From: Muribaculaceae bacterium
GTDB lineage: Bacteria; Bacteroidota; Bacteroidia; Bacteroidales; Muribaculaceae
Direction of reading: 5' to 3'
Length of the DNA stretch: 64,000 nt
Assembly (NCBI GenBank): GCA_017405965.1
Contig: JAFQZK010000004.1
Span: 1 to 64,000 of the forward strand
The notes under the pieces are model-generated. The model ran no database searches. It was not told the origin of the DNA and worked only from the letters and a program-made list of their open reading frames with translations. Positions 1 through 64,000 of this stretch are shown in pieces (the first letter of the stretch is position 1; each line of letters opens with the position of its first letter). The translations under genes were made by a program, and so were the position numbers.

Positions 1-337
1 CTACGGCATTCAGCCAGCCCTTAACGCGGCCACCATAAACCTTCGGGCAGAATACCTTTGCGTCGGTTGCAAAGTCGATGTTGGCGTGGCTTGCGTCGAA
101 CATCTTCCACTGGGTCTGGAAACCAGATACCATGTAAACCTCGTCAGCCATCGACTTCAGGATGAACGAGCACTCAACATCCACACCAGGGGTTACGGTC
201 ACCTCAGTGATCTCGTTACCATCAGCGTCACCAAACACGATGACGGGGGCAACGCCACAGAAAGGTGTAGCCTGACCCTGAGCGAACATTGTCATGCAAG
301 CAAACAATGTTGCAAGTGTAAATAAAACTTTCTTCAT
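1..337 (-). CDS. Secreted protein, 5' part only (paralog of the next gene)
   Basis: This is the first 112 codons of a gene that runs off the left edge. It begins with the signal peptide MKKVLFTLATLFACMTMFAQ, so the product is exported. Residues 30-112 match the N-terminal part of the protein at 1586-3556 closely: both have VSGFQ followed by a Q-rich strand, MFDA, ATDA and the segment CPK(V/I)YGGRVKGWLN. The first 27 nucleotides of the two genes are identical. This domain has the look of a cohesin-like or all-beta carbohydrate-binding fold, but I do not recognise a named family. A promoter lies far upstream at 708-738. The function is unknown; a tandem duplication of a surface protein gene is the likely origin. 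Confidence 0.85.
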   Translation of the reverse strand, partial: MKKVLFTLATLFACMTMFAQGQATPFCGVAPVIVFGDADGNEITEVTVTPGVDVECSFILKSMADEVYMVSGFQTQWKMFDASHANIDFATDAKVFCPKVYGGRVKGWLNAV

Positions 338-707
338 AATTGAATTAAAAAATTAATAAAAGTTATTAAGTGAATAAAAACAATAATTTCTTGACATCCA
401 AGGGTTAAAACCTGTATTCTGACTTTTCAAAGAGTTCCGGATAACTTCACTGTTTTGCATCTCTTGACGGTTTTCATCTCTTAAGGGTTTTCATCCGACT
501 AGTTTTTTTTCTTACACATTAATTAATATAAAAGGTTCTCAAGCATGGCTGTCGTTATTTTCCCGAACGGGAAGCACCAGGGGAGTGGCTACTACCATAG
601 ATGCAACAAAGCTCCAGCCCGTTGAGGGCCGAAGTCACTTCATTTTCACAGCCTTGTATTTTCAATCCAGATTTCAAAGATGATACCAATAGTGATTTTT
701 CACGCTG

Positions 708-738
708 CAAAGATAATGCAAGTTTTTTATATTACAAA
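708..738 (-). promoter_or_regulatory. Bacteroidetes-type promoter, long leader to the gene at 337
   Basis: On the minus strand TTTG (738-735) is followed after 19 bases by TATCTTTG (715-708), the -33/-7 pattern of the Bacteroidetes primary sigma factor. Transcription would start near 702, leaving a leader of about 365 nucleotides before the ATG at 337. The leader can fold locally: GCCC/GGGC at 617-629 and the TTCCCG/CGGGAA hairpin at 560-573. Confidence 0.6.
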
Positions 739-1105
739 AATATACACAATATTTTATCAAAAAAAATGGATGGGTTGGTGGAGATGAAAGAAATGACGGG
801 GACCGGACGGGATTAACGAGATAGAGAAGATATGCGGGAAAGAGAGAACAGGACCAGATAGACAGGACAGAGGAAATGAACGAGATGGACGGGACGGGAA
901 ATAAGCAATAGAGGAGATATGCGAGATGGACGGGACGCAAGCGGCCACGCCAAGGCGAGGCCCTACAGCACCACGAGCCGAGACAGCAGTAGTGCAGCGC
1001 ATTCTGGCAAGGACACAAAAAAAAGGAAACGATACATCAGTTGGCCCAAACCCTGCCGGGCTAATGCGAACCTTTAGCTCGGCGTAGCCAATTACACTAA
1101 TTAAC

Positions 1106-1417
1106 GTGAGTTCGACGAAAAAAAAGTACTGATGATCAATTCATCCCTTAGGGCCCGTTAGGGCGGAGGAGGGGATTCCTCCCCCGCCTGGGGGGAGGTG
1201 CCCGTTAGGGCGGAGGAGGGGATTCCTCCCCCGCCTGTGAGGGGGAGGTGCCCGTTAGGGCGGAGGAGGGGGAGCGCGCCGGAGGAGTATGATTTGTCCT
1301 CAAATTATATTATCAGGTAGCATCAACGCCCCCGCCGCTCACGCGGCACCCCCTCTTATCAAAGAGGGGGAGTTGCTAACGCACTGAATTACAGTAAACT
1401 TTTTTCGTCGAACTTAC
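1106..1417. repeat. MITE-like block with terminal inverted repeats
   Basis: Left end 1106-1131 and right end 1392-1417 are inverted copies over 26 bases (22 match), both containing GTTCGACGAAAAAA. TTACACTAATTAA occurs directly at 1092-1104, just left of the block, and at 1414-1426, overlapping the right end. Inside are tandem GC-rich units (1154-1200, 1201-1250, 1251-1271) built on CCCGTTAGGGCGGAGGAGGG, each with the hairpin GGAGGGGATTCCTCC. No coding capacity is visible. It may be a non-autonomous mobile element or a compound intergenic repeat. Confidence 0.5.
1154..1271. repeat. Tandem GC-rich palindromic repeats, about 2.4 copies
   Basis: Units of 47 and 50 bases start with CCCGTTAGGGCGGAGGAGGG, continue through GATTCCTCCCCCGCCTG and end GGGGGAGGTG; a third copy is cut off after 21 bases. 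The units follow each other directly with no spacers. Confidence 0.8.
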
Positions 1418-1530
1418 ACTAATTAAACTAAAAAAAGGACGAAGTGATTATTAATATTGTTCGTGAAATTCGCATGATTAGCGAAATTGGCATTGAAATC
1501 TTTCGTGGGCAAACATCTATATCATTGCAT

Positions 1531-1565
1531 AAAAAAAAGGCGGCCCGTGAGGGTCGCCCTTTTTT
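1531..1565 (-). terminator. Intrinsic terminator of the 1586-3556 gene
   Basis: The hairpin GGCGGCCC/GGGTCGCC (1539-1558, one G-U pair) with loop GTGA is flanked by A8 on the left and T6 on the right. Read on the minus strand it is a stem followed by a U run, 20 bases after the stop codon. Confidence 0.8.
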
Positions 1566-1585
1566 AGATCAGTTGTGAAGCTTGA

Positions 1586-3556
1586 TTACTTCATAACCTT
1601 AACGGCGTTGGTGGTGCCGTCGGTGTAGGTGGTAACGACGATGGTCATGCCGTTAGCCTCCTGCATCTCCTGACCGGCCATGTTGAAGTAGCGTACGCCA
1701 GCAACGGTCTTGCCACCCATGAGCTCATCGAGTTCGGTGTAAGTACCTATCGAGATCTGCATGTACATCTTGCCAGTCATCGGGTCGATAACGATACCGA
1801 TCACGTAGTTGTGGCCAACAGGTACATTCCACATATTCTCGTTCTCGAACAGCGGGTTCTCGTTAGCATTGCCGTAAACGGGGATCATGTTCTCCTCGAG
1901 TGCACCGTAGCGAACACCGTCAACCATGAAGTAGAAGGGAACATTGGGACGCTCGTCGTCGCTCATGCTGGGGTGACCACCGAAGATCGAGTAGCGCAGA
2001 GCCACGTTGGTCTGGTAGCCGCTGGGATCCTCAGTATTGGAGTTCTCCAGCTTCACCCAAACCTCATTGCCGTCCTTGTCGAAGAGTACCAACCAGTAAC
2101 CTACATTGTGATCCTCGGGATCCGGAGGAGTGATGGTCTCCTTAGCGGGAACTACGATGGTCTCGGTAGCAACCTCGCTGATTTCCATATCCTCACCCTG
2201 TGCGGTAGCGGTAACAACGATGGTTACATCCTCCTCACCACGCTCGATGGTGCAGGGATTCTCAACCAGCTCACCGTTAACATAGAGCAGAACCTCGCCC
2301 TCACCGGTAGCGGTGATGATAACAGCGTCGTCGGTGATCTCATAGGTGATAGCGGGAGTCGGAGTTACCTCGGGCTCGGGAGGAGTAATGGGCTCCAGAG
2401 CGGGGATGGGCACCTCGAGAGTAGCAGCAGCACTCATCTCCTTGCCTTCCTCCTGTGCATAAGCGGTAACGATTACGCTGGTAGCCTCCTCACCGCGCAT
2501 GATGGTGTAAGGATTCTCAACGAGCTCGTTGTTCACGTACATGGTAACGGTACCAGCACCGGTAGCGGTGATGATTACGCAGTCATCCAGGGTCTCGTAA
2601 GTGATTACGGGAGCCTCGGTGGGCTCGGGAGTTACGGGCTCTTCCCAGTTAACGGTCTTCTCAGCCGTCATGGGGATGTAGCCTTCGCCGCTTACCTCAA
2701 CGGTGATAACGGCCTCGCCATAAGCGCCAAGGAAGATCTTGCCGTCAACGATCTCAACGGGAACGCCGTCGATCATGGCAACGATGGTCAGGTTCTCCTC
2801 TTCGCCAGTGTACTCGATGGCAACATAGCCATTCTCGTCAGCATCGCCGATAACGATTTCACCAGTCAGGGGGATGGGATCGGGCGTGGGAGGAACGTAG
2901 TTAGCGTTCTTGATCGTCAGGATGCAGGGCTGCTGAGTCCTGGCCTCCTCAAACACGCTGGGATCCTCCTCGGGGCACTGGTTCCAGAGGGTGTACTCGT
3001 TGTCGAACTCGAAGGTAGCGAACTCCTCAGCCCAGTCCTCTGAAGTCTTGATAGTGAACTTAGCGAACACAGCGGGGCAGGTGGGGTTGCCATCACCATC
3101 GTTCTGGAAGAACACCATGTTGTACTTGGTGTTCGTACCCATGATACGATAGATGTTGTCATAGGGGGTCTCGTTAGCCAGCGATACGCCGTCGAAACCG
3201 CCTGCACTCTCATCACTTGTACCAATACCTACAGGATTGAGCCAACCCTTAACACGGCCACCATAGATCTTGGGGCAGAGTACCATAGCATCGGTTGCAT
3301 AGTTGATGAACTCGTGGTTGGCATCAAACATGCGGAACTGCATCTGGAAGCCAGATACCATTGCCTGAGGCATGTCCAAGAGAACAATACCCAACTCAAC
3401 GCTCTCACCGGGAGCCAGCGAAACCTCGGTAACCAGGTTGTTAGCATCAGTACCAATACCGATGTTTGGGCCGATACCTCCAAGGTCTACTTGTTCAGCA
3501 AAGGCAGTCATGCCAAACGCGAGCAGAGCTGCAAGTGTAAATAAAACTTTCTTCAT
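1586..3556 (-). CDS. Large secreted surface protein with two internal repeats and C-terminal sorting-like signature
   Basis: The start is set at MKKVLFTLAALLAFGMTAFA, a clear signal peptide; the open frame extends 18 codons further upstream but those codons look untranslated. The 656-residue product has an N-terminal domain shared with the protein at 1-337. It then has two roughly 75-residue repeats, each with ITYE..DD.VIITATG, a Y/VNxELVENP segment and an ERGEE or MRGEE turn, resembling chitobiase C-terminal-like or Ig-like modules. A domain follows containing GYWLVLFDKDGNEVW. The C-terminus has RYFNMAGQE and then TIVVTTYTDG with final KVMK, matching other secreted proteins in this window. 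The role is likely at the cell surface, perhaps glycan or protein binding; the precise function is not recognised. Its promoter is nearly 300 bases upstream. Confidence 0.85.
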   Translation of the reverse strand: MKKVLFTLAALLAFGMTAFAEQVDLGGIGPNIGIGTDANNLVTEVSLAPGESVELGIVLLDMPQAMVSGFQMQFRMFDANHEFINYATDAMVLCPKIYGGRVKGWLNPVGIGTSDESAGGFDGVSLANETPYDNIYRIMGTNTKYNMVFFQNDGDGNPTCPAVFAKFTIKTSEDWAEEFATFEFDNEYTLWNQCPEEDPSVFEEARTQQPCILTIKNANYVPPTPDPIPLTGEIVIGDADENGYVAIEYTGEEENLTIVAMIDGVPVEIVDGKIFLGAYGEAVITVEVSGEGYIPMTAEKTVNWEEPVTPEPTEAPVITYETLDDCVIITATGAGTVTMYVNNELVENPYTIMRGEEATSVIVTAYAQEEGKEMSAAATLEVPIPALEPITPPEPEVTPTPAITYEITDDAVIITATGEGEVLLYVNGELVENPCTIERGEEDVTIVVTATAQGEDMEISEVATETIVVPAKETITPPDPEDHNVGYWLVLFDKDGNEVWVKLENSNTEDPSGYQTNVALRYSIFGGHPSMSDDERPNVPFYFMVDGVRYGALEENMIPVYGNANENPLFENENMWNVPVGHNYVIGIVIDPMTGKMYMQISIGTYTELDELMGGKTVAGVRYFNMAGQEMQEANGMTIVVTTYTDGTTNAVKVMK

Positions 3557-3845
3557 AACTGAATCAATTTTAAAGTTAATAATATAAATGAAAAATTCGT
3601 TATAAAACAATTATCGTTATTAATGGTGCATATTCGTGTCAAATCTCAATTTTTCATACATCAAAGGGTTTCAGATTTCACTCATTTTCACTAAACCTGA
3701 TGACAAATTAGAGGATTCACATCATCCACCGCCAGGATTGATAAGTCTCGGCTCAAGGGGGTGGTAAGATATAAACGTCTCATATCAAGTATTTTATAAA
3801 AGAATTACCTTTTATTATTACATTACTATTACATATAGTACAATG

Positions 3846-3876
3846 CAAAGTTAAGTCTTTTTGGCAAAACAGCAAA
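3846..3876 (-). promoter_or_regulatory. Bacteroidetes-type promoter, about 280-nt leader to the gene at 3556
   Basis: TTTG (3876-3873), 19 bases, TAACTTTG (3853-3846) on the minus strand. The spacing is identical to the promoter of the paralog at 708-738. Both leaders are unusually long, and both contain an ACCCTTnGATGT word before the ATG. Confidence 0.65.
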
Positions 3877-3986
3877 GAGGCGGGCAAAAAAAATGATTAA
3901 AAAAAGTTAAAATCCACGCTGCAAGCCTCTATTTGATTCTGTAAGGTGCGCAACAATTACACATCGGAACAAAAAGGGCCTCAAAA

Positions 3987-4031
3987 CGAAAAAACGAGAG
4001 TTCGACGAAACAGACGTTCATCGAACTCTCG
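3987..4031 (-). terminator. Intrinsic terminator of the outer-membrane barrel gene
   Basis: The perfect 11-base stem CGAGAGTTCGA (3995-4005) pairs with 4021-4031 around a 15-base loop. An A-rich run at 3988-3994 gives the U run on the minus strand. It lies about 50 bases after the stop codon at 4080. The sequence GAGTTCGACGAA also occurs in the repeat block at 1106-1417. Confidence 0.8.
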
Positions 4032-4079
4032 TTATCTCACATGGCCATGCCTTGCATGACATTCATAATCAGGAGCGTA

Positions 4080-6911
4080 TCAGAATGGGGGCCTGCCACC
4101 GGGGCGTCCGCCGGGACCGCCACCCGGACGATCGAAGCCACCGCCCCAACGATCGGAGTTGCGATCCTTGGGCTGCTCACCCTTCTTGAAGGTGTTGAAA
4201 CGGTAGGTGAAGGTCACCATGCCGTAACGGCCCAGGGAGTTGTAGAAGACGTCCTCGATGTAGTCACCCGTGACGTTGCGGAAGATGTTCTTGCACTGGC
4301 CCAGGATGTCATAGACCGAGATGGTCAGGGCTGCCTGCTTCTCTTTCAGGAACTGATAGGCAATCGAGCCGTTCCAGATCCACTGGTCACTGTTGTAACC
4401 GGCGCTGTAACCGCTGGTGGTGCTGTAACGCAGGTCGGTGCTGATGACCAGGCCGAAGGGAGCCGAATAAGTGCCGTCGAAATTGCCGCCCCAGGTGTGG
4501 ATGTTGCGTGCGTTGGACTTGAGCGCCGAGGTGGTGGTGTTCTGGAAGCTGTAACGGGGACGCAACTCAATGTCAAACACACTGTTGCGGAACGCCAAAC
4601 CGGGCGAATAATTGATGAACCACGTGTTGCTGCGGTTCTCGATGCCGTTGGTGACACTCTTAGTGACACCGTAGCGGGTGAACATGTGGCTAGTGAAGTA
4701 CCATACCTTGCTGGCCCCGAAGGGGAAGCTCAACATGTTCATCGCCATAGCACTCCACACGCCGCCCACATTGGTGTAACAGGTGATACGTCCACCCGTG
4801 AGCTCGTCGGTGGTCACATCCGAGACGATGCTGTTTTGAGCGAAGTCGACGTTCATCATCGCCATGATGCTGCGCTGGGCACCTTGAGCGAAGTCACCGA
4901 ACCTCAGGTTGATGTTGTGGTTGAAAGTAGGCTTCAACTCGGGATTACCGATGATGACATTCAAGGGGTTGCTCTCGTCGGCCACAGGCTGCAACTGGGT
5001 GATGCTGGGCTGGTTAGCGCGCATGCGGTAATGGAAGTTGAGGTTGCGCGTCTCGGTGAATTTATAACGGAAACGTGCATAGGGGGCCACCGACCATGCC
5101 CAGCGGGCGGCGATGTCGCGGGCGCTGTTGATGAGGTCTTTGCTCTTGGACATGGCGCTGTTGACACTGATGCCCACGTTGAGGTTATAGGCCTTGCGCA
5201 CCTGACGGAAACCGGCGCTGAACTCCTGGTTGAAGAACGTGTTGCGGAAGCTGTTGCTCAAGGGCTCGTTCCACTCGGCATCGGTAATCGTACCGCCGGG
5301 CCAAACGCCGTTGCGCTCGTTGTCATAGACCATCTTGTCGCTCGAGGTGTAACGGTAGTTGCCGCGGTAGGAGAACTCCAGGAAACGGGCGTTCTTGACG
5401 TCACCCAGGGGCTCGGTCCACGAGAGACGGCCCGTGATATTGTGCGTCTTGCGGCGGTTATTAGCCGTCTGGTCGATGAGCTGATCCTCGTTTTCCAGCA
5501 GATAGTAGGTGTTATTAGTATAGGTGTCCGCGTCCTCGCGCACATTGCTATAGCGGTAGTTGAGCATCAACGACTGGCTGCGGCCGGGGTGGCTGGCCAC
5601 CTTGTGGTTATAGATCAGGCGAGTTCCCCATTCGAAACTCTTGCCATCGTTGAAGAAATTGCTCAAGCTGCGGTTCACCCAGGTGCGAGCGGCATCGCCG
5701 GCACTGGTGAGCGACGAGTCGCCACGCTCGCTCTTGTTGAAATTGAACGAGAAATTGGGGCGGAATTCAATCGTGTTATTGCTGTCCACTTCCCACTTGA
5801 CACGGAAATCACCACGCAGGTTGTGGCCCTTGTCACGGGCTGCGGTATTGGCATCGTAGTAGCTGACCGAGTCGGTCAACAGGTTCTGGCGTGCTGTGCG
5901 GGTGCGGGTGTCGCGGTCGCTGTGACTGTACATGATGTCACCGCCCACGCGGAAGTGCTCGTCCTCCTTGCTGCCCACGTTGAAGTTGATACCGGCATAC
6001 TGCGACGTGGTCACACCACGGTCACCGCCCCAGCGCTGGAACCTGCCCGACGCGCCGTCGCCGAAGCCCAGGTTGTTGACGTTGTTGCCGCCGCCCAGGA
6101 TGGTGAACTGGTTGCCGTCGCGGAAGTGGTTGATCATCACGTTGCCCGCATAGCGGTCGTCGGTGCCATAGCCCGCGTTGACGGTGCCAAACCAACCGTT
6201 GTTCATGCCCTTCTTGACCGAGAGGTTGATGACCGTCTCGTCGTCACCGTCATCGACACCCGTCAAACGAGCCAGGTCGCTCTTGCGGTCGATGACCTGG
6301 AGCTTGTTGATCATATCGGCAGGGATGTTCTTGCTGGCTACCGTGGGGTCGTCGCTGAAGAATTCCTTGCCGTCGATGAGAATCTTTTTCACCTCCTTGC
6401 CGTTGGCCGTGATTTTGCCGTCGGTACCCACTTCGACGCCCGGCAGGCGCTTCAGCAGGTCCTCGACCACGGCATTGGCCTGGGTCTTATAGGTGTCGGC
6501 ATTGAACTCAATGGTGTCCTCCTTGACCGTGATGGGACTCTTGACGCCCACGACAACGGCCTCCTTGAGCATGATGGTGTTGGGGTCCATTTTGACGATG
6601 CCGATGTTCACATCACGGCCGTCATCACCGACTGTGATATGCTTGATCACATCAGTATAACCCAGGTAAGAGAAGCGCAGCAGGTACTTGCCCGGTTTAA
6701 CGCCCTTGATGTTGAAGACACCGTTCATGTCGGTCGTGGTGCCCTTGACCATGGTGCTGTCCTTGTTGGCCAAGAGCAGTTTTACCGTGGCCTCAATCAA
6801 TTCGGTCGTATCTTGCGAATCCACCAGTATACCATTGATGACAACAGCGCGTGCTGTGAATGGCAACAAGCAGCTCACTGCAATCAACAGGGGAAATAAA
6901 CACTTTTTCAT
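4080..6911 (-). CDS. TonB-dependent-receptor-like outer-membrane beta-barrel protein with carboxypeptidase-regulatory-like N-terminus
   Basis: The start MKKCLFPLLIAVSCLLPFTA gives a signal peptide; an alternative ATG lies 12 bases upstream. Residues about 25-115 form a carboxypeptidase-D-regulatory-like beta-sandwich (TTTDMNGVFNIKGVKPGKYL, then FSYLGY). A plug domain follows (VVEDLLKRLPGVEV, then IDGKEFFSDDP, then NIPADMINKLQVID), and then a long beta-barrel of alternating aromatic strands, as in the outer-membrane barrel family-3 proteins of Bacteroidetes. The tail after the last strand is Gly/Arg/Pro-rich (GGGPGGRPGGRPPF), which is unusual because the barrel normally ends in an aromatic residue. 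No SusD-like partner is adjacent, so this is probably not a glycan-uptake pair. The substrate is unknown. Confidence 0.9.
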   Translation of the reverse strand: MKKCLFPLLIAVSCLLPFTARAVVINGILVDSQDTTELIEATVKLLLANKDSTMVKGTTTDMNGVFNIKGVKPGKYLLRFSYLGYTDVIKHITVGDDGRDVNIGIVKMDPNTIMLKEAVVVGVKSPITVKEDTIEFNADTYKTQANAVVEDLLKRLPGVEVGTDGKITANGKEVKKILIDGKEFFSDDPTVASKNIPADMINKLQVIDRKSDLARLTGVDDGDDETVINLSVKKGMNNGWFGTVNAGYGTDDRYAGNVMINHFRDGNQFTILGGGNNVNNLGFGDGASGRFQRWGGDRGVTTSQYAGINFNVGSKEDEHFRVGGDIMYSHSDRDTRTRTARQNLLTDSVSYYDANTAARDKGHNLRGDFRVKWEVDSNNTIEFRPNFSFNFNKSERGDSSLTSAGDAARTWVNRSLSNFFNDGKSFEWGTRLIYNHKVASHPGRSQSLMLNYRYSNVREDADTYTNNTYYLLENEDQLIDQTANNRRKTHNITGRLSWTEPLGDVKNARFLEFSYRGNYRYTSSDKMVYDNERNGVWPGGTITDAEWNEPLSNSFRNTFFNQEFSAGFRQVRKAYNLNVGISVNSAMSKSKDLINSARDIAARWAWSVAPYARFRYKFTETRNLNFHYRMRANQPSITQLQPVADESNPLNVIIGNPELKPTFNHNINLRFGDFAQGAQRSIMAMMNVDFAQNSIVSDVTTDELTGGRITCYTNVGGVWSAMAMNMLSFPFGASKVWYFTSHMFTRYGVTKSVTNGIENRSNTWFINYSPGLAFRNSVFDIELRPRYSFQNTTTSALKSNARNIHTWGGNFDGTYSAPFGLVISTDLRYSTTSGYSAGYNSDQWIWNGSIAYQFLKEKQAALTISVYDILGQCKNIFRNVTGDYIEDVFYNSLGRYGMVTFTYRFNTFKKGEQPKDRNSDRWGGGFDRPGGGPGGRPGGRPPF

Positions 6912-6944
6912 GTCTTGACTCAATTAATGTGTGATTTGATGGCA

Positions 6945-6976
6945 CAAAAGTAGTTGAAAGCTGAAAATATGGCAAA
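6945..6976 (-). promoter_or_regulatory. Promoter of the barrel gene
   Basis: TTTG (6976-6973), 20 bases, TACTTTTG (6952-6945) on the minus strand, ending about 34 bases before the ATG at 6911. Confidence 0.65.
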
Positions 6977-7125
6977 AATATTCGCTCAATCCACCTTTTT
7001 TATAGACAAATAAGCGAGCGTTACCAATAATCGGCCGAGAAAGAACAGTACAAGGCAAAACATGCATAACCGCCAACAAGCGGCAGGAAGCAATCAGACT
7101 CGAGAAAAGAAATTGAGGTGTTTTT

Positions 7126-7157
7126 TTTGGCAATGTGTGGGAAATGGTGTAAATTTG
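7126..7157 (+). promoter_or_regulatory. Promoter of the carboxynorspermidine dehydrogenase gene
   Basis: TTTG (7126-7129), 20 bases, TAAATTTG (7150-7157), with the ATG at 7187. It is divergent from the promoter at 6945-6976. Confidence 0.65.
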
Positions 7158-7186
7158 CGGGAAAGTAACACGACATAATTAATTTT

Positions 7187-8383
<1,197 letters not shown>

Positions 8384-8401
8384 CAAACATCATTACTGGA
8401 C

Positions 8402-8442
8402 AAAAAACGCCGAGTGGCCTTACCGCCATTCGGCTTTTTTTT
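8402..8442 (+). terminator. Intrinsic terminator after the dehydrogenase
   Basis: GCCGAGTGG/CCATTCGGC (8409-8434, one G-U pair) is followed by T8, and an A run precedes it. It lies 18 bases after the stop codon. Confidence 0.85.
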
Positions 8443-8485
8443 GTCCAATTATTCTGAAAAACTTTCATGTTGAATATTTATGACA

Positions 8486-8493
8486 TATCTTTG
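8486..8493 (+). promoter_or_regulatory. -7 element upstream of the 8611 gene
   Basis: TATCTTTG matches TAnnTTTG. The -33 box is weak (TTT at 8463-8465). The transcript would have a leader of about 115 bases containing the palindrome GTTTCATGAAAC. Confidence 0.45.
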
Positions 8494-8610
8494 CAGGGAA
8501 TTATCATTAACTACTTATCATAATCTACGCTGATTACATCAGCCACGATTGTTTCATGAAACCTGACCTCAAATTAAGAGTTGACTACATCTTTATAATT
8601 ATAACACATA

Positions 8611-10167
8611 ATGAAACCTCTAAGTAAACATTTGTTGATACTCACTGTCGTGGCAATGGGTATGTGTGTCCAAGCACACGCTCTTCCCGACAATGAGATA
8701 TCTCCCGCGAGGCGCATCGGCATCAGGGTATCAGACAACAAGAGCGTCTATACCACTGTGAATGAGCGCAACAACTACGAGAACCTGTTACGGTTACATC
8801 AGCCCCAAGGGCCTTACCAGCTGACTGCTGGCATGCTTAACGAAGGCAACAACCGGATTGTTTTCCACCGCATCGACGATCAGGGTATCGACACCGCGAT
8901 TGCCCGCATTAACCTGAATGCACACATCGTGGAGAAAAAGATGACGATGGTCGATATGTATGATTTTACGACAAGGGTACCGCAAACCGAGACCACGGTC
9001 TCCCAAGCTATGCTATCTGGAGGCTGGGGCACCAACGGCACCGGCCTGATCTGGCAGACCAACGGCTCGGCCTATGTGGCAAACCAGGGCGGCTTGACCT
9101 ATACCGTCCCCGCCGGCTTCAACAATGCTGTGATGCAGCTGATAGCCTACATCGGTTCCAGCGTCGGCGGCGGTTATTTCACCGTCAACTACAACGATAC
9201 AGGTTGGCGGATGGGCGCCCAAGTTACTGCTGGAGAGGCGGTGGTAGTCAAGACCTTTACAGGAGTGAACAGTGGTGACGTCATCAGCATTTACGGAGGC
9301 ACATACAACAGTAATGACCAGAACTATTATTTCAGCTATTCGCCTGATATTGAAATCATAGCAATCAGGGAAGTGCCACCAACCTATGTTTCCTCTATCG
9401 AGGTTTCCCCCACCATCAGCTACAACGATGGCGGAACCTGGAGCACCGAGACCTCGTTGGGCAGCAGCACAATCTACAGCCCCAACGATACAATCAATTT
9501 GTACCGCCTCGGCACAGTACAGGACGTTTTCTTTGCCGAAACCGCTCAAAATGAGCACTCCAGCTATTATAATTACTCGGTGGAATATGACGCCAACATC
9601 GCATTACCGTTCGGCGGCGCCACAGGTCTGGACTTCTATGCTTCGGCCGACTTTACCAGAGCCACGAGCAGCGGTCCCGCTACTGCAGCCTTCATCGGCC
9701 CCAACAACTGGTCATTCTCGAGTACCAATGTTTATTCTCCCTCTGCAGGCACGTGCTGTTACTTGCAATCATACGGTTCGATCACTTACACCATGCCCCG
9801 TTCATTCATGGGCAACAGCGTGAATGTTACCGTGACATCAAGCACTGGCACTGACGGTGCTGGCGACATGTATGTCAACGGCATCGTCCACACCTTCACA
9901 GCAGGGGAAACCTACACATGGACTCTTCCCGTCACGGCCAACGGCATCATTGAATTCAAGGGCAACGCCATCGGCAGCTACACGAACAACTACTCTATCG
10001 ACTTCACTGACATTGTGATCTCGAGCGGTAACGGTTCAGCAATGAATGCGCCTGTCTATTTCGGGAAAGATGTCCCAAGCAACATGGCAGGCCCAGGATT
10101 GAAAAACATGGACCGTCCTATCATCGAGAACTACGAGAAGTGCAACGAAACGATTTTGGTTAAATGA
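8611..10167 (+). CDS. Secreted all-beta protein of unknown function
   Basis: The start MKPLSKHLLILTVVAMGMCV with ...QAHA gives a signal peptide. The 518-residue product is rich in Ser, Thr, Asn, Gly and Tyr and has the strand-like pattern of surface beta-sandwich proteins. Two similar segments (about residues 135-250 and 365-480) share a pattern of GWxxNG/GPNNW, then SVYx.., then TYTVP/TYTMP, then a small amphipathic strand, then a GD(V/M) turn. They look like a duplicated carbohydrate-binding-like module. There is no catalytic signature and no C-terminal TDG signature. Its stop codon overlaps an ATG of the downstream reading frame (ATGA at 10164-10167). It is co-transcribed with the subtilisin-like protease and may be its partner or substrate. 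Confidence 0.75.
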   Translation: MKPLSKHLLILTVVAMGMCVQAHALPDNEISPARRIGIRVSDNKSVYTTVNERNNYENLLRLHQPQGPYQLTAGMLNEGNNRIVFHRIDDQGIDTAIARINLNAHIVEKKMTMVDMYDFTTRVPQTETTVSQAMLSGGWGTNGTGLIWQTNGSAYVANQGGLTYTVPAGFNNAVMQLIAYIGSSVGGGYFTVNYNDTGWRMGAQVTAGEAVVVKTFTGVNSGDVISIYGGTYNSNDQNYYFSYSPDIEIIAIREVPPTYVSSIEVSPTISYNDGGTWSTETSLGSSTIYSPNDTINLYRLGTVQDVFFAETAQNEHSSYYNYSVEYDANIALPFGGATGLDFYASADFTRATSSGPATAAFIGPNNWSFSSTNVYSPSAGTCCYLQSYGSITYTMPRSFMGNSVNVTVTSSTGTDGAGDMYVNGIVHTFTAGETYTWTLPVTANGIIEFKGNAIGSYTNNYSIDFTDIVISSGNGSAMNAPVYFGKDVPSNMAGPGLKNMDRPIIENYEKCNETILVK

Positions 10168-10187
10168 CAACAACACAGACATCAGAT

Positions 10188-13100
10188 ATGAAAACGACAA
10201 TGAATAAGATAAGATTTGTGGTGCTGATGGCGTTTCTTGCTGTCGGCGTGTCGGTATGGGGCCAGATTGCCAATATCGAGAAGTTGTCCATCTCTACACA
10301 GATGTTCCTTGACGAGATGGCTGGGAGAATCAGTCTGGATCTTCCCACGCCCAGCATCAAGAACAGTAATGGTGATATCATCAACCCTGACTTGAGACCC
10401 TACCAGCGACCTATCGCCAGTCCTGAGACCGTGAATGGCGTGGTCTGTATATCGTCGTTCATCCGCATCAGCGACGAGAAGGTCATCAGCGAACTTGAAG
10501 CCCTGGGCGTCATCATTGAATGTCGTTTTGACAACGGCCTTCTCACCTCGCTCATCCCGGTTGACAACCTCGAGAAAGTGGCCGCTCTCGAGGGCGTGAA
10601 GAAGATTGAAGTCTCGGAGGTCATGTACCCGACGACCGACAATGCACGCCGCACGACCAATACCGATGACGTGCTCACCCTGTCAAACGACGCTTTGACA
10701 GCCGGTCTGTCCAAGATTTATGACGGATCAGGAGTCATCCTGGGTATCATTGATACCGGCATCGACTACCGGCACATCGCCTTCAAGGACAAAAACGGCA
10801 ACACACGCATCAAGGGTGTGTACAGCTGCAGCAATTCAGATACTCCTGACTATAACTGGACGGGCAGCGGCACACTGCCTACCACCGACAATACCGAAGG
10901 TGAGCACGGCTCTCACACCAGCTCGATTGCCGGCGGCTCGAGCGTGATTGTCGACGGTACCAATGTCACTGTTACCGATGATCATGCCAATGCCACCTAT
11001 GGCGGCATGGCGCCCGGCGCCGACCTTTATCTAGCCGGCATCAACACGTTGTATCACACCCGCATCAGCAACGCTTTCCAGGCAATGGCCAACTATGCCG
11101 CACAACAAGGCAAACCTCTTGTCGTGAGCAACAGCTACGGCAGCACCAGCGGCCCCCACCTGGGCACGGCAAGTTATGGTGAAGTTATCGGCAATTACTT
11201 TAATGATAATCATCCCAATAACATCTGTGTGTTCTCGATTGGTAACGAAGCGGGAAATGCCCCTGCGAGCGAAGGCGGTGGCTGCTATGTATCGGGCACA
11301 TCAAGCAAAGCCAACCCCGTGGGCACTATCGTGCGGTGTGCATACTACAGCAATCGTGATGGTGGTTATTACTATTCGGGAACCCTTGCCAACGCCTGGT
11401 GTCGCTCCACCAGCGTGAATTCATTGGGGTGTCGCGTACTGGTTCTTGACACCCGCACCGGGGAAGTCTTGACCTCAGTCGAAGTCTCCCCCACATCCAG
11501 CAACGGAACCACCGTCAGCGGTTTGACGCAATACTTCTCGGGCACGCTAACTGCCTCCAGATACACAAGCGATGGCAGAACTTGCCTCAGACTCACTGCC
11601 AGCGAACTGAAATCAAAGAGCTATGATACAAGCAATTCAGACTATTACACCAGCAACTACACCTTGGCAGCCCAGTTCTACCCCACGAGCGGGACAGCCT
11701 TTATCGATGTATGGGGTGGCACTTACAGCTATTTCACAGCCTATTTGACCACCAGCGGCTATAACTGGACGAACGGCAGCGACGACATGAGTGCCAATGA
11801 CTTCGGTAGCAATCCCAACATCATTACAGTGGGATCGTATGTTTCACGTCAACGCTCCTCGGGCAACAGTCTGGGTGATATCAGCAAGTTTTCCAGTTAT
11901 GCCACACCCGAAGCCAACCCCACAGGCATCAAGCTCCCGTGGATTACCGCACCCGGCGAGGTCATCATCGCCGCCTATAACCACCTCTACACGTCACGCA
12001 CCTCGTCCCACGTCGTGGTAGTCAACAATTCCAATTACCCCTATGGGCAAATGTCAGGCACGTCGATGGCAGCACCGTGTGTCTCGGGTATCGTGGCCCT
12101 GTGGCTGCAAGCGGCAACCGAGTGCGGCAAGCAACTCACCCTGAGCGAGGTCAAGACCATCATGGCCGAGACCGCCATCCGCGACTCGTGGGTAACCAGC
12201 GGCCCGAACGCCTCACATTTCGGCAACGGCAAGATTGATGCGCTTGCGGGCATCCAATACATCCTGGAACACTATGGCCGACCTAACATCGTCGCCTACC
12301 CTGCTACAGTCAATATAGAGGCCGCCCCCAATTACAGCAACACCTCGACAGTGACTGTTATCGGCATTAACCTCAACGGTGACATCACAGCCACCCTCAA
12401 TGATCCTGACGGCGTGTTCAGCATCAGCCCGACGACCCTCTCGAGCGGTGGTGAAGTGGTTATCACCTTCGCGCCTGCCGCCGTGGGCAACTACAGCGCA
12501 ACCATCACGTTCACCAGTCCCGGTGCCAACCCCGTGACCGTTACCATCAATGGCACGGCCTCGTCCAATACGCTGGTCAGCAACTCGGCAACGGTACCGG
12601 TTTACAAGACCGACATCGAGGTGCTCACCTCCTATAGCATCAGTCAGCTTGAGGAAGACATCAACCACAGCCTCCCCGAGAATGTCACCAACACCGACGT
12701 CAACGTGAAGGTCACGAACGATGAGGCCATCACCCGATATGACGTATACCACCGTGCCGAAACCAAGGAATCGGAAGAGAACTGGGCGACCAGTGACATC
12801 AACCGCACGGTAGCCTATGCCGCCCACGACAACGGCAGGAACAGCTATTTCCCGTTTGCCAAGGACGAGAACGACCTCACCAGCTGGATACAGCAACCGG
12901 CAGTCACCTTTGCTGGGCAGGAGAACGAAATGTGGGTTCACCTCAACGACTATGAGACCGTGCAGAATGCCCCCACGTGGTATGTGCCCGTTGTCGTCGC
13001 CGATGGTGTTGTGACCACCGGTAACACCTATGGTGCACACATCAGGCCGAGCTATGCCGCTTCGATGATTGCCACCGTGAATTATGACCAATCAACGGTG

Positions 13101-13697
13101 AGGACCGATGCCGACAACAACGACGAGCAGTACATCTACATGACCGCCGAGGTGGTCATGCACTGCTTCGCACCGCAGGTCGAAGAGGGAGCCAATTACC
13201 ATTACGAGTGCTTCTTGGCTCGTGCCTGGCGACTGTGGACGCCCTATGTAGTGGGTGTTGGAGCCGGTGAACCCACCGAGACGCTCATGGGCGAAAAGCA
13301 GCTCAACGGCAACGAGGATGAGGTCATCATCGGCTGCAAGGACTTCCAGTGGGTGAACAACCAATGGAGCCTTGACGAGCCCACCTTCTGCATCCCTGCA
13401 GGAAGCAGGCCCCTGTTCGTCAGCCGATTCTACTATAAGCGGGTTCCCAACAACATGTCATTCACCTCCGGCGGTGACGGCGGAGAAGGTGGTGGCGGTG
13501 CCGGAGGCCCCGGCGATGGCCCCACTCCTCCCCAGAATCCCACCGGCCTGAACGAGTTCAGTCTTGACAGGGATGTCATCGAGGTGACTTACGTCAACCC
13601 GCTGGGCATGACCTCAAGCAGTCCGTTTGAGGGCGTGAACATCATCGTCACCCGTTACACCGACGGCACCACAACAACGTCCAAGGTGCTACGGTAA
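10188..13697 (+). CDS. Secreted subtilisin-like serine protease (S8) with C-terminal beta domains
   Basis: The catalytic triad is visible with numbering from the ATG at 10188: Asp189 in IIDTGIDYRH, His240 in EHGSHTSSIAGG, and Ser626 in MSGTSMAAPCVSGIVALWLQ. A large insert between His and Ser is typical of Bacteroidetes members. The N-terminus is a signal peptide (NKIRFVVLMAFLAVGVSVWG) followed by a propeptide-like stretch. After the protease domain comes a domain with FSISPTTLSSGGEVVITFAP, resembling ASPM/SPD-2/Hydin-like Ig folds, then another beta region and a Gly-rich linker. The end carries the FEGVNIIVTRYTDG...KVLR signature. ATGs at 10164 and 10200 are alternative starts; that at 10164 would couple translation to the upstream gene. 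It is probably displayed on the surface or released. Confidence 0.9.
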   Translation: MKTTMNKIRFVVLMAFLAVGVSVWGQIANIEKLSISTQMFLDEMAGRISLDLPTPSIKNSNGDIINPDLRPYQRPIASPETVNGVVCISSFIRISDEKVISELEALGVIIECRFDNGLLTSLIPVDNLEKVAALEGVKKIEVSEVMYPTTDNARRTTNTDDVLTLSNDALTAGLSKIYDGSGVILGIIDTGIDYRHIAFKDKNGNTRIKGVYSCSNSDTPDYNWTGSGTLPTTDNTEGEHGSHTSSIAGGSSVIVDGTNVTVTDDHANATYGGMAPGADLYLAGINTLYHTRISNAFQAMANYAAQQGKPLVVSNSYGSTSGPHLGTASYGEVIGNYFNDNHPNNICVFSIGNEAGNAPASEGGGCYVSGTSSKANPVGTIVRCAYYSNRDGGYYYSGTLANAWCRSTSVNSLGCRVLVLDTRTGEVLTSVEVSPTSSNGTTVSGLTQYFSGTLTASRYTSDGRTCLRLTASELKSKSYDTSNSDYYTSNYTLAAQFYPTSGTAFIDVWGGTYSYFTAYLTTSGYNWTNGSDDMSANDFGSNPNIITVGSYVSRQRSSGNSLGDISKFSSYATPEANPTGIKLPWITAPGEVIIAAYNHLYTSRTSSHVVVVNNSNYPYGQMSGTSMAAPCVSGIVALWLQAATECGKQLTLSEVKTIMAETAIRDSWVTSGPNASHFGNGKIDALAGIQYILEHYGRPNIVAYPATVNIEAAPNYSNTSTVTVIGINLNGDITATLNDPDGVFSISPTTLSSGGEVVITFAPAAVGNYSATITFTSPGANPVTVTINGTASSNTLVSNSATVPVYKTDIEVLTSYSISQLEEDINHSLPENVTNTDVNVKVTNDEAITRYDVYHRAETKESEENWATSDINRTVAYAAHDNGRNSYFPFAKDENDLTSWIQQPAVTFAGQENEMWVHLNDYETVQNAPTWYVPVVVADGVVTTGNTYGAHIRPSYAASMIATVNYDQSTVRTDADNNDEQYIYMTAEVVMHCFAPQVEEGANYHYECFLARAWRLWTPYVVGVGAGEPTETLMGEKQLNGNEDEVIIGCKDFQWVNNQWSLDEPTFCIPAGSRPLFVSRFYYKRVPNNMSFTSGGDGGEGGGGAGGPGDGPTPPQNPTGLNEFSLDRDVIEVTYVNPLGMTSSSPFEGVNIIVTRYTDGTTTTSKVLR

Positions 13698-13717
13698 TCA
13701 CACCGCTAACGTCATAA

Positions 13718-13751
13718 AGAGGGCCCACCGGCATGGATGGGCCCTCTTTTT
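13718..13751 (+). terminator. Intrinsic terminator after the protease gene
   Basis: The perfect 10-base stem AGAGGGCCCA (13718-13727) pairs with TGGGCCCTCT (13738-13747) and is followed by a T run. It may also serve the convergent Nudix gene. Confidence 0.88.
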
Positions 13752-13770
13752 ATATCGTCAGGATATCGTA

Positions 13771-14172
13771 TTATCGCTTAGGGAAAAGTGCGATGAGACG
13801 CTCGTCGGCGGCACACCAGGTGAGCGACGTGAGATCGGCCCACGGGAGCCAGCGGCAGGCGGCATGTTCGCGCATGGTGAAATCGGTGGTCGTTGCCACA
13901 CAGCGATAGGCGGCAAGGGTGATGGTGAAATCGGGATAGTCATGGGTAACTGTCGCCAGCAGCTCATGCACCTCAACATCAAGATCCATTTCCTCGATGA
14001 GTTCGCGATGCAAGGCTTGCTGGGGTGTTTCTCCCTCTTCAATCTTGCCACCGGGGAATTCCCACAAGTAGCTCGTGTAGGTATAGCGAGTCTTACCGCG
14101 CTGCATGCACAGCACCTTGCCGTCCACCTCAACGACCGCGGCTACCACATGATAATGCTTGCAGCACGGCAT
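13771..14172 (-). CDS. Nudix hydrolase, MutT-like (8-oxo-dGTP diphosphatase type)
   Basis: The 133-residue protein contains the Nudix box: GGKIEEGETPQQALHRELIE followed by EMDLDV. The usual Gly near the end of the box is Asp here. WEFPGGK precedes the box and HAACRWLPWADL follows, as in MutT-type pyrophosphatases that cleanse oxidised nucleotides. The length is normal for MutT. The ATG overlaps the stop codon of the upstream rhodanese gene by one base (TAATG), so the two are translationally coupled. The exact substrate cannot be read from sequence. Confidence 0.88.
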   Translation of the reverse strand: MPCCKHYHVVAAVVEVDGKVLCMQRGKTRYTYTSYLWEFPGGKIEEGETPQQALHRELIEEMDLDVEVHELLATVTHDYPDFTITLAAYRCVATTTDFTMREHAACRWLPWADLTSLTWCAADERLIALFPKR

Positions 14173-14606
14173 TATTTCACGAGAACTTTACCGGCATCCT
14201 GCCATGCCATGACACCGCCGTCAAGGTTGGTGACTTTCAGCCCCTTGGCGACAAGCAGATTGGCAGCACGTGCACTGCGGCGACCGCTGCGGCAATAGAC
14301 GGCGACCTCACGCTGGGGGTCAAGCACTGCCATCGCCTTATCGACAAAGGTGGAGTCGTTCACATCAACCAGCGTGGCACCAGCGATGTGGCCCTCGTCA
14401 AACTCCTCCTGGGTGCGCACGTCAAGCAACTGGACTGCGGGGTCGGCAATAAAGGCCTGGAACTCGTCAACACCCATATTGGCCCACGATTCAATGGCCA
14501 GGGGCTTGCTGTTACTCTTACTGAAAAGCCTTGCACAGGAGACGGCTATAATCGTCACCACGGCAAGCATAAACAGGGATTTAATGTTAATCATCAGGAT
14601 CATCAT
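14172..14606 (-). CDS. Rhodanese-like sulfurtransferase domain, membrane- or lipid-anchored
   Basis: This 144-residue protein is a single rhodanese domain (about residues 45-140) behind an N-terminal hydrophobic segment. Motifs are LLDVRTQEEFDEGHIAGA and the active-site loop YCRSGRRSARAA with the catalytic Cys. The N-terminal segment ends AVVTIIAVSC, which could be a lipobox. A later ATG at 14594 is also possible as start. It is coupled to the Nudix gene downstream. The role may be sulfur transfer or redox protection in the periplasm; the substrate is unknown. Confidence 0.88.
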   Translation of the reverse strand: MMILMINIKSLFMLAVVTIIAVSCARLFSKSNSKPLAIESWANMGVDEFQAFIADPAVQLLDVRTQEEFDEGHIAGATLVDVNDSTFVDKAMAVLDPQREVAVYCRSGRRSARAANLLVAKGLKVTNLDGGVMAWQDAGKVLVK

Positions 14607-14630
14607 AAACTCTTGTCAGATAAATTGGCG

Positions 14631-14659
14631 CAAAGGTACAAAAAAATTTATTACCTTTG
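14631..14659. promoter_or_regulatory. Overlapping divergent promoters
   Basis: TACCTTTG on the minus strand (14638-14631, for the rhodanese gene) and TACCTTTG on the plus strand (14652-14659, for the barrel gene at 14690) lie only 13 bases apart. The two promoters must overlap, so RNA polymerase can probably occupy only one at a time. Confidence 0.6.
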
Positions 14660-14689
14660 TAGCACCAAAAACAACATAATCATTCAGCA

Positions 14690-15418
14690 ATGAACTACCA
14701 GAGCACGTTTCAACGATTAACATTCATATTGCTGCTCGTCTTCAATGTCGGTACAGCGATGGCGCAGTACTATAGCGGCGAACACACCTATGACGGTGAG
14801 AACCAGAACGAAGCGTCGGCCTCGGTGACCACGGGCAAGAACATCATTACCGGCCCGTGTATCGGCAACACCGTGCACTACAAGCACTATTTCAACGACC
14901 ACTGGAGTGTAGACGGCGGACTCAATGCACAGTACACCAAGCAGTTGTACGGATTCAAGGCAAAGGGCGAGTATCACTTCAAGGTCAAATCTTTCCATAT
15001 GTTTGCCAGCGCCGAGTTGTTGTATAACCGCTATTTCAAGTACAAAACCAACGAGATTGACGGCAATATCTCTATCCGTTTTGAGCGCGGCTATTGGGAC
15101 ATCACGTTGGGTGAAACACTCATCAACTACACGATAGGCGAGAGCGGTTACACCGAACTGCCGACGCTCACCTTCGGCGCCCATGCCACGCTGCGTCCCC
15201 GCACCAACAAGTGGAACGTGGGTCTGCTGTTCCGTAACTACGACGACTTCTACTACGAGAACTGGAACATCAACTGGGGACTGGACTTCTATTACCGGTT
15301 CAACCCCAGGTGGAAGATGTTCGGCGAGTTTAACATCCGTCCTGCCGGCTCGATGAGCCAGTTGGCAAGCAAATATGAGACAACAGGTAAAGTAGGTGTA
15401 ATTTATAGATGGAAATAA
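14690..15418 (+). CDS. Outer-membrane beta-barrel-like protein, unknown function
   Basis: The signal peptide ends GTAMAQ (residues 21-26). The 242-residue mature region alternates aromatic and polar residues in amphipathic strands (for example KVGVIYRWK at the end, closing on an aromatic/basic strand). This fits a small outer-membrane barrel of about 10-12 strands. I do not recognise a family. It is the first gene of an operon with a lipoprotein phosphoesterase starting two bases after its stop codon and the DUF2156/GNAT protein. Confidence 0.75.
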   Translation: MNYQSTFQRLTFILLLVFNVGTAMAQYYSGEHTYDGENQNEASASVTTGKNIITGPCIGNTVHYKHYFNDHWSVDGGLNAQYTKQLYGFKAKGEYHFKVKSFHMFASAELLYNRYFKYKTNEIDGNISIRFERGYWDITLGETLINYTIGESGYTELPTLTFGAHATLRPRTNKWNVGLLFRNYDDFYYENWNINWGLDFYYRFNPRWKMFGEFNIRPAGSMSQLASKYETTGKVGVIYRWK

Positions 15419-15420
15419 TC

Positions 15421-16515
15421 ATGAAAACGTCATATACATATATTCTTTTTACTGCCACTTTACTGGCAGCAAGTGGATTATTCAGTTCATGTGAGAAAGT
15501 GAGTCCCCAGGGCGTACTCTTGGGCAACACCAGTGTTGATGACCGCGTGAAGCAATCAATGCTCTTTTACACCTACCATGGGGATGATATGGACTGGTAT
15601 CTTGTTGACAGCATCGAGGAATACTCTTTTCTGGTCGGCAGCGACAGCCACATCACCTTCGATCCCGGCCGACTGAGTGAGATGATGCAAACGGGCATCG
15701 AAAACGATGACCTGTTCTATTGTCACCTGGGTGACCTTGCCGACACCAAGCCAGAGTACTATTATAACACCAAGTTGGCGTTATATGATGCGAAGAGGAT
15801 GTGGAAAAGTAAATACCTTCGCCCGCTTATTGACGAATACCACTCTGAAGCGGACGGAGTTTATATTGATGACAGAGTAATTAAAGAATGGAAGAATAAT
15901 TGCCGAGTATGGGACGATTGGAATTTGCCATTTTACCCAGTCGTGGGTAATCATGATATCACACATAATGGCTGGACTTTGTTCTGCGACCAATTCAAGA
16001 CATCGTTCTATGAGTTCACTGTCAAAGTCGGTGGCCAATACGACCGCTTCATTTTCCTCGATTCAGCCAACGGCACGCTGGGCAACTATCAGATTGATAA
16101 AATCGAAGACAATGCGTTTCATAATGATGGGAAGGAGATCCGCAACACCTTTGTGTTTACCCACACCAATATCTTCCGTCCCTCACTTAACGAGTTTGCC
16201 TCGACCTACTGCCGCGAGGAGTTGTACTACATTCTCAACAAACTCTCGGAGTGGAACACGACCATCATGTTCTATGGCCATGTTCATGCCTGGGATGACC
16301 GTTACTTCGGTGAATGTCCAAACGGTAAGATGGTAAGGCACATCACGATGCCCTCGATGAACTTCGTGGACCATCCCAACGGCGGCGACAACCTGCTCGT
16401 GAGAGTCACTGTCAAGAAGGATGGATCTTGTGAGGTGAAACCCGTCGGTCTATACTGCAAAGAGAGAAGCAAAGAAGAACTTGAGTCATTGGGATACTAC
16501 GTCACAACCAAGTAA
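15421..16515 (+). CDS. Lipoprotein metallophosphoesterase (calcineurin-like)
   Basis: The start MKTSYTYILFTATLLAASGL is followed by FSSC, a lipobox. An ATG 12 bases upstream overlaps the preceding gene and is less likely. Metal-binding motifs of the calcineurin-like superfamily occur in order: GSDSH (D-x-H), HLGDLAD (GDxxD), VVGNHDIT (GNHD), FVFTHTN and MFYGHVHAWDD (GHxH). The 364-residue length is that of single-domain secreted phosphoesterases. The substrate is not evident. It sits between a barrel protein and a cytoplasmic acyl/aminoacyl-transferase-like protein, suggesting an envelope role. Confidence 0.88.
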   Translation: MKTSYTYILFTATLLAASGLFSSCEKVSPQGVLLGNTSVDDRVKQSMLFYTYHGDDMDWYLVDSIEEYSFLVGSDSHITFDPGRLSEMMQTGIENDDLFYCHLGDLADTKPEYYYNTKLALYDAKRMWKSKYLRPLIDEYHSEADGVYIDDRVIKEWKNNCRVWDDWNLPFYPVVGNHDITHNGWTLFCDQFKTSFYEFTVKVGGQYDRFIFLDSANGTLGNYQIDKIEDNAFHNDGKEIRNTFVFTHTNIFRPSLNEFASTYCREELYYILNKLSEWNTTIMFYGHVHAWDDRYFGECPNGKMVRHITMPSMNFVDHPNGGDNLLVRVTVKKDGSCEVKPVGLYCKERSKEELESLGYYVTTK

Positions 16516-16533
16516 AAGCCTGCACGGCACCTG

Positions 16534-18336
16534 ATGATTGAGTTTAAGTCGATAGGCTTTGAGGACCTGGAGATCATCCGCCCTTATCTGCGGTGGGACG
16601 ATGTCCAAGGCTGCGAATGGAGCAGCGTGAACCTGCTCACGTGGAACCGCTTCGGGCTGGAGTATGCCATCGTCAAGGGATGCCTGGAGTTACGGTTCAT
16701 CTATGACGGGCAATACACCCACACCATGCCGTTGCCGCCAGTGCCTGAAGGTGTTGAGCACCCGCGCCTGGCCAATGTCCTCAATGGAGACGCAAAATTT
16801 TGCGTCTTTACGAGTCAAAAGTCCGAAGACTGTTGTTTTGCCAATGTCATCAGCGACTTGCGCGATGAGTGCTTCGCCCATCATCAACCCTTCAGCATCA
16901 TCAACATCAATCAATCAGGAATCGACTTCCTGCAGCGGGCATTCCCCGGTGAGTTTGAATTCTCCGGGTCGATGACCGAGCGCTATGACTACATCTGTCT
17001 GCGTGAGAACATCATCAACCTGCCCGGTCATGCACTGAGACCCAAGCGTCAACACCTGTCGCAGTTCCCGAAATTTTACCCTGATCTCGAATACCGCCCG
17101 CTGGAACCGAGCCTGTTTCCCGAGTGCATGCAGCTGTTGCAACGCTGGAGCGACAATGCCGAGGCCATCGGCCATCTCCAGGGCGCCGACAGCAAGGTGA
17201 TGGAACGCGAGTCCATCAGCCAGGTGTTCGACAACTGGGAGCGATTCGGAGCCATCGGCGGGGCGCTGTTCGTGGACGGCAAGATGGTGGCATTTACCTA
17301 TGGCGCACCCATCAACGTAAACACCTTTGACCTGTGCGTCGAGAAGGCCGACATCAACTATAAGGGCGTTTACACCGTTGTGCGCCACAACTTCATGCAG
17401 CAGATTCCCGAGCAGTACACCTATATCAACCTGGAAGAGGATTTAGGCCTGCCGGGACTGCGGCGCGCCAAGTCGTCCTATCATCCAGCTTATCAGATTC
17501 AGAAAGACCGCGCCGTTTCCTATCCCGAATTGTCAGTTAAACAAGAGGAGCTGAAGCGTACTGGCGCGCACCACCTGATGAAAACGGTATTCAACGACAG
17601 CGACGAGGCGCTTGACATCTTCTTCACACACGTTTATAGCCCAGCCGGCAACTACTGCCGCAACCACGATGGACAAGTCGTGTCGGCCGCCCAGGCCCTG
17701 CCCTACCGCCTGCTTTATCACGGCCATCAGGCCGACGTCGTCTATCTCTATGCCGTGGGCACCCTGACCGAGTGGCGCGGCCAGCATCTGATTTCGCGCC
17801 TGTTGAAGTATATGCACCGCGGCCTTCTGTGCCAGGGCAAAGTGTTCTCGACGCTGCTGATCGAGCAACCCGGCCTGCAGGAGATGTACGAGAAACTCGG
17901 CTATGCCCAAGTAGGCACAGCCCCGTTGCAGGACGAGAACGTGGTGGAAAACGGTTTTGCAGCCTATGACCAGTGGCAGCGTTCACGCCCCTGCGTGCTG
18001 CTGCAGGATGAGCGAAACTGGGAATCGCTGCAGGTCTACAGCCATTTCGACAAGTCCTATTACCTTGTCAAGCCGCACTACAAGGGTATGGTGCGTGTCG
18101 TCAATGTCCTGGAAGCCCTGCGGCTCTATGCCACCGCCCATAGCGACCGATCGCTCACACTTCGGGTCATCGGCGACGAGCACATCAGCGAGAACAACGG
18201 CTGCTATGCCATCGGCGACGGCACAGCACAGCACATTGCCCGTTGCACCAGCATCAAGACAACACTGACGATCAATCAGTTAGCAGAATTCCTCTTCAAG
18301 GACAGTCCTCTCGAGATGCCCCTGATGCTGCTGTAA
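16534..18336 (+). CDS. DUF2156 (LPG-synthase-C-like) and Eis/GNAT-SCP2-like acetyltransferase fusion
   Basis: Residues about 1-320 match DUF2156, the acyl-transferase-like fold of lysyl-phosphatidylglycerol synthases (RPYLRWDDVQGCEW, PKRQHLSQFPKFYPD, INLEEDLGLPGLRRAKSSYHP). Residues about 350-470 look like a GNAT N-acetyltransferase with VVYLYAVGTLTEWRGQHLIS for the acetyl-CoA loop. The last 130 residues resemble the SCP2-like tail of Eis-type acetyltransferases. The two halves are usually separate adjacent genes in Bacteroidetes; here they form one 600-residue chain. A copy of the GACGCAAAATTTTGCGTC palindrome lies in frame and encodes GDAKFCVFT (about residues 86-94). The acceptor substrate is unknown. 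Confidence 0.8.
   Translation: MIEFKSIGFEDLEIIRPYLRWDDVQGCEWSSVNLLTWNRFGLEYAIVKGCLELRFIYDGQYTHTMPLPPVPEGVEHPRLANVLNGDAKFCVFTSQKSEDCCFANVISDLRDECFAHHQPFSIININQSGIDFLQRAFPGEFEFSGSMTERYDYICLRENIINLPGHALRPKRQHLSQFPKFYPDLEYRPLEPSLFPECMQLLQRWSDNAEAIGHLQGADSKVMERESISQVFDNWERFGAIGGALFVDGKMVAFTYGAPINVNTFDLCVEKADINYKGVYTVVRHNFMQQIPEQYTYINLEEDLGLPGLRRAKSSYHPAYQIQKDRAVSYPELSVKQEELKRTGAHHLMKTVFNDSDEALDIFFTHVYSPAGNYCRNHDGQVVSAAQALPYRLLYHGHQADVVYLYAVGTLTEWRGQHLISRLLKYMHRGLLCQGKVFSTLLIEQPGLQEMYEKLGYAQVGTAPLQDENVVENGFAAYDQWQRSRPCVLLQDERNWESLQVYSHFDKSYYLVKPHYKGMVRVVNVLEALRLYATAHSDRSLTLRVIGDEHISENNGCYAIGDGTAQHIARCTSIKTTLTINQLAEFLFKDSPLEMPLMLL
16788..16807. repeat. GACGC palindrome, copy 1 (inside a coding sequence)
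   Basis: AGACGCAAAATTTTGCGTCT is a perfect 20-base palindrome within the DUF2156/GNAT gene. The same core occurs at 18371-18398, 33483-33507, 58423-58444 and 58476-58500. Confidence 0.9.
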
Positions 18337-18370
18337 TCCAGACAAATAAAAATCCTGATATCCACAATCT

Positions 18371-18398
18371 GTAGAGACGCAAGATTTTGCGTCTCTAC
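18371..18398. repeat. GACGC palindrome, copy 2 (intergenic)
   Basis: GTAGAGACGCAAGATTTTGC followed by GTCTCTAC lies between the convergent genes ending at 18336 and 18408. The hairpin could act as a bidirectional stop or mRNA 3'-end structure. Confidence 0.88.
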
Positions 18399-18407
18399 AA
18401 GTAACGA

Positions 18408-19976
18408 TTAACGGATGATGTCTTCCACATCGGTCACGTTCTCGTGGCCGCAACCCTCGTCGCACAGGGAGCCGAACGGGTCGCTCTTCGCAGCGGGAAA
18501 ACTGTAGAATATCCAATGTACGGGCTTGCGGAACCCGAATTTGCGACCGTTGTGCTCGTGAACCGGGGCTTGATAAACCACCGTCACACCACTCACATAC
18601 TTGTCGTTATCGTAAGGACTGAACCTGACCCCATTGGTTTCGATATAGGCCAAATCCTCGCGACAGTCATGCTCGACGATATTCGGCGGCAAGACGCGGT
18701 TACCGCCCAAGACGTTCCGGGCTACGGCCAGATACTCGGGCGTGGCCACCTTCTCCCAGCGACGGCTGGCATGGGCAAACCAGCCGCACTCGGTCGCCCA
18801 TTTAGCGACTTCCTGAATCGAAACGTTATCGGCCTCGGGGTGGCGGCGCTCGAACAGGTTGAGCAGCAGCGACAACTCGGCAGCGGCGCCCTCGAGCGAA
18901 CCTTGCTCGGCGCGTCCCAGCACTGCAAAGAAGTTGTAGCACTCGTCGGCAGTCTTGCTATACACCGTGGTATCGGAGCGCGTGTAGGCACGACCAGGGA
19001 TGAAATGGAGGCCTTCCTGCGCATTAGAGAGAAGGGCAGTGAAATACTTGAGAGCTTCGTCGAGAGGCATGAATCGGGAAGCATCGGGCTGACCTTTCAG
19101 GTGCTGTTTAATGGCTTCCTCGGGGTGATATTGCACACCCAGGGCAAAATGCTTGTCGGTGCGCTCAATGGCTTCGATAATCTCTACGCCATCGGTCATT
19201 GTGACACCTGTCACCCGCAACGGGGTTCCTGTCACATCACCCACAACTTGATGATGCCACGAGGGCACGTCACGGATGGTTTCAGAGCCTGTGACAGCAT
19301 AGAGCAATGAATTGCGGTCGGTCACCACGACGTCATGGGGCGTGTAGTAACGCTTGCCCTCGGCATCACGCTGCATGCGGTGCAGGTAATGGTATGGTTG
19401 GCCCAAACCTTCGAAGTAAGTCGGCAGGTCTTGAATGAGCGGAGCACCTGATACGACACCCAGCATCTGCATGCCGCGGCACAGGCCCAGCACGGGAATG
19501 TCGTGATCCAGGCAATAGGCCATCGTGAGGTATTCCGACACGTCGCGCGTGGCATTGGCGGGACTGTCGTCGGCAATGCCGTGCCAAGTCTGGGGAACGG
19601 CAAACAGCGTGGAACTGATGTCACCGCCGCCCAGGAAGACGACTGCCTGCACCCCGGCCAGCAACGCCTCGGCATCGGTACCGTGATAAGTATCACGTTT
19701 GACAATGTCGGCATACTCCTGTCGCAACACGCCGTTCTCATCGGTATATTGCGGGCTTAAGGCGCTGCCGTCGTAGTCGAATCCAGTAGGACGCATCTGC
19801 GGCAGAAACACCGCCTCGCCGCCAGCAGCCTCGATGGAGAGAACGACGCGCTCACGGGCGGCCTCGTTGGGCTGCCACGCCAAGCCGACACGCACCTTTT
19901 CTCCTGCCGTTGCTGCAAGCGCCACGGTAAGCGTCAACAGGCCTAAGGTCCAATATCTCAAAAAACTGTGTTTCAT
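18408..19976 (-). CDS. Exported class-I-amidotransferase-like gamma-glutamyl hydrolase (peptidase C26) with C-terminal extension
   Basis: The start MKHSFLRYWTLGLLTLTVAL with ...AATAG is a signal peptide; 28 upstream codons in the open frame precede it but are probably untranslated. Residues about 25-320 form a C26 domain: VVFLGGGDISS, the nucleophile elbow VLGLCRGMQMLG with catalytic Cys, and FALGVQYHPEEA with catalytic His and Glu. Such enzymes cleave gamma-glutamyl amide bonds. About 190 extra residues follow (ECYNFFAVLGRAEQGSLEGA, CGWFAHASRRWEKVATPEYL, KPVHWIFYSFPAAKSDPFG). They are reminiscent of SleB/Hydrolase_2-type cell-wall hydrolases, but I cannot confirm this. The gene lies 22 bases downstream of the P1 peptidase, in the same operon, suggesting peptide or peptidoglycan turnover. 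Confidence 0.82.
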   Translation of the reverse strand: MKHSFLRYWTLGLLTLTVALAATAGEKVRVGLAWQPNEAARERVVLSIEAAGGEAVFLPQMRPTGFDYDGSALSPQYTDENGVLRQEYADIVKRDTYHGTDAEALLAGVQAVVFLGGGDISSTLFAVPQTWHGIADDSPANATRDVSEYLTMAYCLDHDIPVLGLCRGMQMLGVVSGAPLIQDLPTYFEGLGQPYHYLHRMQRDAEGKRYYTPHDVVVTDRNSLLYAVTGSETIRDVPSWHHQVVGDVTGTPLRVTGVTMTDGVEIIEAIERTDKHFALGVQYHPEEAIKQHLKGQPDASRFMPLDEALKYFTALLSNAQEGLHFIPGRAYTRSDTTVYSKTADECYNFFAVLGRAEQGSLEGAAAELSLLLNLFERRHPEADNVSIQEVAKWATECGWFAHASRRWEKVATPEYLAVARNVLGGNRVLPPNIVEHDCREDLAYIETNGVRFSPYDNDKYVSGVTVVYQAPVHEHNGRKFGFRKPVHWIFYSFPAAKSDPFGSLCDEGCGHENVTDVEDIIR

Positions 19977-19998
19977 CTTATCTGGATTGAAGGGGTTA

Positions 19999-21132
19999 TT
20001 ATCTGTTTCTGAGCATTTCCAACACTTGTTCGACTGGCAGGGCATCCACATGGTTACCACCCCTGCCGGTCATCTCCTCGGCCATGAACAGGGAGTTCCA
20101 CAAGGCCTCGGCAGTGGCTTCGATGGTGGCGGCAAAGATGGACGACATCTCGCCATTGGCCAGCACGGTCGAGGTGATGGTCTTGGCGTTACTGTCGATG
20201 AGGTTCCCTGGGGCGACCGACAGGGCGATCACATAGTCGCCACTGCCGTTCGAGGCGATGCCTCCGGTCTTGGCCATGCCCATCATGGCTCGCTTGGCCA
20301 CGCGCTCCAGGTTGCGGGAGTCGAGCGGGGCATCGGTGATAACGACCATCATGCAGGAACCGTCCACATTCTCGCTCTTCTTGACGTGGTTGACGAAGTC
20401 ATGCTTGTGAAGCCGTTGTCCCACCTGCACGCCGTCAATCTCAAGGATGCCACCGTAGTTGGTCTGGACCAGCACGCCGACGGTGTAGCCGCCCAAGGAT
20501 TCAGGCAACACGCGCGACGAGGTGCCGATGCCGCCCTTGAAACCGAAGCATATCGTACCCGTTCCGGCACCCACGTTGCCCTGCTCCACGGGGCCGCCAT
20601 GCGCCTTGATGATGGCATCGATGACCATCTGGGGCGTGACGTGCATGCCGCGTATGTCGTTCAGGCGGCCGTCATTGGTCTCACCCACAACGGCATTGAC
20701 CGATCTCTCTTGCTCGTTGCCGGGCTGCATCAGTGTGTAGCGTACAACCCCCTCAATGCCAGCAGCGACGCTCAAGGTATTCGTTAAAACGACAGGCGTC
20801 TCGATATTGCCGAGTTCGCGCACCTGGGTCACGCCCGCCAGTTTGCCGAAGCCGTTGCCCACATAGATGGCGGCCGGCACCTTGTTGCGGAAGATGTTGC
20901 CCTGGTGCGGCACAATCGCGGTGACACCCGTGCGCACGCTGTCGCCCTCGATCAGCGTCACATGGCCCACCGTCACGCCAGGCACATCGGTAATCGCATT
21001 ATACCTGCCAGTCTCGAAGATTCCCGTAGGGAACCCCCATTCCCGCAACGTCTTGTGCTCCTGGGCCACAAGCATCGCAACCCCCAGCGCCATAGCTAAA
21101 ACAAATAAAAAACATCGTCTCATCATCGCCAT
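19999..21132 (-). CDS. P1-family peptidase (DmpA-like self-processing aminopeptidase), exported
   Basis: The start is placed at 21132 (MAMMRRCFLFVLAMALGVAM...VAQ, a signal peptide); ATGs at 21126 and 21123 are equally possible. The body matches the DmpA/L-aminopeptidase family: AITDVPGVTVGHVTL, PAAIYVGNGFGKLAG and GAGTGTICFGFKGGIGTSSR. In this family the chain self-cleaves before the Ser in the GTSSR motif to release the nucleophile. GIASNGSGDYVIALS near the C-terminus is also typical. The 377 residues are the usual size. A C26 hydrolase follows 22 bases later. It is likely periplasmic, releasing N-terminal residues from short peptides. Confidence 0.9.
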   Translation of the reverse strand: MAMMRRCFLFVLAMALGVAMLVAQEHKTLREWGFPTGIFETGRYNAITDVPGVTVGHVTLIEGDSVRTGVTAIVPHQGNIFRNKVPAAIYVGNGFGKLAGVTQVRELGNIETPVVLTNTLSVAAGIEGVVRYTLMQPGNEQERSVNAVVGETNDGRLNDIRGMHVTPQMVIDAIIKAHGGPVEQGNVGAGTGTICFGFKGGIGTSSRVLPESLGGYTVGVLVQTNYGGILEIDGVQVGQRLHKHDFVNHVKKSENVDGSCMMVVITDAPLDSRNLERVAKRAMMGMAKTGGIASNGSGDYVIALSVAPGNLIDSNAKTITSTVLANGEMSSIFAATIEATAEALWNSLFMAEEMTGRGGNHVDALPVEQVLEMLRNR

Positions 21133-21298
21133 TTTCAGTACGTATTCTTTGAATCGAATACAAATAACGCAGTTTTTCTTGAACCTGCCAAAGAAATCAC
21201 AAAAAAGAGGTGATGGACAGCACATTTATCTCAGTGAACAATCGCGCTGAACGACACAAAAAGAGGCCACACCATTACGCTCATAATGAAATAATTAG

Positions 21299-21306
21299 TA
21301 TTTTTG
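21299..21306 (+). promoter_or_regulatory. -7 element of the 21333 gene
   Basis: TATTTTTG fits TAnnTTTG 27 bases before the ATG. This supports the start at 21333 rather than the longer open frame beginning at 21210. Confidence 0.5.
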
Positions 21307-21332
21307 CGCACCTAACCAGTACTGTATTCATC

Positions 21333-22112
21333 ATGAGACTCCGCTACATACTTCTGATATCGGCATGGCTGCTGGCAGCTGTGGCATCGGCCCAAGGTCA
21401 CAACGACACCATCAAGGTCATGACTTTTAATCTCCATGCAGGCCATGATGCCAGCCTGGAGCAGATAGGGCTGCTCATCAAGCAGCACCAGCCCGATTTC
21501 GTTGCCTTGCAAGAAGTTGACCTGTACACCCACCGCACTAATTGCCCACACCAGAACAACCGTGATTTCATCACCGAGTTAGCCTATTTCAGCGGTATGC
21601 AAGGACTGTTCGGACCCACCATCAAATTCAGTGGAGGACATTACGGCATCGGTCTGCTCACACGGCATCAGTTTGTCGAAGTGAGCAACATCAAGTTACC
21701 GCATCCCGTCGCCCGCATGGAGCAGCGAGGCCTGCTCCAGGGAACCTTTATCCTGCCCGATGGCGACACCATCATGTTTGCGAGCACCCATCTTGAGGCC
21801 TTTGACAGTATCAGCCGCGAAGCCCAGGCCCAGTTCCTACTGAACCATTTAGCCGATTCAACACATCCCGTCATTCTGGCCGGAGACTTCAATGCATCAC
21901 CCGATGACCAAGTGATCGGGCTTCTCACAAACCAGTGGCTGGACTGCACTGCGGGCGATTTCACCTTCAGCGTCAACAACCCCAGCGAGAAGATCGACTA
22001 CATCCTTGCCCGCCCCATCCAGGCATGGCGCACCATCGACTCACAAGTCATTCCCGTCAAAATGAGCGACCACTTTCCCGTCATAGCGACCCTTGTCATC
22101 AGCCACGAGTAA
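21333..22112 (+). CDS. Exported endonuclease/exonuclease/phosphatase-family protein
   Basis: The start MRLRYILLISAWLLAAVASA gives a signal peptide. The 260-residue protein has the EEP-fold motifs: VMTFNLHAG, FVALQEVD (metal-binding Glu), GIGLLTRH, FASTHLEA, ILAGDFNASPDD (catalytic Asp/Asn), EKIDYILA and MSDHFPVIA (catalytic Asp-His). Family members hydrolyse nucleic acids, sphingomyelin or inositol phosphates; being exported, it is likely a secreted phosphodiesterase or nuclease. It is a single gene and the last one before the AT-rich island. Confidence 0.9.
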   Translation: MRLRYILLISAWLLAAVASAQGHNDTIKVMTFNLHAGHDASLEQIGLLIKQHQPDFVALQEVDLYTHRTNCPHQNNRDFITELAYFSGMQGLFGPTIKFSGGHYGIGLLTRHQFVEVSNIKLPHPVARMEQRGLLQGTFILPDGDTIMFASTHLEAFDSISREAQAQFLLNHLADSTHPVILAGDFNASPDDQVIGLLTNQWLDCTAGDFTFSVNNPSEKIDYILARPIQAWRTIDSQVIPVKMSDHFPVIATLVISHE

Positions 22113-22119
22113 CCCCAAC

Positions 22120-22170
22120 CAAGCCGCAAAAAGGGGCAAAAAGGGGGAGCGCACGCACCCCCAAAACAAT
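22120..22170. repeat. Right-end fragment of the island's GC-rich repeat
   Basis: GCAAAAAGGGGGAGCGCACG followed by CACCCCC matches the right ends of the repeats at 27029-27186 and 30799-30956. No tRNA-derived part is present here. It marks the left border of the AT-rich region. Confidence 0.6.
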
Positions 22171-22211
22171 ACAACTAGAAATCATAACCAAAGTATCAGT
22201 TCACGGCTTCT

Positions 22212-22268
22212 TCAGGCAATAATGAGCAAAACTTTTCGTAACTTTGCATTGTTTACCAAAGTGGTATT
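22212..22268 (+). promoter_or_regulatory. Promoter block shared with 31913-31973
   Basis: The block contains GGCAAT, then CAAAACTT, TAACTTTG (22239-22246) and TACCAAAGTGGTAT. The same ordered words occur at 31913-31973 upstream of another island gene, with the same spacing to within one base. It drives the SIR2-like gene at 22301. Confidence 0.6.
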
Positions 22269-22300
22269 ATAGAATAAAATCCTTGAATTAGACTTTAATC

Positions 22301-23572
22301 ATGAACAATCGAACAATAGCAATTTTAGGCGCAGGTGCTGTATTGGATTTTGATTTCAATGGAATTGAGAAACCGACAACTGCGAATATTACTAGAATTT
22401 GTACTGAACAAAAAGTACAGGGGTTATATGTTGAAGAAATTGACTTGATAAGGCAAATCTATGAAAAGATAGAAACTGCAACAAAGACTGAATACCTGAG
22501 GCTTCATCCTGAAGTTAGACACTATAAACCCAATCTGTCGTTTGAAGATCTTTTTGAAGTGATAGAAACTCTATATTCATATAATAGCACTTGGAACCAT
22601 GAGCATTATCCAATATCTCTAATATCTGCTCTTGTCAATTCAGAAATCCATTTTGAGTCTATCGAATATTTTAGATCAATGCTTGCTATTGTAAAAACAA
22701 TAGTAGACATTGTGGATGCATATGATAAGAAATTTAGAAGTGATAACTGCGAATTGTGGTATAAGCATTTTTGGAAAAGTTTCAATGGTCAAATAGACGT
22801 ATTCAATTTCAATTATGATACCACAATAGAGAATAGCCTAGAAAAATACAACGATGGTTTTGTCGGATTTACCCAGGACTACGAACGTTTTGAGCCTGAA
22901 GTATTGTGGAATGCGGACAGTGCTACTCCAACAGTAAACCATTTACATGGCTGTATATTGTATGCCGATGTGAATCCTAAGCCAGTAGAGTTTTATTATA
23001 ATCATCGTGACCTTTATAAGTTCTATTCCGTAGAGGGTTGGAAATCTATCTTTGGCTATCATTGGATGCCACGCAATCAAGTTGGCGACAATATCTTCTA
23101 CACCCCTATTGCCACTGGTCTAAAGAAAACGGATAAGTTATGTTACATGCCACATAATATTTACCATGCCCACCTTGTGAAGAAGATTATTGAGAATCCA
23201 TCTTTACTGATTTGTGGATATTCCTTTGGTGACTTATATGCCAATCAGATATTAGAAAGACACAAACTAATACATAACAAGAACCAAAGAGTTGTGATAA
23301 TAGACAAATGGCCTGACTATGTAAATGACGATAATGTTAGTTTGTATCGATACTATATGGACCATACCTCAAGTGGATTCAAGGAATTTGCAGCAAGAAT
23401 AACAGAAGGCGGTATAGCTCCTTTAGAAACATTTAAACGGTTTGACCACATTTCTAATGATTGTTGGCAATCTCCAAATAGTTCGTTAAGATTATATACT
23501 AAAGGTATGAAGAACGCTGTTATGAATCATGCTGATGATATATTAGAGTTTTTGAACATGAAAATCTCGTAA
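22301..23572 (+). CDS. SIR2-like NAD-binding domain protein, probable defence effector
   Basis: The 423-residue protein begins with a Rossmann-type loop, IAILGAGAVLDFDFNGIEKP, and has the other SIR2-like landmarks: VFNFNYDTTIE, VNHLHGCI (catalytic His-Gly region) and SLLICGYSFGDLYANQILE. No signal peptide or membrane segment is seen. SIR2-like proteins of this layout are frequent in bacterial anti-phage systems, where they deplete NAD or bind nucleotides; that role here is inference from the family and the island context. The gene is strongly AT-rich compared with genes before 22.1 kb. It has its own promoter and no obvious coupled partner; the next gene is 124 bases away. Confidence 0.8.
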   Translation: MNNRTIAILGAGAVLDFDFNGIEKPTTANITRICTEQKVQGLYVEEIDLIRQIYEKIETATKTEYLRLHPEVRHYKPNLSFEDLFEVIETLYSYNSTWNHEHYPISLISALVNSEIHFESIEYFRSMLAIVKTIVDIVDAYDKKFRSDNCELWYKHFWKSFNGQIDVFNFNYDTTIENSLEKYNDGFVGFTQDYERFEPEVLWNADSATPTVNHLHGCILYADVNPKPVEFYYNHRDLYKFYSVEGWKSIFGYHWMPRNQVGDNIFYTPIATGLKKTDKLCYMPHNIYHAHLVKKIIENPSLLICGYSFGDLYANQILERHKLIHNKNQRVVIIDKWPDYVNDDNVSLYRYYMDHTSSGFKEFAARITEGGIAPLETFKRFDHISNDCWQSPNSSLRLYTKGMKNAVMNHADDILEFLNMKIS

Positions 23573-23646
23573 ATTGTATGATATTTATCAACGCTTTGTA
23601 TTCTCTCATTCCAATTTTTAAAAGATTGAAAGTCATTGGCAAAAAC

Positions 23647-23676
23647 TTGAATTAAGATATTAATTGAGTATCTTTG
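23647..23676 (+). promoter_or_regulatory. Promoter of the retropepsin/TPR gene
   Basis: TTG (23647-23649), 19 bases, TATCTTTG (23669-23676), and the ATG 21 bases further on. Confidence 0.65.
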
Positions 23677-23696
23677 CGGAATAAAATGAAGACTAT

Positions 23697-24824
23697 ATGA
23701 AACACATTATTGTATTATTCATAGCATTGATGGGTTGTCTTTGCTTAAATGCAGAGGTTAGAATCCATATGGAGAAAGAGGCTGGAGTTTATAAGGTGCC
23801 TTGTCAAGTCAATGGGTTGAAGATGAAATTCATTTTTGATACAGGCGCGGCAAATTTGTCTATATCTTCGACATATGCTGAGATGATGCTTGAAAACGGG
23901 CACCTAAATGACTCCGACTTTAAAGGGACATCACAAGCGACCCTTGCCGATGGAAGTGTTATTGATAATCTTGTTGTTAACTTGAGAAAAGTTGAAATTG
24001 GGGGACTAACAATTGAGAATGTTACAGCTATTGTTGTCCCCACTCAAAATGCTCCACTGCTACTTGGCCAATCCGTTATTCAGCGTCTTGGTAAGGTTTC
24101 TATTGATGGAGATTACTTGGTTATCCACAATGCAAACATCTATACTGAAAAAGAAATTGCAGCTATATATGAAAAAGCAGAAGACTTGTTAGATAATAGA
24201 GTCTATTCTGAAGCATTGAAGAACTTTAAAGTTGTATATGAGTTCTATGGTGAAGACACAAATCCTTGGGTATTATATTCTATGGGAATTTGTTATTCCA
24301 ATCTTAAAGATCGTGAATCTGCTGAAAGATGCCATTTAAAAGCAATTGAATTAGATAATGGAGAAAACCAAGATGGAATTCTTTTTGATGTCTATTCAAA
24401 ATTGGCAAGTATTTTTCATAATAAAAAAGACTACAATCAATCATTGGAGTATTCGTTAATGATGCAGAGATACGCTATTCATAATAAAGAAAAAGCAGAA
24501 GCTTTTGTGTCCATTGCTAGTGATAATTGGAGACTTGAGAAACATAACGAAGCCCTTTTATATTCAAACAAAGCGATAAATGCTTTTAATCTTCTCTTAG
24601 AAAAGAGGAAATTAGATTCTTATGAAGCAGAAGATTATGTTCATTCGTATTTTTGTAAGGGTTGCTCGCTCGAAGAATTACGAAGATATCAAGAGGCAAT
24701 AGAAGCATTTACAATGGGTAAAAATTTCCTTGAGAATTATAAGGATGAGGAATTCTATCAAAATTACATTGATACATTCAATATTAATTTATCCTTTTGT
24801 TATGAAAAACTGGCAAAACATTAA
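23697..24824 (+). CDS. Exported retropepsin-like aspartic protease with TPR repeats
   Basis: The signal peptide ends CLCLNA (about residue 19). Residues 25-145 form a clan-AA aspartic protease half: FIFDTGAANLSIS with the catalytic DTGA, and PLLLGQSVIQRLG near its end, as in bacterial retropepsin-like proteins that work as homodimers. From about residue 155 there are TPR-like helical repeats (YSMGICYSNLKDRESAERCH, VYSKLASIFHNKKDYNQSLE, CKGCSLEELRRYQEAIEAF), which usually bind partner proteins. The product is 375 residues. It is AT-rich like the rest of the island. The substrate is unknown; processing of envelope proteins is a reasonable guess. Confidence 0.85.
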   Translation: MKHIIVLFIALMGCLCLNAEVRIHMEKEAGVYKVPCQVNGLKMKFIFDTGAANLSISSTYAEMMLENGHLNDSDFKGTSQATLADGSVIDNLVVNLRKVEIGGLTIENVTAIVVPTQNAPLLLGQSVIQRLGKVSIDGDYLVIHNANIYTEKEIAAIYEKAEDLLDNRVYSEALKNFKVVYEFYGEDTNPWVLYSMGICYSNLKDRESAERCHLKAIELDNGENQDGILFDVYSKLASIFHNKKDYNQSLEYSLMMQRYAIHNKEKAEAFVSIASDNWRLEKHNEALLYSNKAINAFNLLLEKRKLDSYEAEDYVHSYFCKGCSLEELRRYQEAIEAFTMGKNFLENYKDEEFYQNYIDTFNINLSFCYEKLAKH

Positions 24825-24912
24825 AAAATGCACTAATGTTTGAATAACAGTATTCTAGCTTTTTTACAAGATCAAGAGAACTTTCCCTTTAATGTTTTAG
24901 ACGTTTATTATA

Positions 24913-24920
24913 TACTTTTG
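24913..24920 (+). promoter_or_regulatory. -7 element of the AlbA_2 gene
   Basis: TACTTTTG fits TAnnTTTG 23 bases before the ATG at 24944. No good -33 box is visible. Confidence 0.45.
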
Positions 24921-24943
24921 CATTCTTAACAAGTGACATTACA

Positions 24944-26869
24944 ATGGCTTACGACTATAATTCAATACAGTTGCATGTTTCTGAGCTGATTAAGCATCGA
25001 GAGACAGCTGAAGTGGAGTTCAAGTCCGCAAAAGGTGGCTTCCCTAAGAGTTTCTGGGACACCTATTCTGCTTTTGCTAACACCCATGGCGGAACCATCA
25101 TCCTTGGTGTGAAAGAAGCGAAAGGTCTTTTTACTTTGAATGGCCTAACAGACGATGAAATTGACAAACTGCTGAAAGAGTTTTGGAGTGGAGTACATAA
25201 CAAAAGTACAATCAACGTTTGTCTTCTTAAAGACAGTGATGTTGAAGTAGCGGAAATAGATGGGAAAAAGGTAATTCTGTTTCATATTCCACAGGCTCAA
25301 CGAGATCAGCGCCCAGTGCATCGCACTCTGGATGCTTTTAACGGAACATATAGACGCAACTACGAGGGAGACTATCTGTGTGGTAATGCAGAAGTACGCA
25401 GGATGTATGCAGATGCGGATGTCAATAGACCCGCAGATGGAAGAATTCTAAAAAATTATTCTTGGGACGATATCGATATGCCATCTTTCGAACAATATCG
25501 ACGGCTGTTTTCTTTGGCAAAGCCAAGCCATCCTTGGCTTTCGTTAGGGGATGATGAACTAATGAGAAAGCTAGGTGGGTATCGAAAAGACAGAGAGACG
25601 CATGAGGAGGGTTTCACATTGGCTGGATTACTTATGTTTGGTAAATATGACTCTATAAAGGAGGAGACTTGCGCCCCAAGGTTTTTCCCTGATTATAAAG
25701 AAATTCCTAATGATGCGAGTAAGACTCGGTGGCTTGACCGCGTATATCCTGATGGGACTTGGGAAAGTAATCTTTTCCAATTTTATCGTCGAGTGTTACC
25801 CAAATTGCAGGAAGTAATACCTACTCCGTTCAAGCTGGAAGGTAGTCAACGCCGAGATGATACCCCTGCACATGAAGCCCTGCGTGAAGCATTTGCCAAC
25901 TTATGTGTTCATGCTGATTATAGTGAAGAGTCTTCTTTGTTGGTCTATAGATATCCACACAAAATAGTGTTCTCAAATCCTGGTATCATGTTGATATCGC
26001 GGCAACAATACTATAGAGGCGGCGAAAGTGTGTGTCGAAATACTAGCCTACAACAAATGTTTATGATGATTGGCTCTGCTGAAAAAGCAGGAAGTGGTGT
26101 TGATAAAATCTTAAAGGGATGGGAAACACTCAACTGGAAAAAACCTTACCCTATAGAGAGGGCACAACCAAATAAAGTTGAGTTAGTTATGCCGTTGGAA
26201 TCATTATTAGATGAGGCCGTCCTCAGTGAATTAAAGCATCTCTTTGGTTCAAAAATGAATACCTTGGAGCAGGAGGAGATAATGGTTCTCTCTATGGCTT
26301 TGACCGAAGAAATTATAAATAATGAGCGATTGCGCGATGTATTATCATTACATCCTGCAGATATTACTCATTTGTTGCAAAAGCTTTGCAAAGAAGGATT
26401 TCTGACATCTGCAGGATATGGTAGAGGTACTATTTATCGTCTTAATGATACTAATACAGATGATGGTTCCTTACATGCAGACGCCAAGAACCTTACAAGT
26501 ACTAGTATTAGTAATTCTCAAGCCAATGTGCTTTATATAACGACTTCTGATGGCAATGAAGCAGATCTTGGAGATAAAACCTTACAAGCTCAAGATACAA
26601 ACCTTACAAGCACAGAAGATAAAACCTTACAAGCTCATGATGCTAATCTTACAAGCTCAAAACTATCAAGAATGAGTAGAGTACAACTTCAAAAAATGAT
26701 TCTTGAGTTTTGTACTGAATGGAGAAGTGCAGAAGAGATTGCAGAATATGTACATCGCAATAAACAGTATATTCGAGGTGAAGTATTGCCCAAAATGGAT
26801 CATCTCTTAATAAGGAAATTCCCAACCATAGAAAAGCATCCTGGTCAAAAGTATAAGGTTAAGGATTAA
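24944..26869 (+). CDS. AlbA_2/Schlafen-type putative DNA/RNA-binding protein with GHKL-like ATPase region
   Basis: Residues about 18-140 are an AlbA_2 domain: ETAEVEFKSAKGGFPKSFWD, FANTHGGTIILGV and NGTYRRNYEGDYLC. Residues about 300-400 carry a divergent GHKL ATP-binding region (HEALREAFANLCVHADYSEE, KIVFSNPGIML, IGSAEKAGSGVDKIL). A winged-helix-like segment follows, and then a linker with three repeats on the theme L(Q)A(x)D(x)NLTS. Two adjacent 45-base DNA repeats at 26573-26617 and 26618-26662 encode it. The last 70 residues look like a second winged helix. The family is common in Bacteroidetes islands and includes transcription regulators and defence proteins. It has no signal peptide and no coupled gene. 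Confidence 0.8.
   Translation: MAYDYNSIQLHVSELIKHRETAEVEFKSAKGGFPKSFWDTYSAFANTHGGTIILGVKEAKGLFTLNGLTDDEIDKLLKEFWSGVHNKSTINVCLLKDSDVEVAEIDGKKVILFHIPQAQRDQRPVHRTLDAFNGTYRRNYEGDYLCGNAEVRRMYADADVNRPADGRILKNYSWDDIDMPSFEQYRRLFSLAKPSHPWLSLGDDELMRKLGGYRKDRETHEEGFTLAGLLMFGKYDSIKEETCAPRFFPDYKEIPNDASKTRWLDRVYPDGTWESNLFQFYRRVLPKLQEVIPTPFKLEGSQRRDDTPAHEALREAFANLCVHADYSEESSLLVYRYPHKIVFSNPGIMLISRQQYYRGGESVCRNTSLQQMFMMIGSAEKAGSGVDKILKGWETLNWKKPYPIERAQPNKVELVMPLESLLDEAVLSELKHLFGSKMNTLEQEEIMVLSMALTEEIINNERLRDVLSLHPADITHLLQKLCKEGFLTSAGYGRGTIYRLNDTNTDDGSLHADAKNLTSTSISNSQANVLYITTSDGNEADLGDKTLQAQDTNLTSTEDKTLQAHDANLTSSKLSRMSRVQLQKMILEFCTEWRSAEEIAEYVHRNKQYIRGEVLPKMDHLLIRKFPTIEKHPGQKYKVKD
26573..26662 (+). repeat. 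Two tandem 45-base coding repeats in the AlbA_2 gene linker
   Basis: Each copy starts GATAAAACCTTACAAGCTCA and encodes DKTLQA(Q/H)D(T/A)NLTS plus two residues. A more diverged copy (HADAKNLTST) precedes them. They lie between two winged-helix-like regions and could vary in number. Confidence 0.8.
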
Positions 26870-26989
26870 TATCAATGTTATATTTCAATGAGCACAAGTT
26901 GAAGATAGTGGTTACACTAAAGCGACTGCTTGTGTTTAATAACTGGCTACGATGGGTTCAGTTTTATTTCAGGGCCTATATTAACGCAT

Positions 26990-27025
26990 AAAACCCGCTG
27001 GAATTCCAGCGGGTTTTGTTTTTTC
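26990..27025. terminator. Symmetrical intrinsic terminator
   Basis: AAAACCCGCTGGAATTCCAG followed by CGGGTTTT is a perfect 28-base palindrome with a T run after it and A's before it. It lies about 120 bases after the AlbA_2 gene and directly beside the tRNA-like fragment, the same position that the tRNA-Leu terminator has at 32980-33002. Confidence 0.8.
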
Positions 27026-27028
27026 CTG

Positions 27029-27186
27029 TGCGCCTGATAGGAGTCATGTTCGCGCCTCCCAAAACCTTTAAAAACCTCCCGACGCCTGATTGACAGCGCT
27101 TTCCAAGAAGCCAATGAGGCGTTTAAGGGCGTCTAAAGGCGTTGAACGGTGCAAAAATGGGGAGCGTACGCACCCCCCTGGAATAC
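27029..27186. repeat. Island repeat copy 1, starting with a tRNA-Leu 3'-end fragment
   Basis: It begins TGCGCCTGATAGGAG, which equals the complement of the 3' end of tRNA-Leu(UAG) at 33007-33021 except for the last base. It continues with GCGCCTCCCAAAACCTTTAA and ends GGGGAGCGTACGCACCCCCC. It aligns along its whole length with 30799-30956. Confidence 0.75.
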
Positions 27187-27362
27187 TTCTTTGCTTGAGA
27201 AAAAGAACCGTCCCATTTTTCTTTGGACTCAGTCAAATTATTATTATTTAGTAAATAATCGGGCAGGTAACGCGAGACGCGCCGCATGCCCGATTGTTTA
27301 ATGTCTGTTTATCGCCAAGGTATACCTATATTCGGAGTTTTTTTCAAAAACTTTTTGAATTA

Positions 27363-27394
27363 TTTGGATAATAGTATTGTTTTTACTACCTTTG
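27363..27394 (+). promoter_or_regulatory. Promoter of hicA
   Basis: TTTG (27363-27366), 20 bases, TACCTTTG (27387-27394), with the ATG 25 bases further on. Confidence 0.7.
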
Positions 27395-27419
27395 CATCGT
27401 CAAAATACATAATAATTTT

Positions 27420-27623
27420 ATGAGACGTTATACAGTTAGAGAGATTATTAAAATGCTTAAGAATGATGGTTGGTACCAGATCAAAGGCGGTCAGACATCA
27501 GGAGACCATCGTCAATTCAAGCATCCGACCAAGAAAGGTCGTGTTACAGTTCGTGGAAAGCTCAGCGATGTGTTGGGCCAAGAACTGTTGAACAGCATTT
27601 GGAAGCAGGCGGGGTGGAAGTGA
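27420..27623 (+). CDS. hicA: HicA-type mRNA interferase toxin
   Basis: The 67-residue protein has the HicA double-stranded-RNA-binding-like layout: EIIKMLKNDGWYQIKGGQTS, then GDHRQFKHP with the catalytic His, then KKGRVTVRG for the last strands and a C-terminal helix. HicA cleaves mRNA when free of its antitoxin. hicB follows 85 bases downstream, a longer gap than usual, and has its own candidate promoter. Confidence 0.92.
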   Translation: MRRYTVREIIKMLKNDGWYQIKGGQTSGDHRQFKHPTKKGRVTVRGKLSDVLGQELLNSIWKQAGWK

Positions 27624-27696
27624 TTATCCACCCCAGCCCGATGCTGGCAATCTAACCGTCAATAGTCTCACGAATAAAGTTCAACCTATTTTTTAT

Positions 27697-27704
27697 TAAC
27701 TTTG
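27697..27704 (+). promoter_or_regulatory. Possible separate promoter for hicB
   Basis: TAACTTTG ends only 4 bases before the first ATG of hicB (27709) and 10 before the second (27715). A transcript from here would be leaderless or nearly so. No clear -33 box is present. Confidence 0.4.
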
Positions 27705-27708
27705 AAAG

Positions 27709-28128
27709 ATGTTTATGAAGAAAATCGTAGTACACGTGTCCTGGTTCGATAAGAACTTCGGTGCCGCCCTGGATGATGCTGTCCCTGGTGCCGTGGTGCT
27801 TACTGCTAAGACATTTGAAGAATTACAGGAAGCAGTTTCCGAGACCCTGCGCTTCCACGTCGAGGGCCTGCTTGAAGATGAGGACGAGGAGGTTCCCGAC
27901 TGGCTTGCCAAGGGGGACTACGAGTTCGAGTGGGATCTGGACACCGCCGCCCTGCTCCAGATCTGCAGCCAGTACGCTACCTTGGCTGCCATTTCACGCG
28001 CCAGCGGGGTGAACGAGCGCCAGTTGAGCCACTATGCCAACGGCACCAAGAAGCCCCGCAAGCCCCAGCGCCAGCGCATCGTGGACGGCCTGCACAAGAT
28101 CGGCCGTTCCTTGATGTCAGTGATGTAG
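27709..28128 (+). CDS. hicB: HicB-type antitoxin with C-terminal helix-turn-helix
   Basis: Residues 1-75 are a HicB-like partial RNase-H fold (KIVVHVSWFDKNFGAALDDA, AKTFEELQEAVSETLRFHVE). Residues about 85-139 are a helix-turn-helix (TLAAISRASGVNERQLSHYA) ending in NGTKKPRKPQRQRIVDGLHK, which would bind the operator. The start may be 27709 or 27715. It neutralises HicA and should repress the hicAB operon. It is distinctly more GC-rich than the surrounding island genes. The terminator at 28176-28198 closes the unit. Confidence 0.92.
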   Translation: MFMKKIVVHVSWFDKNFGAALDDAVPGAVVLTAKTFEELQEAVSETLRFHVEGLLEDEDEEVPDWLAKGDYEFEWDLDTAALLQICSQYATLAAISRASGVNERQLSHYANGTKKPRKPQRQRIVDGLHKIGRSLMSVM

Positions 28129-28175
28129 AAAAACAACACATTAAAGAGCCCCGCCCTGCTTTCTTGCAGGGAACC

Positions 28176-28198
28176 AGCCGCCTCCGGGCGGCTTTTTT
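28176..28198 (+). terminator. Terminator of hicAB
   Basis: The stem AGCCGCC/GGCGGCT (28176-28193) with loop TCCG is followed by TTTTT. Confidence 0.88.
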
Positions 28199-28256
28199 AG
28201 TTGGTTGCGGATATACTATTGGTTAAATAATGTCTAATGTTCAATAAATCTAGTCT

Positions 28257-28500
28257 TAACGCTCATTTTGGAAAATAAAATGATGTTTTTAGAAAAAAGT
28301 TTACTCAACGGTTAACGGATAAAACTCTGAAAAGAATCTGACGCTGTATTTTTGCAAAAAAATCTCTGAGAGAGGTAACGGATATAATTACCACATCTTT
28401 CCATCAGAGTATTTTTGAAAATCAATTTCTAACGCAAGTTAACAGATAAAGAAACTCTGATAAACTAGTGACTTAATTTTGCAGAAGAAATAATATAACA
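28257..28500 (+). promoter_or_regulatory. Tandem 56-64-base repeats, three each carrying a promoter -7 motif
   Basis: TAACGGATA begins at 28313 and 28376, and TAACAGATA at 28440, spaced 63 and 64 bases. In each copy a TAnnTTTG motif follows at a similar offset (TATTTTTG twice, TAATTTTG in the last). CTCTGA or TCAGAG words recur between them. A decayed copy starts TAACGCTCA at 28257. The last copy ends at the ATG of the 28502 gene. Confidence 0.6.
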
Positions 28501-28501
28501 T

Positions 28502-29167
28502 ATGGCTTTATACAATTATATGCACAGTAATATTGATATAACAATACAGCTTTCTCAGTCTTTCTCAAAGACTGAAAAATCGCATATGCGCCAAAAGGCA
28601 ACTAAGTCTAAATATCAGTTATCAGCTGAAGTTGATGAAAAAGGCCATCTTTTAGTTTTTACATCAGATGGTATATTGTCATTTGCAAGAATAGAGGCAG
28701 AGACCAGCCTCACCCCTGCCCCCATATTCTTAAGCAATGGGATTATAACAAATCCTGCTACCAATGATGGCTATGGCTTTCTTCATATTGAAGCTCGCCA
28801 TGGTGAACAGATTCGAAATGCAGGATATAATTCTGTTATTGAATTCATAGAAGAAGTGGCTAAGAAATATGAAATTATCCGTGAGGGCAATAATAGGAAT
28901 GGAAACAAGACCTTTATGCTTCAATTCTCTAAAAAGCACAACCACACGTTAATTATAGAACTGTCTAGTGATGGAACTTATTGGAACATAAACACTGCTG
29001 GAATCTTTAAGAAGACCTACGGGGCTAAAAGAAATGTTGTGTATAACCGCCATACTACGGCTAAACAGTCTGCCGAAACTGTTGAGGTATCGCAAAGTGA
29101 AGAACAAAGCGGCACTACTTCACAAACCAGCATGAGCACCCCTACACAACAAATGTTCAGTAATTGA
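28502..29167 (+). CDS. Putative barnase/EndoU/colicin E5-like RNase-fold protein (phage-type toxin domain)
   Basis: The 221-residue protein has no signal peptide. Residues about 75-190 show the pattern of the phage barnase-EndoU-ColicinE5-RelE-like nuclease group: GYGFLHIEARHGEQIRNAGY, SVIEFIEEVAKKYEIIREG, FMLQFSKKHNHTLIIELSSD and YWNINTAGIFKKTYG. The conserved His and Arg of the IEARHG segment would be active-site candidates. The C-terminal 35 residues are Ser/Thr/Gln-rich and disordered. In phages such domains are toxins or inhibitors injected with DNA; a stand-alone chromosomal copy behind an array of repeated promoters is unusual. The assignment is by pattern memory only. Confidence 0.6.
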   Translation: MALYNYMHSNIDITIQLSQSFSKTEKSHMRQKATKSKYQLSAEVDEKGHLLVFTSDGILSFARIEAETSLTPAPIFLSNGIITNPATNDGYGFLHIEARHGEQIRNAGYNSVIEFIEEVAKKYEIIREGNNRNGNKTFMLQFSKKHNHTLIIELSSDGTYWNINTAGIFKKTYGAKRNVVYNRHTTAKQSAETVEVSQSEEQSGTTSQTSMSTPTQQMFSN

Positions 29168-29322
29168 TTGGCAAAGGTACTGCCGAAAAACCTGATACAC
29201 AAGAAAAAGGCATAAAAAGTCCCATCTTATGAATGAACTGTATGAATTAATTCTAGAATAGTTTGATACTGATTAAAAATATTTTAGCTAAATTAGTGGC
29301 CTCAATTCATATCTTGTTAGAT

Positions 29323-30684
29323 ATGGTAAACAGAAAAATAGTGAAAGACTCTAACATTAAAGAATCTATGAAAGAATACGAAAGAATAATATATAATGTG
29401 ATTGGTTGCCTTTTAGTAATTCCGTTTTATATTGCTGGGGTAAATCTTCTTAAAACTTGGCTCAATTCAAGCAATTCTTTTAATTGGGGATATGGAACGG
29501 TTTCAGTTCAGTTATTTTTTTATGCTCTAGCTTTTGTAACAATTCTTTTAACATGGATCATTTTCCGATTGAGGGTTATAATACTAAAGCGACAAGAAGA
29601 ACATGCTTTGGAACTAAGCAACAAAGAACGAGAATGCAAAAGAAAAATTGATGCAATAGAAAAAGATTATCAATCTACACTCATGTGGCAGAAGTCTATT
29701 AATGCTCATATGTCTAACATGATTAAAACAAAGACACCATTCAAAGAAGTTGCAAACCTATTTGCTGATTTTGAAACTGCTATATACGAAAAAGATGAGA
29801 AATATTTGAGGTATAAAATAAGGCCTGCAAGACATGCTGCAGATATTGTTAGTAGTATTCGAAAGAACTATTATGAAAGTATAGCGAAATACAAGGTCAT
29901 CCAATATGAGTACGAATTAATACTTAAGCTATTCCCAGAGATTAAAGCTTATATTGATGATGAGGAAACCATTGTCCAGATGGCTCAGTATTCTTCTTTG
30001 AATGACCTCAATGACAGGATTGACAGGGTCAGATATTGGATTAGAGATGAAGAATATAAGTCCTTATCCGAAATAGAACGAAATCAGTTAGCACTTGATC
30101 GTTATAAAAATCGCAAAAAAAGCAAGTGGGAAATTGGAATCGAGTATGAACTATACATAGGTTATTTATTGCGAGAGGGTAAACCTCCATTTAATAGACG
30201 ATACCGTGTGGTTCCATTTGGTGAATTAAATGGAATCAATGACTTGGGACGAGATATTATTGCAGAAACATACGATAGCAACGGAGAAAAAACAGTGTTA
30301 ATTATCCAATGTAAACGCTGGTCAGAAGCAAAAATGATTCATGAGAATGCTATATGCCAATTATTCGGCACAGCTATGGAATACCAAATTAAACGCGCTA
30401 CTTCAACTAAGTGTAAATACGTACCACTTTTCATAACAACGACAGAATTATCCGAAATGGCTAAAGAATTTGCAAAACGACTTAATGTACAAGTTTTACC
30501 TATTCCTATGGGCGAATATCCAATGATTAAATGCAATATCAATGGTGATTCAAAGATTTATCATTTGCCTTTTGATCAACAATATCATCGAACACAAATA
30601 AAGAATGCAGGAGAATTCTTCGCCTTTACTGTTGCGGAGGCTGTTCATAAAGGTTTCAGGCGAGCGATGAGACATTTCAATTAA
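29323..30684 (+). CDS. Membrane-anchored restriction-endonuclease-like protein (Mrr_cat type)
   Basis: The start is set at the ATG at 29323; the open frame can also begin with TTG at 29263. Two membrane segments (IIYNVIGCLLVIPFYIAGV and LFFYALAFVTILLTWIIF) lie in residues 20-85. About 200 residues of charged helices follow, and then a PD-(D/E)XK nuclease domain: GIEYELYIGYLLREG, then GINDLGRDIIAE with the metal-binding Asp, and TVLIIQCKRWSEAK with the QxK motif. Mrr-type domains cut foreign or modified DNA. Tethering to the inner membrane would place it where phage DNA enters. It is strongly AT-rich. Confidence 0.82.
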   Translation: MVNRKIVKDSNIKESMKEYERIIYNVIGCLLVIPFYIAGVNLLKTWLNSSNSFNWGYGTVSVQLFFYALAFVTILLTWIIFRLRVIILKRQEEHALELSNKERECKRKIDAIEKDYQSTLMWQKSINAHMSNMIKTKTPFKEVANLFADFETAIYEKDEKYLRYKIRPARHAADIVSSIRKNYYESIAKYKVIQYEYELILKLFPEIKAYIDDEETIVQMAQYSSLNDLNDRIDRVRYWIRDEEYKSLSEIERNQLALDRYKNRKKSKWEIGIEYELYIGYLLREGKPPFNRRYRVVPFGELNGINDLGRDIIAETYDSNGEKTVLIIQCKRWSEAKMIHENAICQLFGTAMEYQIKRATSTKCKYVPLFITTTELSEMAKEFAKRLNVQVLPIPMGEYPMIKCNINGDSKIYHLPFDQQYHRTQIKNAGEFFAFTVAEAVHKGFRRAMRHFN

Positions 30685-30771
30685 TAAACTTACAGTAAAA
30701 ATGGTGAATGACTCCTAATTATTTTGGCTTTCTCTTGAAAGGGAGAGCGCGAGGGGATATAAAAATAATAT

Positions 30772-30794
30772 AACTCACTGATTATCAGTGAGTT
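30772..30794. terminator. Hairpin copied from the tRNA-Leu terminator
   Basis: AACTCACTGAT and ATCAGTGAGTT pair over 11 bases. The same hairpin with two compensating base changes (A to G, T to C) lies downstream of tRNA-Leu at 32980-33002. Confidence 0.7.
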
Positions 30795-30798
30795 ATTG

Positions 30799-30956
30799 TG
30801 CGCCTGATAGGACTGAACGGTGCGCCTCCCAAAACCTTTAAACGCCTCTCAACGCCTGATCGAGAGGCGTTTGTGAAAAACCCATCAGGCGCGTAAAGGC
30901 GTCTAAAGGCGCAGAACGGCGCGAAAAGGGGGAGCGCACGCTCCCCCAGAAAACAC
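30799..30956. repeat. Island repeat copy 2, starting with a tRNA-Leu 3'-end fragment
   Basis: TGCGCCTGATAGGACT at 30799-30814 is identical to 33007-33022 inside tRNA-Leu. The body matches copy 1 (27029-27186) and ends GGGGGAGCGCACGCTCCCCC, a perfect hairpin. Confidence 0.78.
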
Positions 30957-31023
30957 CTTTGTAAACTTTGGATTATCCCTCTAATATTTTCATGCGAAAA
31001 TACTTTTCGCTGAGAAAAAGTTG

Positions 31024-31031
31024 TATCTTTG
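31024..31031 (+). promoter_or_regulatory. -7 element of the 31063 gene
   Basis: TATCTTTG fits TAnnTTTG 31 bases before the ATG; the -33 region has TTTT rather than TTTG. Confidence 0.5.
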
Positions 31032-31062
31032 CATATTATATTAACCATTAAAACTCTGTAAT

Positions 31063-31698
31063 ATGAAGAGATTCGTTACGATAATTCTAACTGTAATTCT
31101 TCTTGGATCATTTCAGTTGCTTGCAAAAGGTGATAAAATCATAGAAGATAGAATAGATGAAAATGGTGTGCGGATTATTGAAACAAAAATGGAATCGCTA
31201 TACAATGCAGACAAATCTAGTTTTGGTAATAAATTATCATATTTTTGTTTGCGTGCAGAAGTTAAACCTGATACAACAAATATTTATCTAGTTCTTTTAT
31301 TAAATGAAGGGAATTTTGAAGGCGATAAGAACCGTTCTATCGTCATGAAGGATGGGCACACATTATCCATGGATAAAGGAAGGAAACTATTGCTTAAACA
31401 AAAAAATGGAATTGTTGAACTAGAGAACGCAGTTCAAATAAATTCTGAAGACTGCGTACGCCTAGAATACGGGAAATCGATTTTTGCTGATAATGTATGG
31501 GTAATTAAGCCCCAATATGCGCTGAATCAGGAAACTATTCAATTGTTTTTATCCGAAAATATTGAGAAATTGAGAATTGAAACTAATACTAATTATTTAG
31601 ATCGAAATGCTGTGAGATTCAAAAAGAATTTTACAGACCTTTATAGAGCTTTGACAGAACGGATAGCGAATCCAAAATCTATCTACGATGGTTTTTGA
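31063..31698 (+). CDS. Exported protein of unknown function
   Basis: The 211-residue protein starts with the signal peptide MKRFVTIILTVILLGSFQLL followed by AKG. The mature part is predicted to be mixed: an opening DRIDENGVRIIETKMESLY strand pair, a middle section with YLVLLLNEGNFEGDKNRSIV, and a helical C-terminus. I recognise no family. It is AT-rich, stands alone with its own promoter, and follows island repeat copy 2, so it appears as a single-gene cassette. Confidence 0.7.
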   Translation: MKRFVTIILTVILLGSFQLLAKGDKIIEDRIDENGVRIIETKMESLYNADKSSFGNKLSYFCLRAEVKPDTTNIYLVLLLNEGNFEGDKNRSIVMKDGHTLSMDKGRKLLLKQKNGIVELENAVQINSEDCVRLEYGKSIFADNVWVIKPQYALNQETIQLFLSENIEKLRIETNTNYLDRNAVRFKKNFTDLYRALTERIANPKSIYDGF

Positions 31699-32032
31699 CG
31701 ATATATATCTAATCCTAAATACTTTAACAGCAGAACACTTAAGGACTGTTTATGATGTGATTTGTCATTTCACGCCTGATGAACAGCCATTTGCCGAATG
31801 CCGATTAGATTTATAATAGTATTTAAAGATGTTGTACAACGCAAAAGGGAGTGCACACGCTCTTCTATAGTACAATGTATACCATAAACTATGATAACTG
31901 CTCACGTTTTTTTCGGGCAATACTGGACAAACTTCTCATACGTTTGCGATGTCTACCTCAGTGGTATACTTTTAAATATATTATGTATACGTTATCGTTA
32001 TTATCTACCCCCCTACAGACGAATTGATATAG
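31699..32032. other. Intergenic region: decayed island repeat and shared promoter block
   Basis: Positions about 31770-31865 are a decayed copy of the island repeat (ACGCCTGATGAACAGCCATT; later GCAAAAGGGAGTGCACACGC). The promoter block at 31913-31973 resembles 22212-22268. No gene is seen. Confidence 0.55.
31913..31973 (+). promoter_or_regulatory. Promoter block shared with the SIR2-like gene
   Basis: GGCAAT, GACAAACTT, TACGTTTG (31939-31946), and TACCTCAGTGGTAT follow in the same order and spacing as at 22212-22268. It probably drives the 32033 gene. Confidence 0.55.
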
Positions 32033-32869
32033 ATGATTGAAGATATGGATGATAATTTAACTATGTTGCTGTTTGAGAGTCAAGTGGCTAAAGATCAGGA
32101 GTATCAATCACACAAGATTTTCACATTGTTGGATTCCTTCATTGATTTTTATAATACCGTATATATGCTGGAGCCAGACTTCCTTACAAATGGAGTTCAG
32201 TCTGGTTTACTAAATATTGATAAGGTTGTCTGCGGTTCATTAGCGGGTACGCTAGATTCTGTAAGGGTAGTGCTTAAACAGGGTAGAATTAATGATGCTT
32301 ATGCTTTGTTAAGAAAGTATCACGACGGAATCATAGCTGTCAATTATATCAATGTTTATATTGCAGAGAACTACAGTTTAGATAATTTTGTGATAGATAA
32401 AATTCAGAAATGGGTGAAAAACAATCAAATATTGCCTTCTTCTAAAAAGATGCTCAATGCAATTAGAAAACATAAACCGTTGGAGAATCTAGAGAAACTA
32501 TTTGATTTTGATGGACTATACAGTCGAATCCGACGGTTGTTGAATGGTAATACACACTATAATAAGTTATATTACTTGTGGCTTAATAACAATATGATTT
32601 ATTTTCCCAACCGAATAAAGGAATTGAATAATCTTTACGCTTGCACACTACATTTATTTATATTTCATTTTGCTTATATGTATTCCCTTAATCCTCATTA
32701 TATGATGTCAACAGATTATATTGATGCATTAGACTTAGGAATGCAACCAGAAGAAGGATCAGAATATTGGGTGGCACCATATGTGAAAGATATATTTGAG
32801 AAATATATTGTTACCAAACGACCAGATATCGCCGATTATATGAAGAATCATACGATGATGGAGTTGTGA
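32033..32869 (+). CDS. Unknown cytoplasmic helical protein with a HEPN-like RX6H motif
   Basis: The 278-residue protein is mainly helical by composition and has no signal peptide. RRLLNGNTHYNKL (about residues 177-189) contains R-x6-H, the spacing of the HEPN RNase active-site motif (Rx4-6H). The preceding helices (GSLAGTLDSVRVVLKQGRIN, DAYALLRKYHDGIIAVNYI) fit a helical bundle. HEPN proteins often act as toxins or abortive-infection RNases, but one motif match is weak evidence and the family is not recognised. The promoter block is shared with the SIR2-like gene of the same island. Confidence 0.5.
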   Translation: MIEDMDDNLTMLLFESQVAKDQEYQSHKIFTLLDSFIDFYNTVYMLEPDFLTNGVQSGLLNIDKVVCGSLAGTLDSVRVVLKQGRINDAYALLRKYHDGIIAVNYINVYIAENYSLDNFVIDKIQKWVKNNQILPSSKKMLNAIRKHKPLENLEKLFDFDGLYSRIRRLLNGNTHYNKLYYLWLNNNMIYFPNRIKELNNLYACTLHLFIFHFAYMYSLNPHYMMSTDYIDALDLGMQPEEGSEYWVAPYVKDIFEKYIVTKRPDIADYMKNHTMMEL

Positions 32870-32979
32870 GAAAAGGAAACGATAAATGGAGTTTCTGCAA
32901 ATGTAAACAGGTTTAGCTGATCTAATTCAAATGGGCAATTATCTCCAAAAGGGGAGCGTAGAGGGGTGTAAAGTAACAT

Positions 32980-33002
32980 AACTCGCTGATTATCAGCGAG
33001 TT
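32980..33002 (-). terminator. Terminator of tRNA-Leu
   Basis: AACTCGCTGAT and ATCAGCGAGTT pair over 11 bases, starting 5 bases after the tRNA 3' end on the minus strand. Confidence 0.75.
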
Positions 33003-33006
33003 ACAG

Positions 33007-33088
33007 TGCGCCTGATAGGACTCGAACCTACACAACCGAAGTTACCAGATCCTAAGTCTGGCGCGTCTACCAATTTCGCCACAGGCGC
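33007..33088 (-). tRNA. tRNA-Leu, anticodon UAG
   Basis: Read on the minus strand, the acceptor stem GCGCCTG pairs with CAGGCGC, with discriminator A. The D arm contains TGGCGAAATTGGTAGACGC. The anticodon stem is CCAGA/TCTGG with loop CTTAGGA (anticodon TAG). A long variable arm follows (TAACTTCGGTTG), and the T arm contains GTAGGTTCGAGTCCTATC. The gene is 82 bases without CCA. Its last 15-16 bases are repeated at 27029 and 30799. It closes the AT-rich island. Confidence 0.95.
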
Positions 33089-33188
33089 GTGACTTGCACT
33101 ATCAATGCGGGTGCAAAGATAGTAATTTTTTAGTTAACAGCTAATAGTTAATCGTTAACAGTTTTTTGCCGTTGGCAATTTGTCTCCC

Positions 33189-33392
33189 TTATTGCTGGAT
33201 GGTGGCGAGGATCTGCTTGAGTTGCTCGTCGGCTTCGGTGAGCTTCTTGCGGCAGATGTCAAGCAGTTCTTTGCTGCGCTTGGTATAGGCGGTCAGGTTG
33301 TCGATGCTGCACTGCGGGTCCTGCATCTTCTGCACGAGCTGTTCCAATTCGGTAACAGCCTGGGTATAAGTCATGTCTTTGTTCTCTTCCAT
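33189..33392 (-). CDS. xseB: Exodeoxyribonuclease VII small subunit
   Basis: The 67-residue helical protein has the ExoVII small-subunit pattern: TYTQAVTELEQLVQKMQDPQ, then SIDNLTAYTKRSKELLDICR and KKLTEADEQLK. It binds the large subunit to form the enzyme that degrades single-stranded DNA from both ends into short oligonucleotides. It lies 111 bases downstream of xseA, with a GACGC palindrome between them. Confidence 0.95.
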   Translation of the reverse strand: MEENKDMTYTQAVTELEQLVQKMQDPQCSIDNLTAYTKRSKELLDICRKKLTEADEQLKQILATIQQ

Positions 33393-33482
33393 ATTCTTTA
33401 ATAAACTACGAATTACGCTGATTAAACTAATTCTTTGGCAGCCGTGTTCTCATCTTATTCCTCTAATTGGATAAGCCTTGGG

Positions 33483-33507
33483 GAGACGCAAGATTTTGCG
33501 TCTCTAC
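33483..33507. repeat. GACGC palindrome, copy 3 (overlaps the stop of xseA)
   Basis: GAGACGCAAGATTTTGCGTC followed by TCTAC. The TAG stop of xseA (33506-33504, minus strand) is formed by the first bases of the repeat. Confidence 0.9.
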
Positions 33508-34826
33508 TTTACGGTGGCATCGGCGGTGCCGTCGGCAAACTGCATGGTCACGGTGTCGCCGGGGTGCAACTGGTCGCTCGAAGTGACGCATTTGTCCCCT
33601 ACCCTGACCAGCGAATAGCCGCGACGCAGGGTGTTCACGGGCGACAGCAGCATCGCCTTGTCGTCAAGCGCCTGCAGGTGTTGTTGCTCACGTTGCATCG
33701 CCGCGGCAACGGCATCGGTCATACGCTCGATGGCGCGCTGCAGCCGGGTGTGCTGATTGGCAATCAGGTTATTGGCTGCAACGGGGATGCTGGTCGTGAA
33801 ATGATCGAGGCGGATGCGGTTGGTGTCGATGATGCGACGGGCCGATGCGGGAATCATGCTGGTGAAATATCCCAGCTGCTCCCTTGCGTGAGCCACAGTG
33901 TCGCGAGCGGCGGCAACGACGTCGTTCTGCAATTCATCGAGGTGGGCCAACGCATTGGTACCCAGCTGGATGAGCCACTCGGCCGCAGCAGTGGGTGTCT
34001 TGACCCGTTTGCCGGCCACATAATCGAGCACCGTCACGTCGCGCTCATGGCCGATTCCCACAATCACCGGCAGCGGATACCGGGCGACAGCGGCCGCCAG
34101 GTCATAGTTATCGAACGAGTTGAGTTCGGAGGTCGCTCCACCGCCACGAATGATGACCACGCAGTCGAACAGATCCTGATGCTGCTTGATGCGCTCCAAG
34201 GCTGCCATCACCGTGGGCACCGTCTGGGCGCCCTGCATTGAAGCCCCGAACAAGCAGGTGTAGAACTGCAGTCGATAGGGATTGTTGCTCAACTGGTTCA
34301 TGAAGTCGCCGTAACCTGCTGCTCCTGCTGCCGAGACGATGGCGATGCGCTGGGGCACCACGGGCCAGGGCAACTGCTTGTTCATGTCGATCAAGCCCTC
34401 GGCCGTGAGACGGTTGAGGATTTCCTGACGCTGGCGCTCCATGTCACCGATCGTGTAGTTCGGGTCGATGTCATAGATGACCACCTTGAAACCGTATTGG
34501 CTGTGATAGGTGGCCGTCGCCATCACCAGCACCTTCATTCCGGTCTTCAGGTCACTGCCCGTGGCGGCCTTGAATTTTTCGTTCAGGCGTGGGTAACTGC
34601 TGGCCCAAATGGCTGCGCTCACCTTAGCCACCGTCGTCCCGCGGGCGTCTTTCTCGACCAGTTCCATATAGCAATGCCCCCTGACGACGCGCAGGTCGCT
34701 CGTCTCAGCAATGACCCACTGGTTCTGCAACGACGGGGTGCCGTTGATGACATTGGCTATGCGGGTGTTGAACTCGCTCAGGGTGATGCCCTGAGGCTGG
34801 TTAGAAAAAAGTGAAGGTTGCAACAT
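33504..34826 (-). CDS. xseA: Exodeoxyribonuclease VII large subunit
   Basis: The 440-residue protein has an N-terminal OB-fold (ITLSEFNTRIANVINGTPSL, WVIAETSDLRVVRGHCYMEL) and the catalytic core typical of XseA: PQRIAIVSAAGAAGYGDFMN, FDCVVIIRGGGATSELNSFD, PVIVGIGHERDVTVLDYVA and VKTPTAAAEWL. A long helical region follows, with a C-terminal RGYSLVRVGD and PGDTVTMQFADG. It degrades single-stranded DNA in repair and recombination together with XseB. It lies two bases after the DUF3256 gene. Its last codon and stop run into a palindromic repeat. Confidence 0.96.
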   Translation of the reverse strand: MLQPSLFSNQPQGITLSEFNTRIANVINGTPSLQNQWVIAETSDLRVVRGHCYMELVEKDARGTTVAKVSAAIWASSYPRLNEKFKAATGSDLKTGMKVLVMATATYHSQYGFKVVIYDIDPNYTIGDMERQRQEILNRLTAEGLIDMNKQLPWPVVPQRIAIVSAAGAAGYGDFMNQLSNNPYRLQFYTCLFGASMQGAQTVPTVMAALERIKQHQDLFDCVVIIRGGGATSELNSFDNYDLAAAVARYPLPVIVGIGHERDVTVLDYVAGKRVKTPTAAAEWLIQLGTNALAHLDELQNDVVAAARDTVAHAREQLGYFTSMIPASARRIIDTNRIRLDHFTTSIPVAANNLIANQHTRLQRAIERMTDAVAAAMQREQQHLQALDDKAMLLSPVNTLRRGYSLVRVGDKCVTSSDQLHPGDTVTMQFADGTADATVK

Positions 34827-34828
34827 GG

Positions 34829-35473
34829 TTACTTGACAGGTATTATCTTCAGTCCCTTGAAACGGAAACTGAGTGACGGCTTAAGGTAGTCGCCGAAGCG
34901 CTTGTACTCGCTGGGGACGAGGAATTGTTCCAGCCCGTGTGTGGCCTCGATGATATCATGGTTCTCGCCCGTGAAGGTGAGCTGGACAAGCGGGAAAATC
35001 ATCGCATCCTGCAAGTCGGCACGCAATTCACCAGGCATTTTCCTGACGATGAAATCGTCGATGCCGGGCTTCACAAAGATTTTGTCGCTCGTGTAACGCT
35101 GCCAATGGGCGTTCCACTGGGTGAGGCGGCTATCGGGCACGGGAGTCAACACCGTCTCGATGACAGTGACAACAGTATCCTTGCCCGCCTTCCTCATGCG
35201 CATCTCGACCACGCGGCTGCCGCTTGTCTGTACCTTGAGGTAGGTGCTGTCCATTTCAAGCAGACGTGTCTCTCCCGCCAGATTATTGGGGATAGCGACT
35301 TGCTGCCCGCTGTTGTAATAGTCCACCATGTCGAGGCGGCTTGTGCGCGTGAGCAGGGGGAAGATGTTGCCCGGTTCTATTGCGAACAGGTCAACAATGG
35401 TGCGAGCCGTCCCCGACAACGGCAGCAACGCCATCGTCAAGGCCAAGATGCTGAAAAAACGTCTCATTCTCAT
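34829..35473 (-). CDS. DUF3256 family exported protein
   Basis: The 214-residue protein has a signal peptide (FFSILALTMALLPLSGTA) and matches the Bacteroidetes-only DUF3256 family: LFAIEPGNIFPLLTRTSRLD, MVDYYNSG, NNLAGETRLLEMD, YLKVQTSGSRVVEMRM and LKPSLSFRFKGLKIIPVK at the end. The fold resembles a duplicated NTF2/cystatin-like periplasmic domain. Its function is unknown. ATGs at 35473 and 35467 are both possible. It is in one operon with xseA (2-base gap) and the M48 lipoprotein. Confidence 0.85.
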   Translation of the reverse strand: MRMRRFFSILALTMALLPLSGTARTIVDLFAIEPGNIFPLLTRTSRLDMVDYYNSGQQVAIPNNLAGETRLLEMDSTYLKVQTSGSRVVEMRMRKAGKDTVVTVIETVLTPVPDSRLTQWNAHWQRYTSDKIFVKPGIDDFIVRKMPGELRADLQDAMIFPLVQLTFTGENHDIIEATHGLEQFLVPSEYKRFGDYLKPSLSFRFKGLKIIPVK

Positions 35474-35546
35474 TCAGTTGAATGCACATTTACACAAGGT
35501 GGGCTCAAAAAAGTCGGGCCCACCTTGCGGATGTTTACGGTTGTGG

Positions 35547-36347
35547 TTACTTGGTTCCGCCGTACTGTTTCTTGACCTCGGGCAGCCATTTCTGGATGTC
35601 GGAGATGCGGGTGGAGTGGCTCGGGTGCGAACTCATGAACTCGGGCGGTTCCTGGGTCGTGGTAGCTGCCATCTTCTGCCAGAAGGTGATGGCCACATCA
35701 GGATTATAGCCCGCAATCGTCATCAGCACCAGGCCCATCTTGTCGGCCTCGCTCTCGTGTTTGCGCGAGAAGGGCTGCATCACACCATACTGAGCACCCA
35801 GGCCATAGACCTGCTGTGCAATCTGCTGTGTTTCAACACTCTTGCCACTCGTGAAGATGCCGATGGCCTGTGCGCCGTACTCGGCCAGCACTTGCTGGCT
35901 CATGCGTTCGTTGCTGTGTTTAGCCACGGCATGAGCCACCTCGTGGCCGATAACCACAGCCAACTCGTCGTCACTGCTGACAAGGTTCATAATGCCCTCA
36001 TAGACCACGATCTTTCCGCCGGGCATACACCAGGCGTTCACGTCATCACTCTTGACCAGATTGAACTCCCAAGCGAAGTTCTGCAACTCGTTCTCCATAC
36101 CGGCATAACGCAGATAGGCCTCGGTGGCAGCGGCGATGCGCTGTCCCACGCGGGTAACCTGGGCGCTCTGAGCCTTCTTGGTCGAGATAGTTGCCGTCTG
36201 CATGAAGCTGGCATACTGCTGGAGACTGGCAGCCAGCACCTCTTGGTCACTGACAAGATTCAATTGTTTGCGGCCAGTGATAGGTACCGAGCCGCAGCTG
36301 GTGAGCAGCATAGCTGCAACAGCCAACATTGCGATAATCTTTTTCAT
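35547..36347 (-). CDS. M48 family zinc metallopeptidase, lipoprotein
   Basis: The start is set at MKKIIAMLAVAAMLLTSCGS (lipobox LTSC); the longer frame beginning at 36392 lacks a signal. The 266-residue protein has the zinc motif HEVAH in ELAVVIGHEVAHAVAKHSNE and the downstream ligand Glu in KHESEADKMG, as in the YcaL/LoiP/BepA class without TPRs. SHPSHSTRI near the end is also typical. These proteases act on outer-membrane proteins from the periplasmic side. Confidence 0.93.
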   Translation of the reverse strand: MKKIIAMLAVAAMLLTSCGSVPITGRKQLNLVSDQEVLAASLQQYASFMQTATISTKKAQSAQVTRVGQRIAAATEAYLRYAGMENELQNFAWEFNLVKSDDVNAWCMPGGKIVVYEGIMNLVSSDDELAVVIGHEVAHAVAKHSNERMSQQVLAEYGAQAIGIFTSGKSVETQQIAQQVYGLGAQYGVMQPFSRKHESEADKMGLVLMTIAGYNPDVAITFWQKMAATTTQEPPEFMSSHPSHSTRISDIQKWLPEVKKQYGGTK

Positions 36348-36391
36348 AATTGACAGATTATTTAAGTTAAAAGACACTAATAATGAGTTCA

Positions 36392-37495
36392 TTAATGGGT
36401 TTGTACCACCTCGGTGGGCGGCAAGGTCTGGTTACGGCGGTCGATGGCCTCGACCACGCGGGTGGCGAGCTGCTTGAAGGCAACGCCGCTCACATCGTTC
36501 ATGCGCACCACGGGCTGGCCGTCATCACTGCCCTTGCAGATGCTGGCCACCATGGGAATCTGGCCCAGCAGTTCCACGCCCAGCGTCTCGGCCAGCTGTT
36601 TGCCGCCGTCATGCCCGAAGATATAGTATTTCTCGTCGGGATGGGCAGCCGGCGTGAACCACGACATATTCTCGACGATGCCCAGCACGGGAACACCCAC
36701 ATGCTCGCCCATGAACATGCTGATGCCCTTGCGCGCGTCGGCCAGCGCCACCTGCTGGGGCGTGGTGACCACGATGGCACCCGTGATGGCAAGCGTCTGA
36801 ACCAAGGTCAGATGGATGTCGCTGGTGCCCGGCGGCAGGTCGATGACAAAGTAGTCCAGCTCACCCCAGTCGGCCTCGTTGATGAGCTGACGCAGGGCAT
36901 TGCTGGCCATGGCACCTCGCCACAGGATCGCCTTCTCCTTGTCCACGAGAAAGCCCAGCGAGAGCATTTTCACGCCATATTTCTCCAGGGGGATGATCAA
37001 GTTCTTGCCATCCACCTCGTGCATATACAGTTGTTCGTCCTCGGCGCCGAACATCTTGGGCATCGAGGGGCCGAAGATATCGGCATCGAGCAGTCCCACG
37101 CGGTAACCCTGCAAGGCAAGCGCCACAGCCAGATTGCAGGCAATGGTGGATTTACCCACACCGCCCTTGCCCGAGCTCACAGCGATGATGTTCTTCACGC
37201 CGGGCAGCGGTTTTTCGATTTTGCGCACGGGATTGTCTTGTGCGGTTTTCACGCCGATGTTTCCCTTGATGTCCACGTCGTTGCCCACGTGGGCCAGGAT
37301 AGCGGCCTCGGCAGCCTTGACCACGCTCTTGATAAAGGGGTCGGTGGGCTTCTCGAACGTCAGCGAAAAACTCACACGGTTGCCATCGATGCGTATGTCA
37401 TCATTCACCATGCCCATGTCCACGATGTCTTTTCCCGTGCCGGGATAACGCACCGTGCGCAGGGCATCCAGTACCAGATTAGGATAAATAGTCAT
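36392..37495 (-). CDS. mrp: Mrp/ApbC (NBP35-like) iron-sulfur cluster carrier ATPase
   Basis: The 367-residue protein has an N-terminal MIP18/DUF59-like domain (ALRTVRYPGTGKDIVDMGMV) and a SIMIBI P-loop domain: IAVSSGKGGVGKSTIACNLA, LLDADIFGPSMPKMFG, YFVIDLPPGTSDIHLTLVQT and TTPQQVALADARKG. The CxxC found after ENMS in many Mrp proteins is replaced here (VENMSWFTPAAHPDEKYYIF), as I recall for Bacteroidales homologues. It delivers Fe-S clusters to apoproteins. It lies between trmB and the M48 lipoprotein; the 54-base gap to trmB contains repeated TTTAGTGTTTAGTGTTTAG. Confidence 0.94.
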   Translation of the reverse strand: MTIYPNLVLDALRTVRYPGTGKDIVDMGMVNDDIRIDGNRVSFSLTFEKPTDPFIKSVVKAAEAAILAHVGNDVDIKGNIGVKTAQDNPVRKIEKPLPGVKNIIAVSSGKGGVGKSTIACNLAVALALQGYRVGLLDADIFGPSMPKMFGAEDEQLYMHEVDGKNLIIPLEKYGVKMLSLGFLVDKEKAILWRGAMASNALRQLINEADWGELDYFVIDLPPGTSDIHLTLVQTLAITGAIVVTTPQQVALADARKGISMFMGEHVGVPVLGIVENMSWFTPAAHPDEKYYIFGHDGGKQLAETLGVELLGQIPMVASICKGSDDGQPVVRMNDVSGVAFKQLATRVVEAIDRRNQTLPPTEVVQTH

Positions 37496-37549
37496 ATCTT
37501 TTAGTTTAGTGTTTAGTGTTTAGAATCTAATGATTTATAATTCAATGTT

Positions 37550-38329
37550 TTATGAATCGTTCTCTGCATCGGGCATGAGCTGAGGCATCTGGATGTAGCC
37601 ACGGTTGTAGCTGCGGTAGGTGTCGGGCTCAATGTCGATGTCGGGTTCCACGAGTTCCACGCCGTGAGGCAGGGCAAAACGGATGTACTTGATGGTCAAG
37701 CCGCGTTGCAGCCATTGCATCTCGTAGTGCGTCTTAATGTCCAGGATGTCGTCGGCCATGCCGCTGGCATACAAGTCATCGGTATCGGTCTCAACGGGCA
37801 GGTGATTCTCCTCGACCAGGGCGTGGGTGTAGGTGTACAGGAAGGGGCTGTCGGTCTTGAGGTGCACGATGCCGCCGTCGCGCAGGATGTGACGGTAATT
37901 GTCGAGGAAACGCGTCGAGGTGAGGCGCTTGTTCACCTTCTTCATCTGCGGATCGGGGAAGGTAATCCATATCTCGGACACCTCGTCGGGGGCGAACATG
38001 CAGTCAATCAGTTCGATATTCGTCCTCAGGAACGCCACGTTGGGCAATCCCTGCTCGGTAGCCATCTTGGCCCCGGTCCACATGCGGGCACCCTTGATGT
38101 CCACACCGATGTAGTTCTTGTCGGGGAAGCGACGAGCCAGTCCCACAGCATATTCCCCCTTGCCGCAGCCCAGCTCCAGCACGATGGGATTGCCGTTCTT
38201 GAAGTATTGCTCATTCCACTTGCCGCGCATGGGGCAACCGCCCTCCTGCTTCACCACCGCAAAGGGGAACTGGAACACACAATCCATGCGCTCCATATCG
38301 GCAAATTTCTTGAGTTTATTCTTACCCAT
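37550..38329 (-). CDS. trmB: tRNA (guanine-N7-)-methyltransferase TrmB
   Basis: The 259-residue SAM-dependent enzyme has [20 protein letters not shown] as motif I and [19 protein letters not shown] as motif [21 protein letters not shown] contains the TrmB-specific FPDPxxK motif, and [14 protein letters not shown] follows. It methylates G46 of tRNA to m7G. The last 40 residues are an extension with [20 protein letters not shown]. It lies 23 bases after the LRR protein gene and heads the run to mrp. Confidence 0.95.
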
Positions 38330-38352
38330 TGGTCCAATTCTTTAGGTTAGTG

Positions 38353-40320
38353 TCAGCGAATTGCGATTTTGTGGCTCTTGCCGTTGAGAACAACGACATA
38401 GAAGCCCTGTTCCATGTCAAAGCGGTTCTCGCCCTGGACAAGCGTCAGCGAGCGTGCCGCGCCGTTTATAGCCGTCACCATGGCCGACGCTGCATTGCGG
38501 GTGTCGATGCACAGGGTGCGTCCCTCGATCCACACACGGTCGGCATCGGCGGTAAGGTCCTCGATGCCCGTGGTGTTGTTCACCGTGGCGACGCAATCGG
38601 CGGCATGCCAGCCCACGTTATTGTCATCGGCAAGCACGACGTTGCTGACGGTAATCTGGCTGGTGCCAGCCAATGCTTCGTCGGCGCGCACGGTGAGTGT
38701 GAGCACAGCCTTGTCCTCGCCGTCGAAGCGGCGCTTATCCATCGAATAGGCGATGGTGCGTGTCCAGGCATCACCCAGGTCGCGCGTCTCGGTGACCTGA
38801 CCCTGGCTTGCAGCCACATCGACCAGCGTCAAGCCTATCGGCAGAATGATGTCGCACTGCACGGCGCTGTAGTTGCCGGCATTGTCAAGGGTGAGTTGCA
38901 GCGTGCGCTGTTCACCGGGCCTCAACGACACCTCGTCGAGATGCAGTGCGTCGTCGGTGTCGATGACCGCCGGAGCATAGCTGCCGGGATTCAAGATGAT
39001 GTCGATGACCGCATTGATATCAGCAATACCGATCTCGCCGTCCTCGTTGACATCGGCGCGCAACATCGTCTGGTCGTCAAAGCGTCCGCCCAGGATGATG
39101 TCAATCAGCGTGTTGACGTCGGCGATATTCACCTCACCGTCGTTGTTCACATCACCTCGCAGCCACGAGGCCCCGAACATGAATTCCTTCCACTGGTCGG
39201 CTTCCTGATAGAGGCTCTTGGAGTCGGCGGGCACCGTCAAGGGAATCTTGCGCTGCTTCACACCGGCCCAGACGTGCTCACCCAGGGCAGGCACCTCGAC
39301 TGCGTTGCTGGTCAAGGCCGTCAAGCCGGTCATGCCCGCCATGGCATAGTCGCCCAGCCACGTCACCGTTGCCGGCAGTTCCACCACCGGAAGGGTCGAA
39401 ACATTGTAAAACGCGTAATCCCCGATGCGGCTCACGCCCGTGAGGTCAACGTTGCCTTCAAGGGCCGTACAGGCCAGCAGGAAGTCGTTGATATCTTCAA
39501 TCTTGCCACCCAAGCCGATAGTGGCAAGATTCTTATCGTAGAAGAAAGCGCCATCACCCACGCTTGTCACGCTTGACGGCAGGCTGACCTGCGCCACAGG
39601 CGACATCGCCACGGCCCAGTCACCGATGCTGTCCAGGCTGCTGCTGGCGGTCAAGTCCAGATGCTGAATGCCGATACCCAGCAGGGCGCACTCACCAATC
39701 GTGCGTATCGATGAGCCCAGGGTCAGTGTCGTCAACGACGGACAGTTCAGCAGTGCGGTGGCATTCAACCGCTTGAGCCGGTTGCCCGGTTCCACCTTGA
39801 AACTCGTCAGTGAGGTGCAGCCCATGAAGGCACCTGTATCCACTACCCTGACCGAGGCAGGCAGCATCACCTCTTGCAGTGCTGTGCAGCCTGCAAAGGC
39901 ATACTCCCCGATGCTGTCGAGCGTGGCCGGCAGCACGACCTCCTCAAGGGCAAGACAGCCCACAAAGGCACCCTTGCCGATGCTCTTCAGCGACGACGGC
40001 AGCCTTACACTGGTCACATTCAGTCCGCTCAGGCCACCCACGGGCACTTCGTCGGCCTTGAAACCCTCTTGCCAATAGCGCTGGCAAACGTAGTCACATC
40101 CGACGATCTGCACACCCGTCAAGTCCAACGAGCGCAACTGTTTCAAGTTGTCGGTTATAAAGTAAAAATCGGTGGCGTCCATGGTGCCTGTCACCTTCAA
40201 ATCGGTGACTCCGGTATTATTCACCTTGCTCGACAATGAGCCAGCTGTGGTGGTCACGTCGAGTGCCTTGACCTGCAAAACCATTGCAGCCAAAGTCAAG
40301 AACAATATGATGTTTTTCAT
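38353..40320 (-). CDS. Secreted BspA-like leucine-rich-repeat protein with dockerin-like pair
   Basis: The ATG at 40320 gives the signal peptide MKNIILFLTLAAMVLQVKAL; a GTG six bases upstream is less likely. Residues about 90-370 are LRR_5 (BspA/TpLRR) repeats such as LPSSLKSIGKGAFVGCLALE and LPATLDSIGEYAFAGCTALQ. Two dockerin-like calcium loops follow ([20 protein letters not shown] and RADVNEDGEIGIADINAVID). A cohesin-like beta domain comes next, and the C-terminus MEQGFYVVVLNGKSHKIAIR resembles a type IX secretion sorting tail. It is a paralog of 40587-42662 with the same domain order. The role is probably adhesion or surface binding. Confidence 0.9.
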   Translation of the reverse strand: MKNIILFLTLAAMVLQVKALDVTTTAGSLSSKVNNTGVTDLKVTGTMDATDFYFITDNLKQLRSLDLTGVQIVGCDYVCQRYWQEGFKADEVPVGGLSGLNVTSVRLPSSLKSIGKGAFVGCLALEEVVLPATLDSIGEYAFAGCTALQEVMLPASVRVVDTGAFMGCTSLTSFKVEPGNRLKRLNATALLNCPSLTTLTLGSSIRTIGECALLGIGIQHLDLTASSSLDSIGDWAVAMSPVAQVSLPSSVTSVGDGAFFYDKNLATIGLGGKIEDINDFLLACTALEGNVDLTGVSRIGDYAFYNVSTLPVVELPATVTWLGDYAMAGMTGLTALTSNAVEVPALGEHVWAGVKQRKIPLTVPADSKSLYQEADQWKEFMFGASWLRGDVNNDGEVNIADVNTLIDIILGGRFDDQTMLRADVNEDGEIGIADINAVIDIILNPGSYAPAVIDTDDALHLDEVSLRPGEQRTLQLTLDNAGNYSAVQCDIILPIGLTLVDVAASQGQVTETRDLGDAWTRTIAYSMDKRRFDGEDKAVLTLTVRADEALAGTSQITVSNVVLADDNNVGWHAADCVATVNNTTGIEDLTADADRVWIEGRTLCIDTRNAASAMVTAINGAARSLTLVQGENRFDMEQGFYVVVLNGKSHKIAIR

Positions 40321-40354
40321 CTTCACAGCTTATTTGAATAATGTGTTAATCTTG

Positions 40355-40362
40355 CAAATATA
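40355..40362 (-). promoter_or_regulatory. -7 element of the 38353-40320 gene
   Basis: TATATTTG on the minus strand (40362-40355), 35 bases before the ATG. No clear -33 box. Confidence 0.45.
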
Positions 40363-40464
40363 ATGCATTTCAAAAAACTACGCCCATTTTTTAACAAAAA
40401 ATGCATTCGGCCGCTTTCAACGGCCCCATTACCACCCCGACACATAACAAATGCATCAGGGCGC

Positions 40465-40500
40465 AAAAAAACGTCGCGGCCCACACGGGTAGCGACGTTT
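40465..40500 (-). terminator. Terminator after the second LRR gene
   Basis: The stem AAACGTCGC/GCGACGTTT (40469-40500) encloses an inner CCC/GGG pair. The A run at 40465-40471 gives U's on the minus strand. It lies about 90 bases after the stop at 40587. Confidence 0.8.
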
Positions 40501-40586
40501 CATTGATCAAATTATCCGATACGTTTTTAGTGATTATAAAAAAGAAATCTTTACACGTTAGTTGTATAAACTATTGCAATTATTCT

Positions 40587-42662
40587 TTATTTCAACACCT
40601 TAGAAGTCGTGGTGGTACCATCAACATAGGTGGTCACCACGATGTTCATACCGTCGAACGGAGTATCGCTCTCCTGACCGGCCACGTTGATGTAGCGAAC
40701 AGCGGCGATTTCCTTGTCCACGTTCACCTGCTCGATGCCCGAAGCGTTGTTGAGCATGGCAGCGGCATCGTCGGCCAGATAAATCTCGTGGTCGGGAGTC
40801 ACTAACCTCACGTTGGCAAGCATCAGTTCGGCATTGTTGCCGTCAAAGTCCTCATCGGCAGTGATGGTCAGGCGCAGCACCTTACCCTCGCCAATGGTCA
40901 TCTGATCCATCTTCATCGAAGCACCGATCAAGGTATATACATTGCTCTCCTGCTCGTGGATGCGGCTGAAGAACGAGTGGTCACTGCAACGCTCGATGCC
41001 GTCGACAGCGGTGAGGGTTACGCCCTGCGGCAATACCAGCTCACACTGCATGGCGGTGTAATCATGCTCATCATTGTTGAGTGCCACATCGATGGTGCGC
41101 GTCTGACCGGGTTGGAGCGACACACTTTCGAGACTCAAGACATCACTGGTGGCCACACACTTGCCGGCAATCTGGTCGCGGATGGCCTTAACCGAAAGCT
41201 CGCTGGTGCTGCCCATTACCATACTGATAAGGGCTGTCACGTCACTGATATTCACAGAACCGTCACTGTTGATGTCGGCAGCTCGCAGATCGATGTCGAG
41301 ACCGCCTGCAACCGAATAGCTGATAAGAGCCGTCACGTCACTGATGTTGACAACGCCATCGCGGTTCACATCACCCAAGAGGTAGCTCTCCTCGAAGAAG
41401 AAGTTCATCCACTGGTCTGCGGCCTTGTAGAGTTCAACCGAAGCCTCAGGTGCAATCAGGGGGATAGAGGGCTGATCCACACCGGCCCAAACCTCGTTGC
41501 CCAGAGCAGGCACCTCTACAGCGTCGGTCTTGAGAACCTGCATGCCCGTCATACCGGCCATTGCATAGTCGCCCAGAGAGTGTACGCTCGAGGGGAGATA
41601 CATGGTGTCGATGTCCTGGCTCACGTTATAGAACGCATGGCTGCCGATGGATTTCACACCGTAGATGAGCATCTTGCCGGGGTTCAACTGCTCGTCGCCG
41701 GCAAACGTGTAATCCTTGATGTATTCCAGCGTGCGACGGAATGCGGGAGCACCCTTGGGACGACGGATGGTAGAATTGCGGATATCGGGCATTGTAACTT
41801 TCGTCAACAGCGGATTGTGGGCCAATGCGCCCTCACCAAGGTTGGTGAGCGTGCCGGGCAACTCAAGGCTGGTGAGTTTGGTCTGAGCAAAAGCCCATTC
41901 ACCGATGGTGCCCATCGGCAACGACTTGATGTTGATGCTCTCGAGACCTGAATTGATGAATGCCTCGTCGTCGATACGAATCAAGGTGCTTGCGGGATCG
42001 ATGTTGATCGTCTGCAGAGCCTTGCAGCCGTTGAAGGCGCCCTTCAAGATGTAGCTCACATCGGCGCCGATCTGCACGTTACTCAGGTTGAAGTCACCCA
42101 AGAAGGCATAGTCACCGACAGTCGTGCCGTTGATGACAGCGCTCTCCAGTGATTCACAGCGCGAGAACGCGCCTTTGCCCATATAACCCACATTGGCAGG
42201 AATCTCAATACTCGTCAAGGCAGTGCCCGAGAAGGCATAGTCGTCGATCTCGGCCAACGCCTCGGGGAGCGTCACCGAAGTCAACTGGTAGCAACCGGCA
42301 AAAGCGGCATAACCGATCGACTCGATCGTCTCGGGGAGCGCCACCGTAGTGAGCTTCTTGCCGAAGAACGCGGTGCGAGGAATCTGGTTGGCACTGTAGC
42401 CCGTAACCGTTCCAAAGAGGGTCTTGCCGTTGTCAACTGCGGTAATCGTCACCTGGCTCAAGTCAAGCGACGTGAGCTCGGTGAGATGCTCGTTGATGAA
42501 CAGGAAGTCACGGGCATCCATGGTGCCGGTAACGGTGAGTTCAGTAATCTGGGTATCAGTCACCAATTGTGCCAGCTGACCTGCTGTATTCTCTACATTC
42601 ACGGCCTTCAAGGCAGGTGTGACTACTGCCGCCATAAGCAGCAGGAAAAACAATTTGCGCAT
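40587..42662 (-). CDS. Secreted BspA-like leucine-rich-repeat protein with dockerin-like pair and C-terminal sorting-like signature
   Basis: The signal peptide is MRKLFFLLLMAAVVTPALKA. LRR_5 repeats (LPETIESIGYAAFAGCYQLT, GEWAFAQTKLTSLELPGTLT) occupy residues about 95-390. Two dockerin-like loops follow (LGDVNRDGVVNISDVTALIS, AADINSDGSVNISDVTALIS), then a cohesin-like beta domain. The C-terminus has RYINVAGQE and FDGMNIVVTTYVDG with final KVLK. It is a paralog of the gene at 38353-40320, sharing ENTAGQL/TTAGSL, TGTMDA and AMAGMTG segments, but has a different C-terminal tail. It is likely surface exposed. Confidence 0.9.
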   Translation of the reverse strand: MRKLFFLLLMAAVVTPALKAVNVENTAGQLAQLVTDTQITELTVTGTMDARDFLFINEHLTELTSLDLSQVTITAVDNGKTLFGTVTGYSANQIPRTAFFGKKLTTVALPETIESIGYAAFAGCYQLTSVTLPEALAEIDDYAFSGTALTSIEIPANVGYMGKGAFSRCESLESAVINGTTVGDYAFLGDFNLSNVQIGADVSYILKGAFNGCKALQTINIDPASTLIRIDDEAFINSGLESINIKSLPMGTIGEWAFAQTKLTSLELPGTLTNLGEGALAHNPLLTKVTMPDIRNSTIRRPKGAPAFRRTLEYIKDYTFAGDEQLNPGKMLIYGVKSIGSHAFYNVSQDIDTMYLPSSVHSLGDYAMAGMTGMQVLKTDAVEVPALGNEVWAGVDQPSIPLIAPEASVELYKAADQWMNFFFEESYLLGDVNRDGVVNISDVTALISYSVAGGLDIDLRAADINSDGSVNISDVTALISMVMGSTSELSVKAIRDQIAGKCVATSDVLSLESVSLQPGQTRTIDVALNNDEHDYTAMQCELVLPQGVTLTAVDGIERCSDHSFFSRIHEQESNVYTLIGASMKMDQMTIGEGKVLRLTITADEDFDGNNAELMLANVRLVTPDHEIYLADDAAAMLNNASGIEQVNVDKEIAAVRYINVAGQESDTPFDGMNIVVTTYVDGTTTTSKVLK

Positions 42663-42707
42663 ATCGTTTTTATCTATTGTTGGTTGTATTTCAGTCTATT
42701 TAACCCG

Positions 42708-42715
42708 CAAAGATA
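42708..42715 (-). promoter_or_regulatory. -7 element of the 40587-42662 gene
   Basis: TATCTTTG on the minus strand, 46 bases before the ATG. Confidence 0.5.
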
Positions 42716-42816
42716 CATATTATTTCAGTCACGGCACTTGTTTTAACCTTTTTTTTGTTTTAGAATGTCACTACGTGACACCCCAACCTACCGTCAACAG
42801 TAATTTGGCGGCAACA

Positions 42817-42850
42817 AAGGGAGGCCCCCGATGACCGGAGAGCCTCCCTT
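42817..42850 (-). terminator. Hairpin after the 1,901-residue protein gene
   Basis: The perfect 9-base stem AAGGGAGGC/GCCTCCCTT begins 26 bases after the stop codon. The U run is weak (TTTGTT), so it may stop transcription poorly or only protect the mRNA end. Confidence 0.6.
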
Positions 42851-42876
42851 GATGTGCAATAGGACAGGGTTGCGGA

Positions 42877-45800
42877 TTAACGCAGAACCTTGGCTGTGGA
42901 AATTGAGCCGTCGGTGTAACGTGTCACCACAATGTTGATACCCTCAAACGGCTGCTTGCTTTCTACGCCCATCAGGTTGTAGTAGCTCACACTCTTGACA
43001 GCCCTGTCGTTCATCAGCTCGCAAACTGCGGTTACAGTTCCGTTGGAAGAAGACTCGGAACTGAGCGGATAAACGATATAGAGCGGCGGGTTGTCCTTCA
43101 GGTTACCGTCTTCCTCGGTGTAGGGCTGGATGCGGTGCGGTGCACCGTTGCCACCATTGCTCCATGCATCAGGATTCTTGCGCACAATTGCCTCGAAACC
43201 ATAGAGTTTCTCGGGAGTGGTGGTATTTGATGCGGTGAAGCAGTCGAGTACACGAGTGTTCTTGGTCACATCATAGTCCTCGCACAACGACATGTTGGCG
43301 GCGAAGCTGCCCTTGAACCTGTGACCGTTGATCTGGTTGCCTTCCTGGGCGGGAGCGATAAAGAAGTTGTCCTCTCGAGTGTAGTAAGCCCACACTACCT
43401 GGCAGAACTCCTGGGGCTTGGCGTCCATGAAGAAGAAGTACTCACCACCGAGCTCGTCTTCACGATAGCTCATGGCGCCGTCGGCGTCGATATTCTCGGC
43501 CAGGAAGTTGGCCGTGCAGTAGATGTTGGGGGTGTAGGTCGAACCAACCTCCTGCACAACGGGAAGGTTGTTGCCCAAGTCGATGGTCGGGTTCAAGGCA
43601 TCTACATAGGTACCGCTGACAGAACCGGCACTGAGAATCTTGTTCTCATAGGTGTCTTTGAGCGTACCCAAAACCTGCTGATAGACATTAATGTCGACAG
43701 CCGTCTTGTCGGTGATGCTGTTCGGAATCAAAATCTCAATCCAGTTGCTCTGGTCATAGTCCTTCTGCTCAACCGTGTTGATGAAGGTACCGTTCTGGTT
43801 CTCGAACTCAATCAGATAGTTCTTCTGGCCATCGGCGGGATAACGCTTGGCGGCATACATCTCGTCGTCCTTGGCAAAGATGGCGAACTTGCCCTTGTTG
43901 TCATCCCAAGTCACGTGAGCGGCGATCAGCGGGTTGGAGATGGTGTAAGGATTACCCTCTTCACCAATCTGTACCAGGTCCTCAAGACGCACGCTGTTGT
44001 CTTCCCACTCGGTAAACTTGATAGGCATGATTTCATAACCGTTCTGCCACTTCTGGAAGATGAAAGTCACATTGTAGAACTTGTTATCGGTGGGCAGTGT
44101 AACACCAATCTCATTGCCCTGCTTGTCCTTCCATGCCGGGCTGTCGTACTTGTTGTAACCCACAATGGCGGTGCCGCCTTGTACCTCCGATACATCGTCG
44201 CCATTCTCATCGGCAGCGATGCGGAAGTTAAGGCCATTGACGTTGGATACCTGCAGCTTGTTGATGTACAGGTAACGGTCATTGTAGTTGGCGGGATTTT
44301 CAAGCAGCTCGCTGAGCAGCACCTGCTCGGGATCGGCAAGGGCCGTCAGGGTAGTATCGCGGAATGTATCTTGCCACTCGAAGCACTGAGCCTGATAGTA
44401 TTGACCTTCTTGATAGTAGCCCTTCTTCACCTTGAAGCCAGGAGGAATCACGTCACTGTTCTCATACCTGGCAGCAAAATCTGATTTGAACTGAGGCTGG
44501 ATGAAGAACTGCATGTAGCCCGTGCGGTCCTTTACCCAGATGTATTCTTGACCACTGCCACTGTTTTGTGAGTAGTCAAACAATACGGTCACGGGACTCA
44601 TGAAGGTAACCTCTTCGCCATTATCCAATTCCATGAACTCGGCGATGCTGTACACCTTATCGCTCTTGAAGTTATAGGTCGCGCTGGCCGTTGCCGTGGA
44701 CTGGCCTTTGACAGCCGTTGCCTCGACAGTCATCTCGTGGTTGGTCTCGTCGACGTTAACCGTGAAAGGTCCAGTGTAGGTCTGCGGTTCACCACCGTTG
44801 ATGGTATAGGTCACAGTAGCGTCGCTGGGCGTCGGGGTGATGGTTACAGTGACAGGAGCGCTCACACGCTGTGAGGCCGGACTGATGGCAACAGTTACCC
44901 TATCCCAATAATAGGTCACGGTGGCTATCTTGCTGACGTTGCCATCGCCGTCAACGGCAATTGCCTTGACAGTGACGGGAGCCGAGCCGTAGGCTACCAC
45001 GGGCTTGTTGTCCGGGTCATAGACAGCGCTATTCTGGGTGGGATCACTACCATCCAGGGTGTAATAGATGGTGACATTCTCGGTCGAGCAAGTCATGGTC
45101 ACCTCAACGTCATCAAACATCTTATTGGCCGTGCCACCCTCAGGAGAAATGACGGGTTTAGCCACCTTGACGGTACCCTCCCTATAGAGTTTGGCATTGG
45201 GCATATTGCTTGTTGACAGATAGCAGGCATAACGCGTACTGCTAACATTGCACTGCAGGTATCTTCCCGTGCTACCCACATTCTGGATCACGACATTGTA
45301 ATTGTTATCAATGTAATTGTTATCAATCGAGAGCGTCCACTTGTAAGCGTCGGTTGTGCCCTTTGAGCCTCGGTTAACTGTATTGCCTGAGTAGTAATAC
45401 AGATATTGACCAGACAGATCCCTGATGTAGAATTGGCCATTGCCTGCGTTCTCGAGAGTGAGCACATTGACATCGGTCGGGTCTGCCAATGTCACAACGT
45501 CATCATCCACCGTGAAACCATTCGTCACAGTCGCATAGTAGTTGCTGCTGTTAAAATTGTTACTCAGCGCATAATAAGTGTAGGGGTTAGTACTCGTTCT
45601 GGTATATACCAGCACATAATCCTCGAACGGTACAATATCCTCATCATCCTTCACCAGGACATAGGTATTACTACCTGCAGGTTTAATGACGTAGGTAGCC
45701 TCGACCACAGTGCTGGTAATGCCGCCATAGACGGCGACAGCCTTGATGGTAGTCAACTCAGCTGTCACAGGAATGGGACCAGTGTACTGGGTGCTGTTGG

Positions 45801-48582
45801 CATCAGGCGTCGAACCATCGGTAGTATAATAGATATGGGCACCCGGGGTGTCGCAAGTGATCTCCACATTCTGGGCCACTTCGTAACGGCCAGGCTCGGG
45901 CGAGAAGACAGGAGCGTGCACATCGGGAACGATGCGCATCATGTTGGTCTCGGGGTCAAGCGTGATGGTATAGGTACCAGCAAGCATCTTGACAGCGTGA
46001 TGTATTGTCGAGTCAAGAGGAAAATCCTGGTTCATGCTGCCTTCGCTAAGCCACCAGTCACCATTAGGATTATCATAAGATGGATCGGCTTTCGGACCGA
46101 AAATATAACTCGACTGCCAATTGACATCGCTGCCCGACTTCTTGGCGAATACCAGATAGGTATCGCTCGTTGTGGTCAAGGTTTGGGTGTAAACACCGTT
46201 TTCATAGCCCATCTGGATACCGTTAGCGAAATCCCAAGAGGGGCTGGTCACAATGTAAACCGGGCCATTGTGCTTGTAGTGAACTGGGACGTCAACATCG
46301 GCAACGCCGCTGGTTGTGGTACTCACGCGCACAGTGTTGTCCGACTTCAACAGACGGCCACTGTAGTTAACCGTAGCGGTGGTCTCAACCACACTGCCGT
46401 CGGCTGTAGCGATGGTCGTGGGATTAACGGTCCACTTGTCATAATTGGTGCTGTAGTTGGTGTTCAAGATGCTCAGGTTGACGTTGGCATCAAGATAGCC
46501 GGCATTCACCGTGAGTGCGCCACCATCGATGGTGCCAAAGCTCAACGGATTGGGCGTGGCGGTCATCGTGGCGGGCGGCGGGGTAGCCTTCTTAGCGGTC
46601 ACGGTGACCGTCTCGGTCAGGTCACCGCAAGTTACGGTGATGGTGCAAGTTACGGGTTCGGTGCTCGTGCCGTTATAGGTCACGGTGAGATTCTGGTTCA
46701 CCGAGCCGTCGGTGGGAGTGAGCGTCGTGGGCGTTACCGTGAAGTCAGCACCCGTATAAGTAATGTTCACATTACCAGCCAAATGGGCACCGCTCACATG
46801 AACCGTGCCACTGGTCGATGCACCAGCCGCGGCATTGTAGGCAATGTCGTCCAGCGCCTGCGACGGGGGCGTAACCGTCAGAGACGGATCATTGCTGTCC
46901 TTGACATAGAGGCATGCAAGGCTTTGATTGCTAGTGTAGCAAGCAAAGCGGGGACTGCCTGAGTTGTAGAATAGGGTCCTATCAGTATTGCCTACATTTG
47001 TCAAAGCAAAACCTGTGAAACCGCCCACTGTTTTACTGGCAACGGTCCAACTGGATGAATTGTTGACTGAACTTGATGTCGTCAATGAGTTACCGCTGCT
47101 CCAACTCAGATAATTGTTACCATATTTAAAGGTCCATGCATCACCATTATCACCCAACGTCAATTCCACAACGTCAGTGCCACCAATGTTTACAGTGTTG
47201 TTGTTGAATGTCAGATTGTTGACGACACTACCGCAATTGGTGCCGTTAATCGGTGCTATCACACCCATTCCCACACCATAATTCTCATTGACGATGATGT
47301 ACGTTTTGCCGACCATGAGGTCATCCAAACTGGTCACCTTCTTATAGATATTTTCAACCACGGGTGCGTTGACGGTGAGGGTGAGGCTGCTCTCATCGCT
47401 CTCGTTGAAGTCGTCATCAAGCGCGATGGCACGGATGGTGCAACCCTCGGTAATGGTCACCTGGGCGGTGTTGCCGCTAGTCATCGTGGCGGTGCCGCTG
47501 TTCGCAGGATCAGTCCCGTCGGTGGTATAGCTCAAATAGTTGCCACTATCGGCCGTAATGTCAACCACGGTGCCGTTGTCCACGGCCTGAGTGCCCGTTA
47601 CAGGCGTGCCGTTGATGCTGAACACCGGAGGTGTAACAGTCACCGGCGTGGTACCATCATCCTTGACATAGATATAAGCAACAACTCTGTTAGTTGTTGA
47701 ACTTGTCAACTGAAAAACAGAACTGCTGGTATTAAAGCGGATGTAATAGGAAGTGTATTGATTGTTCCTTATTCCATTGTCGTTAATCGTCCATTTGGTA
47801 TCGGCGTAGCTTGTGTCATCTACAGGATAAAAGCCATCATAATTCGTATTAGTCGCTAAATATTTGCCATTGGGCAGCTGAAATGTCCATGCATCAGAGG
47901 TGCCACCCAAAGTGAATTCAACAACATTCTTGCCACCGATATCAATCTTGTTGTCGGTGCCAATAGGTGCAGCGACTCCGGCAGCGTGATGGGTCGCGAG
48001 GTCAATCTCACCCATCGCGGCCGATGAAGCTCCGTTCTCATACACAATGATATAATTCTTGCCGGCTTTCAAGTCATTGGTGCTCGTTATCTTGCGATAC
48101 CAATTAGGTTCAGCAGGCGTGTCACCACCTGTTTCTTTTTCATAAGTAACAGCAACTGTAGCAATAGAAGTAGTGTTAGAAGCAGTGAATGCCTCAGAAG
48201 TAATGACAGCATTTGTTGCTGGTGTCCATGTTCTTGAATTATTGTTTGGTCCTGAATATGAGCCATTAGCTGGACTCATGTTCTGCAAGTTTGCTCCAGT
48301 GATAGTAATACTCTTGATTGTATTGCCACTAGCCTCAACAGTCATACTACCACCAGACTTATAAATACGAAGATTTGTACCATCAAAGTAAGGATCATTT
48401 GTGCCCTTAGTAAACGTCAAAGTGACATCGCCACTTGAAACGACCAGTGGGGCTGGAAAACTAGTTCTTGCAGTCCAGCCCTGATCAGCCATAGTAATGG
48501 TTGTTGTCACCGTCTCAGTTTCTGCCCAGCCGACCGAGAATGCCAGCAGAGCAGTCAATAAAAAAGTAAGTAACCTGTTCAT
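42877..48582 (-). CDS. Giant (1,901-residue) secreted multidomain surface protein
   Basis: The signal peptide is MNRLLTFLLTALLAFSVGWA. Three copies of a roughly 150-residue module each start with KI/KV(T)SxxDLxxGKxYIIV or VLVKDDEDIVPFEDYVLVYT. Each continues to VVEFTLGG..DAWTF or LTLENAG and ends with a strand such as ACLYVKDS. Between them are Ig-like and chitobiase C-terminal-like modules (YYTTDGSTPDANSTQYTGPI, IYYTLDGSDPTQNSAVYDPD, TYTINGGEPQTYTGPF). A C-terminal half contains OB-fold-like text (YSIAEFMELDNGEEVTFMSP). The end is YYNLMGVESKQPFEGINIVV, then TRYTDG and KVLR. No catalytic motif is seen. It is probably a glycan-binding adhesin exported by type IX secretion. Confidence 0.88.
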   Translation of the reverse strand: MNRLLTFLLTALLAFSVGWAETETVTTTITMADQGWTARTSFPAPLVVSSGDVTLTFTKGTNDPYFDGTNLRIYKSGGSMTVEASGNTIKSITITGANLQNMSPANGSYSGPNNNSRTWTPATNAVITSEAFTASNTTSIATVAVTYEKETGGDTPAEPNWYRKITSTNDLKAGKNYIIVYENGASSAAMGEIDLATHHAAGVAAPIGTDNKIDIGGKNVVEFTLGGTSDAWTFQLPNGKYLATNTNYDGFYPVDDTSYADTKWTINDNGIRNNQYTSYYIRFNTSSSVFQLTSSTTNRVVAYIYVKDDGTTPVTVTPPVFSINGTPVTGTQAVDNGTVVDITADSGNYLSYTTDGTDPANSGTATMTSGNTAQVTITEGCTIRAIALDDDFNESDESSLTLTVNAPVVENIYKKVTSLDDLMVGKTYIIVNENYGVGMGVIAPINGTNCGSVVNNLTFNNNTVNIGGTDVVELTLGDNGDAWTFKYGNNYLSWSSGNSLTTSSSVNNSSSWTVASKTVGGFTGFALTNVGNTDRTLFYNSGSPRFACYTSNQSLACLYVKDSNDPSLTVTPPSQALDDIAYNAAAGASTSGTVHVSGAHLAGNVNITYTGADFTVTPTTLTPTDGSVNQNLTVTYNGTSTEPVTCTITVTCGDLTETVTVTAKKATPPPATMTATPNPLSFGTIDGGALTVNAGYLDANVNLSILNTNYSTNYDKWTVNPTTIATADGSVVETTATVNYSGRLLKSDNTVRVSTTTSGVADVDVPVHYKHNGPVYIVTSPSWDFANGIQMGYENGVYTQTLTTTSDTYLVFAKKSGSDVNWQSSYIFGPKADPSYDNPNGDWWLSEGSMNQDFPLDSTIHHAVKMLAGTYTITLDPETNMMRIVPDVHAPVFSPEPGRYEVAQNVEITCDTPGAHIYYTTDGSTPDANSTQYTGPIPVTAELTTIKAVAVYGGITSTVVEATYVIKPAGSNTYVLVKDDEDIVPFEDYVLVYTRTSTNPYTYYALSNNFNSSNYYATVTNGFTVDDDVVTLADPTDVNVLTLENAGNGQFYIRDLSGQYLYYYSGNTVNRGSKGTTDAYKWTLSIDNNYIDNNYNVVIQNVGSTGRYLQCNVSSTRYACYLSTSNMPNAKLYREGTVKVAKPVISPEGGTANKMFDDVEVTMTCSTENVTIYYTLDGSDPTQNSAVYDPDNKPVVAYGSAPVTVKAIAVDGDGNVSKIATVTYYWDRVTVAISPASQRVSAPVTVTITPTPSDATVTYTINGGEPQTYTGPFTVNVDETNHEMTVEATAVKGQSTATASATYNFKSDKVYSIAEFMELDNGEEVTFMSPVTVLFDYSQNSGSGQEYIWVKDRTGYMQFFIQPQFKSDFAARYENSDVIPPGFKVKKGYYQEGQYYQAQCFEWQDTFRDTTLTALADPEQVLLSELLENPANYNDRYLYINKLQVSNVNGLNFRIAADENGDDVSEVQGGTAIVGYNKYDSPAWKDKQGNEIGVTLPTDNKFYNVTFIFQKWQNGYEIMPIKFTEWEDNSVRLEDLVQIGEEGNPYTISNPLIAAHVTWDDNKGKFAIFAKDDEMYAAKRYPADGQKNYLIEFENQNGTFINTVEQKDYDQSNWIEILIPNSITDKTAVDINVYQQVLGTLKDTYENKILSAGSVSGTYVDALNPTIDLGNNLPVVQEVGSTYTPNIYCTANFLAENIDADGAMSYREDELGGEYFFFMDAKPQEFCQVVWAYYTREDNFFIAPAQEGNQINGHRFKGSFAANMSLCEDYDVTKNTRVLDCFTASNTTTPEKLYGFEAIVRKNPDAWSNGGNGAPHRIQPYTEEDGNLKDNPPLYIVYPLSSESSSNGTVTAVCELMNDRAVKSVSYYNLMGVESKQPFEGINIVVTRYTDGSISTAKVLR

Positions 48583-48628
48583 AAAAAATAACTTGAATTA
48601 TGTGAATTAAAGATTAAACTGCATGCCA

Positions 48629-48673
48629 AAGAAAAAGCCATCGGCTATACCTTTTTTGAAGGTTGCGATGGCT
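48629..48673 (-). promoter_or_regulatory. Terminator-like hairpin inside the leader of the giant gene
   Basis: On the minus strand AGCCATCG (48673-48666) pairs with CGATGGCT (48643-48636), with an inner ACCT/AGGT stem, and is followed by TTTTCTTT. It lies between promoter and start codon, so it could attenuate transcription. Confidence 0.5.
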
Positions 48674-48836
48674 AGTTGAGATAGGGTCACATAACAAAAA
48701 AATGGCACTCAAAGCTTTACGAGCTGCAAGACACTTACTGTCAAGTAGCTGAAAATCATTGAATTCCATCTTTGAAACCCTATAGTTCATATTTTGACCA
48801 CGACAACTCCTCGAAAGAGCTTTACAAAACTTGGCG

Positions 48837-48867
48837 CAAAGGTATGTATTTTTCTCATTGTCACCAA
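48837..48867 (-). promoter_or_regulatory. Promoter of the giant surface protein gene
   Basis: TTG (48867-48865), 20 bases, TACCTTTG (48844-48837) on the minus strand. The leader to the ATG at 48582 is about 250 bases. Confidence 0.6.
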
Positions 48868-49035
48868 GAAAAAAAATCATCATTTTTCAAAATTTTTATG
48901 ACTTTCGGCCAACGATGATAACATTTCAATCAATCTGGGACAAGAATAGGTGAAATCATCTCTTCGGCGCCTGCTGGGATGGTGGACAGTAACACTTTTT
49001 AACGCAGGAATTCTCTGTGAATGGCGAAAAGGCAC

Positions 49036-49043
49036 TAATTTTG
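49036..49043 (+). promoter_or_regulatory. -7 element of the tubulin-like operon
   Basis: TAATTTTG, 52 bases before the ATG at 49095. No clear -33 box. It is the only promoter-like site seen before 58.6 kb on this strand, consistent with one long operon. Confidence 0.4.
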
Positions 49044-49094
49044 CTATTTAATGGGAAAGTGTTCCCTTTTTACAGAAAAAAGAAAAAATTGAAG

Positions 49095-50546
49095 ATGTTA
49101 AATATGAGACGATTACCGTTGTTGCTGATGGCTTGCGCCATGATGGCAGGTTTGCTGTCGTGCGGTGGCCACGGCAAACTGGAGAAGGCGGTGCGCAGTG
49201 TGCTGGTGAGCGGTGACACGACCCGCGCAGCCTATGACTCGTTGTGCTCGCTGGTGACCGACAACCCCGGCAAATACAGTGACATGCTCACGCCCGAGGG
49301 CCGTGTTGACCACAAGAAGATGGCCGATTTCATCGAACAGATCGGCTCACAGTTGCGACCGCCCATGCACTGGGACACGCGCCCCTATGGCGGCGTGGAC
49401 GACCTGTCGCTGACGGTATACTTTGAACGCAGCGGCTCGATGGTCCCCTACGACCAGCGTGGCGGTGGCGGACAGTTGAAGAAGGCTGTCAACGACCTGA
49501 TCAACCACTTCCCCGCCGGCAGCAAGGTGGACATCAACATCGTGAACGACGGTATCTACCCCTACCAGCACACGGTCGATGAGTTCCTGAAGGACCGCGA
49601 CATCTACCAGAGCACGGCAGGGGTGGGAGACGCCGCCTACACCGATTTCCAGCTGATTTTCGAGAAAATCCTGGAAGCCCAGCGTCCCGGCAACGTGAGC
49701 GTGCTGGTGAGCGACCTGATCTATTCGCCCAAGGACACCCGTGGCGTGAGCCTGGACAAGATCTTCAACGAGGAGAACAGCCTGGCCACCCGCGTGTTTG
49801 CCAAGTACAAGGGCAAGAGCGTGGTGGTGCAGCAGTTCATGGGCGACTACAGCGGCAAGTATTACCCCTATAACGGGGTGCCGTTTGAGTACAACGGCAA
49901 GCGACCGTTCTACCTGGTCATCATCGCCGATGGTGACGCAATGGACCAGCTGGCCACCGACAAGCGCTACAGCGGCGTGCTCGACGCTCCCGCAGTGCGC
50001 TACAGCTACCGCTTCAACCAGGCCACGAGCGATGTGCAGTGCCGCGTGCTGCCCGAGTGGAAGGACAACGCGGGACGCTTCCGCGTCAAGCATGGCGACG
50101 GCATCGTGCTGGCCAAGTGTGACGGCGACCGCCAGACGGGCAAACTGTGCTTCTCGCTGGCAGCCAATTTGGGCGGTCTGATGAAGGACGACGCCTTGCT
50201 GACCAACCCCGCCAACTATGAGGTGAAGAGCATCGACGGCTATACCCTCACGGTGCAGCCCATCGACCAGAGCATGGTGACGGCCAACAACAAGGAGTAC
50301 TTGGAAGGCATGACACACATCCTCACCCTGGTGGGCGACTTGAAGAGTCCGCGTGACGAGGTGCACATCTCGTTGCGCAACGAGCTGCCCGAATGGGTGC
50401 GCCAGTCCTCGAGCCAGAGCGACACCAGTGCCGGCGGCTCGTTCTCAACCACGACGCTGGGCCTGGAACAGCTGCTGGGCGGCATGTTCGACGCGATGAA
50501 GGGTGGCAGCAGCTTCTTCGACATCACCATCAATCTCCAGCGTTAA
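49095..50546 (+). CDS. Lipoprotein with a von Willebrand A-like domain, first gene of the tubulin-like operon
   Basis: The start is placed at 49095 (49104 is equally possible); the longer frame from 49017 would begin within the promoter. RRLPLLLMACAMMAGLLSCG is a lipoprotein signal. Residues about 100-260 show a VWA fold with a MIDAS: LTVYFERSGSM (Glu in place of the usual first Asp of DxSxS), a Thr in GDAAYTDFQLIFEKI, and an Asp in VSVLVSDLIYSPKD. A beta-rich C-terminal half follows and ends in a Ser/Gln/Thr-rich linker and GLEQLLGGMFDAMKGGSSFF. VWA domains bind protein partners through a metal ion. As a lipoprotein it would sit in the periplasm or on the outer membrane. Confidence 0.8.
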   Translation: MLNMRRLPLLLMACAMMAGLLSCGGHGKLEKAVRSVLVSGDTTRAAYDSLCSLVTDNPGKYSDMLTPEGRVDHKKMADFIEQIGSQLRPPMHWDTRPYGGVDDLSLTVYFERSGSMVPYDQRGGGGQLKKAVNDLINHFPAGSKVDINIVNDGIYPYQHTVDEFLKDRDIYQSTAGVGDAAYTDFQLIFEKILEAQRPGNVSVLVSDLIYSPKDTRGVSLDKIFNEENSLATRVFAKYKGKSVVVQQFMGDYSGKYYPYNGVPFEYNGKRPFYLVIIADGDAMDQLATDKRYSGVLDAPAVRYSYRFNQATSDVQCRVLPEWKDNAGRFRVKHGDGIVLAKCDGDRQTGKLCFSLAANLGGLMKDDALLTNPANYEVKSIDGYTLTVQPIDQSMVTANNKEYLEGMTHILTLVGDLKSPRDEVHISLRNELPEWVRQSSSQSDTSAGGSFSTTTLGLEQLLGGMFDAMKGGSSFFDITINLQR

Positions 50547-50641
50547 ACAAGACCTTAAGGACCCTATCGACCTTAACGACCTTAAAGTCCTTAAGGGCCT
50601 TAAGAACCCAAACTAAAGAATAAAACTAAAGACTGCAAGAT
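50547..50641. repeat. Low-complexity linker built from CCTTAA words
   Basis: Seven CTTAA words (mostly as CCTTAA or GACCTTAA) occur within about 60 bases between the first two operon genes. Several are parts of the self-complementary word CCTTAAGG. Confidence 0.7.
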
Positions 50642-51097
50642 ATGAAACATTTGGTTTATCTGATTATCGGCATTGGCATCACGCTGCTGTTCTTCATCCT
50701 GAGCTGCACCGACGGGTTCAACATCTGGGAGCAGATGTTCTTCAACCAGGGGTACAACGACAAGATGTACAACCTGAACATGTATCCCGTGATTGCCGCC
50801 ATCACCATCCTCGTGGCATGGGGTGGCGCCGCGATTTACTACTATGCCATCAACTCGGTGAAATTCGACCGGTGGTATCACTGGCTGGCCGTGCTGGGCA
50901 TCGTTGCCGTGCTGGCACCCGTTGTGTGCTACATCTACAACGACACGGTGTTTGCCAGCAACGGCTTGATGTACATCGGCGAGTCGATCCAGTTCGAGAT
51001 GCAGACGGTGCTGTTCGCCGCCCTGCTCTATATCGTGGCATCTTACTCGATGCGCTGGTGGAGCAGCAACTGCCGCCACACGCCGCTGCCGCAGTAA
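50642..51097 (+). CDS. Four-helix integral membrane protein
   Basis: The 151-residue protein has four hydrophobic segments: about residues 4-22 (LVYLIIGIGITLLFFILS), 48-68 (YPVIAAITILVAWGGAAIYY), 79-98 (HWLAVLGIVAVLAPVVCYIY) and 115-135 (QTVLFAALLYIVASYSM). A soluble loop of about 25 residues after the first helix contains NIWEQMFFNQGYNDKMYNLN. No family is recognised. Its position between the VWA lipoprotein and the tubulin-like gene suggests an inner-membrane anchor or channel of the complex. Confidence 0.75.
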   Translation: MKHLVYLIIGIGITLLFFILSCTDGFNIWEQMFFNQGYNDKMYNLNMYPVIAAITILVAWGGAAIYYYAINSVKFDRWYHWLAVLGIVAVLAPVVCYIYNDTVFASNGLMYIGESIQFEMQTVLFAALLYIVASYSMRWWSSNCRHTPLPQ

Positions 51098-51143
51098 ATC
51101 ATAAACAACTAGAAACTAGGGACTAGAAACCAGAAACTACAAT

Positions 51144-52667
51144 ATGAGACTATTCCTTTTTGCTATCGGAGGTACCGGATCGAGGGTATTGAAGTCGCTG
51201 CTGATGCTGTCGGCAGCCGGCGTGCGTCCCCTTGACGAGAACGGCAAACCCGTAAAGGACCTGGAAATCGTGCCCGTCATCATCGACCCGCACAAGGCCA
51301 ACGAGGACCTGAAGCGCACCGAGGCACTGCTCAACGACTACCGCGACATCAGGCGCAGGCTCTACGGCAACGAGCCCAACGCCGAGGGTTTCTTCGCTAA
51401 CCGCATCGTCACCCTGCGCGAGATCATGAGCAACACGAGCGTGACGCTGAGCGACACCTTCATCTTCAATCTGGGTGCCGTGGAGAATGCCAAGTTCCGC
51501 GAGTTCATCGGCTATGACACGATGAACGAGGCCAATCAGGCATTGACCTCCCTGCTGTTTGCCAACTACCAGTTGGAGAACAAGATGAACATCGGCTTTG
51601 TGGGCAGTCCCAACATCGGCAGCGTTGCGCTGAACGAGATCAAGGACAGCAACGAGTTCAAGGCCTTCAGCAACATCTTCCGTCAGGGCGACCGCATCTT
51701 CTTCATCAGTTCCATCTTCGGTGGCACGGGAGCTGCAGGCTTTCCCATCATGGTCAAGAACATACGCCAGGCGGCCAATCTCGAGGGCATCGAGAACCGC
51801 GACGCCCTGAGCCGTGCCCCCATCGGCGGCTTGACGGTGCTGCCCTACTTCACCCTAGAGGGTAACAAGCAGGACCAGCGCATCGCCACGAGCGACTTCA
51901 TCGTCAAGACCCAGAGCGCATTGTACTACTACAAGAACACGCTCACGGGTGCCAACGACAGCAACGTCAACAGCATCTACTACCTGGGTGACCAGGTGAG
52001 GTCCAAGCCCTACCTGTATGACCCAGGCGAGCATGGCCAGCGCAACAACGCCCACCTCATCGAGCTAATCGGTGCTCTGGCGCCGCTGGATTTTGCCGGT
52101 GCTCCTGACAGTAAGCTCACCGACCCCGACGGCTACCCGTTACCCACGATGGCCTATGAATATGCCCTGGCCAAGGACGAGTTGAGCCTCAATTTCCTGT
52201 CGCTGGGTCATCGCACCCGCCAGCTCATCTATGAGCCCATGAGCAAGTTCCACCTGCTGTTCCTGTTCCTGACCACAGGCTTCAAGGACATCATCGGGCA
52301 GGGCTTCACCGAGGACGCGCCCAAGATCAAGAGCGACTTCCTCGTGTCGCAGTTCTACCGCACGCTGGTTGACCACTTCATGCTGGGCTATGCCCAGTGG
52401 CTCACCGAGATGAACGACAACATGCGCAGCGTGGCCTTCTTCAAGCCGGGCGAGATCGACATGGCCCATGCCATCGAGGGTGTCGGGGTGAAGAAACGCC
52501 TGCTGGGACACTACAAGGTCGATAACGACGTGCTCAAGGCCGAGATGAACAAGCTGAGCAAGAACAACGCCAGCTACAGCGACCACTCGGTGGAATACAA
52601 ACTGCTCGACCTGTTCGACAAGGCCGCCCACAATGTGTTCATCGAACGCTACGAAAACATCAATTAG
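51144..52667 (+). CDS. Tubulin/FtsZ-like GTPase-fold protein
   Basis: The 507-residue protein opens with a nucleotide-binding loop FLFAIGGTGSRVLKSLL, then VPVIIDPHKANEDL. It has the tubulin-signature-like Gly loop ISSIFGGTGAAGFPIMVKNI (compare GGGTGSG), followed by IGGLTVLPYFTL. This is the layout of the bacterial 'tubulin-like' (FtsZl) families rather than of cell-division FtsZ, which is shorter and carries a C-terminal SepF/FtsA-binding tail. As I recall, one FtsZl family was proposed computationally (Makarova and Koonin, 2010) to work with VWA-domain proteins in membrane remodelling. Here a VWA lipoprotein, membrane proteins and an Hsp70/actin-like ATPase are in the same operon. Polymer formation is inference. 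Confidence 0.8.
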   Translation: MRLFLFAIGGTGSRVLKSLLMLSAAGVRPLDENGKPVKDLEIVPVIIDPHKANEDLKRTEALLNDYRDIRRRLYGNEPNAEGFFANRIVTLREIMSNTSVTLSDTFIFNLGAVENAKFREFIGYDTMNEANQALTSLLFANYQLENKMNIGFVGSPNIGSVALNEIKDSNEFKAFSNIFRQGDRIFFISSIFGGTGAAGFPIMVKNIRQAANLEGIENRDALSRAPIGGLTVLPYFTLEGNKQDQRIATSDFIVKTQSALYYYKNTLTGANDSNVNSIYYLGDQVRSKPYLYDPGEHGQRNNAHLIELIGALAPLDFAGAPDSKLTDPDGYPLPTMAYEYALAKDELSLNFLSLGHRTRQLIYEPMSKFHLLFLFLTTGFKDIIGQGFTEDAPKIKSDFLVSQFYRTLVDHFMLGYAQWLTEMNDNMRSVAFFKPGEIDMAHAIEGVGVKKRLLGHYKVDNDVLKAEMNKLSKNNASYSDHSVEYKLLDLFDKAAHNVFIERYENIN

Positions 52668-52683
52668 TCTACCCACCAGAACA

Positions 52684-52711
52684 CCCCACGCCAAGACGCT
52701 AAGGCGCTAAG
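52684..52711 (+). repeat. Left inverted repeat of the GxxExxY insertion
   Basis: CCCCACGCCAAGACGCTAAG followed by GCGCTAAG. Its inverted partner at 53145-53172 matches at 25 of 28 positions. Confidence 0.85.
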
Positions 52712-52728
52712 AATTAATAAACTTTTAT

Positions 52729-53165
52729 ATGGCCGAACAACAAATATGGAGAAATGATGGAAGCCGACCTGTCCTAGACAGCATTTATGAGGTCTATAGG
52801 CATCTGGGCCCGGGTCTATTGGAGTCTGTATATGAAGAGGCGCTGATGATTGAATTTGCCTCACGAGGCATTCATGCACAACGACAAGTACCTGTTCGTG
52901 CTACATATAAAGGCAGAGACTTAGGGATGGACTTTATTCTAGATATCCTTGTTGAGGACAGCATTGTACCTGAACTGAAATCTGTTGAAGAATTGCATCC
53001 CGTTCATTATAAACAGTTATTAACCTATTAAAAATGGCTGATAAACGACTTGGTTTTATTGTCAATTTTAACGAACATATACTTAAAAATGGCATTAAAC
53101 GTGTAGTCAATAACTTTGATGAATCGTCAATAGAACAAAAAACACTTAGCGCCTTTGCGCCTTAG
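52729..53165 (+). pseudogene. GxxExxY family protein, frameshifted
   Basis: The first frame reads 100 codons, including YEVYRHLGPGLLESVYEEAL with the name-giving GxxExxY motif, and FASRGIHAQRQVPVRATYKG. It ends at TAA after LLTY. Shifting frame at about 53029-53034 continues the family sequence as LKMADKRLGFIVNFNEHILK and NGIKRVVNNF, ending at TAG 53163-53165. One base appears missing before an A5 run. Intact members are about 125 residues and belong to the PD-(D/E)XK-like group; their function is uncertain. Inverted repeats flank the unit, and it interrupts the tubulin-like operon. A sequencing error in the A run is the alternative. Confidence 0.85.
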
Positions 53166-53172
53166 CGTGGGG
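53145..53172 (+). repeat. Right inverted repeat of the GxxExxY insertion
   Basis: CTTAGCGCCTTTGCGCCTTA followed by GCGTGGGG, the reverse complement of 52684-52711 with three mismatches. It supplies the stop codon of the frameshifted gene. Confidence 0.85.
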
Positions 53173-53203
53173 CCGATGTGACTAACGCAAACTAAAGAAG
53201 AAT

Positions 53204-56200
53204 ATGAGCGAGATATTATCATACAGTAACAACACGAGCAAGAACGGCGAGGAGGATTGGATTGCCCATGCCCCCTACAGCGACGACGACATTGCCCGCA
53301 TCAAGGATCCGGACGGCGGCCTGAGCGAGAATCCCCGCACCGCCATCCCCAGCCCGCTGGCCCAGCTCGACCTGGTGAAGAACGCCTTCAAGCAGCTGGC
53401 CAACGAGCACCTGCGTGGAGCGCGCATGAACGAGCGCCTGGTCTCCAACGCCCTCGACGTGGCCCAACTGTTCTTTGACTACGAGAACCACAAGGACTAC
53501 CTGCGCATCATCCGCTGGAACCGCGAGGAGTGCATCGAGCAGCTGAAGGCCAATCCGCAGCACCGCCTGTACGGCGAGACGCTCGACCTGTTCTTGCGCA
53601 GCGACAAGGTCTATAACTTTGACCTGCTCAAGGACTGGTACATCATCATGTGGGACCGTCAAGTGCTGGGCGGCACATCACCGTCGTCGATCGTGATGGC
53701 AGCCCCCGCATTGGGCACCATTCCCGCCATCAAGGTAGAGCAGGGCGTGAGCCTGTTCGGTGAGACGCGCCACCTGTGGCAGCGTGACGAGGACTTCGTG
53801 TGCTACATGTACCTGCTGATGAACGCCTACCCCACCCTGCGCACCCACTGCCCCGAGGTGTATGCCTACATGCAGAAGAACCTGAATCCGTTGCGCCAGC
53901 AGCGCCCCGAGCTGTATCGTCGCATCACCTCGATCATCCCCAACCTGGACGCCCTCGACGAGGGCCGCGCCGGAGCCGTGCTGGAGCAGTTGGAGCAGAA
54001 CTACGACCCCTTCGGGGGCGGAATCGACGTGAGCGTGCTGGGAGCCCGCTTCTATCACAAGCGCGTGCTTGACATCCGCACCGCCGCCAGCGAGAGCGAC
54101 TTTGTCATCACGCCCACCATGCCCCAGGACAAGAAAGAGTTGCCGCTGGTGCTGGTCAACGGCTTCAACGGCAGTGTGGAACACTTCCGCTACATCGACA
54201 AGGAATGGGACAGCGCCACCCAGGTGTATGCCGGCGGCATCCCCTTGAGCGACCGCAAGTTGCCCGACACCTCGATACAATACCCGTTTGTCACCACCGA
54301 CGACTTCCTGACCGACACCATCGTCCGTCTGGGCAGTGGCTGCGTGATCGACACCGACCATTTCTTTGACGGCAACCTCAAGCCGCGCACGCCGCAGCCC
54401 ACCTGCGGCTACCTGCTGCCCTTGAAACCGTTGCTGTTCACCTATTTTGACACCGAATACCTGAAAGGCACCATCGCCGGCCGCCACGTGATCGACATCG
54501 AGGAGTTTGCCGACGGCAGTGTGATGGTCACCCTGCGCATCCGTGTCAAGAAAGGTGAGAACCGCTATATAGAGCTGTCGCGTAAGTACTTCCCCATCAA
54601 CGACCACACGTGGACCTTCGACGAGAGCCGCGGCACTGGCCGTGTGATGGGCGCTACATTGTCCACCTCGGTATTCCCGTTTGTCAAGACCGACGCCAAC
54701 GACGACTATACCGTCGAACTGTTCACCATGATCGAGAACGGCGGCGCCACCTTGCGTTTCTACAAGAACGGCATCAAAACCGATGGCCTGAACGTGCGCG
54801 ACGCCATCCGTTCCCACTCGGGCTACAGCACGACCTACTACGACGTGGACGGCTCGTTCGACTACATGGAGGTGAGCGTACAGAACCACCTGGGCCGTGC
54901 CAGCGGTGTGATCATTCCGCAATGGAAGCCCTATGTCCCCAGCGCCAAGGAGCTGATTTTTGCCGTGGACTTCGGCACCACCAACACCCACGTCGAGTGG
55001 GCCGAGCGTGGCCAGCCCTCGAGGCCGTTCACCTTTGAGTACGGCTCTCAGCAGGTGCTCGTCGCCTCGTTGCACAAGCCCAAGTCGCTGGAATATGCCG
55101 AACAGGTGCAGCGCGTGGAGTTCGTGCCGCGTGAAATCGACAACGTGTACGGTTTCCCGCTGCGTTCCACCCTGGCCCGCAACGAGAACAGCGGCGTGGG
55201 ATGCAACCTGTTCAGCGACGTGAACATCCCGTTCCTGTATGAGCGCCGCTACTTCCATGGCTATGAAGTTACCACCAACCTCAAGTGGAAAGGCGACACC
55301 GCACTGGCCAAGGCCTTCCTGCGTGAGCTCACCCTGCTCATCAAGGCCAAAGCGCTGCTCGAGAACGCCGACCTGCGACGCACCGAGGTCGTTTACTTCT
55401 ATCCCGTGAGCATGGGCGGTGCCGACCGTGACACGCTGGAACGCACCTGGACCGAACTGTTCAACACCTACATCGGTGCCGACAGCGATCATCTGCGCTC
55501 CTACCCCGAGAGCCTCGCTCCCGCCTATTACTACAGCGGAGCCGAAGTGGCCGGCAGCAGCTATGTGTCGATCGACATCGGCGGCGGCACGTGCGATACA
55601 GTGATCTATCAGCCGACGGCCGACCGCATGTCGAGCGAACCGGTAGCCATTTCGTCGTTCCGCTTTGCGGGCAACGCCATCTTCGGCGACGGATTCACCG
55701 ACAAGGATGCCGACAACAACCCGTTGCTGCAGCACTACACACGCTACTTCAAGCAGCTCATCGAGAACGACAAGGGCAACAACATCGCCTATCTGGGCAG
55801 CATTCTCAACGACATCATGGCTCAGAAACGCAGCGAGGACATCAACGCCTTCCTGTTCTCGATCGAGAACGTAGAGGAGCTGCGCACCCTGCGCGAGATT
55901 GACCGCAACCTGTACAGCTACAACGCCTTGCTGCGCAACGACAGCCAGCGACGGCTCATCTTCATGTACTTCTACTCGGCCATCATCTACTACATTGCCC
56001 AGGCGATGAAGCAACGCGGCTATGAGATGCCCAAGCAGATCTATTTCTCGGGCACCGGCAGCAAGATCCTCAACATTCTGGGCTCGATGAGCCGCATCAA
56101 CATGCTCACCCAGACCATCATCGAACGGGTATTCGGCAAGCAGTACACCGAGTCGTTTGAGATCAAGCTCGAGGACAAGTGCCCCAAGCAGATCACCTGC

Positions 56201-56647
56201 CGTGGCGGCATCAAACTGGAAAACAGACGTCTGGAGGGCCAAGCCGACGTGACACGCTACAACGCCACGAACGTGAAGCGCATGCGGTACTGCTGCTCGA
56301 TGCTGGGCGAGGACGATCTGACGATGGCCCAAGTGGAGTCGGTCGAGGTGAGAGACCGTCTGGTCGAGAAGGTCAAGGAGTTCAACCAGTTCTTCGTGAA
56401 CCTGTGCGACTCGACCATCAAGGACGAGTTCGGCATCGAGAACAATGTGCTGAGCCTGTTCAGGAGCGTGCTCGACGAGAATCTGGCCAATTACTTGACG
56501 GCAGGCATCAACACCTTCCTCAAGGGCCGCTACAATGCCACCGATGTGGTCGAGGACGTGCCGTTCTTCTACCCCGTCATCGGCGTCATCCGTCACAATC
56601 TGCTCAAGAATATGCGCAACGACGTCATCAGCAAGTTTAATCAATAA
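53204..56647 (+). CDS. Very large protein with C-terminal actin/Hsp70-type ATPase domain
   Basis: The 1,147-residue protein has no signal peptide. Residues about 580-1147 form an ASKHA ATPase: phosphate-1 motif LIFAVDFGTTNTHVEWAERG (about 583-602), phosphate-2 motif YVSIDIGGGTCDTVIYQPTA (about 786-805), and adenosine motif QIYFSGTGSKILNILGSMSR (about 945-964). Hsp70 and actin relatives share these. The first 570 residues are a unique region: a helical part (residues 30-260) and a beta-rich part containing PLVLVNGFNGSVEHFRYIDK and YIELSRKYFPINDHTWTFDE. I recognise no substrate-binding domain of DnaK type. Together with the tubulin-like protein this puts an actin-fold and a tubulin-fold nucleotidase in one operon. 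Confidence 0.85.
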   Translation: MSEILSYSNNTSKNGEEDWIAHAPYSDDDIARIKDPDGGLSENPRTAIPSPLAQLDLVKNAFKQLANEHLRGARMNERLVSNALDVAQLFFDYENHKDYLRIIRWNREECIEQLKANPQHRLYGETLDLFLRSDKVYNFDLLKDWYIIMWDRQVLGGTSPSSIVMAAPALGTIPAIKVEQGVSLFGETRHLWQRDEDFVCYMYLLMNAYPTLRTHCPEVYAYMQKNLNPLRQQRPELYRRITSIIPNLDALDEGRAGAVLEQLEQNYDPFGGGIDVSVLGARFYHKRVLDIRTAASESDFVITPTMPQDKKELPLVLVNGFNGSVEHFRYIDKEWDSATQVYAGGIPLSDRKLPDTSIQYPFVTTDDFLTDTIVRLGSGCVIDTDHFFDGNLKPRTPQPTCGYLLPLKPLLFTYFDTEYLKGTIAGRHVIDIEEFADGSVMVTLRIRVKKGENRYIELSRKYFPINDHTWTFDESRGTGRVMGATLSTSVFPFVKTDANDDYTVELFTMIENGGATLRFYKNGIKTDGLNVRDAIRSHSGYSTTYYDVDGSFDYMEVSVQNHLGRASGVIIPQWKPYVPSAKELIFAVDFGTTNTHVEWAERGQPSRPFTFEYGSQQVLVASLHKPKSLEYAEQVQRVEFVPREIDNVYGFPLRSTLARNENSGVGCNLFSDVNIPFLYERRYFHGYEVTTNLKWKGDTALAKAFLRELTLLIKAKALLENADLRRTEVVYFYPVSMGGADRDTLERTWTELFNTYIGADSDHLRSYPESLAPAYYYSGAEVAGSSYVSIDIGGGTCDTVIYQPTADRMSSEPVAISSFRFAGNAIFGDGFTDKDADNNPLLQHYTRYFKQLIENDKGNNIAYLGSILNDIMAQKRSEDINAFLFSIENVEELRTLREIDRNLYSYNALLRNDSQRRLIFMYFYSAIIYYIAQAMKQRGYEMPKQIYFSGTGSKILNILGSMSRINMLTQTIIERVFGKQYTESFEIKLEDKCPKQITCRGGIKLENRRLEGQADVTRYNATNVKRMRYCCSMLGEDDLTMAQVESVEVRDRLVEKVKEFNQFFVNLCDSTIKDEFGIENNVLSLFRSVLDENLANYLTAGINTFLKGRYNATDVVEDVPFFYPVIGVIRHNLLKNMRNDVISKFNQ

Positions 56648-56679
56648 AATTATACAATATCTCCAAAACTCTTAAAGTT

Positions 56680-57849
56680 ATGAAACGCATTACTTTAATC
56701 CTGGCAGCCATCATCTGCCTCGCCATTACAGCAATGGCGCAAGACAATCAACCGGTTCAAATCAATCCCGACCAACCGCTGTCGCCGGCACTGTGGAAGC
56801 AGGGCGTTGCCCGCTGTGCCCACTACACGGCCTACGCCAAGGGCTTTGCCAAGAAATCCGAAGAGATGCAGAGCCGTTTCCCCCAGGGCTACACCCTCGA
56901 TGACCTGAACAACGACGTTTACGGCAACCAGGGCGCCAAGTGGGAAAAGATCTACAATGAGTTCAAGAAAAGCGAGGACAAGGGCGGTAGCCTGAACGAC
57001 CTCAAGGAACTTGTGATTCCCCAAGTATGGAAGCTTGTAGAACCTGATTTCCAGGCATTCATCACCGACCATCCCGAGATTGCCAACGCTGTGCCCGCTG
57101 CAGCCGGCAACGAGAATCCCGAGGGTGTCCAAGAGGATGCTGAGAATGCCTCGACCGACGCCGAGCCCATTCACGACGCCCGCCACCGTCAACAACGCAA
57201 CGGCAACGGCATGGCCTGCAGCGCCAACCTGCCCCTGTGGCTGAGCATCCTCGGCGCTTTGCTGGGTCTGTGCGCACTGCTCACTGCCCTGAGCAACCGT
57301 GGCAAGATCAAGGAGATGCAGCGCACCTTTGCCCGCGAGTTGGATCGCACCAACGCCAATCTGCAGGAGTTCTCGACCGACGCCGCCGACCAGATGAAGG
57401 CGCTGTCCATCCGCTTGACCGGTAAGGGTTACCGCAAACCCGAACCCGTTGTCGAGACCGAAGTGATGGCCGAGGCTGAGCCCATGATCGAGGAAGCTGC
57501 CGAACCCGTAGCACAGGAAGAGGACGGTGAGGTGATGAACCTGTTCATGAACAAGCCCGACGAGGATGACAACTTCACCCGCGTGAGTGACACCTTCGAG
57601 CCCGGCAATTCCATCTACGTGCTCACCACCTTTGACGGACAGCACGGCACCTTCGAGGTCATCGACAAACCCGAGGTACACAGCTTTGCACTGATGATGC
57701 CTGCCGAGAACCTGATCCATGCCTGCTCGGGCAATGCCATCCAGATTCCCAACGGCACCCGCATCGTCACCGACCGTCCCGGTGAAGCCGAGTTCATCGA
57801 CGGCAAGTGGCACATCGTGGTTAAGGCCATCATCCACTACGAGGGATAA
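56680..57849 (+). CDS. Membrane protein with signal peptide, central transmembrane helix and cytoplasmic C-terminal domain
   Basis: The signal peptide ends ITAMAQ (residue 21). Residues 22-170 would be periplasmic, helical and acidic (CAHYTAYAKGFAKKSEEMQS, GAKWEKIYNEFKK). One membrane helix lies around residues 183-206 (LPLWLSILGALLGLCALLTAL), followed by a coiled-coil-like stretch (GKIKEMQRTFARELDRTNAN), an acidic Glu/Pro-rich linker, and a compact beta-rich domain (NSIYVLTTFDGQHGTFEVID to the end). No family is recognised. Its topology could connect the periplasmic VWA lipoprotein with the cytoplasmic tubulin- and Hsp70-like proteins. Confidence 0.75.
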   Translation: MKRITLILAAIICLAITAMAQDNQPVQINPDQPLSPALWKQGVARCAHYTAYAKGFAKKSEEMQSRFPQGYTLDDLNNDVYGNQGAKWEKIYNEFKKSEDKGGSLNDLKELVIPQVWKLVEPDFQAFITDHPEIANAVPAAAGNENPEGVQEDAENASTDAEPIHDARHRQQRNGNGMACSANLPLWLSILGALLGLCALLTALSNRGKIKEMQRTFARELDRTNANLQEFSTDAADQMKALSIRLTGKGYRKPEPVVETEVMAEAEPMIEEAAEPVAQEEDGEVMNLFMNKPDEDDNFTRVSDTFEPGNSIYVLTTFDGQHGTFEVIDKPEVHSFALMMPAENLIHACSGNAIQIPNGTRIVTDRPGEAEFIDGKWHIVVKAIIHYEG

Positions 57850-57852
57850 AGT

Positions 57853-57940
57853 TTACTGAGCCTTCAGCAATTAGCTATTAGCTTTTAGCGGGTCACACAT
57901 GCCGCTGAAGGCTAATAGCTGACTGCTGAAAGCCATTAAC
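57853..57940. repeat. Low-complexity linker built from TAGCTATTAGC-like words
   Basis: CAGCAATTAGCTATTAGCTT, later GCTGAAGGCTAATAGCTGAC. The words are near-palindromic and repeated, including inverted GCCTTCAGC/GCTGAAGGC, between two operon genes. Confidence 0.65.
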
Positions 57941-57949
57941 CAAAAAACT

Positions 57950-58414
57950 ATGCGCTGGACCTGTCCCAAATGCGGCAAGAAGCTGGAAATCAGCAACGAG
58001 CAGTTGATTGCCAACGATGGCGTCATCGTCTGCCCGCAATGCTTGTTGCAGGCCCGCCAGCCCGTACCCAAGGCCCGTGTCACCCCGCGCAGCGACAAGC
58101 CTGCCGACACCCCTAAACGAGGAAAAGAAAGCATCGATTTCGATACCCCGCCCGAATACAAACCCACAACCCCGCCACCCTACAAGACACGCATGAAACA
58201 AGCCACCACCTCCTACCGCTACACTGGCCTCGGAGGCAACAGCAACACCAATTCCACTGCACCCAGGAAAAAGACCACCACAAAAAAGAAATCCAAAAAG
58301 AAGAAACAACAGGGCATGAGTGCCTTGGGTTGCTTGGGACGCACCATCGTCTTCACCCTGGTGCTGTTCGCCGCCTACGTCTTCTTCGGCCTTCTGCTCG
58401 AAGCCATGCAATAG
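57950..58414 (+). CDS. Zinc-ribbon protein with C-terminal membrane anchor
   Basis: The 154-residue protein begins MRWTCPKCGKKLEISNEQL and has VCPQC 20 residues later, a CxxC...CxxC zinc ribbon. Residues 40-110 are Pro/Thr/Lys-rich and probably disordered, with the basic run KKTTTKKKSKKKKQQ. The last 30 residues hold one membrane helix (CLGRTIVFTLVLFAAYVFFG), giving a tail-anchored topology with the ribbon in the cytoplasm. It is the last gene of the tubulin-like operon; 100 bases of repeat-like linker separate it from the previous gene. Confidence 0.75.
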   Translation: MRWTCPKCGKKLEISNEQLIANDGVIVCPQCLLQARQPVPKARVTPRSDKPADTPKRGKESIDFDTPPEYKPTTPPPYKTRMKQATTSYRYTGLGGNSNTNSTAPRKKTTTKKKSKKKKQQGMSALGCLGRTIVFTLVLFAAYVFFGLLLEAMQ

Positions 58415-58422
58415 GGTAAAAC

Positions 58423-58444
58423 AGATGCAAAATCTTGCGTCTCC
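58423..58444. repeat. GACGC palindrome, copy 4 (degenerate)
   Basis: AGATGCAAAATCTTGCGTCT followed by CC. It has mismatches in both arms relative to the other copies. Confidence 0.7.
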
Positions 58445-58475
58445 ATTTCGTTAAACATTACCAAATGCTGCCCTT

Positions 58476-58500
58476 GAGACGCAAAATTTTGCGTCTCTAC
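58476..58500. repeat. GACGC palindrome, copy 5
   Basis: GAGACGCAAAATTTTGCGTC followed by TCTAC. It lies in the 3' region of the tubulin-like operon, 31 bases from copy 4, and the pair may form or protect the mRNA 3' end. Confidence 0.88.
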
Positions 58501-58651
58501 ATAGAGAACAAATTGAGCGTCAGTGCTTTACCATCAGTAAACGCACGATAAACAGGATTCAGAATCAATTGATTTAGGCTGGTTGGTCAATTGTCATCTG
58601 TTTTCAACACAATTTAAGGATTATTCATACTTTGATGTCAGTCAAAAGCAT

Positions 58652-58659
58652 TATCTTTG
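58652..58659 (+). promoter_or_regulatory. -7 element of the DUF4491 gene
   Basis: TATCTTTG fits TAnnTTTG. The longer open frame would start at 58657, inside this element, so the ATG at 58720 is the better start. Confidence 0.5.
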
Positions 58660-58719
58660 CGGGACAATTTCGCCTGGGGTGAGCAATGGCCCCGGCATGC
58701 GGCAATTAACAATGATAGT

Positions 58720-59052
58720 ATGATGGATTTTTTAGCGACATATCACCTGCAAGGGCTGGTACTCGGCCTGTGCTCGTTCTTGATTATCGGCATATGCCAC
58801 CCGATTGTCATCAAGGGTGAATATTACTATGGGCAACGTTTCAAGTGGGTATTCATTATTGTAGGCACGCTGCTATGTGTGGGTTCGCTGCTGGTCGATA
58901 GCGTGCTGCTGTCGGCTCTGATGGGCGTCGGTGCGTTCTCGTGCTTCTGGGGCATCAAGGAAATGAAGGATCAGCAGGAGCGCGTGCGCAAGGGTTGGTT
59001 CCCCCGCAACCCCAAGCGCACCTATCCGTGGGACAAAGAGAGTGAGAAGTGA
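58720..59052 (+). CDS. DUF4491 family small membrane protein
   Basis: The 110-residue protein MMDFLATYHLQGLVLGLCSF continues with LIIGICHPIVIKGEYYYGQR, and has hydrophobic segments at about residues 13-32, 46-63 and 65-83. It ends in a basic tail RVRKGWFPRNPKRTYPW. The HPIVIK(G)EYY segment and this tail are hallmarks of DUF4491, a family of Bacteroidetes and Firmicutes membrane proteins of unknown function. The start was chosen because the upstream frame overlaps the promoter. Confidence 0.85.
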   Translation: MMDFLATYHLQGLVLGLCSFLIIGICHPIVIKGEYYYGQRFKWVFIIVGTLLCVGSLLVDSVLLSALMGVGAFSCFWGIKEMKDQQERVRKGWFPRNPKRTYPWDKESEK

Positions 59053-59102
59053 GAAGTGAGAAGTTAGGAGTGATAAGTTACAGGCAACAAACTGAAAACT
59101 AA

Positions 59103-60938
59103 ATGAAGTCAATGACCTTGACAACACTGGCGCTGATGCTGCTTGGCACGGCGATGTGTGCTGCTCACAACGTGAGCGGCACCATCACTTGTGACGGAAC
59201 GGGAGTGCCCGGTGTGGCCGTGAGCGACGGCTACGAAATCGTCCTCACCGACGCCAACGGCTATTACGCGATGTCAAGTTCTAAACTCAACGGCTATGTC
59301 TTCTACACGCTGCCCGGCGGCTACGAGCCGATGCTGGCCGACGGCTTCAACCCCCAATTCTGGGCCATGCTCGACACGCGCGATATCACCGTCGATGAAA
59401 CGCATGACTTCACGCTGAAACGTGTGGACAACGACCGCCATACGGTCATTTTTGCCGCCGACACCCACCTTGCGCGCCGCAACAGCGACCGTGCCTACTT
59501 CAAGAAAGGACTCATCGCCAGCCTTAACGATGAGGTGGAACGCGCCTCCGGCACACCCATCTATTCCGTCCTGCTCGGTGACCTCACTTGGGACGTGTTC
59601 TGGACACAGAACAATTACAACCTGAGCGACTTCATGTACGATATGGCACATTTCAACTACCCGATGACACTGTGGCCCGTCATCGGCAACCACGACCATG
59701 ACCCCAGCGTGCCTGCAGGGCCCGACACCGACATTGAATCGGTTGCCGCATGGCGTGAAATCGTGTGCCCCAACTACTACAGTTTCAACCTGGGCAAGGT
59801 ACACTATGTGGTGCTCGATGACATCCAGTACCTGAACATCGCCTACGATGACGAGACCTATAGCGAAGGCGTCGCCGGCAGCCGCAACTACCGAGGCGTC
59901 ATCACCAACGAGCAGATGCAATGGCTGCGCAAGGACCTGGCGCTGGTGGACTACAGCACCCCCGTGGTGGTGTGTCTTCACATCCCGGCTTGGAGCATCA
60001 ACTCCAATTTCTCTTTCAGCCCTCGACTGGACAACACCTACACACTGTGCTCGCTGCTCAACAAGTATGAGCAGGCCCACATCGTGAGCGGCCACAACCA
60101 TTGCAACTACACTGCCGCTCCAGCAGCCTATCCTCACGTGACCGAGCACAACGTCGCCGCCACCTGCGGTTCGCTGTGGCAGAGCGCCGTTTTCACGGGA
60201 CACCACGTCTGCCAGGACGGCAGCCCCGCCGGATACATGCGCTGGACCATCAACGACGATGACCTGCAATGGACGTTCAAGGCCATCCATGAGGGCGAGC
60301 GACAGATGCGCCTGTATGACATGAATACCGTGCGCGACTACTACCGCACCAACACCACAATGCGCGGCATCCTGCATGACTACCCCTCACGGGTGGACTT
60401 CGGTAAAATCGGCGACAACGAACTGATGGTGAACGTCTTTTCATATGCTCCCGGGTGGCGCGTAACCATCAGCGAGGGCAACGACATCATCCCTTGTCAA
60501 CGTGTCTATACCGAAGATCCGTTCCACACCCTTGCCTATGACGTCGCCTGTTACAGCACCTACGGCAACTACAGTTATTACTATGCGACGACTCCCACGA
60601 CCCACCTGTTCAAGGCCCAGGCTACCACAGCCACCGAGCCTGTCACGGTGCGGGTGGTGGACACCTTCGGCAACGTCTATCTCCAGACCATCTCGCGCCC
60701 GCACAAGTATAGCATCAACATGGAGAGGGACGAGCGCATCCTCACGCCCGGTGACGTGAATGCCGACGGCGAAATCAACATCGCCGACGTGAATACAGTC
60801 ATCGATTTCCTGATTAGCAGCCGCTACACCTGCCCGCTCATCCTGGCCGACTGCAATGCCGACAATGAAGTCAACATCGCCGACGTCAACTTGATTATTA
60901 ACCTGATTATCAATTCATCAAAACTATTATGCGAATAG
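59103..60938 (+). CDS. Secreted calcineurin-like phosphoesterase with C-terminal dockerin-like repeats
   Basis: The 611-residue protein has a signal peptide ([14 protein letters not shown]). An N-terminal MetallophosN-like beta domain contains [17 protein letters not shown]. The phosphoesterase core has [11 protein letters not shown] (D-x-H), [11 protein letters not shown] (GDxxxD), [10 protein letters not shown] (GNHD), VVVCLHIP and [10 protein letters not shown] (GHxH). A MetallophosC-like domain follows, and then two dockerin-like loops ([40 protein letters not shown]) that end the chain. The last 10 bases overlap the start of trmD. It likely cleaves phosphate esters outside the cell; the substrate is unknown. 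Confidence 0.88.
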
Positions 60939-61606
60939 ATATACTCACCGTCATGCCCGATGCACTCGAGTCGCCACTGCACACCTCGATTCTGCAACGC
61001 GCCCAGGACAAGGGACTGGTCGAAATCCACGTCCACAACCTGCGGGACTGGAGCCTGCGCAAGCACCGCAAGGTGGATGACTACCCCTTCGGTGGCGAGG
61101 CCGGCATGGTGATGCAGATTGAACCCGTGTGGCGATGCATGGAAGAGCTGAAAAGCCAGCGCGACTATGACGAGATCATCTTCACCTCGCCCGACGGCGA
61201 ACAACTCGACCAACCCATGGCCAATGCCTTGTCGCTCAAGGAGAACATCATGATCCTATGCGGTCATTACAAAGGTGTGGACTACCGCATACGCGAGCAC
61301 TTGATCACCAAGGAAATCACCATCGGCGACTATGTGCTCACCGGCGGCGAATTACCGGCAGCGGTCATTGCCGATGCCGTGGTGCGTCTGTTGCCCGGTG
61401 CCATCGGTGACGAGCAGAGCGCCCTGAGCGATTCGTTCCAGGACGGCCTCATCGAGGCTCCCGTCTATACGCGCCCCGAGGTGTTCAACGGCTGGCATGT
61501 TCCCGAGATTCTGCTGAGCGGCCACGCGGCCAAAATCGCCGAGTGGAAGATGCAGCAGTCGCTGGAACGCACCCGCCGCCTGCGCCCCAACTTGTTGAAA
61601 GATTAG
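60929..61606 (+). CDS. trmD: tRNA (guanine-N1-)-methyltransferase TrmD
   Basis: The 225-residue SPOUT methyltransferase has [55 protein letters not shown] and [20 protein letters not shown], which form the trefoil-knot SAM site. [20 protein letters not shown] and [10 protein letters not shown] belong to the C-terminal tRNA-binding domain. It makes m1G37 in tRNA, preventing frameshifts, and is generally essential. Its ATG lies inside the 3' end of the secreted phosphoesterase gene, so the two are probably translationally coupled. Confidence 0.97.
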
Positions 61607-61641
61607 TATTTAGAAATAATAAAGACTGAAAACTTAAGAAT

Positions 61642-61950
61642 ATGGCACTTTTCAAGTTACAACGTCCCAAGTGGATACCGCGGTGGGTCAACTTCCCACT
61701 GCTCATCTTCATCGCCTTTGTGGTGGTGCTGGTGTTCTTCGGCGAGAACAGTTTCGTACGCAGCAGCAAGTACCGCAAACAAATCAACGAACTGAAGAGC
61801 CAGATCAAGAATTACGAGGACTCGGCATCGGCCTACGAGGTCAAGGTCAATGAACTGAACACCGACAACGAGTCGCTCGAACGCCTCGTGCGCGAGAAAT
61901 ATGGCATGAAGCGCGTTAACGAGGAGGTTTACATCACCGAAATTCCCTGA
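61642..61950 (+). CDS. Septum formation initiator family protein (DivIC/FtsB-like)
   Basis: The 102-residue protein has one membrane helix (residues about 17-34, FPLLIFIAFVVVLVFFGENS), a coiled coil (KYRKQINELKSQIKNYEDSA), and the family end VREKYGMKRVNEEVYITEIP. DivIC/FtsB binds FtsL and FtsQ/DivIB in the divisome and links the Z-ring to septal wall synthesis. It lies between trmD and a small membrane protein in one operon. Confidence 0.9.
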   Translation: MALFKLQRPKWIPRWVNFPLLIFIAFVVVLVFFGENSFVRSSKYRKQINELKSQIKNYEDSASAYEVKVNELNTDNESLERLVREKYGMKRVNEEVYITEIP

Positions 61951-61957
61951 CAACGAC

Positions 61958-62332
61958 ATGACACCGAACAAAAGAACCAACATCGCCAACATCCTGGTCA
62001 TCGTGGGATTGATCATGATGATCGTGATGGCAGTGACTCCGTTGCTGGTGAACCACCAATTCAACATGGAGTGGATGCGGTGGATTTTCATCGCCGGCGC
62101 CCTCATCGTGCTGGTGGGCCGTCTCATCGACATCTACCGCGGGCCGTCGCTGCGCCTCAAGCGCCTTCACGTCATTCTGGTCTTCAGCGCCCTGCTGTAT
62201 TGTGCCAGCGGATCGATGATGTTCATCTTCCAGGGGACCAACAACTGGATCGCATTTTTGCTGGCTGGTGTTGTGGTCCAACTCTACGCCTCGTGGATGA
62301 TTGACCGTGAACAATCTAAAAACAAACAATAA
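61958..62332 (+). CDS. Small four-helix membrane protein, unknown
   Basis: The 124-residue protein has hydrophobic segments at about residues 9-30 (ANILVIVGLIMMIVMAVTPL), 40-57, 70-88 and 93-113. Between the second and third is the basic loop GRLIDIYRGPSLRLKRLHV. It starts 7 bases after the DivIC-like gene and is probably co-transcribed with it. It resembles conserved Bacteroidales proteins always found beside divIC, but I know no function. Confidence 0.75.
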   Translation: MTPNKRTNIANILVIVGLIMMIVMAVTPLLVNHQFNMEWMRWIFIAGALIVLVGRLIDIYRGPSLRLKRLHVILVFSALLYCASGSMMFIFQGTNNWIAFLLAGVVVQLYASWMIDREQSKNKQ

Positions 62333-62369
62333 TTTGTCGCTTTTGTGCTCAACTTGCACAAAATTTGCG

Positions 62370-62377
62370 TAATTTTG
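62370..62377 (+). promoter_or_regulatory. -7 element of coaX
   Basis: TAATTTTG fits TAnnTTTG only 8 bases before the ATG at 62386, so the transcript would be nearly leaderless. Confidence 0.45.
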
Positions 62378-62385
62378 CGCTTTTG

Positions 62386-63150
62386 ATGATAGGTAATCTC
62401 ACCATAGACAACGGCAACACCTCGGTAAAGGTGGCTTTTTTCATCGGTACACAGATTGTGGCGACCAACCGCTTTGTGCGTCGCGACACACGCCTGCTGG
62501 ACCGCTTTATCAGCACCTACAAACCCGAAACCGCCATCGTGTGCAGTACCGCATCGAGTGCTGCCAGCCAACGTATCGAACAACTGGTTGACCAACGTTG
62601 CAACCGCGTAATCCACCTCACCCACGAGACCCCCATGCCCATCCGCCTCGGGTACCGCACTCCCCAGACGCTGGGTCGTGACCGCATCGCCACAGCTGCC
62701 GGTGCCTGGTCTATCGCACAACGGCTTGATGCCGCCTGCGATGTGCTGGTCATCGATGCCGGCACGGCCATCACCTATGACCTGGTGAGAGCCGACGGTT
62801 GCTTTGTGGGTGGCAATATCGCTCCGGGCCTCACGTTGCGCTTCAAGTCGCTGCACGAGCACACCGGACTGCTGCCGCTTGTCGAAGCCGATGGCGACAC
62901 CCCCGTGGTGGGCTACGACACCTTGACGGCCATTCGCAGCGGCGTGCTGCTGGGTATGCTGGGCGAAATCAAGAGCTACATCAGCGACCTCAAGCTCTCG
63001 CATCCCAACCTGATGGTTTTCATGACCGGTGGCAACGGCAAGCTGCTGTATAGCCGATTGGGCGACGAGGACATCATTTACAACGAACATCTGGCGGCTG
63101 AAGGTCTCAACCGCATCCATTTATACAATCAAGCCAATGAGAATCGATAA
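62386..63150 (+). CDS. coaX: Type III pantothenate kinase
   Basis: The start is the ATG at 62386 (MIGNLTIDNGNTSVKVAFF); a TTG 21 bases upstream opens the same frame but lies before the promoter element. The 254-residue protein has the phosphate-binding DNGNTSVK, LGRDRIATAAGAW, VLVIDAGTAITYDLV and GGNIAPGLTLRFKSLHEHTG, and TGGNGKLL near the end, as in CoaX. It phosphorylates pantothenate, the first step of coenzyme A synthesis, using a monovalent cation. The next gene starts within its last codons. Confidence 0.93.
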   Translation: MIGNLTIDNGNTSVKVAFFIGTQIVATNRFVRRDTRLLDRFISTYKPETAIVCSTASSAASQRIEQLVDQRCNRVIHLTHETPMPIRLGYRTPQTLGRDRIATAAGAWSIAQRLDAACDVLVIDAGTAITYDLVRADGCFVGGNIAPGLTLRFKSLHEHTGLLPLVEADGDTPVVGYDTLTAIRSGVLLGMLGEIKSYISDLKLSHPNLMVFMTGGNGKLLYSRLGDEDIIYNEHLAAEGLNRIHLYNQANENR

Positions 63151-64000
63151 AAAGATAGCAATATTCTTACTCATCATGGTCATGTGCCATGGTGCCGCAC
63201 TGGCGCAAATCGTCACCACGCCCTATTCCAAGATGGGCTACGGCATGCTCAACGACAACGTGTCGAGCATCCAGCGGTCGATGGGCGGTGTGGGTTATGC
63301 CATGAAGGGCGGTCGCATCGTCAACGTGATGAACCCCGCCTCCTACGCCGACGTGGATTCGCTCACGTTCTTGTGGGATGTGGGCATCGACTTGACCAAC
63401 CTGTGGAGCAAGGAGAACGACAACAAGGGATACAGCTTCGGTGGCGGTCTGGATTACCTGACCGGCCATTTCAAGGTGGCCAAGAAGCTGGGTGCAGCCT
63501 TCGGTCTGCTGCCCTACTCGTCGGTGGGCTATGCCTATGGCGGCAGTATCGACGGCGGCGATGAATCGCGTAGCGGTAACGGCGGTTTCAACCAGCTGTT
63601 CATCGGTGTGGGCTATGAGCCGATCAAGAACCTGAGCGTGGGCTTCAATTTCGATTACCTGTTCGGCACGACGACCAACACCACTCTCATCAATTCAACA
63701 TCGACCAGCTACTTCACGCGCAACATGAAAATGCGTGACTGGAACACCCAGATCGGTTTGCAGTACAGCCTCCCCATGAGCAAAGGCCGTGACCTGCTGA
63801 CCATCGGTGCCACCTATCAGCCCAAGAAATCCTATCACGGCGATGCTTGGGGCACCAAGTTCGACAGCCAGGACAGCAAGGTGGACACCATCGGCTACAC
63901 CTCGATGAGCGGCAAATATGAGCAGCCCCACACGATAGGCGTGGGCATGAGCTACATCTATGACCGCCGACTCACCGTCGAGGCCGACTACACCTACCAG
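63137..64000 (+). CDS. Outer-membrane barrel protein (FadL/OMPP1-like), 3' end beyond the window
   Basis: The start MRIDKKIAIFLLIMVMCHGA with ...ALAQ is a signal peptide; the ATG overlaps coaX by 14 bases. The 288 residues present include YSKMGYGMLNDNVSSIQRSM, GGVGYAMKGGRIVNVMNPAS and YADVDSLTF, followed by amphipathic strands. This is the N-terminal pattern of FadL-like porins that lie after coaX in many Bacteroidales. It likely forms an outer-membrane channel for hydrophobic compounds or has a structural role. The gene continues past position 64000. Confidence 0.85.
   Translation, partial: MRIDKKIAIFLLIMVMCHGAALAQIVTTPYSKMGYGMLNDNVSSIQRSMGGVGYAMKGGRIVNVMNPASYADVDSLTFLWDVGIDLTNLWSKENDNKGYSFGGGLDYLTGHFKVAKKLGAAFGLLPYSSVGYAYGGSIDGGDESRSGNGGFNQLFIGVGYEPIKNLSVGFNFDYLFGTTTNTTLINSTSTSYFTRNMKMRDWNTQIGLQYSLPMSKGRDLLTIGATYQPKKSYHGDAWGTKFDSQDSKVDTIGYTSMSGKYEQPHTIGVGMSYIYDRRLTVEADYTYQ

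Follow-up and report, generated by a model that had tools for sequence, protein, structure and literature searches.

Operons in which an FtsZ-like protein of the FtsZl1 (Tubulin_2) family stands beside vWA, membrane and OmpA-type proteins have been described previously (Makarova and Koonin 2010; PMC2875224). FtsZl1 is defined there as a long protein with an FtsZ-like N-terminus, an extended coiled coil and a helical C-terminus; one example is 1051 aa long with a coil of >300 aa, and Bacteroides caccae is included in the alignment figure. Kaur et al. 2020 (PMC7159879) placed tubulin with vWA, or with HSP70, in NTP-dependent conflict loci with DO-GTPase/GAP1, with zinc ribbons on the GTPases and TerD named for VMAP systems; as far as that account describes them, the tubulin and HSP70 themes are non-overlapping and occur mostly in firmicutes and actinobacteria. 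Zorya contains the ZorA/ZorB motor (PMC11890865).

Here, we describe a six-gene operon (VWA, TM, TUB, ASK, SP_TM and ZnR; Table 1) in the window, a 64,000-nt stretch of DNA from a gut/rumen bacterium of the Muribaculaceae. On our best reading of the sequences, it is akin to the FtsZl1/vWA operons and to Zorya and falls outside both definitions. As in the FtsZl1/vWA operons, an FtsZ-like gene is combined with vWA and membrane protein genes (PMC2875224), with the vWA gene neighboring TUB in all 64 eligible loci (see below), and the OmpA-type proteins of those operons resemble the OmpA/MotB-type (ZorB-like) proteins found in relatives of the present one. Unlike FtsZl1, TUB is short (507 aa vs. 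1051 aa, a comparison by length), falls below the Tubulin_2 (PF13809) cut-off, and adjoins an ASKHA gene; Hsp70, DnaK and MotB are absent from the main text of PMC2875224. Tubulin with vWA or HSP70, zinc ribbons and TerD are shared with the DO-GTPase/GAP1-N2 systems (PMC7159879), whereas the tubulin-like and Hsp70-like proteins are here combined in one operon, and DO-GTPase and GAP1 were not detected with Pfam and NCBIfam, general rather than dedicated model sets, in which no P-loop GTPase matched the operon proteins at E ≤ 1. ZorA and ZorB (PMC11890865) have counterparts in the relatives and are absent from the window type; these Zorya-like proteins are partnered with TUB, ASK and VWA, and ZorC, ZorD and ZorE were not encountered in searches directed at other proteins. 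We found no published description of the TUB-ASK-VWA set in the literature listings searched, which excluded preprints and most subscription papers.

Table 1. Features of the operon and its likely 3′ boundary, in window coordinates.
Feature	Position	Strand	Description
VWA lipoprotein, 483 aa	49095..50546	+	lipobox-like motif (..LLSC-GG); Glu in place of the first MIDAS Asp
TM, small polytopic membrane protein, 151 aa	50642..51097	+	3-4 hydrophobic segments in homologues
TUB, tubulin/FtsZ-like GTPase, 507 aa	51144..52667	+	GGTG and FGGTGA loops
Inserted GxxExxY (PDDEXK_3) unit	52684..53172		ORF 52729-53031 between 28-nt imperfect inverted repeats
ASK, ASKHA (Hsp70/actin-like) ATPase, 1147 aa	53204..56647	+	nucleotidase in C-terminal half
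SP_TM, bitopic	56680..57849	+	signal-peptide-like start, one TM, conserved C-terminal domain
ZnR, 154 aa	57950..58414	+	MJ0042-type zinc ribbon at the N-terminus, then a basic linker and a hydrophobic C-terminal tail
Bacteroidota-type promoter consensus	58631..58659	+	-33/-7 scan; just past sixth gene, before DUF4491 gene

Operon Organization

ORF calls place the six genes at 49095-58414, all on the + strand, with intergenic gaps of 95, 46, 536, 32 and 100 bp. The initial annotation had described same-strand genes with short spacers; this holds for the strand and for every spacer except the 536 bp between TUB and ASK, which contain an extra gene. The dN/dS values of 0.024-0.232 for the six genes (8 loci; genes uncalled in a locus excluded) show that the genes are real and under purifying selection. 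A sigma-70 scan was uninformative, with 8 sites found and 8.0 expected. Bacteroidota promoters follow a -33/-7 consensus, which gave 8 matches in the window compared to 1.07 expected. None of the 8 falls within 48583-58414, consistent with the earlier observation that the operon has no internal promoter-like site, and a strict match was also lacking 5′ of VWA. The match at the 3′ side likely marks the end of the operon.

The ORF in the TUB-ASK gap matches GxxExxY/PDDEXK_3 in Pfam (3.5e-29) and is apparently frame-broken. Among the 75 named loci in which TUB and ASK were both called, 69 have a gap of <130 bp (median 39), so the unit is an insertion. GxxExxY occurs in 3/95 surveyed loci (L022, L085 and L098, with L022 and L098 representing one contig), in L085 also between TUB and ASK; the unit is outside the conserved gene set. 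The unit had gone unnoticed in the first reading of the operon.

The Two Nucleotidases

The GGTG and FGGTGA loops of TUB are invariant in 10/10 family members, upholding the tubulin-type Gly loop (FGGTGAAG) noted initially. All ten members reach E ≤ 1 against both Tubulin_2 (best 2.4e-7) and Tubulin (best 0.002), while the window TUB itself reaches 13.8 bits against Tubulin_2 (E 0.03; curated cut-off 27). Among 148 phylum genomes, Tubulin_2 exceeded the cut-off in one, which was not the window's own. In a rank test, the TUB profile placed 20 of 25 FtsZ sequences over all 484 background proteins (p 7e-18; best FtsZ E only 0.0017), and the reversed FtsZ control gave 0.15; the background is not ideal, as reversed DnaK ranked above it with both the TUB and ASK profiles (p 0.0006 and 1e-6). 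Direct comparison of TUB with FtsZ by hhalign gave a probability of 1.3, which is weak and fails to support the tubulin link, and the one tubulin/FtsZ chain matched among PDB sequences (E 0.089) is too weak alone. With a sequence relation to FtsZ and the Gly-rich loops, TUB is assigned to the tubulin/FtsZ superfamily by sequence, an assignment that is weak for the single protein.

In ASK, residues D589, G591, D791, G793, G794, T796, D798, G950 and G952 are invariant in 10/10 members, bearing out the full set of ASKHA motifs reported before. The likeness to Hsp70 is confined to about residues 580-1147, and the N-terminal ≈580 aa could be assigned to no family. Profile-profile comparison with DnaK gave a probability of 95-96%; the local match covers DnaK 145-215 only, also when checked for an Hsp70 substrate-binding domain, and a longer span was obtained by forcing the alignment to be global. 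The ASK profile ranked 25/25 DnaK sequences at the top, with the same caveat on the background, reversed DnaK also being high. The single protein had no match to Pfam HSP70, and the five Hsp70-type PDB sequences (from E 0.033) are too weak alone. The phosphate-1, phosphate-2 and adenosine motifs, together with the sequence relation to Hsp70, place ASK among the ASKHA/Hsp70 proteins.

Two other readings were rejected. SrfB (PF07520) comprises large ASKHA-like proteins; it matched 3/10 ASK members weakly (best E 0.054, far from significance) and was not found in 148 phylum genomes, a search run without a positive control. A viral origin was discarded after a scan of viral_contigs returned no relative of ASK.

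The conserved nucleotide loops of TUB, and the same pairing of FtsZ-like, vWA and membrane proteins (PMC2875224), are also what would be expected if TUB polymers shaped or trafficked membrane at its inner face, with VWA and TM setting the site (Makarova and Koonin 2010). We consider such a membrane-remodeling cytoskeleton decidedly unlikely: the T6-H7 elements could not be identified with confidence in FtsZl1 by the authors of PMC2875224, and remodeling alone leaves the ASKHA partner and the ZorAB-like proteins unexplained.

The Envelope Proteins

The MIDAS residues of VWA (E111, S113-G-S-M, T183-D184 and D207) are invariant in 28/28 alignment rows, including the Glu noted to replace the first Asp; the distant homologues in L023 and L160 have Asp at this position. 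The VWA assignment is by the DxSxS..T..D pattern only, with Glu for the first Asp, as no Pfam profile matched and no PDB sequence was found at E ≤ 1. In Bacteroidota surface lipoproteins, an acid-rich stretch is expected after the lipid Cys. The residues from the lipid Cys of VWA onward (CGGHGK) are not acid-rich, which argues for a location on the periplasmic face.

SP_TM is predicted to have a periplasmic part, one TM segment, and a cytoplasmic coil followed by the C-terminal domain. The Prevotella-type copies examined have the C-terminal part only, without signal peptide or TM, and SP_TM is therefore not a trans-membrane link everywhere. PADLOC over the six proteins gave only HEC-01A on SP_TM (0.0064), which was taken as chance, and identity with a known defense system was rejected.

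Conservation and Co-Occurrence

Of 80 window-type loci, 16 with short flanks were left out, leaving 64 eligible named loci. VWA and TM were found in 64/64, ASK and SP_TM in 63/64 each, and ZnR in 57/64 (missing in 7). The full set is kept in 57/64, and in 22/27 representative loci (<90% TUB identity); one locus, L104, retains VWA-TM-TUB without ASK, SP_TM and ZnR. Positions relative to TUB are nearly fixed: VWA at -2 in 70/73, TM at -1 in 62/62, ASK at +1 in 74/77, SP_TM at +2 in 58/63 and ZnR at +3 in 39/53, while the next-commonest family on the same strand occurs in only 18/78 loci. The fixed positions and the survey reject a chance neighborhood, and the genes are not neighbors only in this genome.

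A survey of 395 phylum genomes found ASK (E < 1e-7) in 11 besides the window's own, each with TUB adjoining. A first tally of 39/395 also counted 27 genomes whose hits were weak (E 3e-5 to 1e-3) and mostly short; these were dropped from the count. Most of those hits lie in frames of 418-502 aa and are FtsA-like by size, we infer. Weak hits were seen in genomes G390 and G395. Two fusions, each a single example, suggest how the parts may be wired: VWA::TM in L023 (VWA residues 29-334, TM 383-514) and TUB::ASK in L219 (1615 aa), where the ASK half matches weakly (E 7.6e-5) and the following gene has no significant VWA match (0.66). Of the initial picture, a conserved unit of two nucleotidases, membrane adaptors and a VWA lipoprotein is supported by the counts of 57/64 and 11/11 and by both fusions; a VWA in the outer membrane is not supported by these data.

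The window-type operon is present in 36/37 genomes of its genus, where TUB identity is at least FtsZ identity in 32/35. Across the family, the distribution is patchy (35/149 genomes, several subtypes). Core status and strong constraint within the genus would suit a housekeeping role in envelope assembly or quality control, with ASK acting on secreted proteins in the manner of a chaperone and TUB as the scaffold of this ATPase; with the DnaK likeness limited to the nucleotidase part, and an occurrence elsewhere that is patchy and partly linked to mobile genes, we regard this as very improbable.

Related Operons

Relatives replace the last genes with ZorA/ZorB-like motor proteins, TerD or peptidases, modules not visible from the window sequence alone. 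Using search models seeded with 8 each of the ZorA-like and ZorB-like proteins, we found ZorA-like proteins in 12 and ZorB-like proteins in 9 loci, all outside the window type; L152, L153, L154, L156, L160, L224/L227, L240 and L241 have both. The channel (membrane) Asp is present in 9/9 ZorB-like proteins. PADLOC recognized ZorB at up to 2.6e-27 and ZorA weakly (1.2e-8 or weaker, none for L152). Neither ZorA nor ZorB was found in the called ORFs of the 80 window-type loci, and searches of the window's own genome, run without a positive control, were empty. Among 63 picked module proteins, TerD accounts for 7 and Trypsin_2 for 3, and retropepsin-like DTGA proteins occur in 7 loci. VWA was undetected by profile in 6/20 sister loci. 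The flanks of these 20 loci (110 proteins) contain Relaxase (4), Phage_integrase (3), and TraM, TraO and TraQ (2 each); L224 and L227 represent one element found in two genomes, and L223/L231 have flank genes in common, so these counts reflect fewer events.

The modules widen the reading to envelope surveillance or conflict. Exchangeable modules, a patchy distribution in the family, and the mobile genes flanking sister loci would all fit an anti-phage or inter-genome conflict system, in which the core senses a breach of the envelope and deploys a swappable effector, similar to Zorya and to the grammar of Kaur et al. 2020. We consider this unlikely for the window type: it is nearly universal in its genus with well-conserved TUB, the six-gene set has no recognizable effector, PADLOC gave only the HEC-01A match, and its flanks (116 proteins) include no mobile-element family among the 25 commonest of 116 listed. 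The 110 sister-flank proteins yielded no recognized PADLOC system among the 25 of 81 models listed, which were chiefly of kinase type with 2 members each.

A Proposed Model for the Operon

With the flagellar-type motor added in related operons, the operon suggests a little-known machine coupling the cell interior to the envelope. We put at about even the chance that it encodes a trans-envelope sensor-switch machine. Composition, conservation, co-occurrence, fusions, module exchange and active-site motifs are read from the sequences, to which the model would add topology, complex formation, signaling direction and function. A periplasmic VWA lipoprotein would bind ligand via its metal site and be held by the small polytopic TM protein as a VWA-TM unit. 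Cytoplasmic TUB and ASK would form a single two-nucleotidase unit, tethered to the inner membrane by SP_TM, with its cytosolic C-terminal domain, and the ZnR tail-anchor; the switch would be the NTP-dependent assembly state of this unit. The likely job would be to sense or correct envelope perturbation. In relatives, TerD or peptidase modules, or an ion-driven and peptidoglycan-bound motor resembling ZorA/ZorB, may be coupled to the core. The window type, now among the core genes of its genus, may have lost this motor or may never have carried one. A broader version is possible though somewhat doubtful: Bacteroidota-wide machines in which the TUB-ASK unit, fused in L219, would be engaged with a rotary ion motor of the ZorAB type at one side and a VWA receptor at the other, with a motor-less form domesticated as core envelope machinery in Sodaliphilus and Prevotella.

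Tubulin-type and actin/Hsp70-type nucleotidases usually belong to different machines. The present operon pairs them in many genomes of one phylum, with one case of fusion, and links the pair to a VWA lipoprotein; relatives add ion-motor-like proteins. The function of FtsZ-like/vWA operons, a question of 2010, is now directly testable, since motor-bearing forms exist and close relatives of the six-gene set are found in species-named strains (Prevotella koreensis, Hoylesella and Leyella). Sodaliphilus pleomorphus, the type species of the window's likely genus, has been cultured.

Organization and conservation of the operon

The window, contig C37 of a 3.6-Mb genome, carries genes for a VWA lipoprotein (VWA), a small membrane protein (TM), a tubulin-like GTPase (TUB), an Hsp70/actin-like ATPase (ASK), a bitopic protein (SP_TM) and a zinc-ribbon tail-anchor protein (ZnR). 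The initial annotation described six same-strand genes with short spacers; strands and genes were as described, but the TUB-ASK spacer is 536 bp and contains a GxxExxY gene. This gap was <130 bp in 69 of the 75 named loci in which both genes were called, and the GxxExxY unit is therefore a local insertion. It looks like an inverted-repeat passenger, with a G+C content of 0.403 compared to 0.569 for the operon locus; its gene stops early, with an apparent continuation in another frame, judged by eye. GxxExxY was present in three of 95 surveyed loci, two of which (L022 and L098) are one contig with the gene upstream of TUB, while in L085 it lies between TUB and ASK, as in the window.

Features and their coordinates in the window and in related loci (L-numbers)
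Feature	Sequence	Coordinates	Strand	Basis
VWA lipoprotein, TM, TUB, ASK, SP_TM, ZnR	window	49095-58414	+	ORF calls
Inserted unit, GxxExxY (PDDEXK_3) gene within 28-nt inverted repeats	window	52684-53172		Pfam and repeat search
REP-like imperfect inverted repeat (32 nt, 84%), between SP_TM and ZnR	window	57860-57933		
-33/-7 consensus match, between ZnR and following gene	window	58631-58659		pattern scan
Secreted-looking repetitive 1901-aa protein, divergent from operon	window	42877-48582	-	
Second, diverged operon copy, two tandem ASK genes	L021 (G033:C14)	5729-17248		
VWA-TM fusion	L023	506-2047		
TUB-ASK fusion, 1615 aa	L219	548-5392		
Large proteins (775-1136 aa) immediately upstream of VWA, one operon subtype	L233	1043-7370		
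As L233	L239	1477-7221		

The -33/-7 pattern, which we take to be the Bacteroidota promoter consensus, occurred eight times across the window (1.07 expected), with zero matches in 48583-58414. Sigma-70-type sites were as frequent as chance predicts (8 found, 8.0 expected).

TUB was found in 36 of 37 genus genomes, the window's own counted; the sole genome without it is 74% complete. A scan of named genomes gave at least 560 TUB relatives, and the survey used the best 80, among which the closest came from Bacteroidales of rumen and gut, many of them carrying a Muribaculaceae label, with two Candidatus Sodaliphilus proteins at 70-71%. The genus of the window is probably Sodaliphilus. Sixty-four of these 80 loci had enough flank to be eligible for gene-presence counts (VWA 64, TM 64, ASK 63, SP_TM 63, ZnR 57). 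The complete set was present in 57 of the 64, and in 22 of the 27 eligible representatives with <90% TUB identity, which upholds the six genes as a conserved set within the best 80 of at least 560. Counted from TUB, VWA was at -2 in 70/73 loci, TM at -1 in 62/62, ASK at +1 in 74/77, SP_TM at +2 in 58/63 and ZnR at +3 in 39/53; the next commonest same-strand family occurred in 18/78. L104 retained VWA-TM-TUB without the other three genes, and ZnR was absent from L099, L123, L125, L126, L127 and L143. The second copy in a same-genus genome (L021) has a protein-kinase-like ORF upstream on the opposite strand and a retropepsin-like gene downstream.

Purifying selection acts on each of the six genes, as measured by dN/dS against eight near relatives, with genes uncalled in a locus omitted (TUB 0.024-0.084, ASK 0.049-0.075, VWA 0.058-0.149, TM 0.062-0.178, SP_TM 0.112-0.232, ZnR 0.074-0.175).

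Fold assignments

The single TUB sequence from the window was below Pfam cut-offs. However, 10 of 10 diverse family members had matches at E<=1 to both Tubulin (best 0.002) and Tubulin_2 (best 2.4e-7), and 20 of 25 FtsZ proteins outscored all 484 background proteins with the TUB profile (best FtsZ E 0.0017; p 7e-18, against p 0.15 for reversed FtsZ). Direct hhalign comparison with FtsZ failed to match (1.3%). The ASK profile ranked 25/25 DnaK proteins first, and hhalign gave 95-96% for ASK against DnaK (FtsZ control, 0.7%), consistent with the predicted Hsp70-like fold. Sequence searches with the VWA protein gave no Pfam or PDB match. Its metal-site (MIDAS) pattern was invariant in 28/28 rows, save for the reported Glu in place of the first Asp, and homologues with the usual Asp were found; together these point to a VWA domain.

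Distribution beyond the genus

Among 395 phylum genomes, ASK (E<1e-7) was found in 11 besides the window's own. TUB was present in all 11 and adjoined ASK in all 11, counting L161, where ASK runs off the contig. TUB with no separate ASK was seen in G275, where the two are a single protein, in G450 (contamination 13%), where TUB is frame-broken and no ASK adjoins it, and as a weak match in G395. Iterated profile search recovered VWA in 9 of the 11; of the other two loci, L158 starts close to the end of its contig, and in L159 a lipoprotein-like gene is present that had no match.

TUB occurred in 35 of 149 family genomes, in several subtypes, and 20 of these sister loci were read. ASK adjoins TUB in 20/20 (truncated in L225; TUB is broken in L229), with VWA matches in 14/20 (a fragment in L225) and TM matches in 15/20. 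In L226, L228, L231, L232 and L238, unmatched genes of similar size, putative counterparts, occupy the VWA and TM places, the smaller having three hydrophobic segments; L229 has no gene in the VWA place.

TUB identity to the window equalled or exceeded that of FtsZ in 32 of 35 genus genomes, and the two ranked together (rho 0.79), which fits vertical descent and strong constraint within the genus. Since the genus TUB tracks FtsZ, while in the rest of the family the module occurs patchily and in part next to mobile genes, there seems to be one superfamily with accessory forms and one form that has become core. The 110 proteins flanking the 20 sister loci included Relaxase (4), Phage_integrase (3), TraM (2), TraO (2) and TraQ (2), counts that derive from fewer independent elements. 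In window-type flanks (20 loci, 116 of 148 proteins scanned), no mobile-element family was among the 25 shown of 116; with different length cut-offs and coverage of the 25 shown, the two sets of flanks serve as a contrast only. The defence-system profiles of PADLOC matched the 110 sister-flank proteins chiefly with kinase-type models (2 members each) and no recognised defence system, among 25 models shown of 81.

A second, shorter FtsZ (frames of about 336-424 aa, 50-69% identity to that of the window genome) was seen in G018:C14, G003:C69, G031:C45, G030:C123, G014:C3 and other genus genomes; in G030 and G014 it directly adjoins the first.

Fusions and exchanged modules

In L023, VWA (residues 29-334) is fused to TM (383-514). 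The L219 protein matches TUB at 118-203 (E 5.8e-9) and, weakly, ASK at 1141-1305 (E 7.6e-5); hhalign with the TUB family gave 95.4%, and inspection by eye showed a pair of Gly loops and a pair of ASKHA phosphate motifs. Because of these fusions, one example each, we suggest two units: VWA-TM, which would span the membrane, and TUB-ASK, which would lie inside.

The L219 fusion is followed by a lipoprotein-like gene (VWA match not significant, 0.66), a gene with a match to the Zorya motor protein ZorA (PADLOC, 3.9e-7, mostly within coil) and two short proteins, the first helix ZorB-like by eye only; neither had a Pfam MotB or OmpA match, and the one scanned had no PADLOC match. Profiles built from eight proteins each, seeds included in the counts, matched 12 loci (ZorA-like) and 9 (ZorB-like; a tenth at 1.8e-4), L224 and L227 being the same element in two genomes, and none among called ORFs of the 80 window-type loci. 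The ZorB membrane Asp was retained in 9/9 ZorB-like proteins. PADLOC ZorB matched in L160 (2.6e-27), L153 (4.8e-14) and L152 (7.7e-11), and ZorA in L160 (1.2e-8), L220 (1.1e-7) and L153 (2.6e-5), with none for L152; Pfam gave OmpA in L160 (1.1e-16) and MotA_ExbB in L153 (6.2e-5). In the Zorya study, the ZorAB motor is driven by ions, has a 5:2 composition and carries a cytoplasmic tail, and ZorB binds peptidoglycan (PMC11890865). Because ZorAB homologues adjoin the same core, we suggest the cell wall as the place where the machine may work and the motor as one interchangeable input or drive.

Sections of earlier work describe related associations. FtsZl1 was linked to vWA, OmpA, GTPase and kinase genes, with membrane remodelling proposed by the authors and transport or signalling by a reviewer (Makarova and Koonin 2010, PMC2875224). 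DO-GTPase systems had tubulin+vWA and HSP70 as non-overlapping themes, interpreted as conflict systems (Kaur et al. 2020, PMC7159879), and Tubulin_2 proteins were set aside as divergent by Santana-Molina et al. 2023. The same sections of these three papers contain no description of the present TUB-ASK-VWA set.

Among 63 hand-picked module proteins (51 of 89 listed, plus 12 from L158, L159, L235, L237 and L240), TerD matched seven and Trypsin_2 three; by size and place, L159, L228 and L238 carry TerD module proteins. Retropepsin-like DTGA proteins occurred in L021, L107, L120, L128, L131, L151 and L220. In L107, L120, L128 and L131 the gene lies between SP_TM and ZnR, so that some six-gene sets include an extra predicted peptidase, absent from the window. 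In L021, L151 and L220 it follows the core genes. These proteins are small, several with lipoprotein-like starts.
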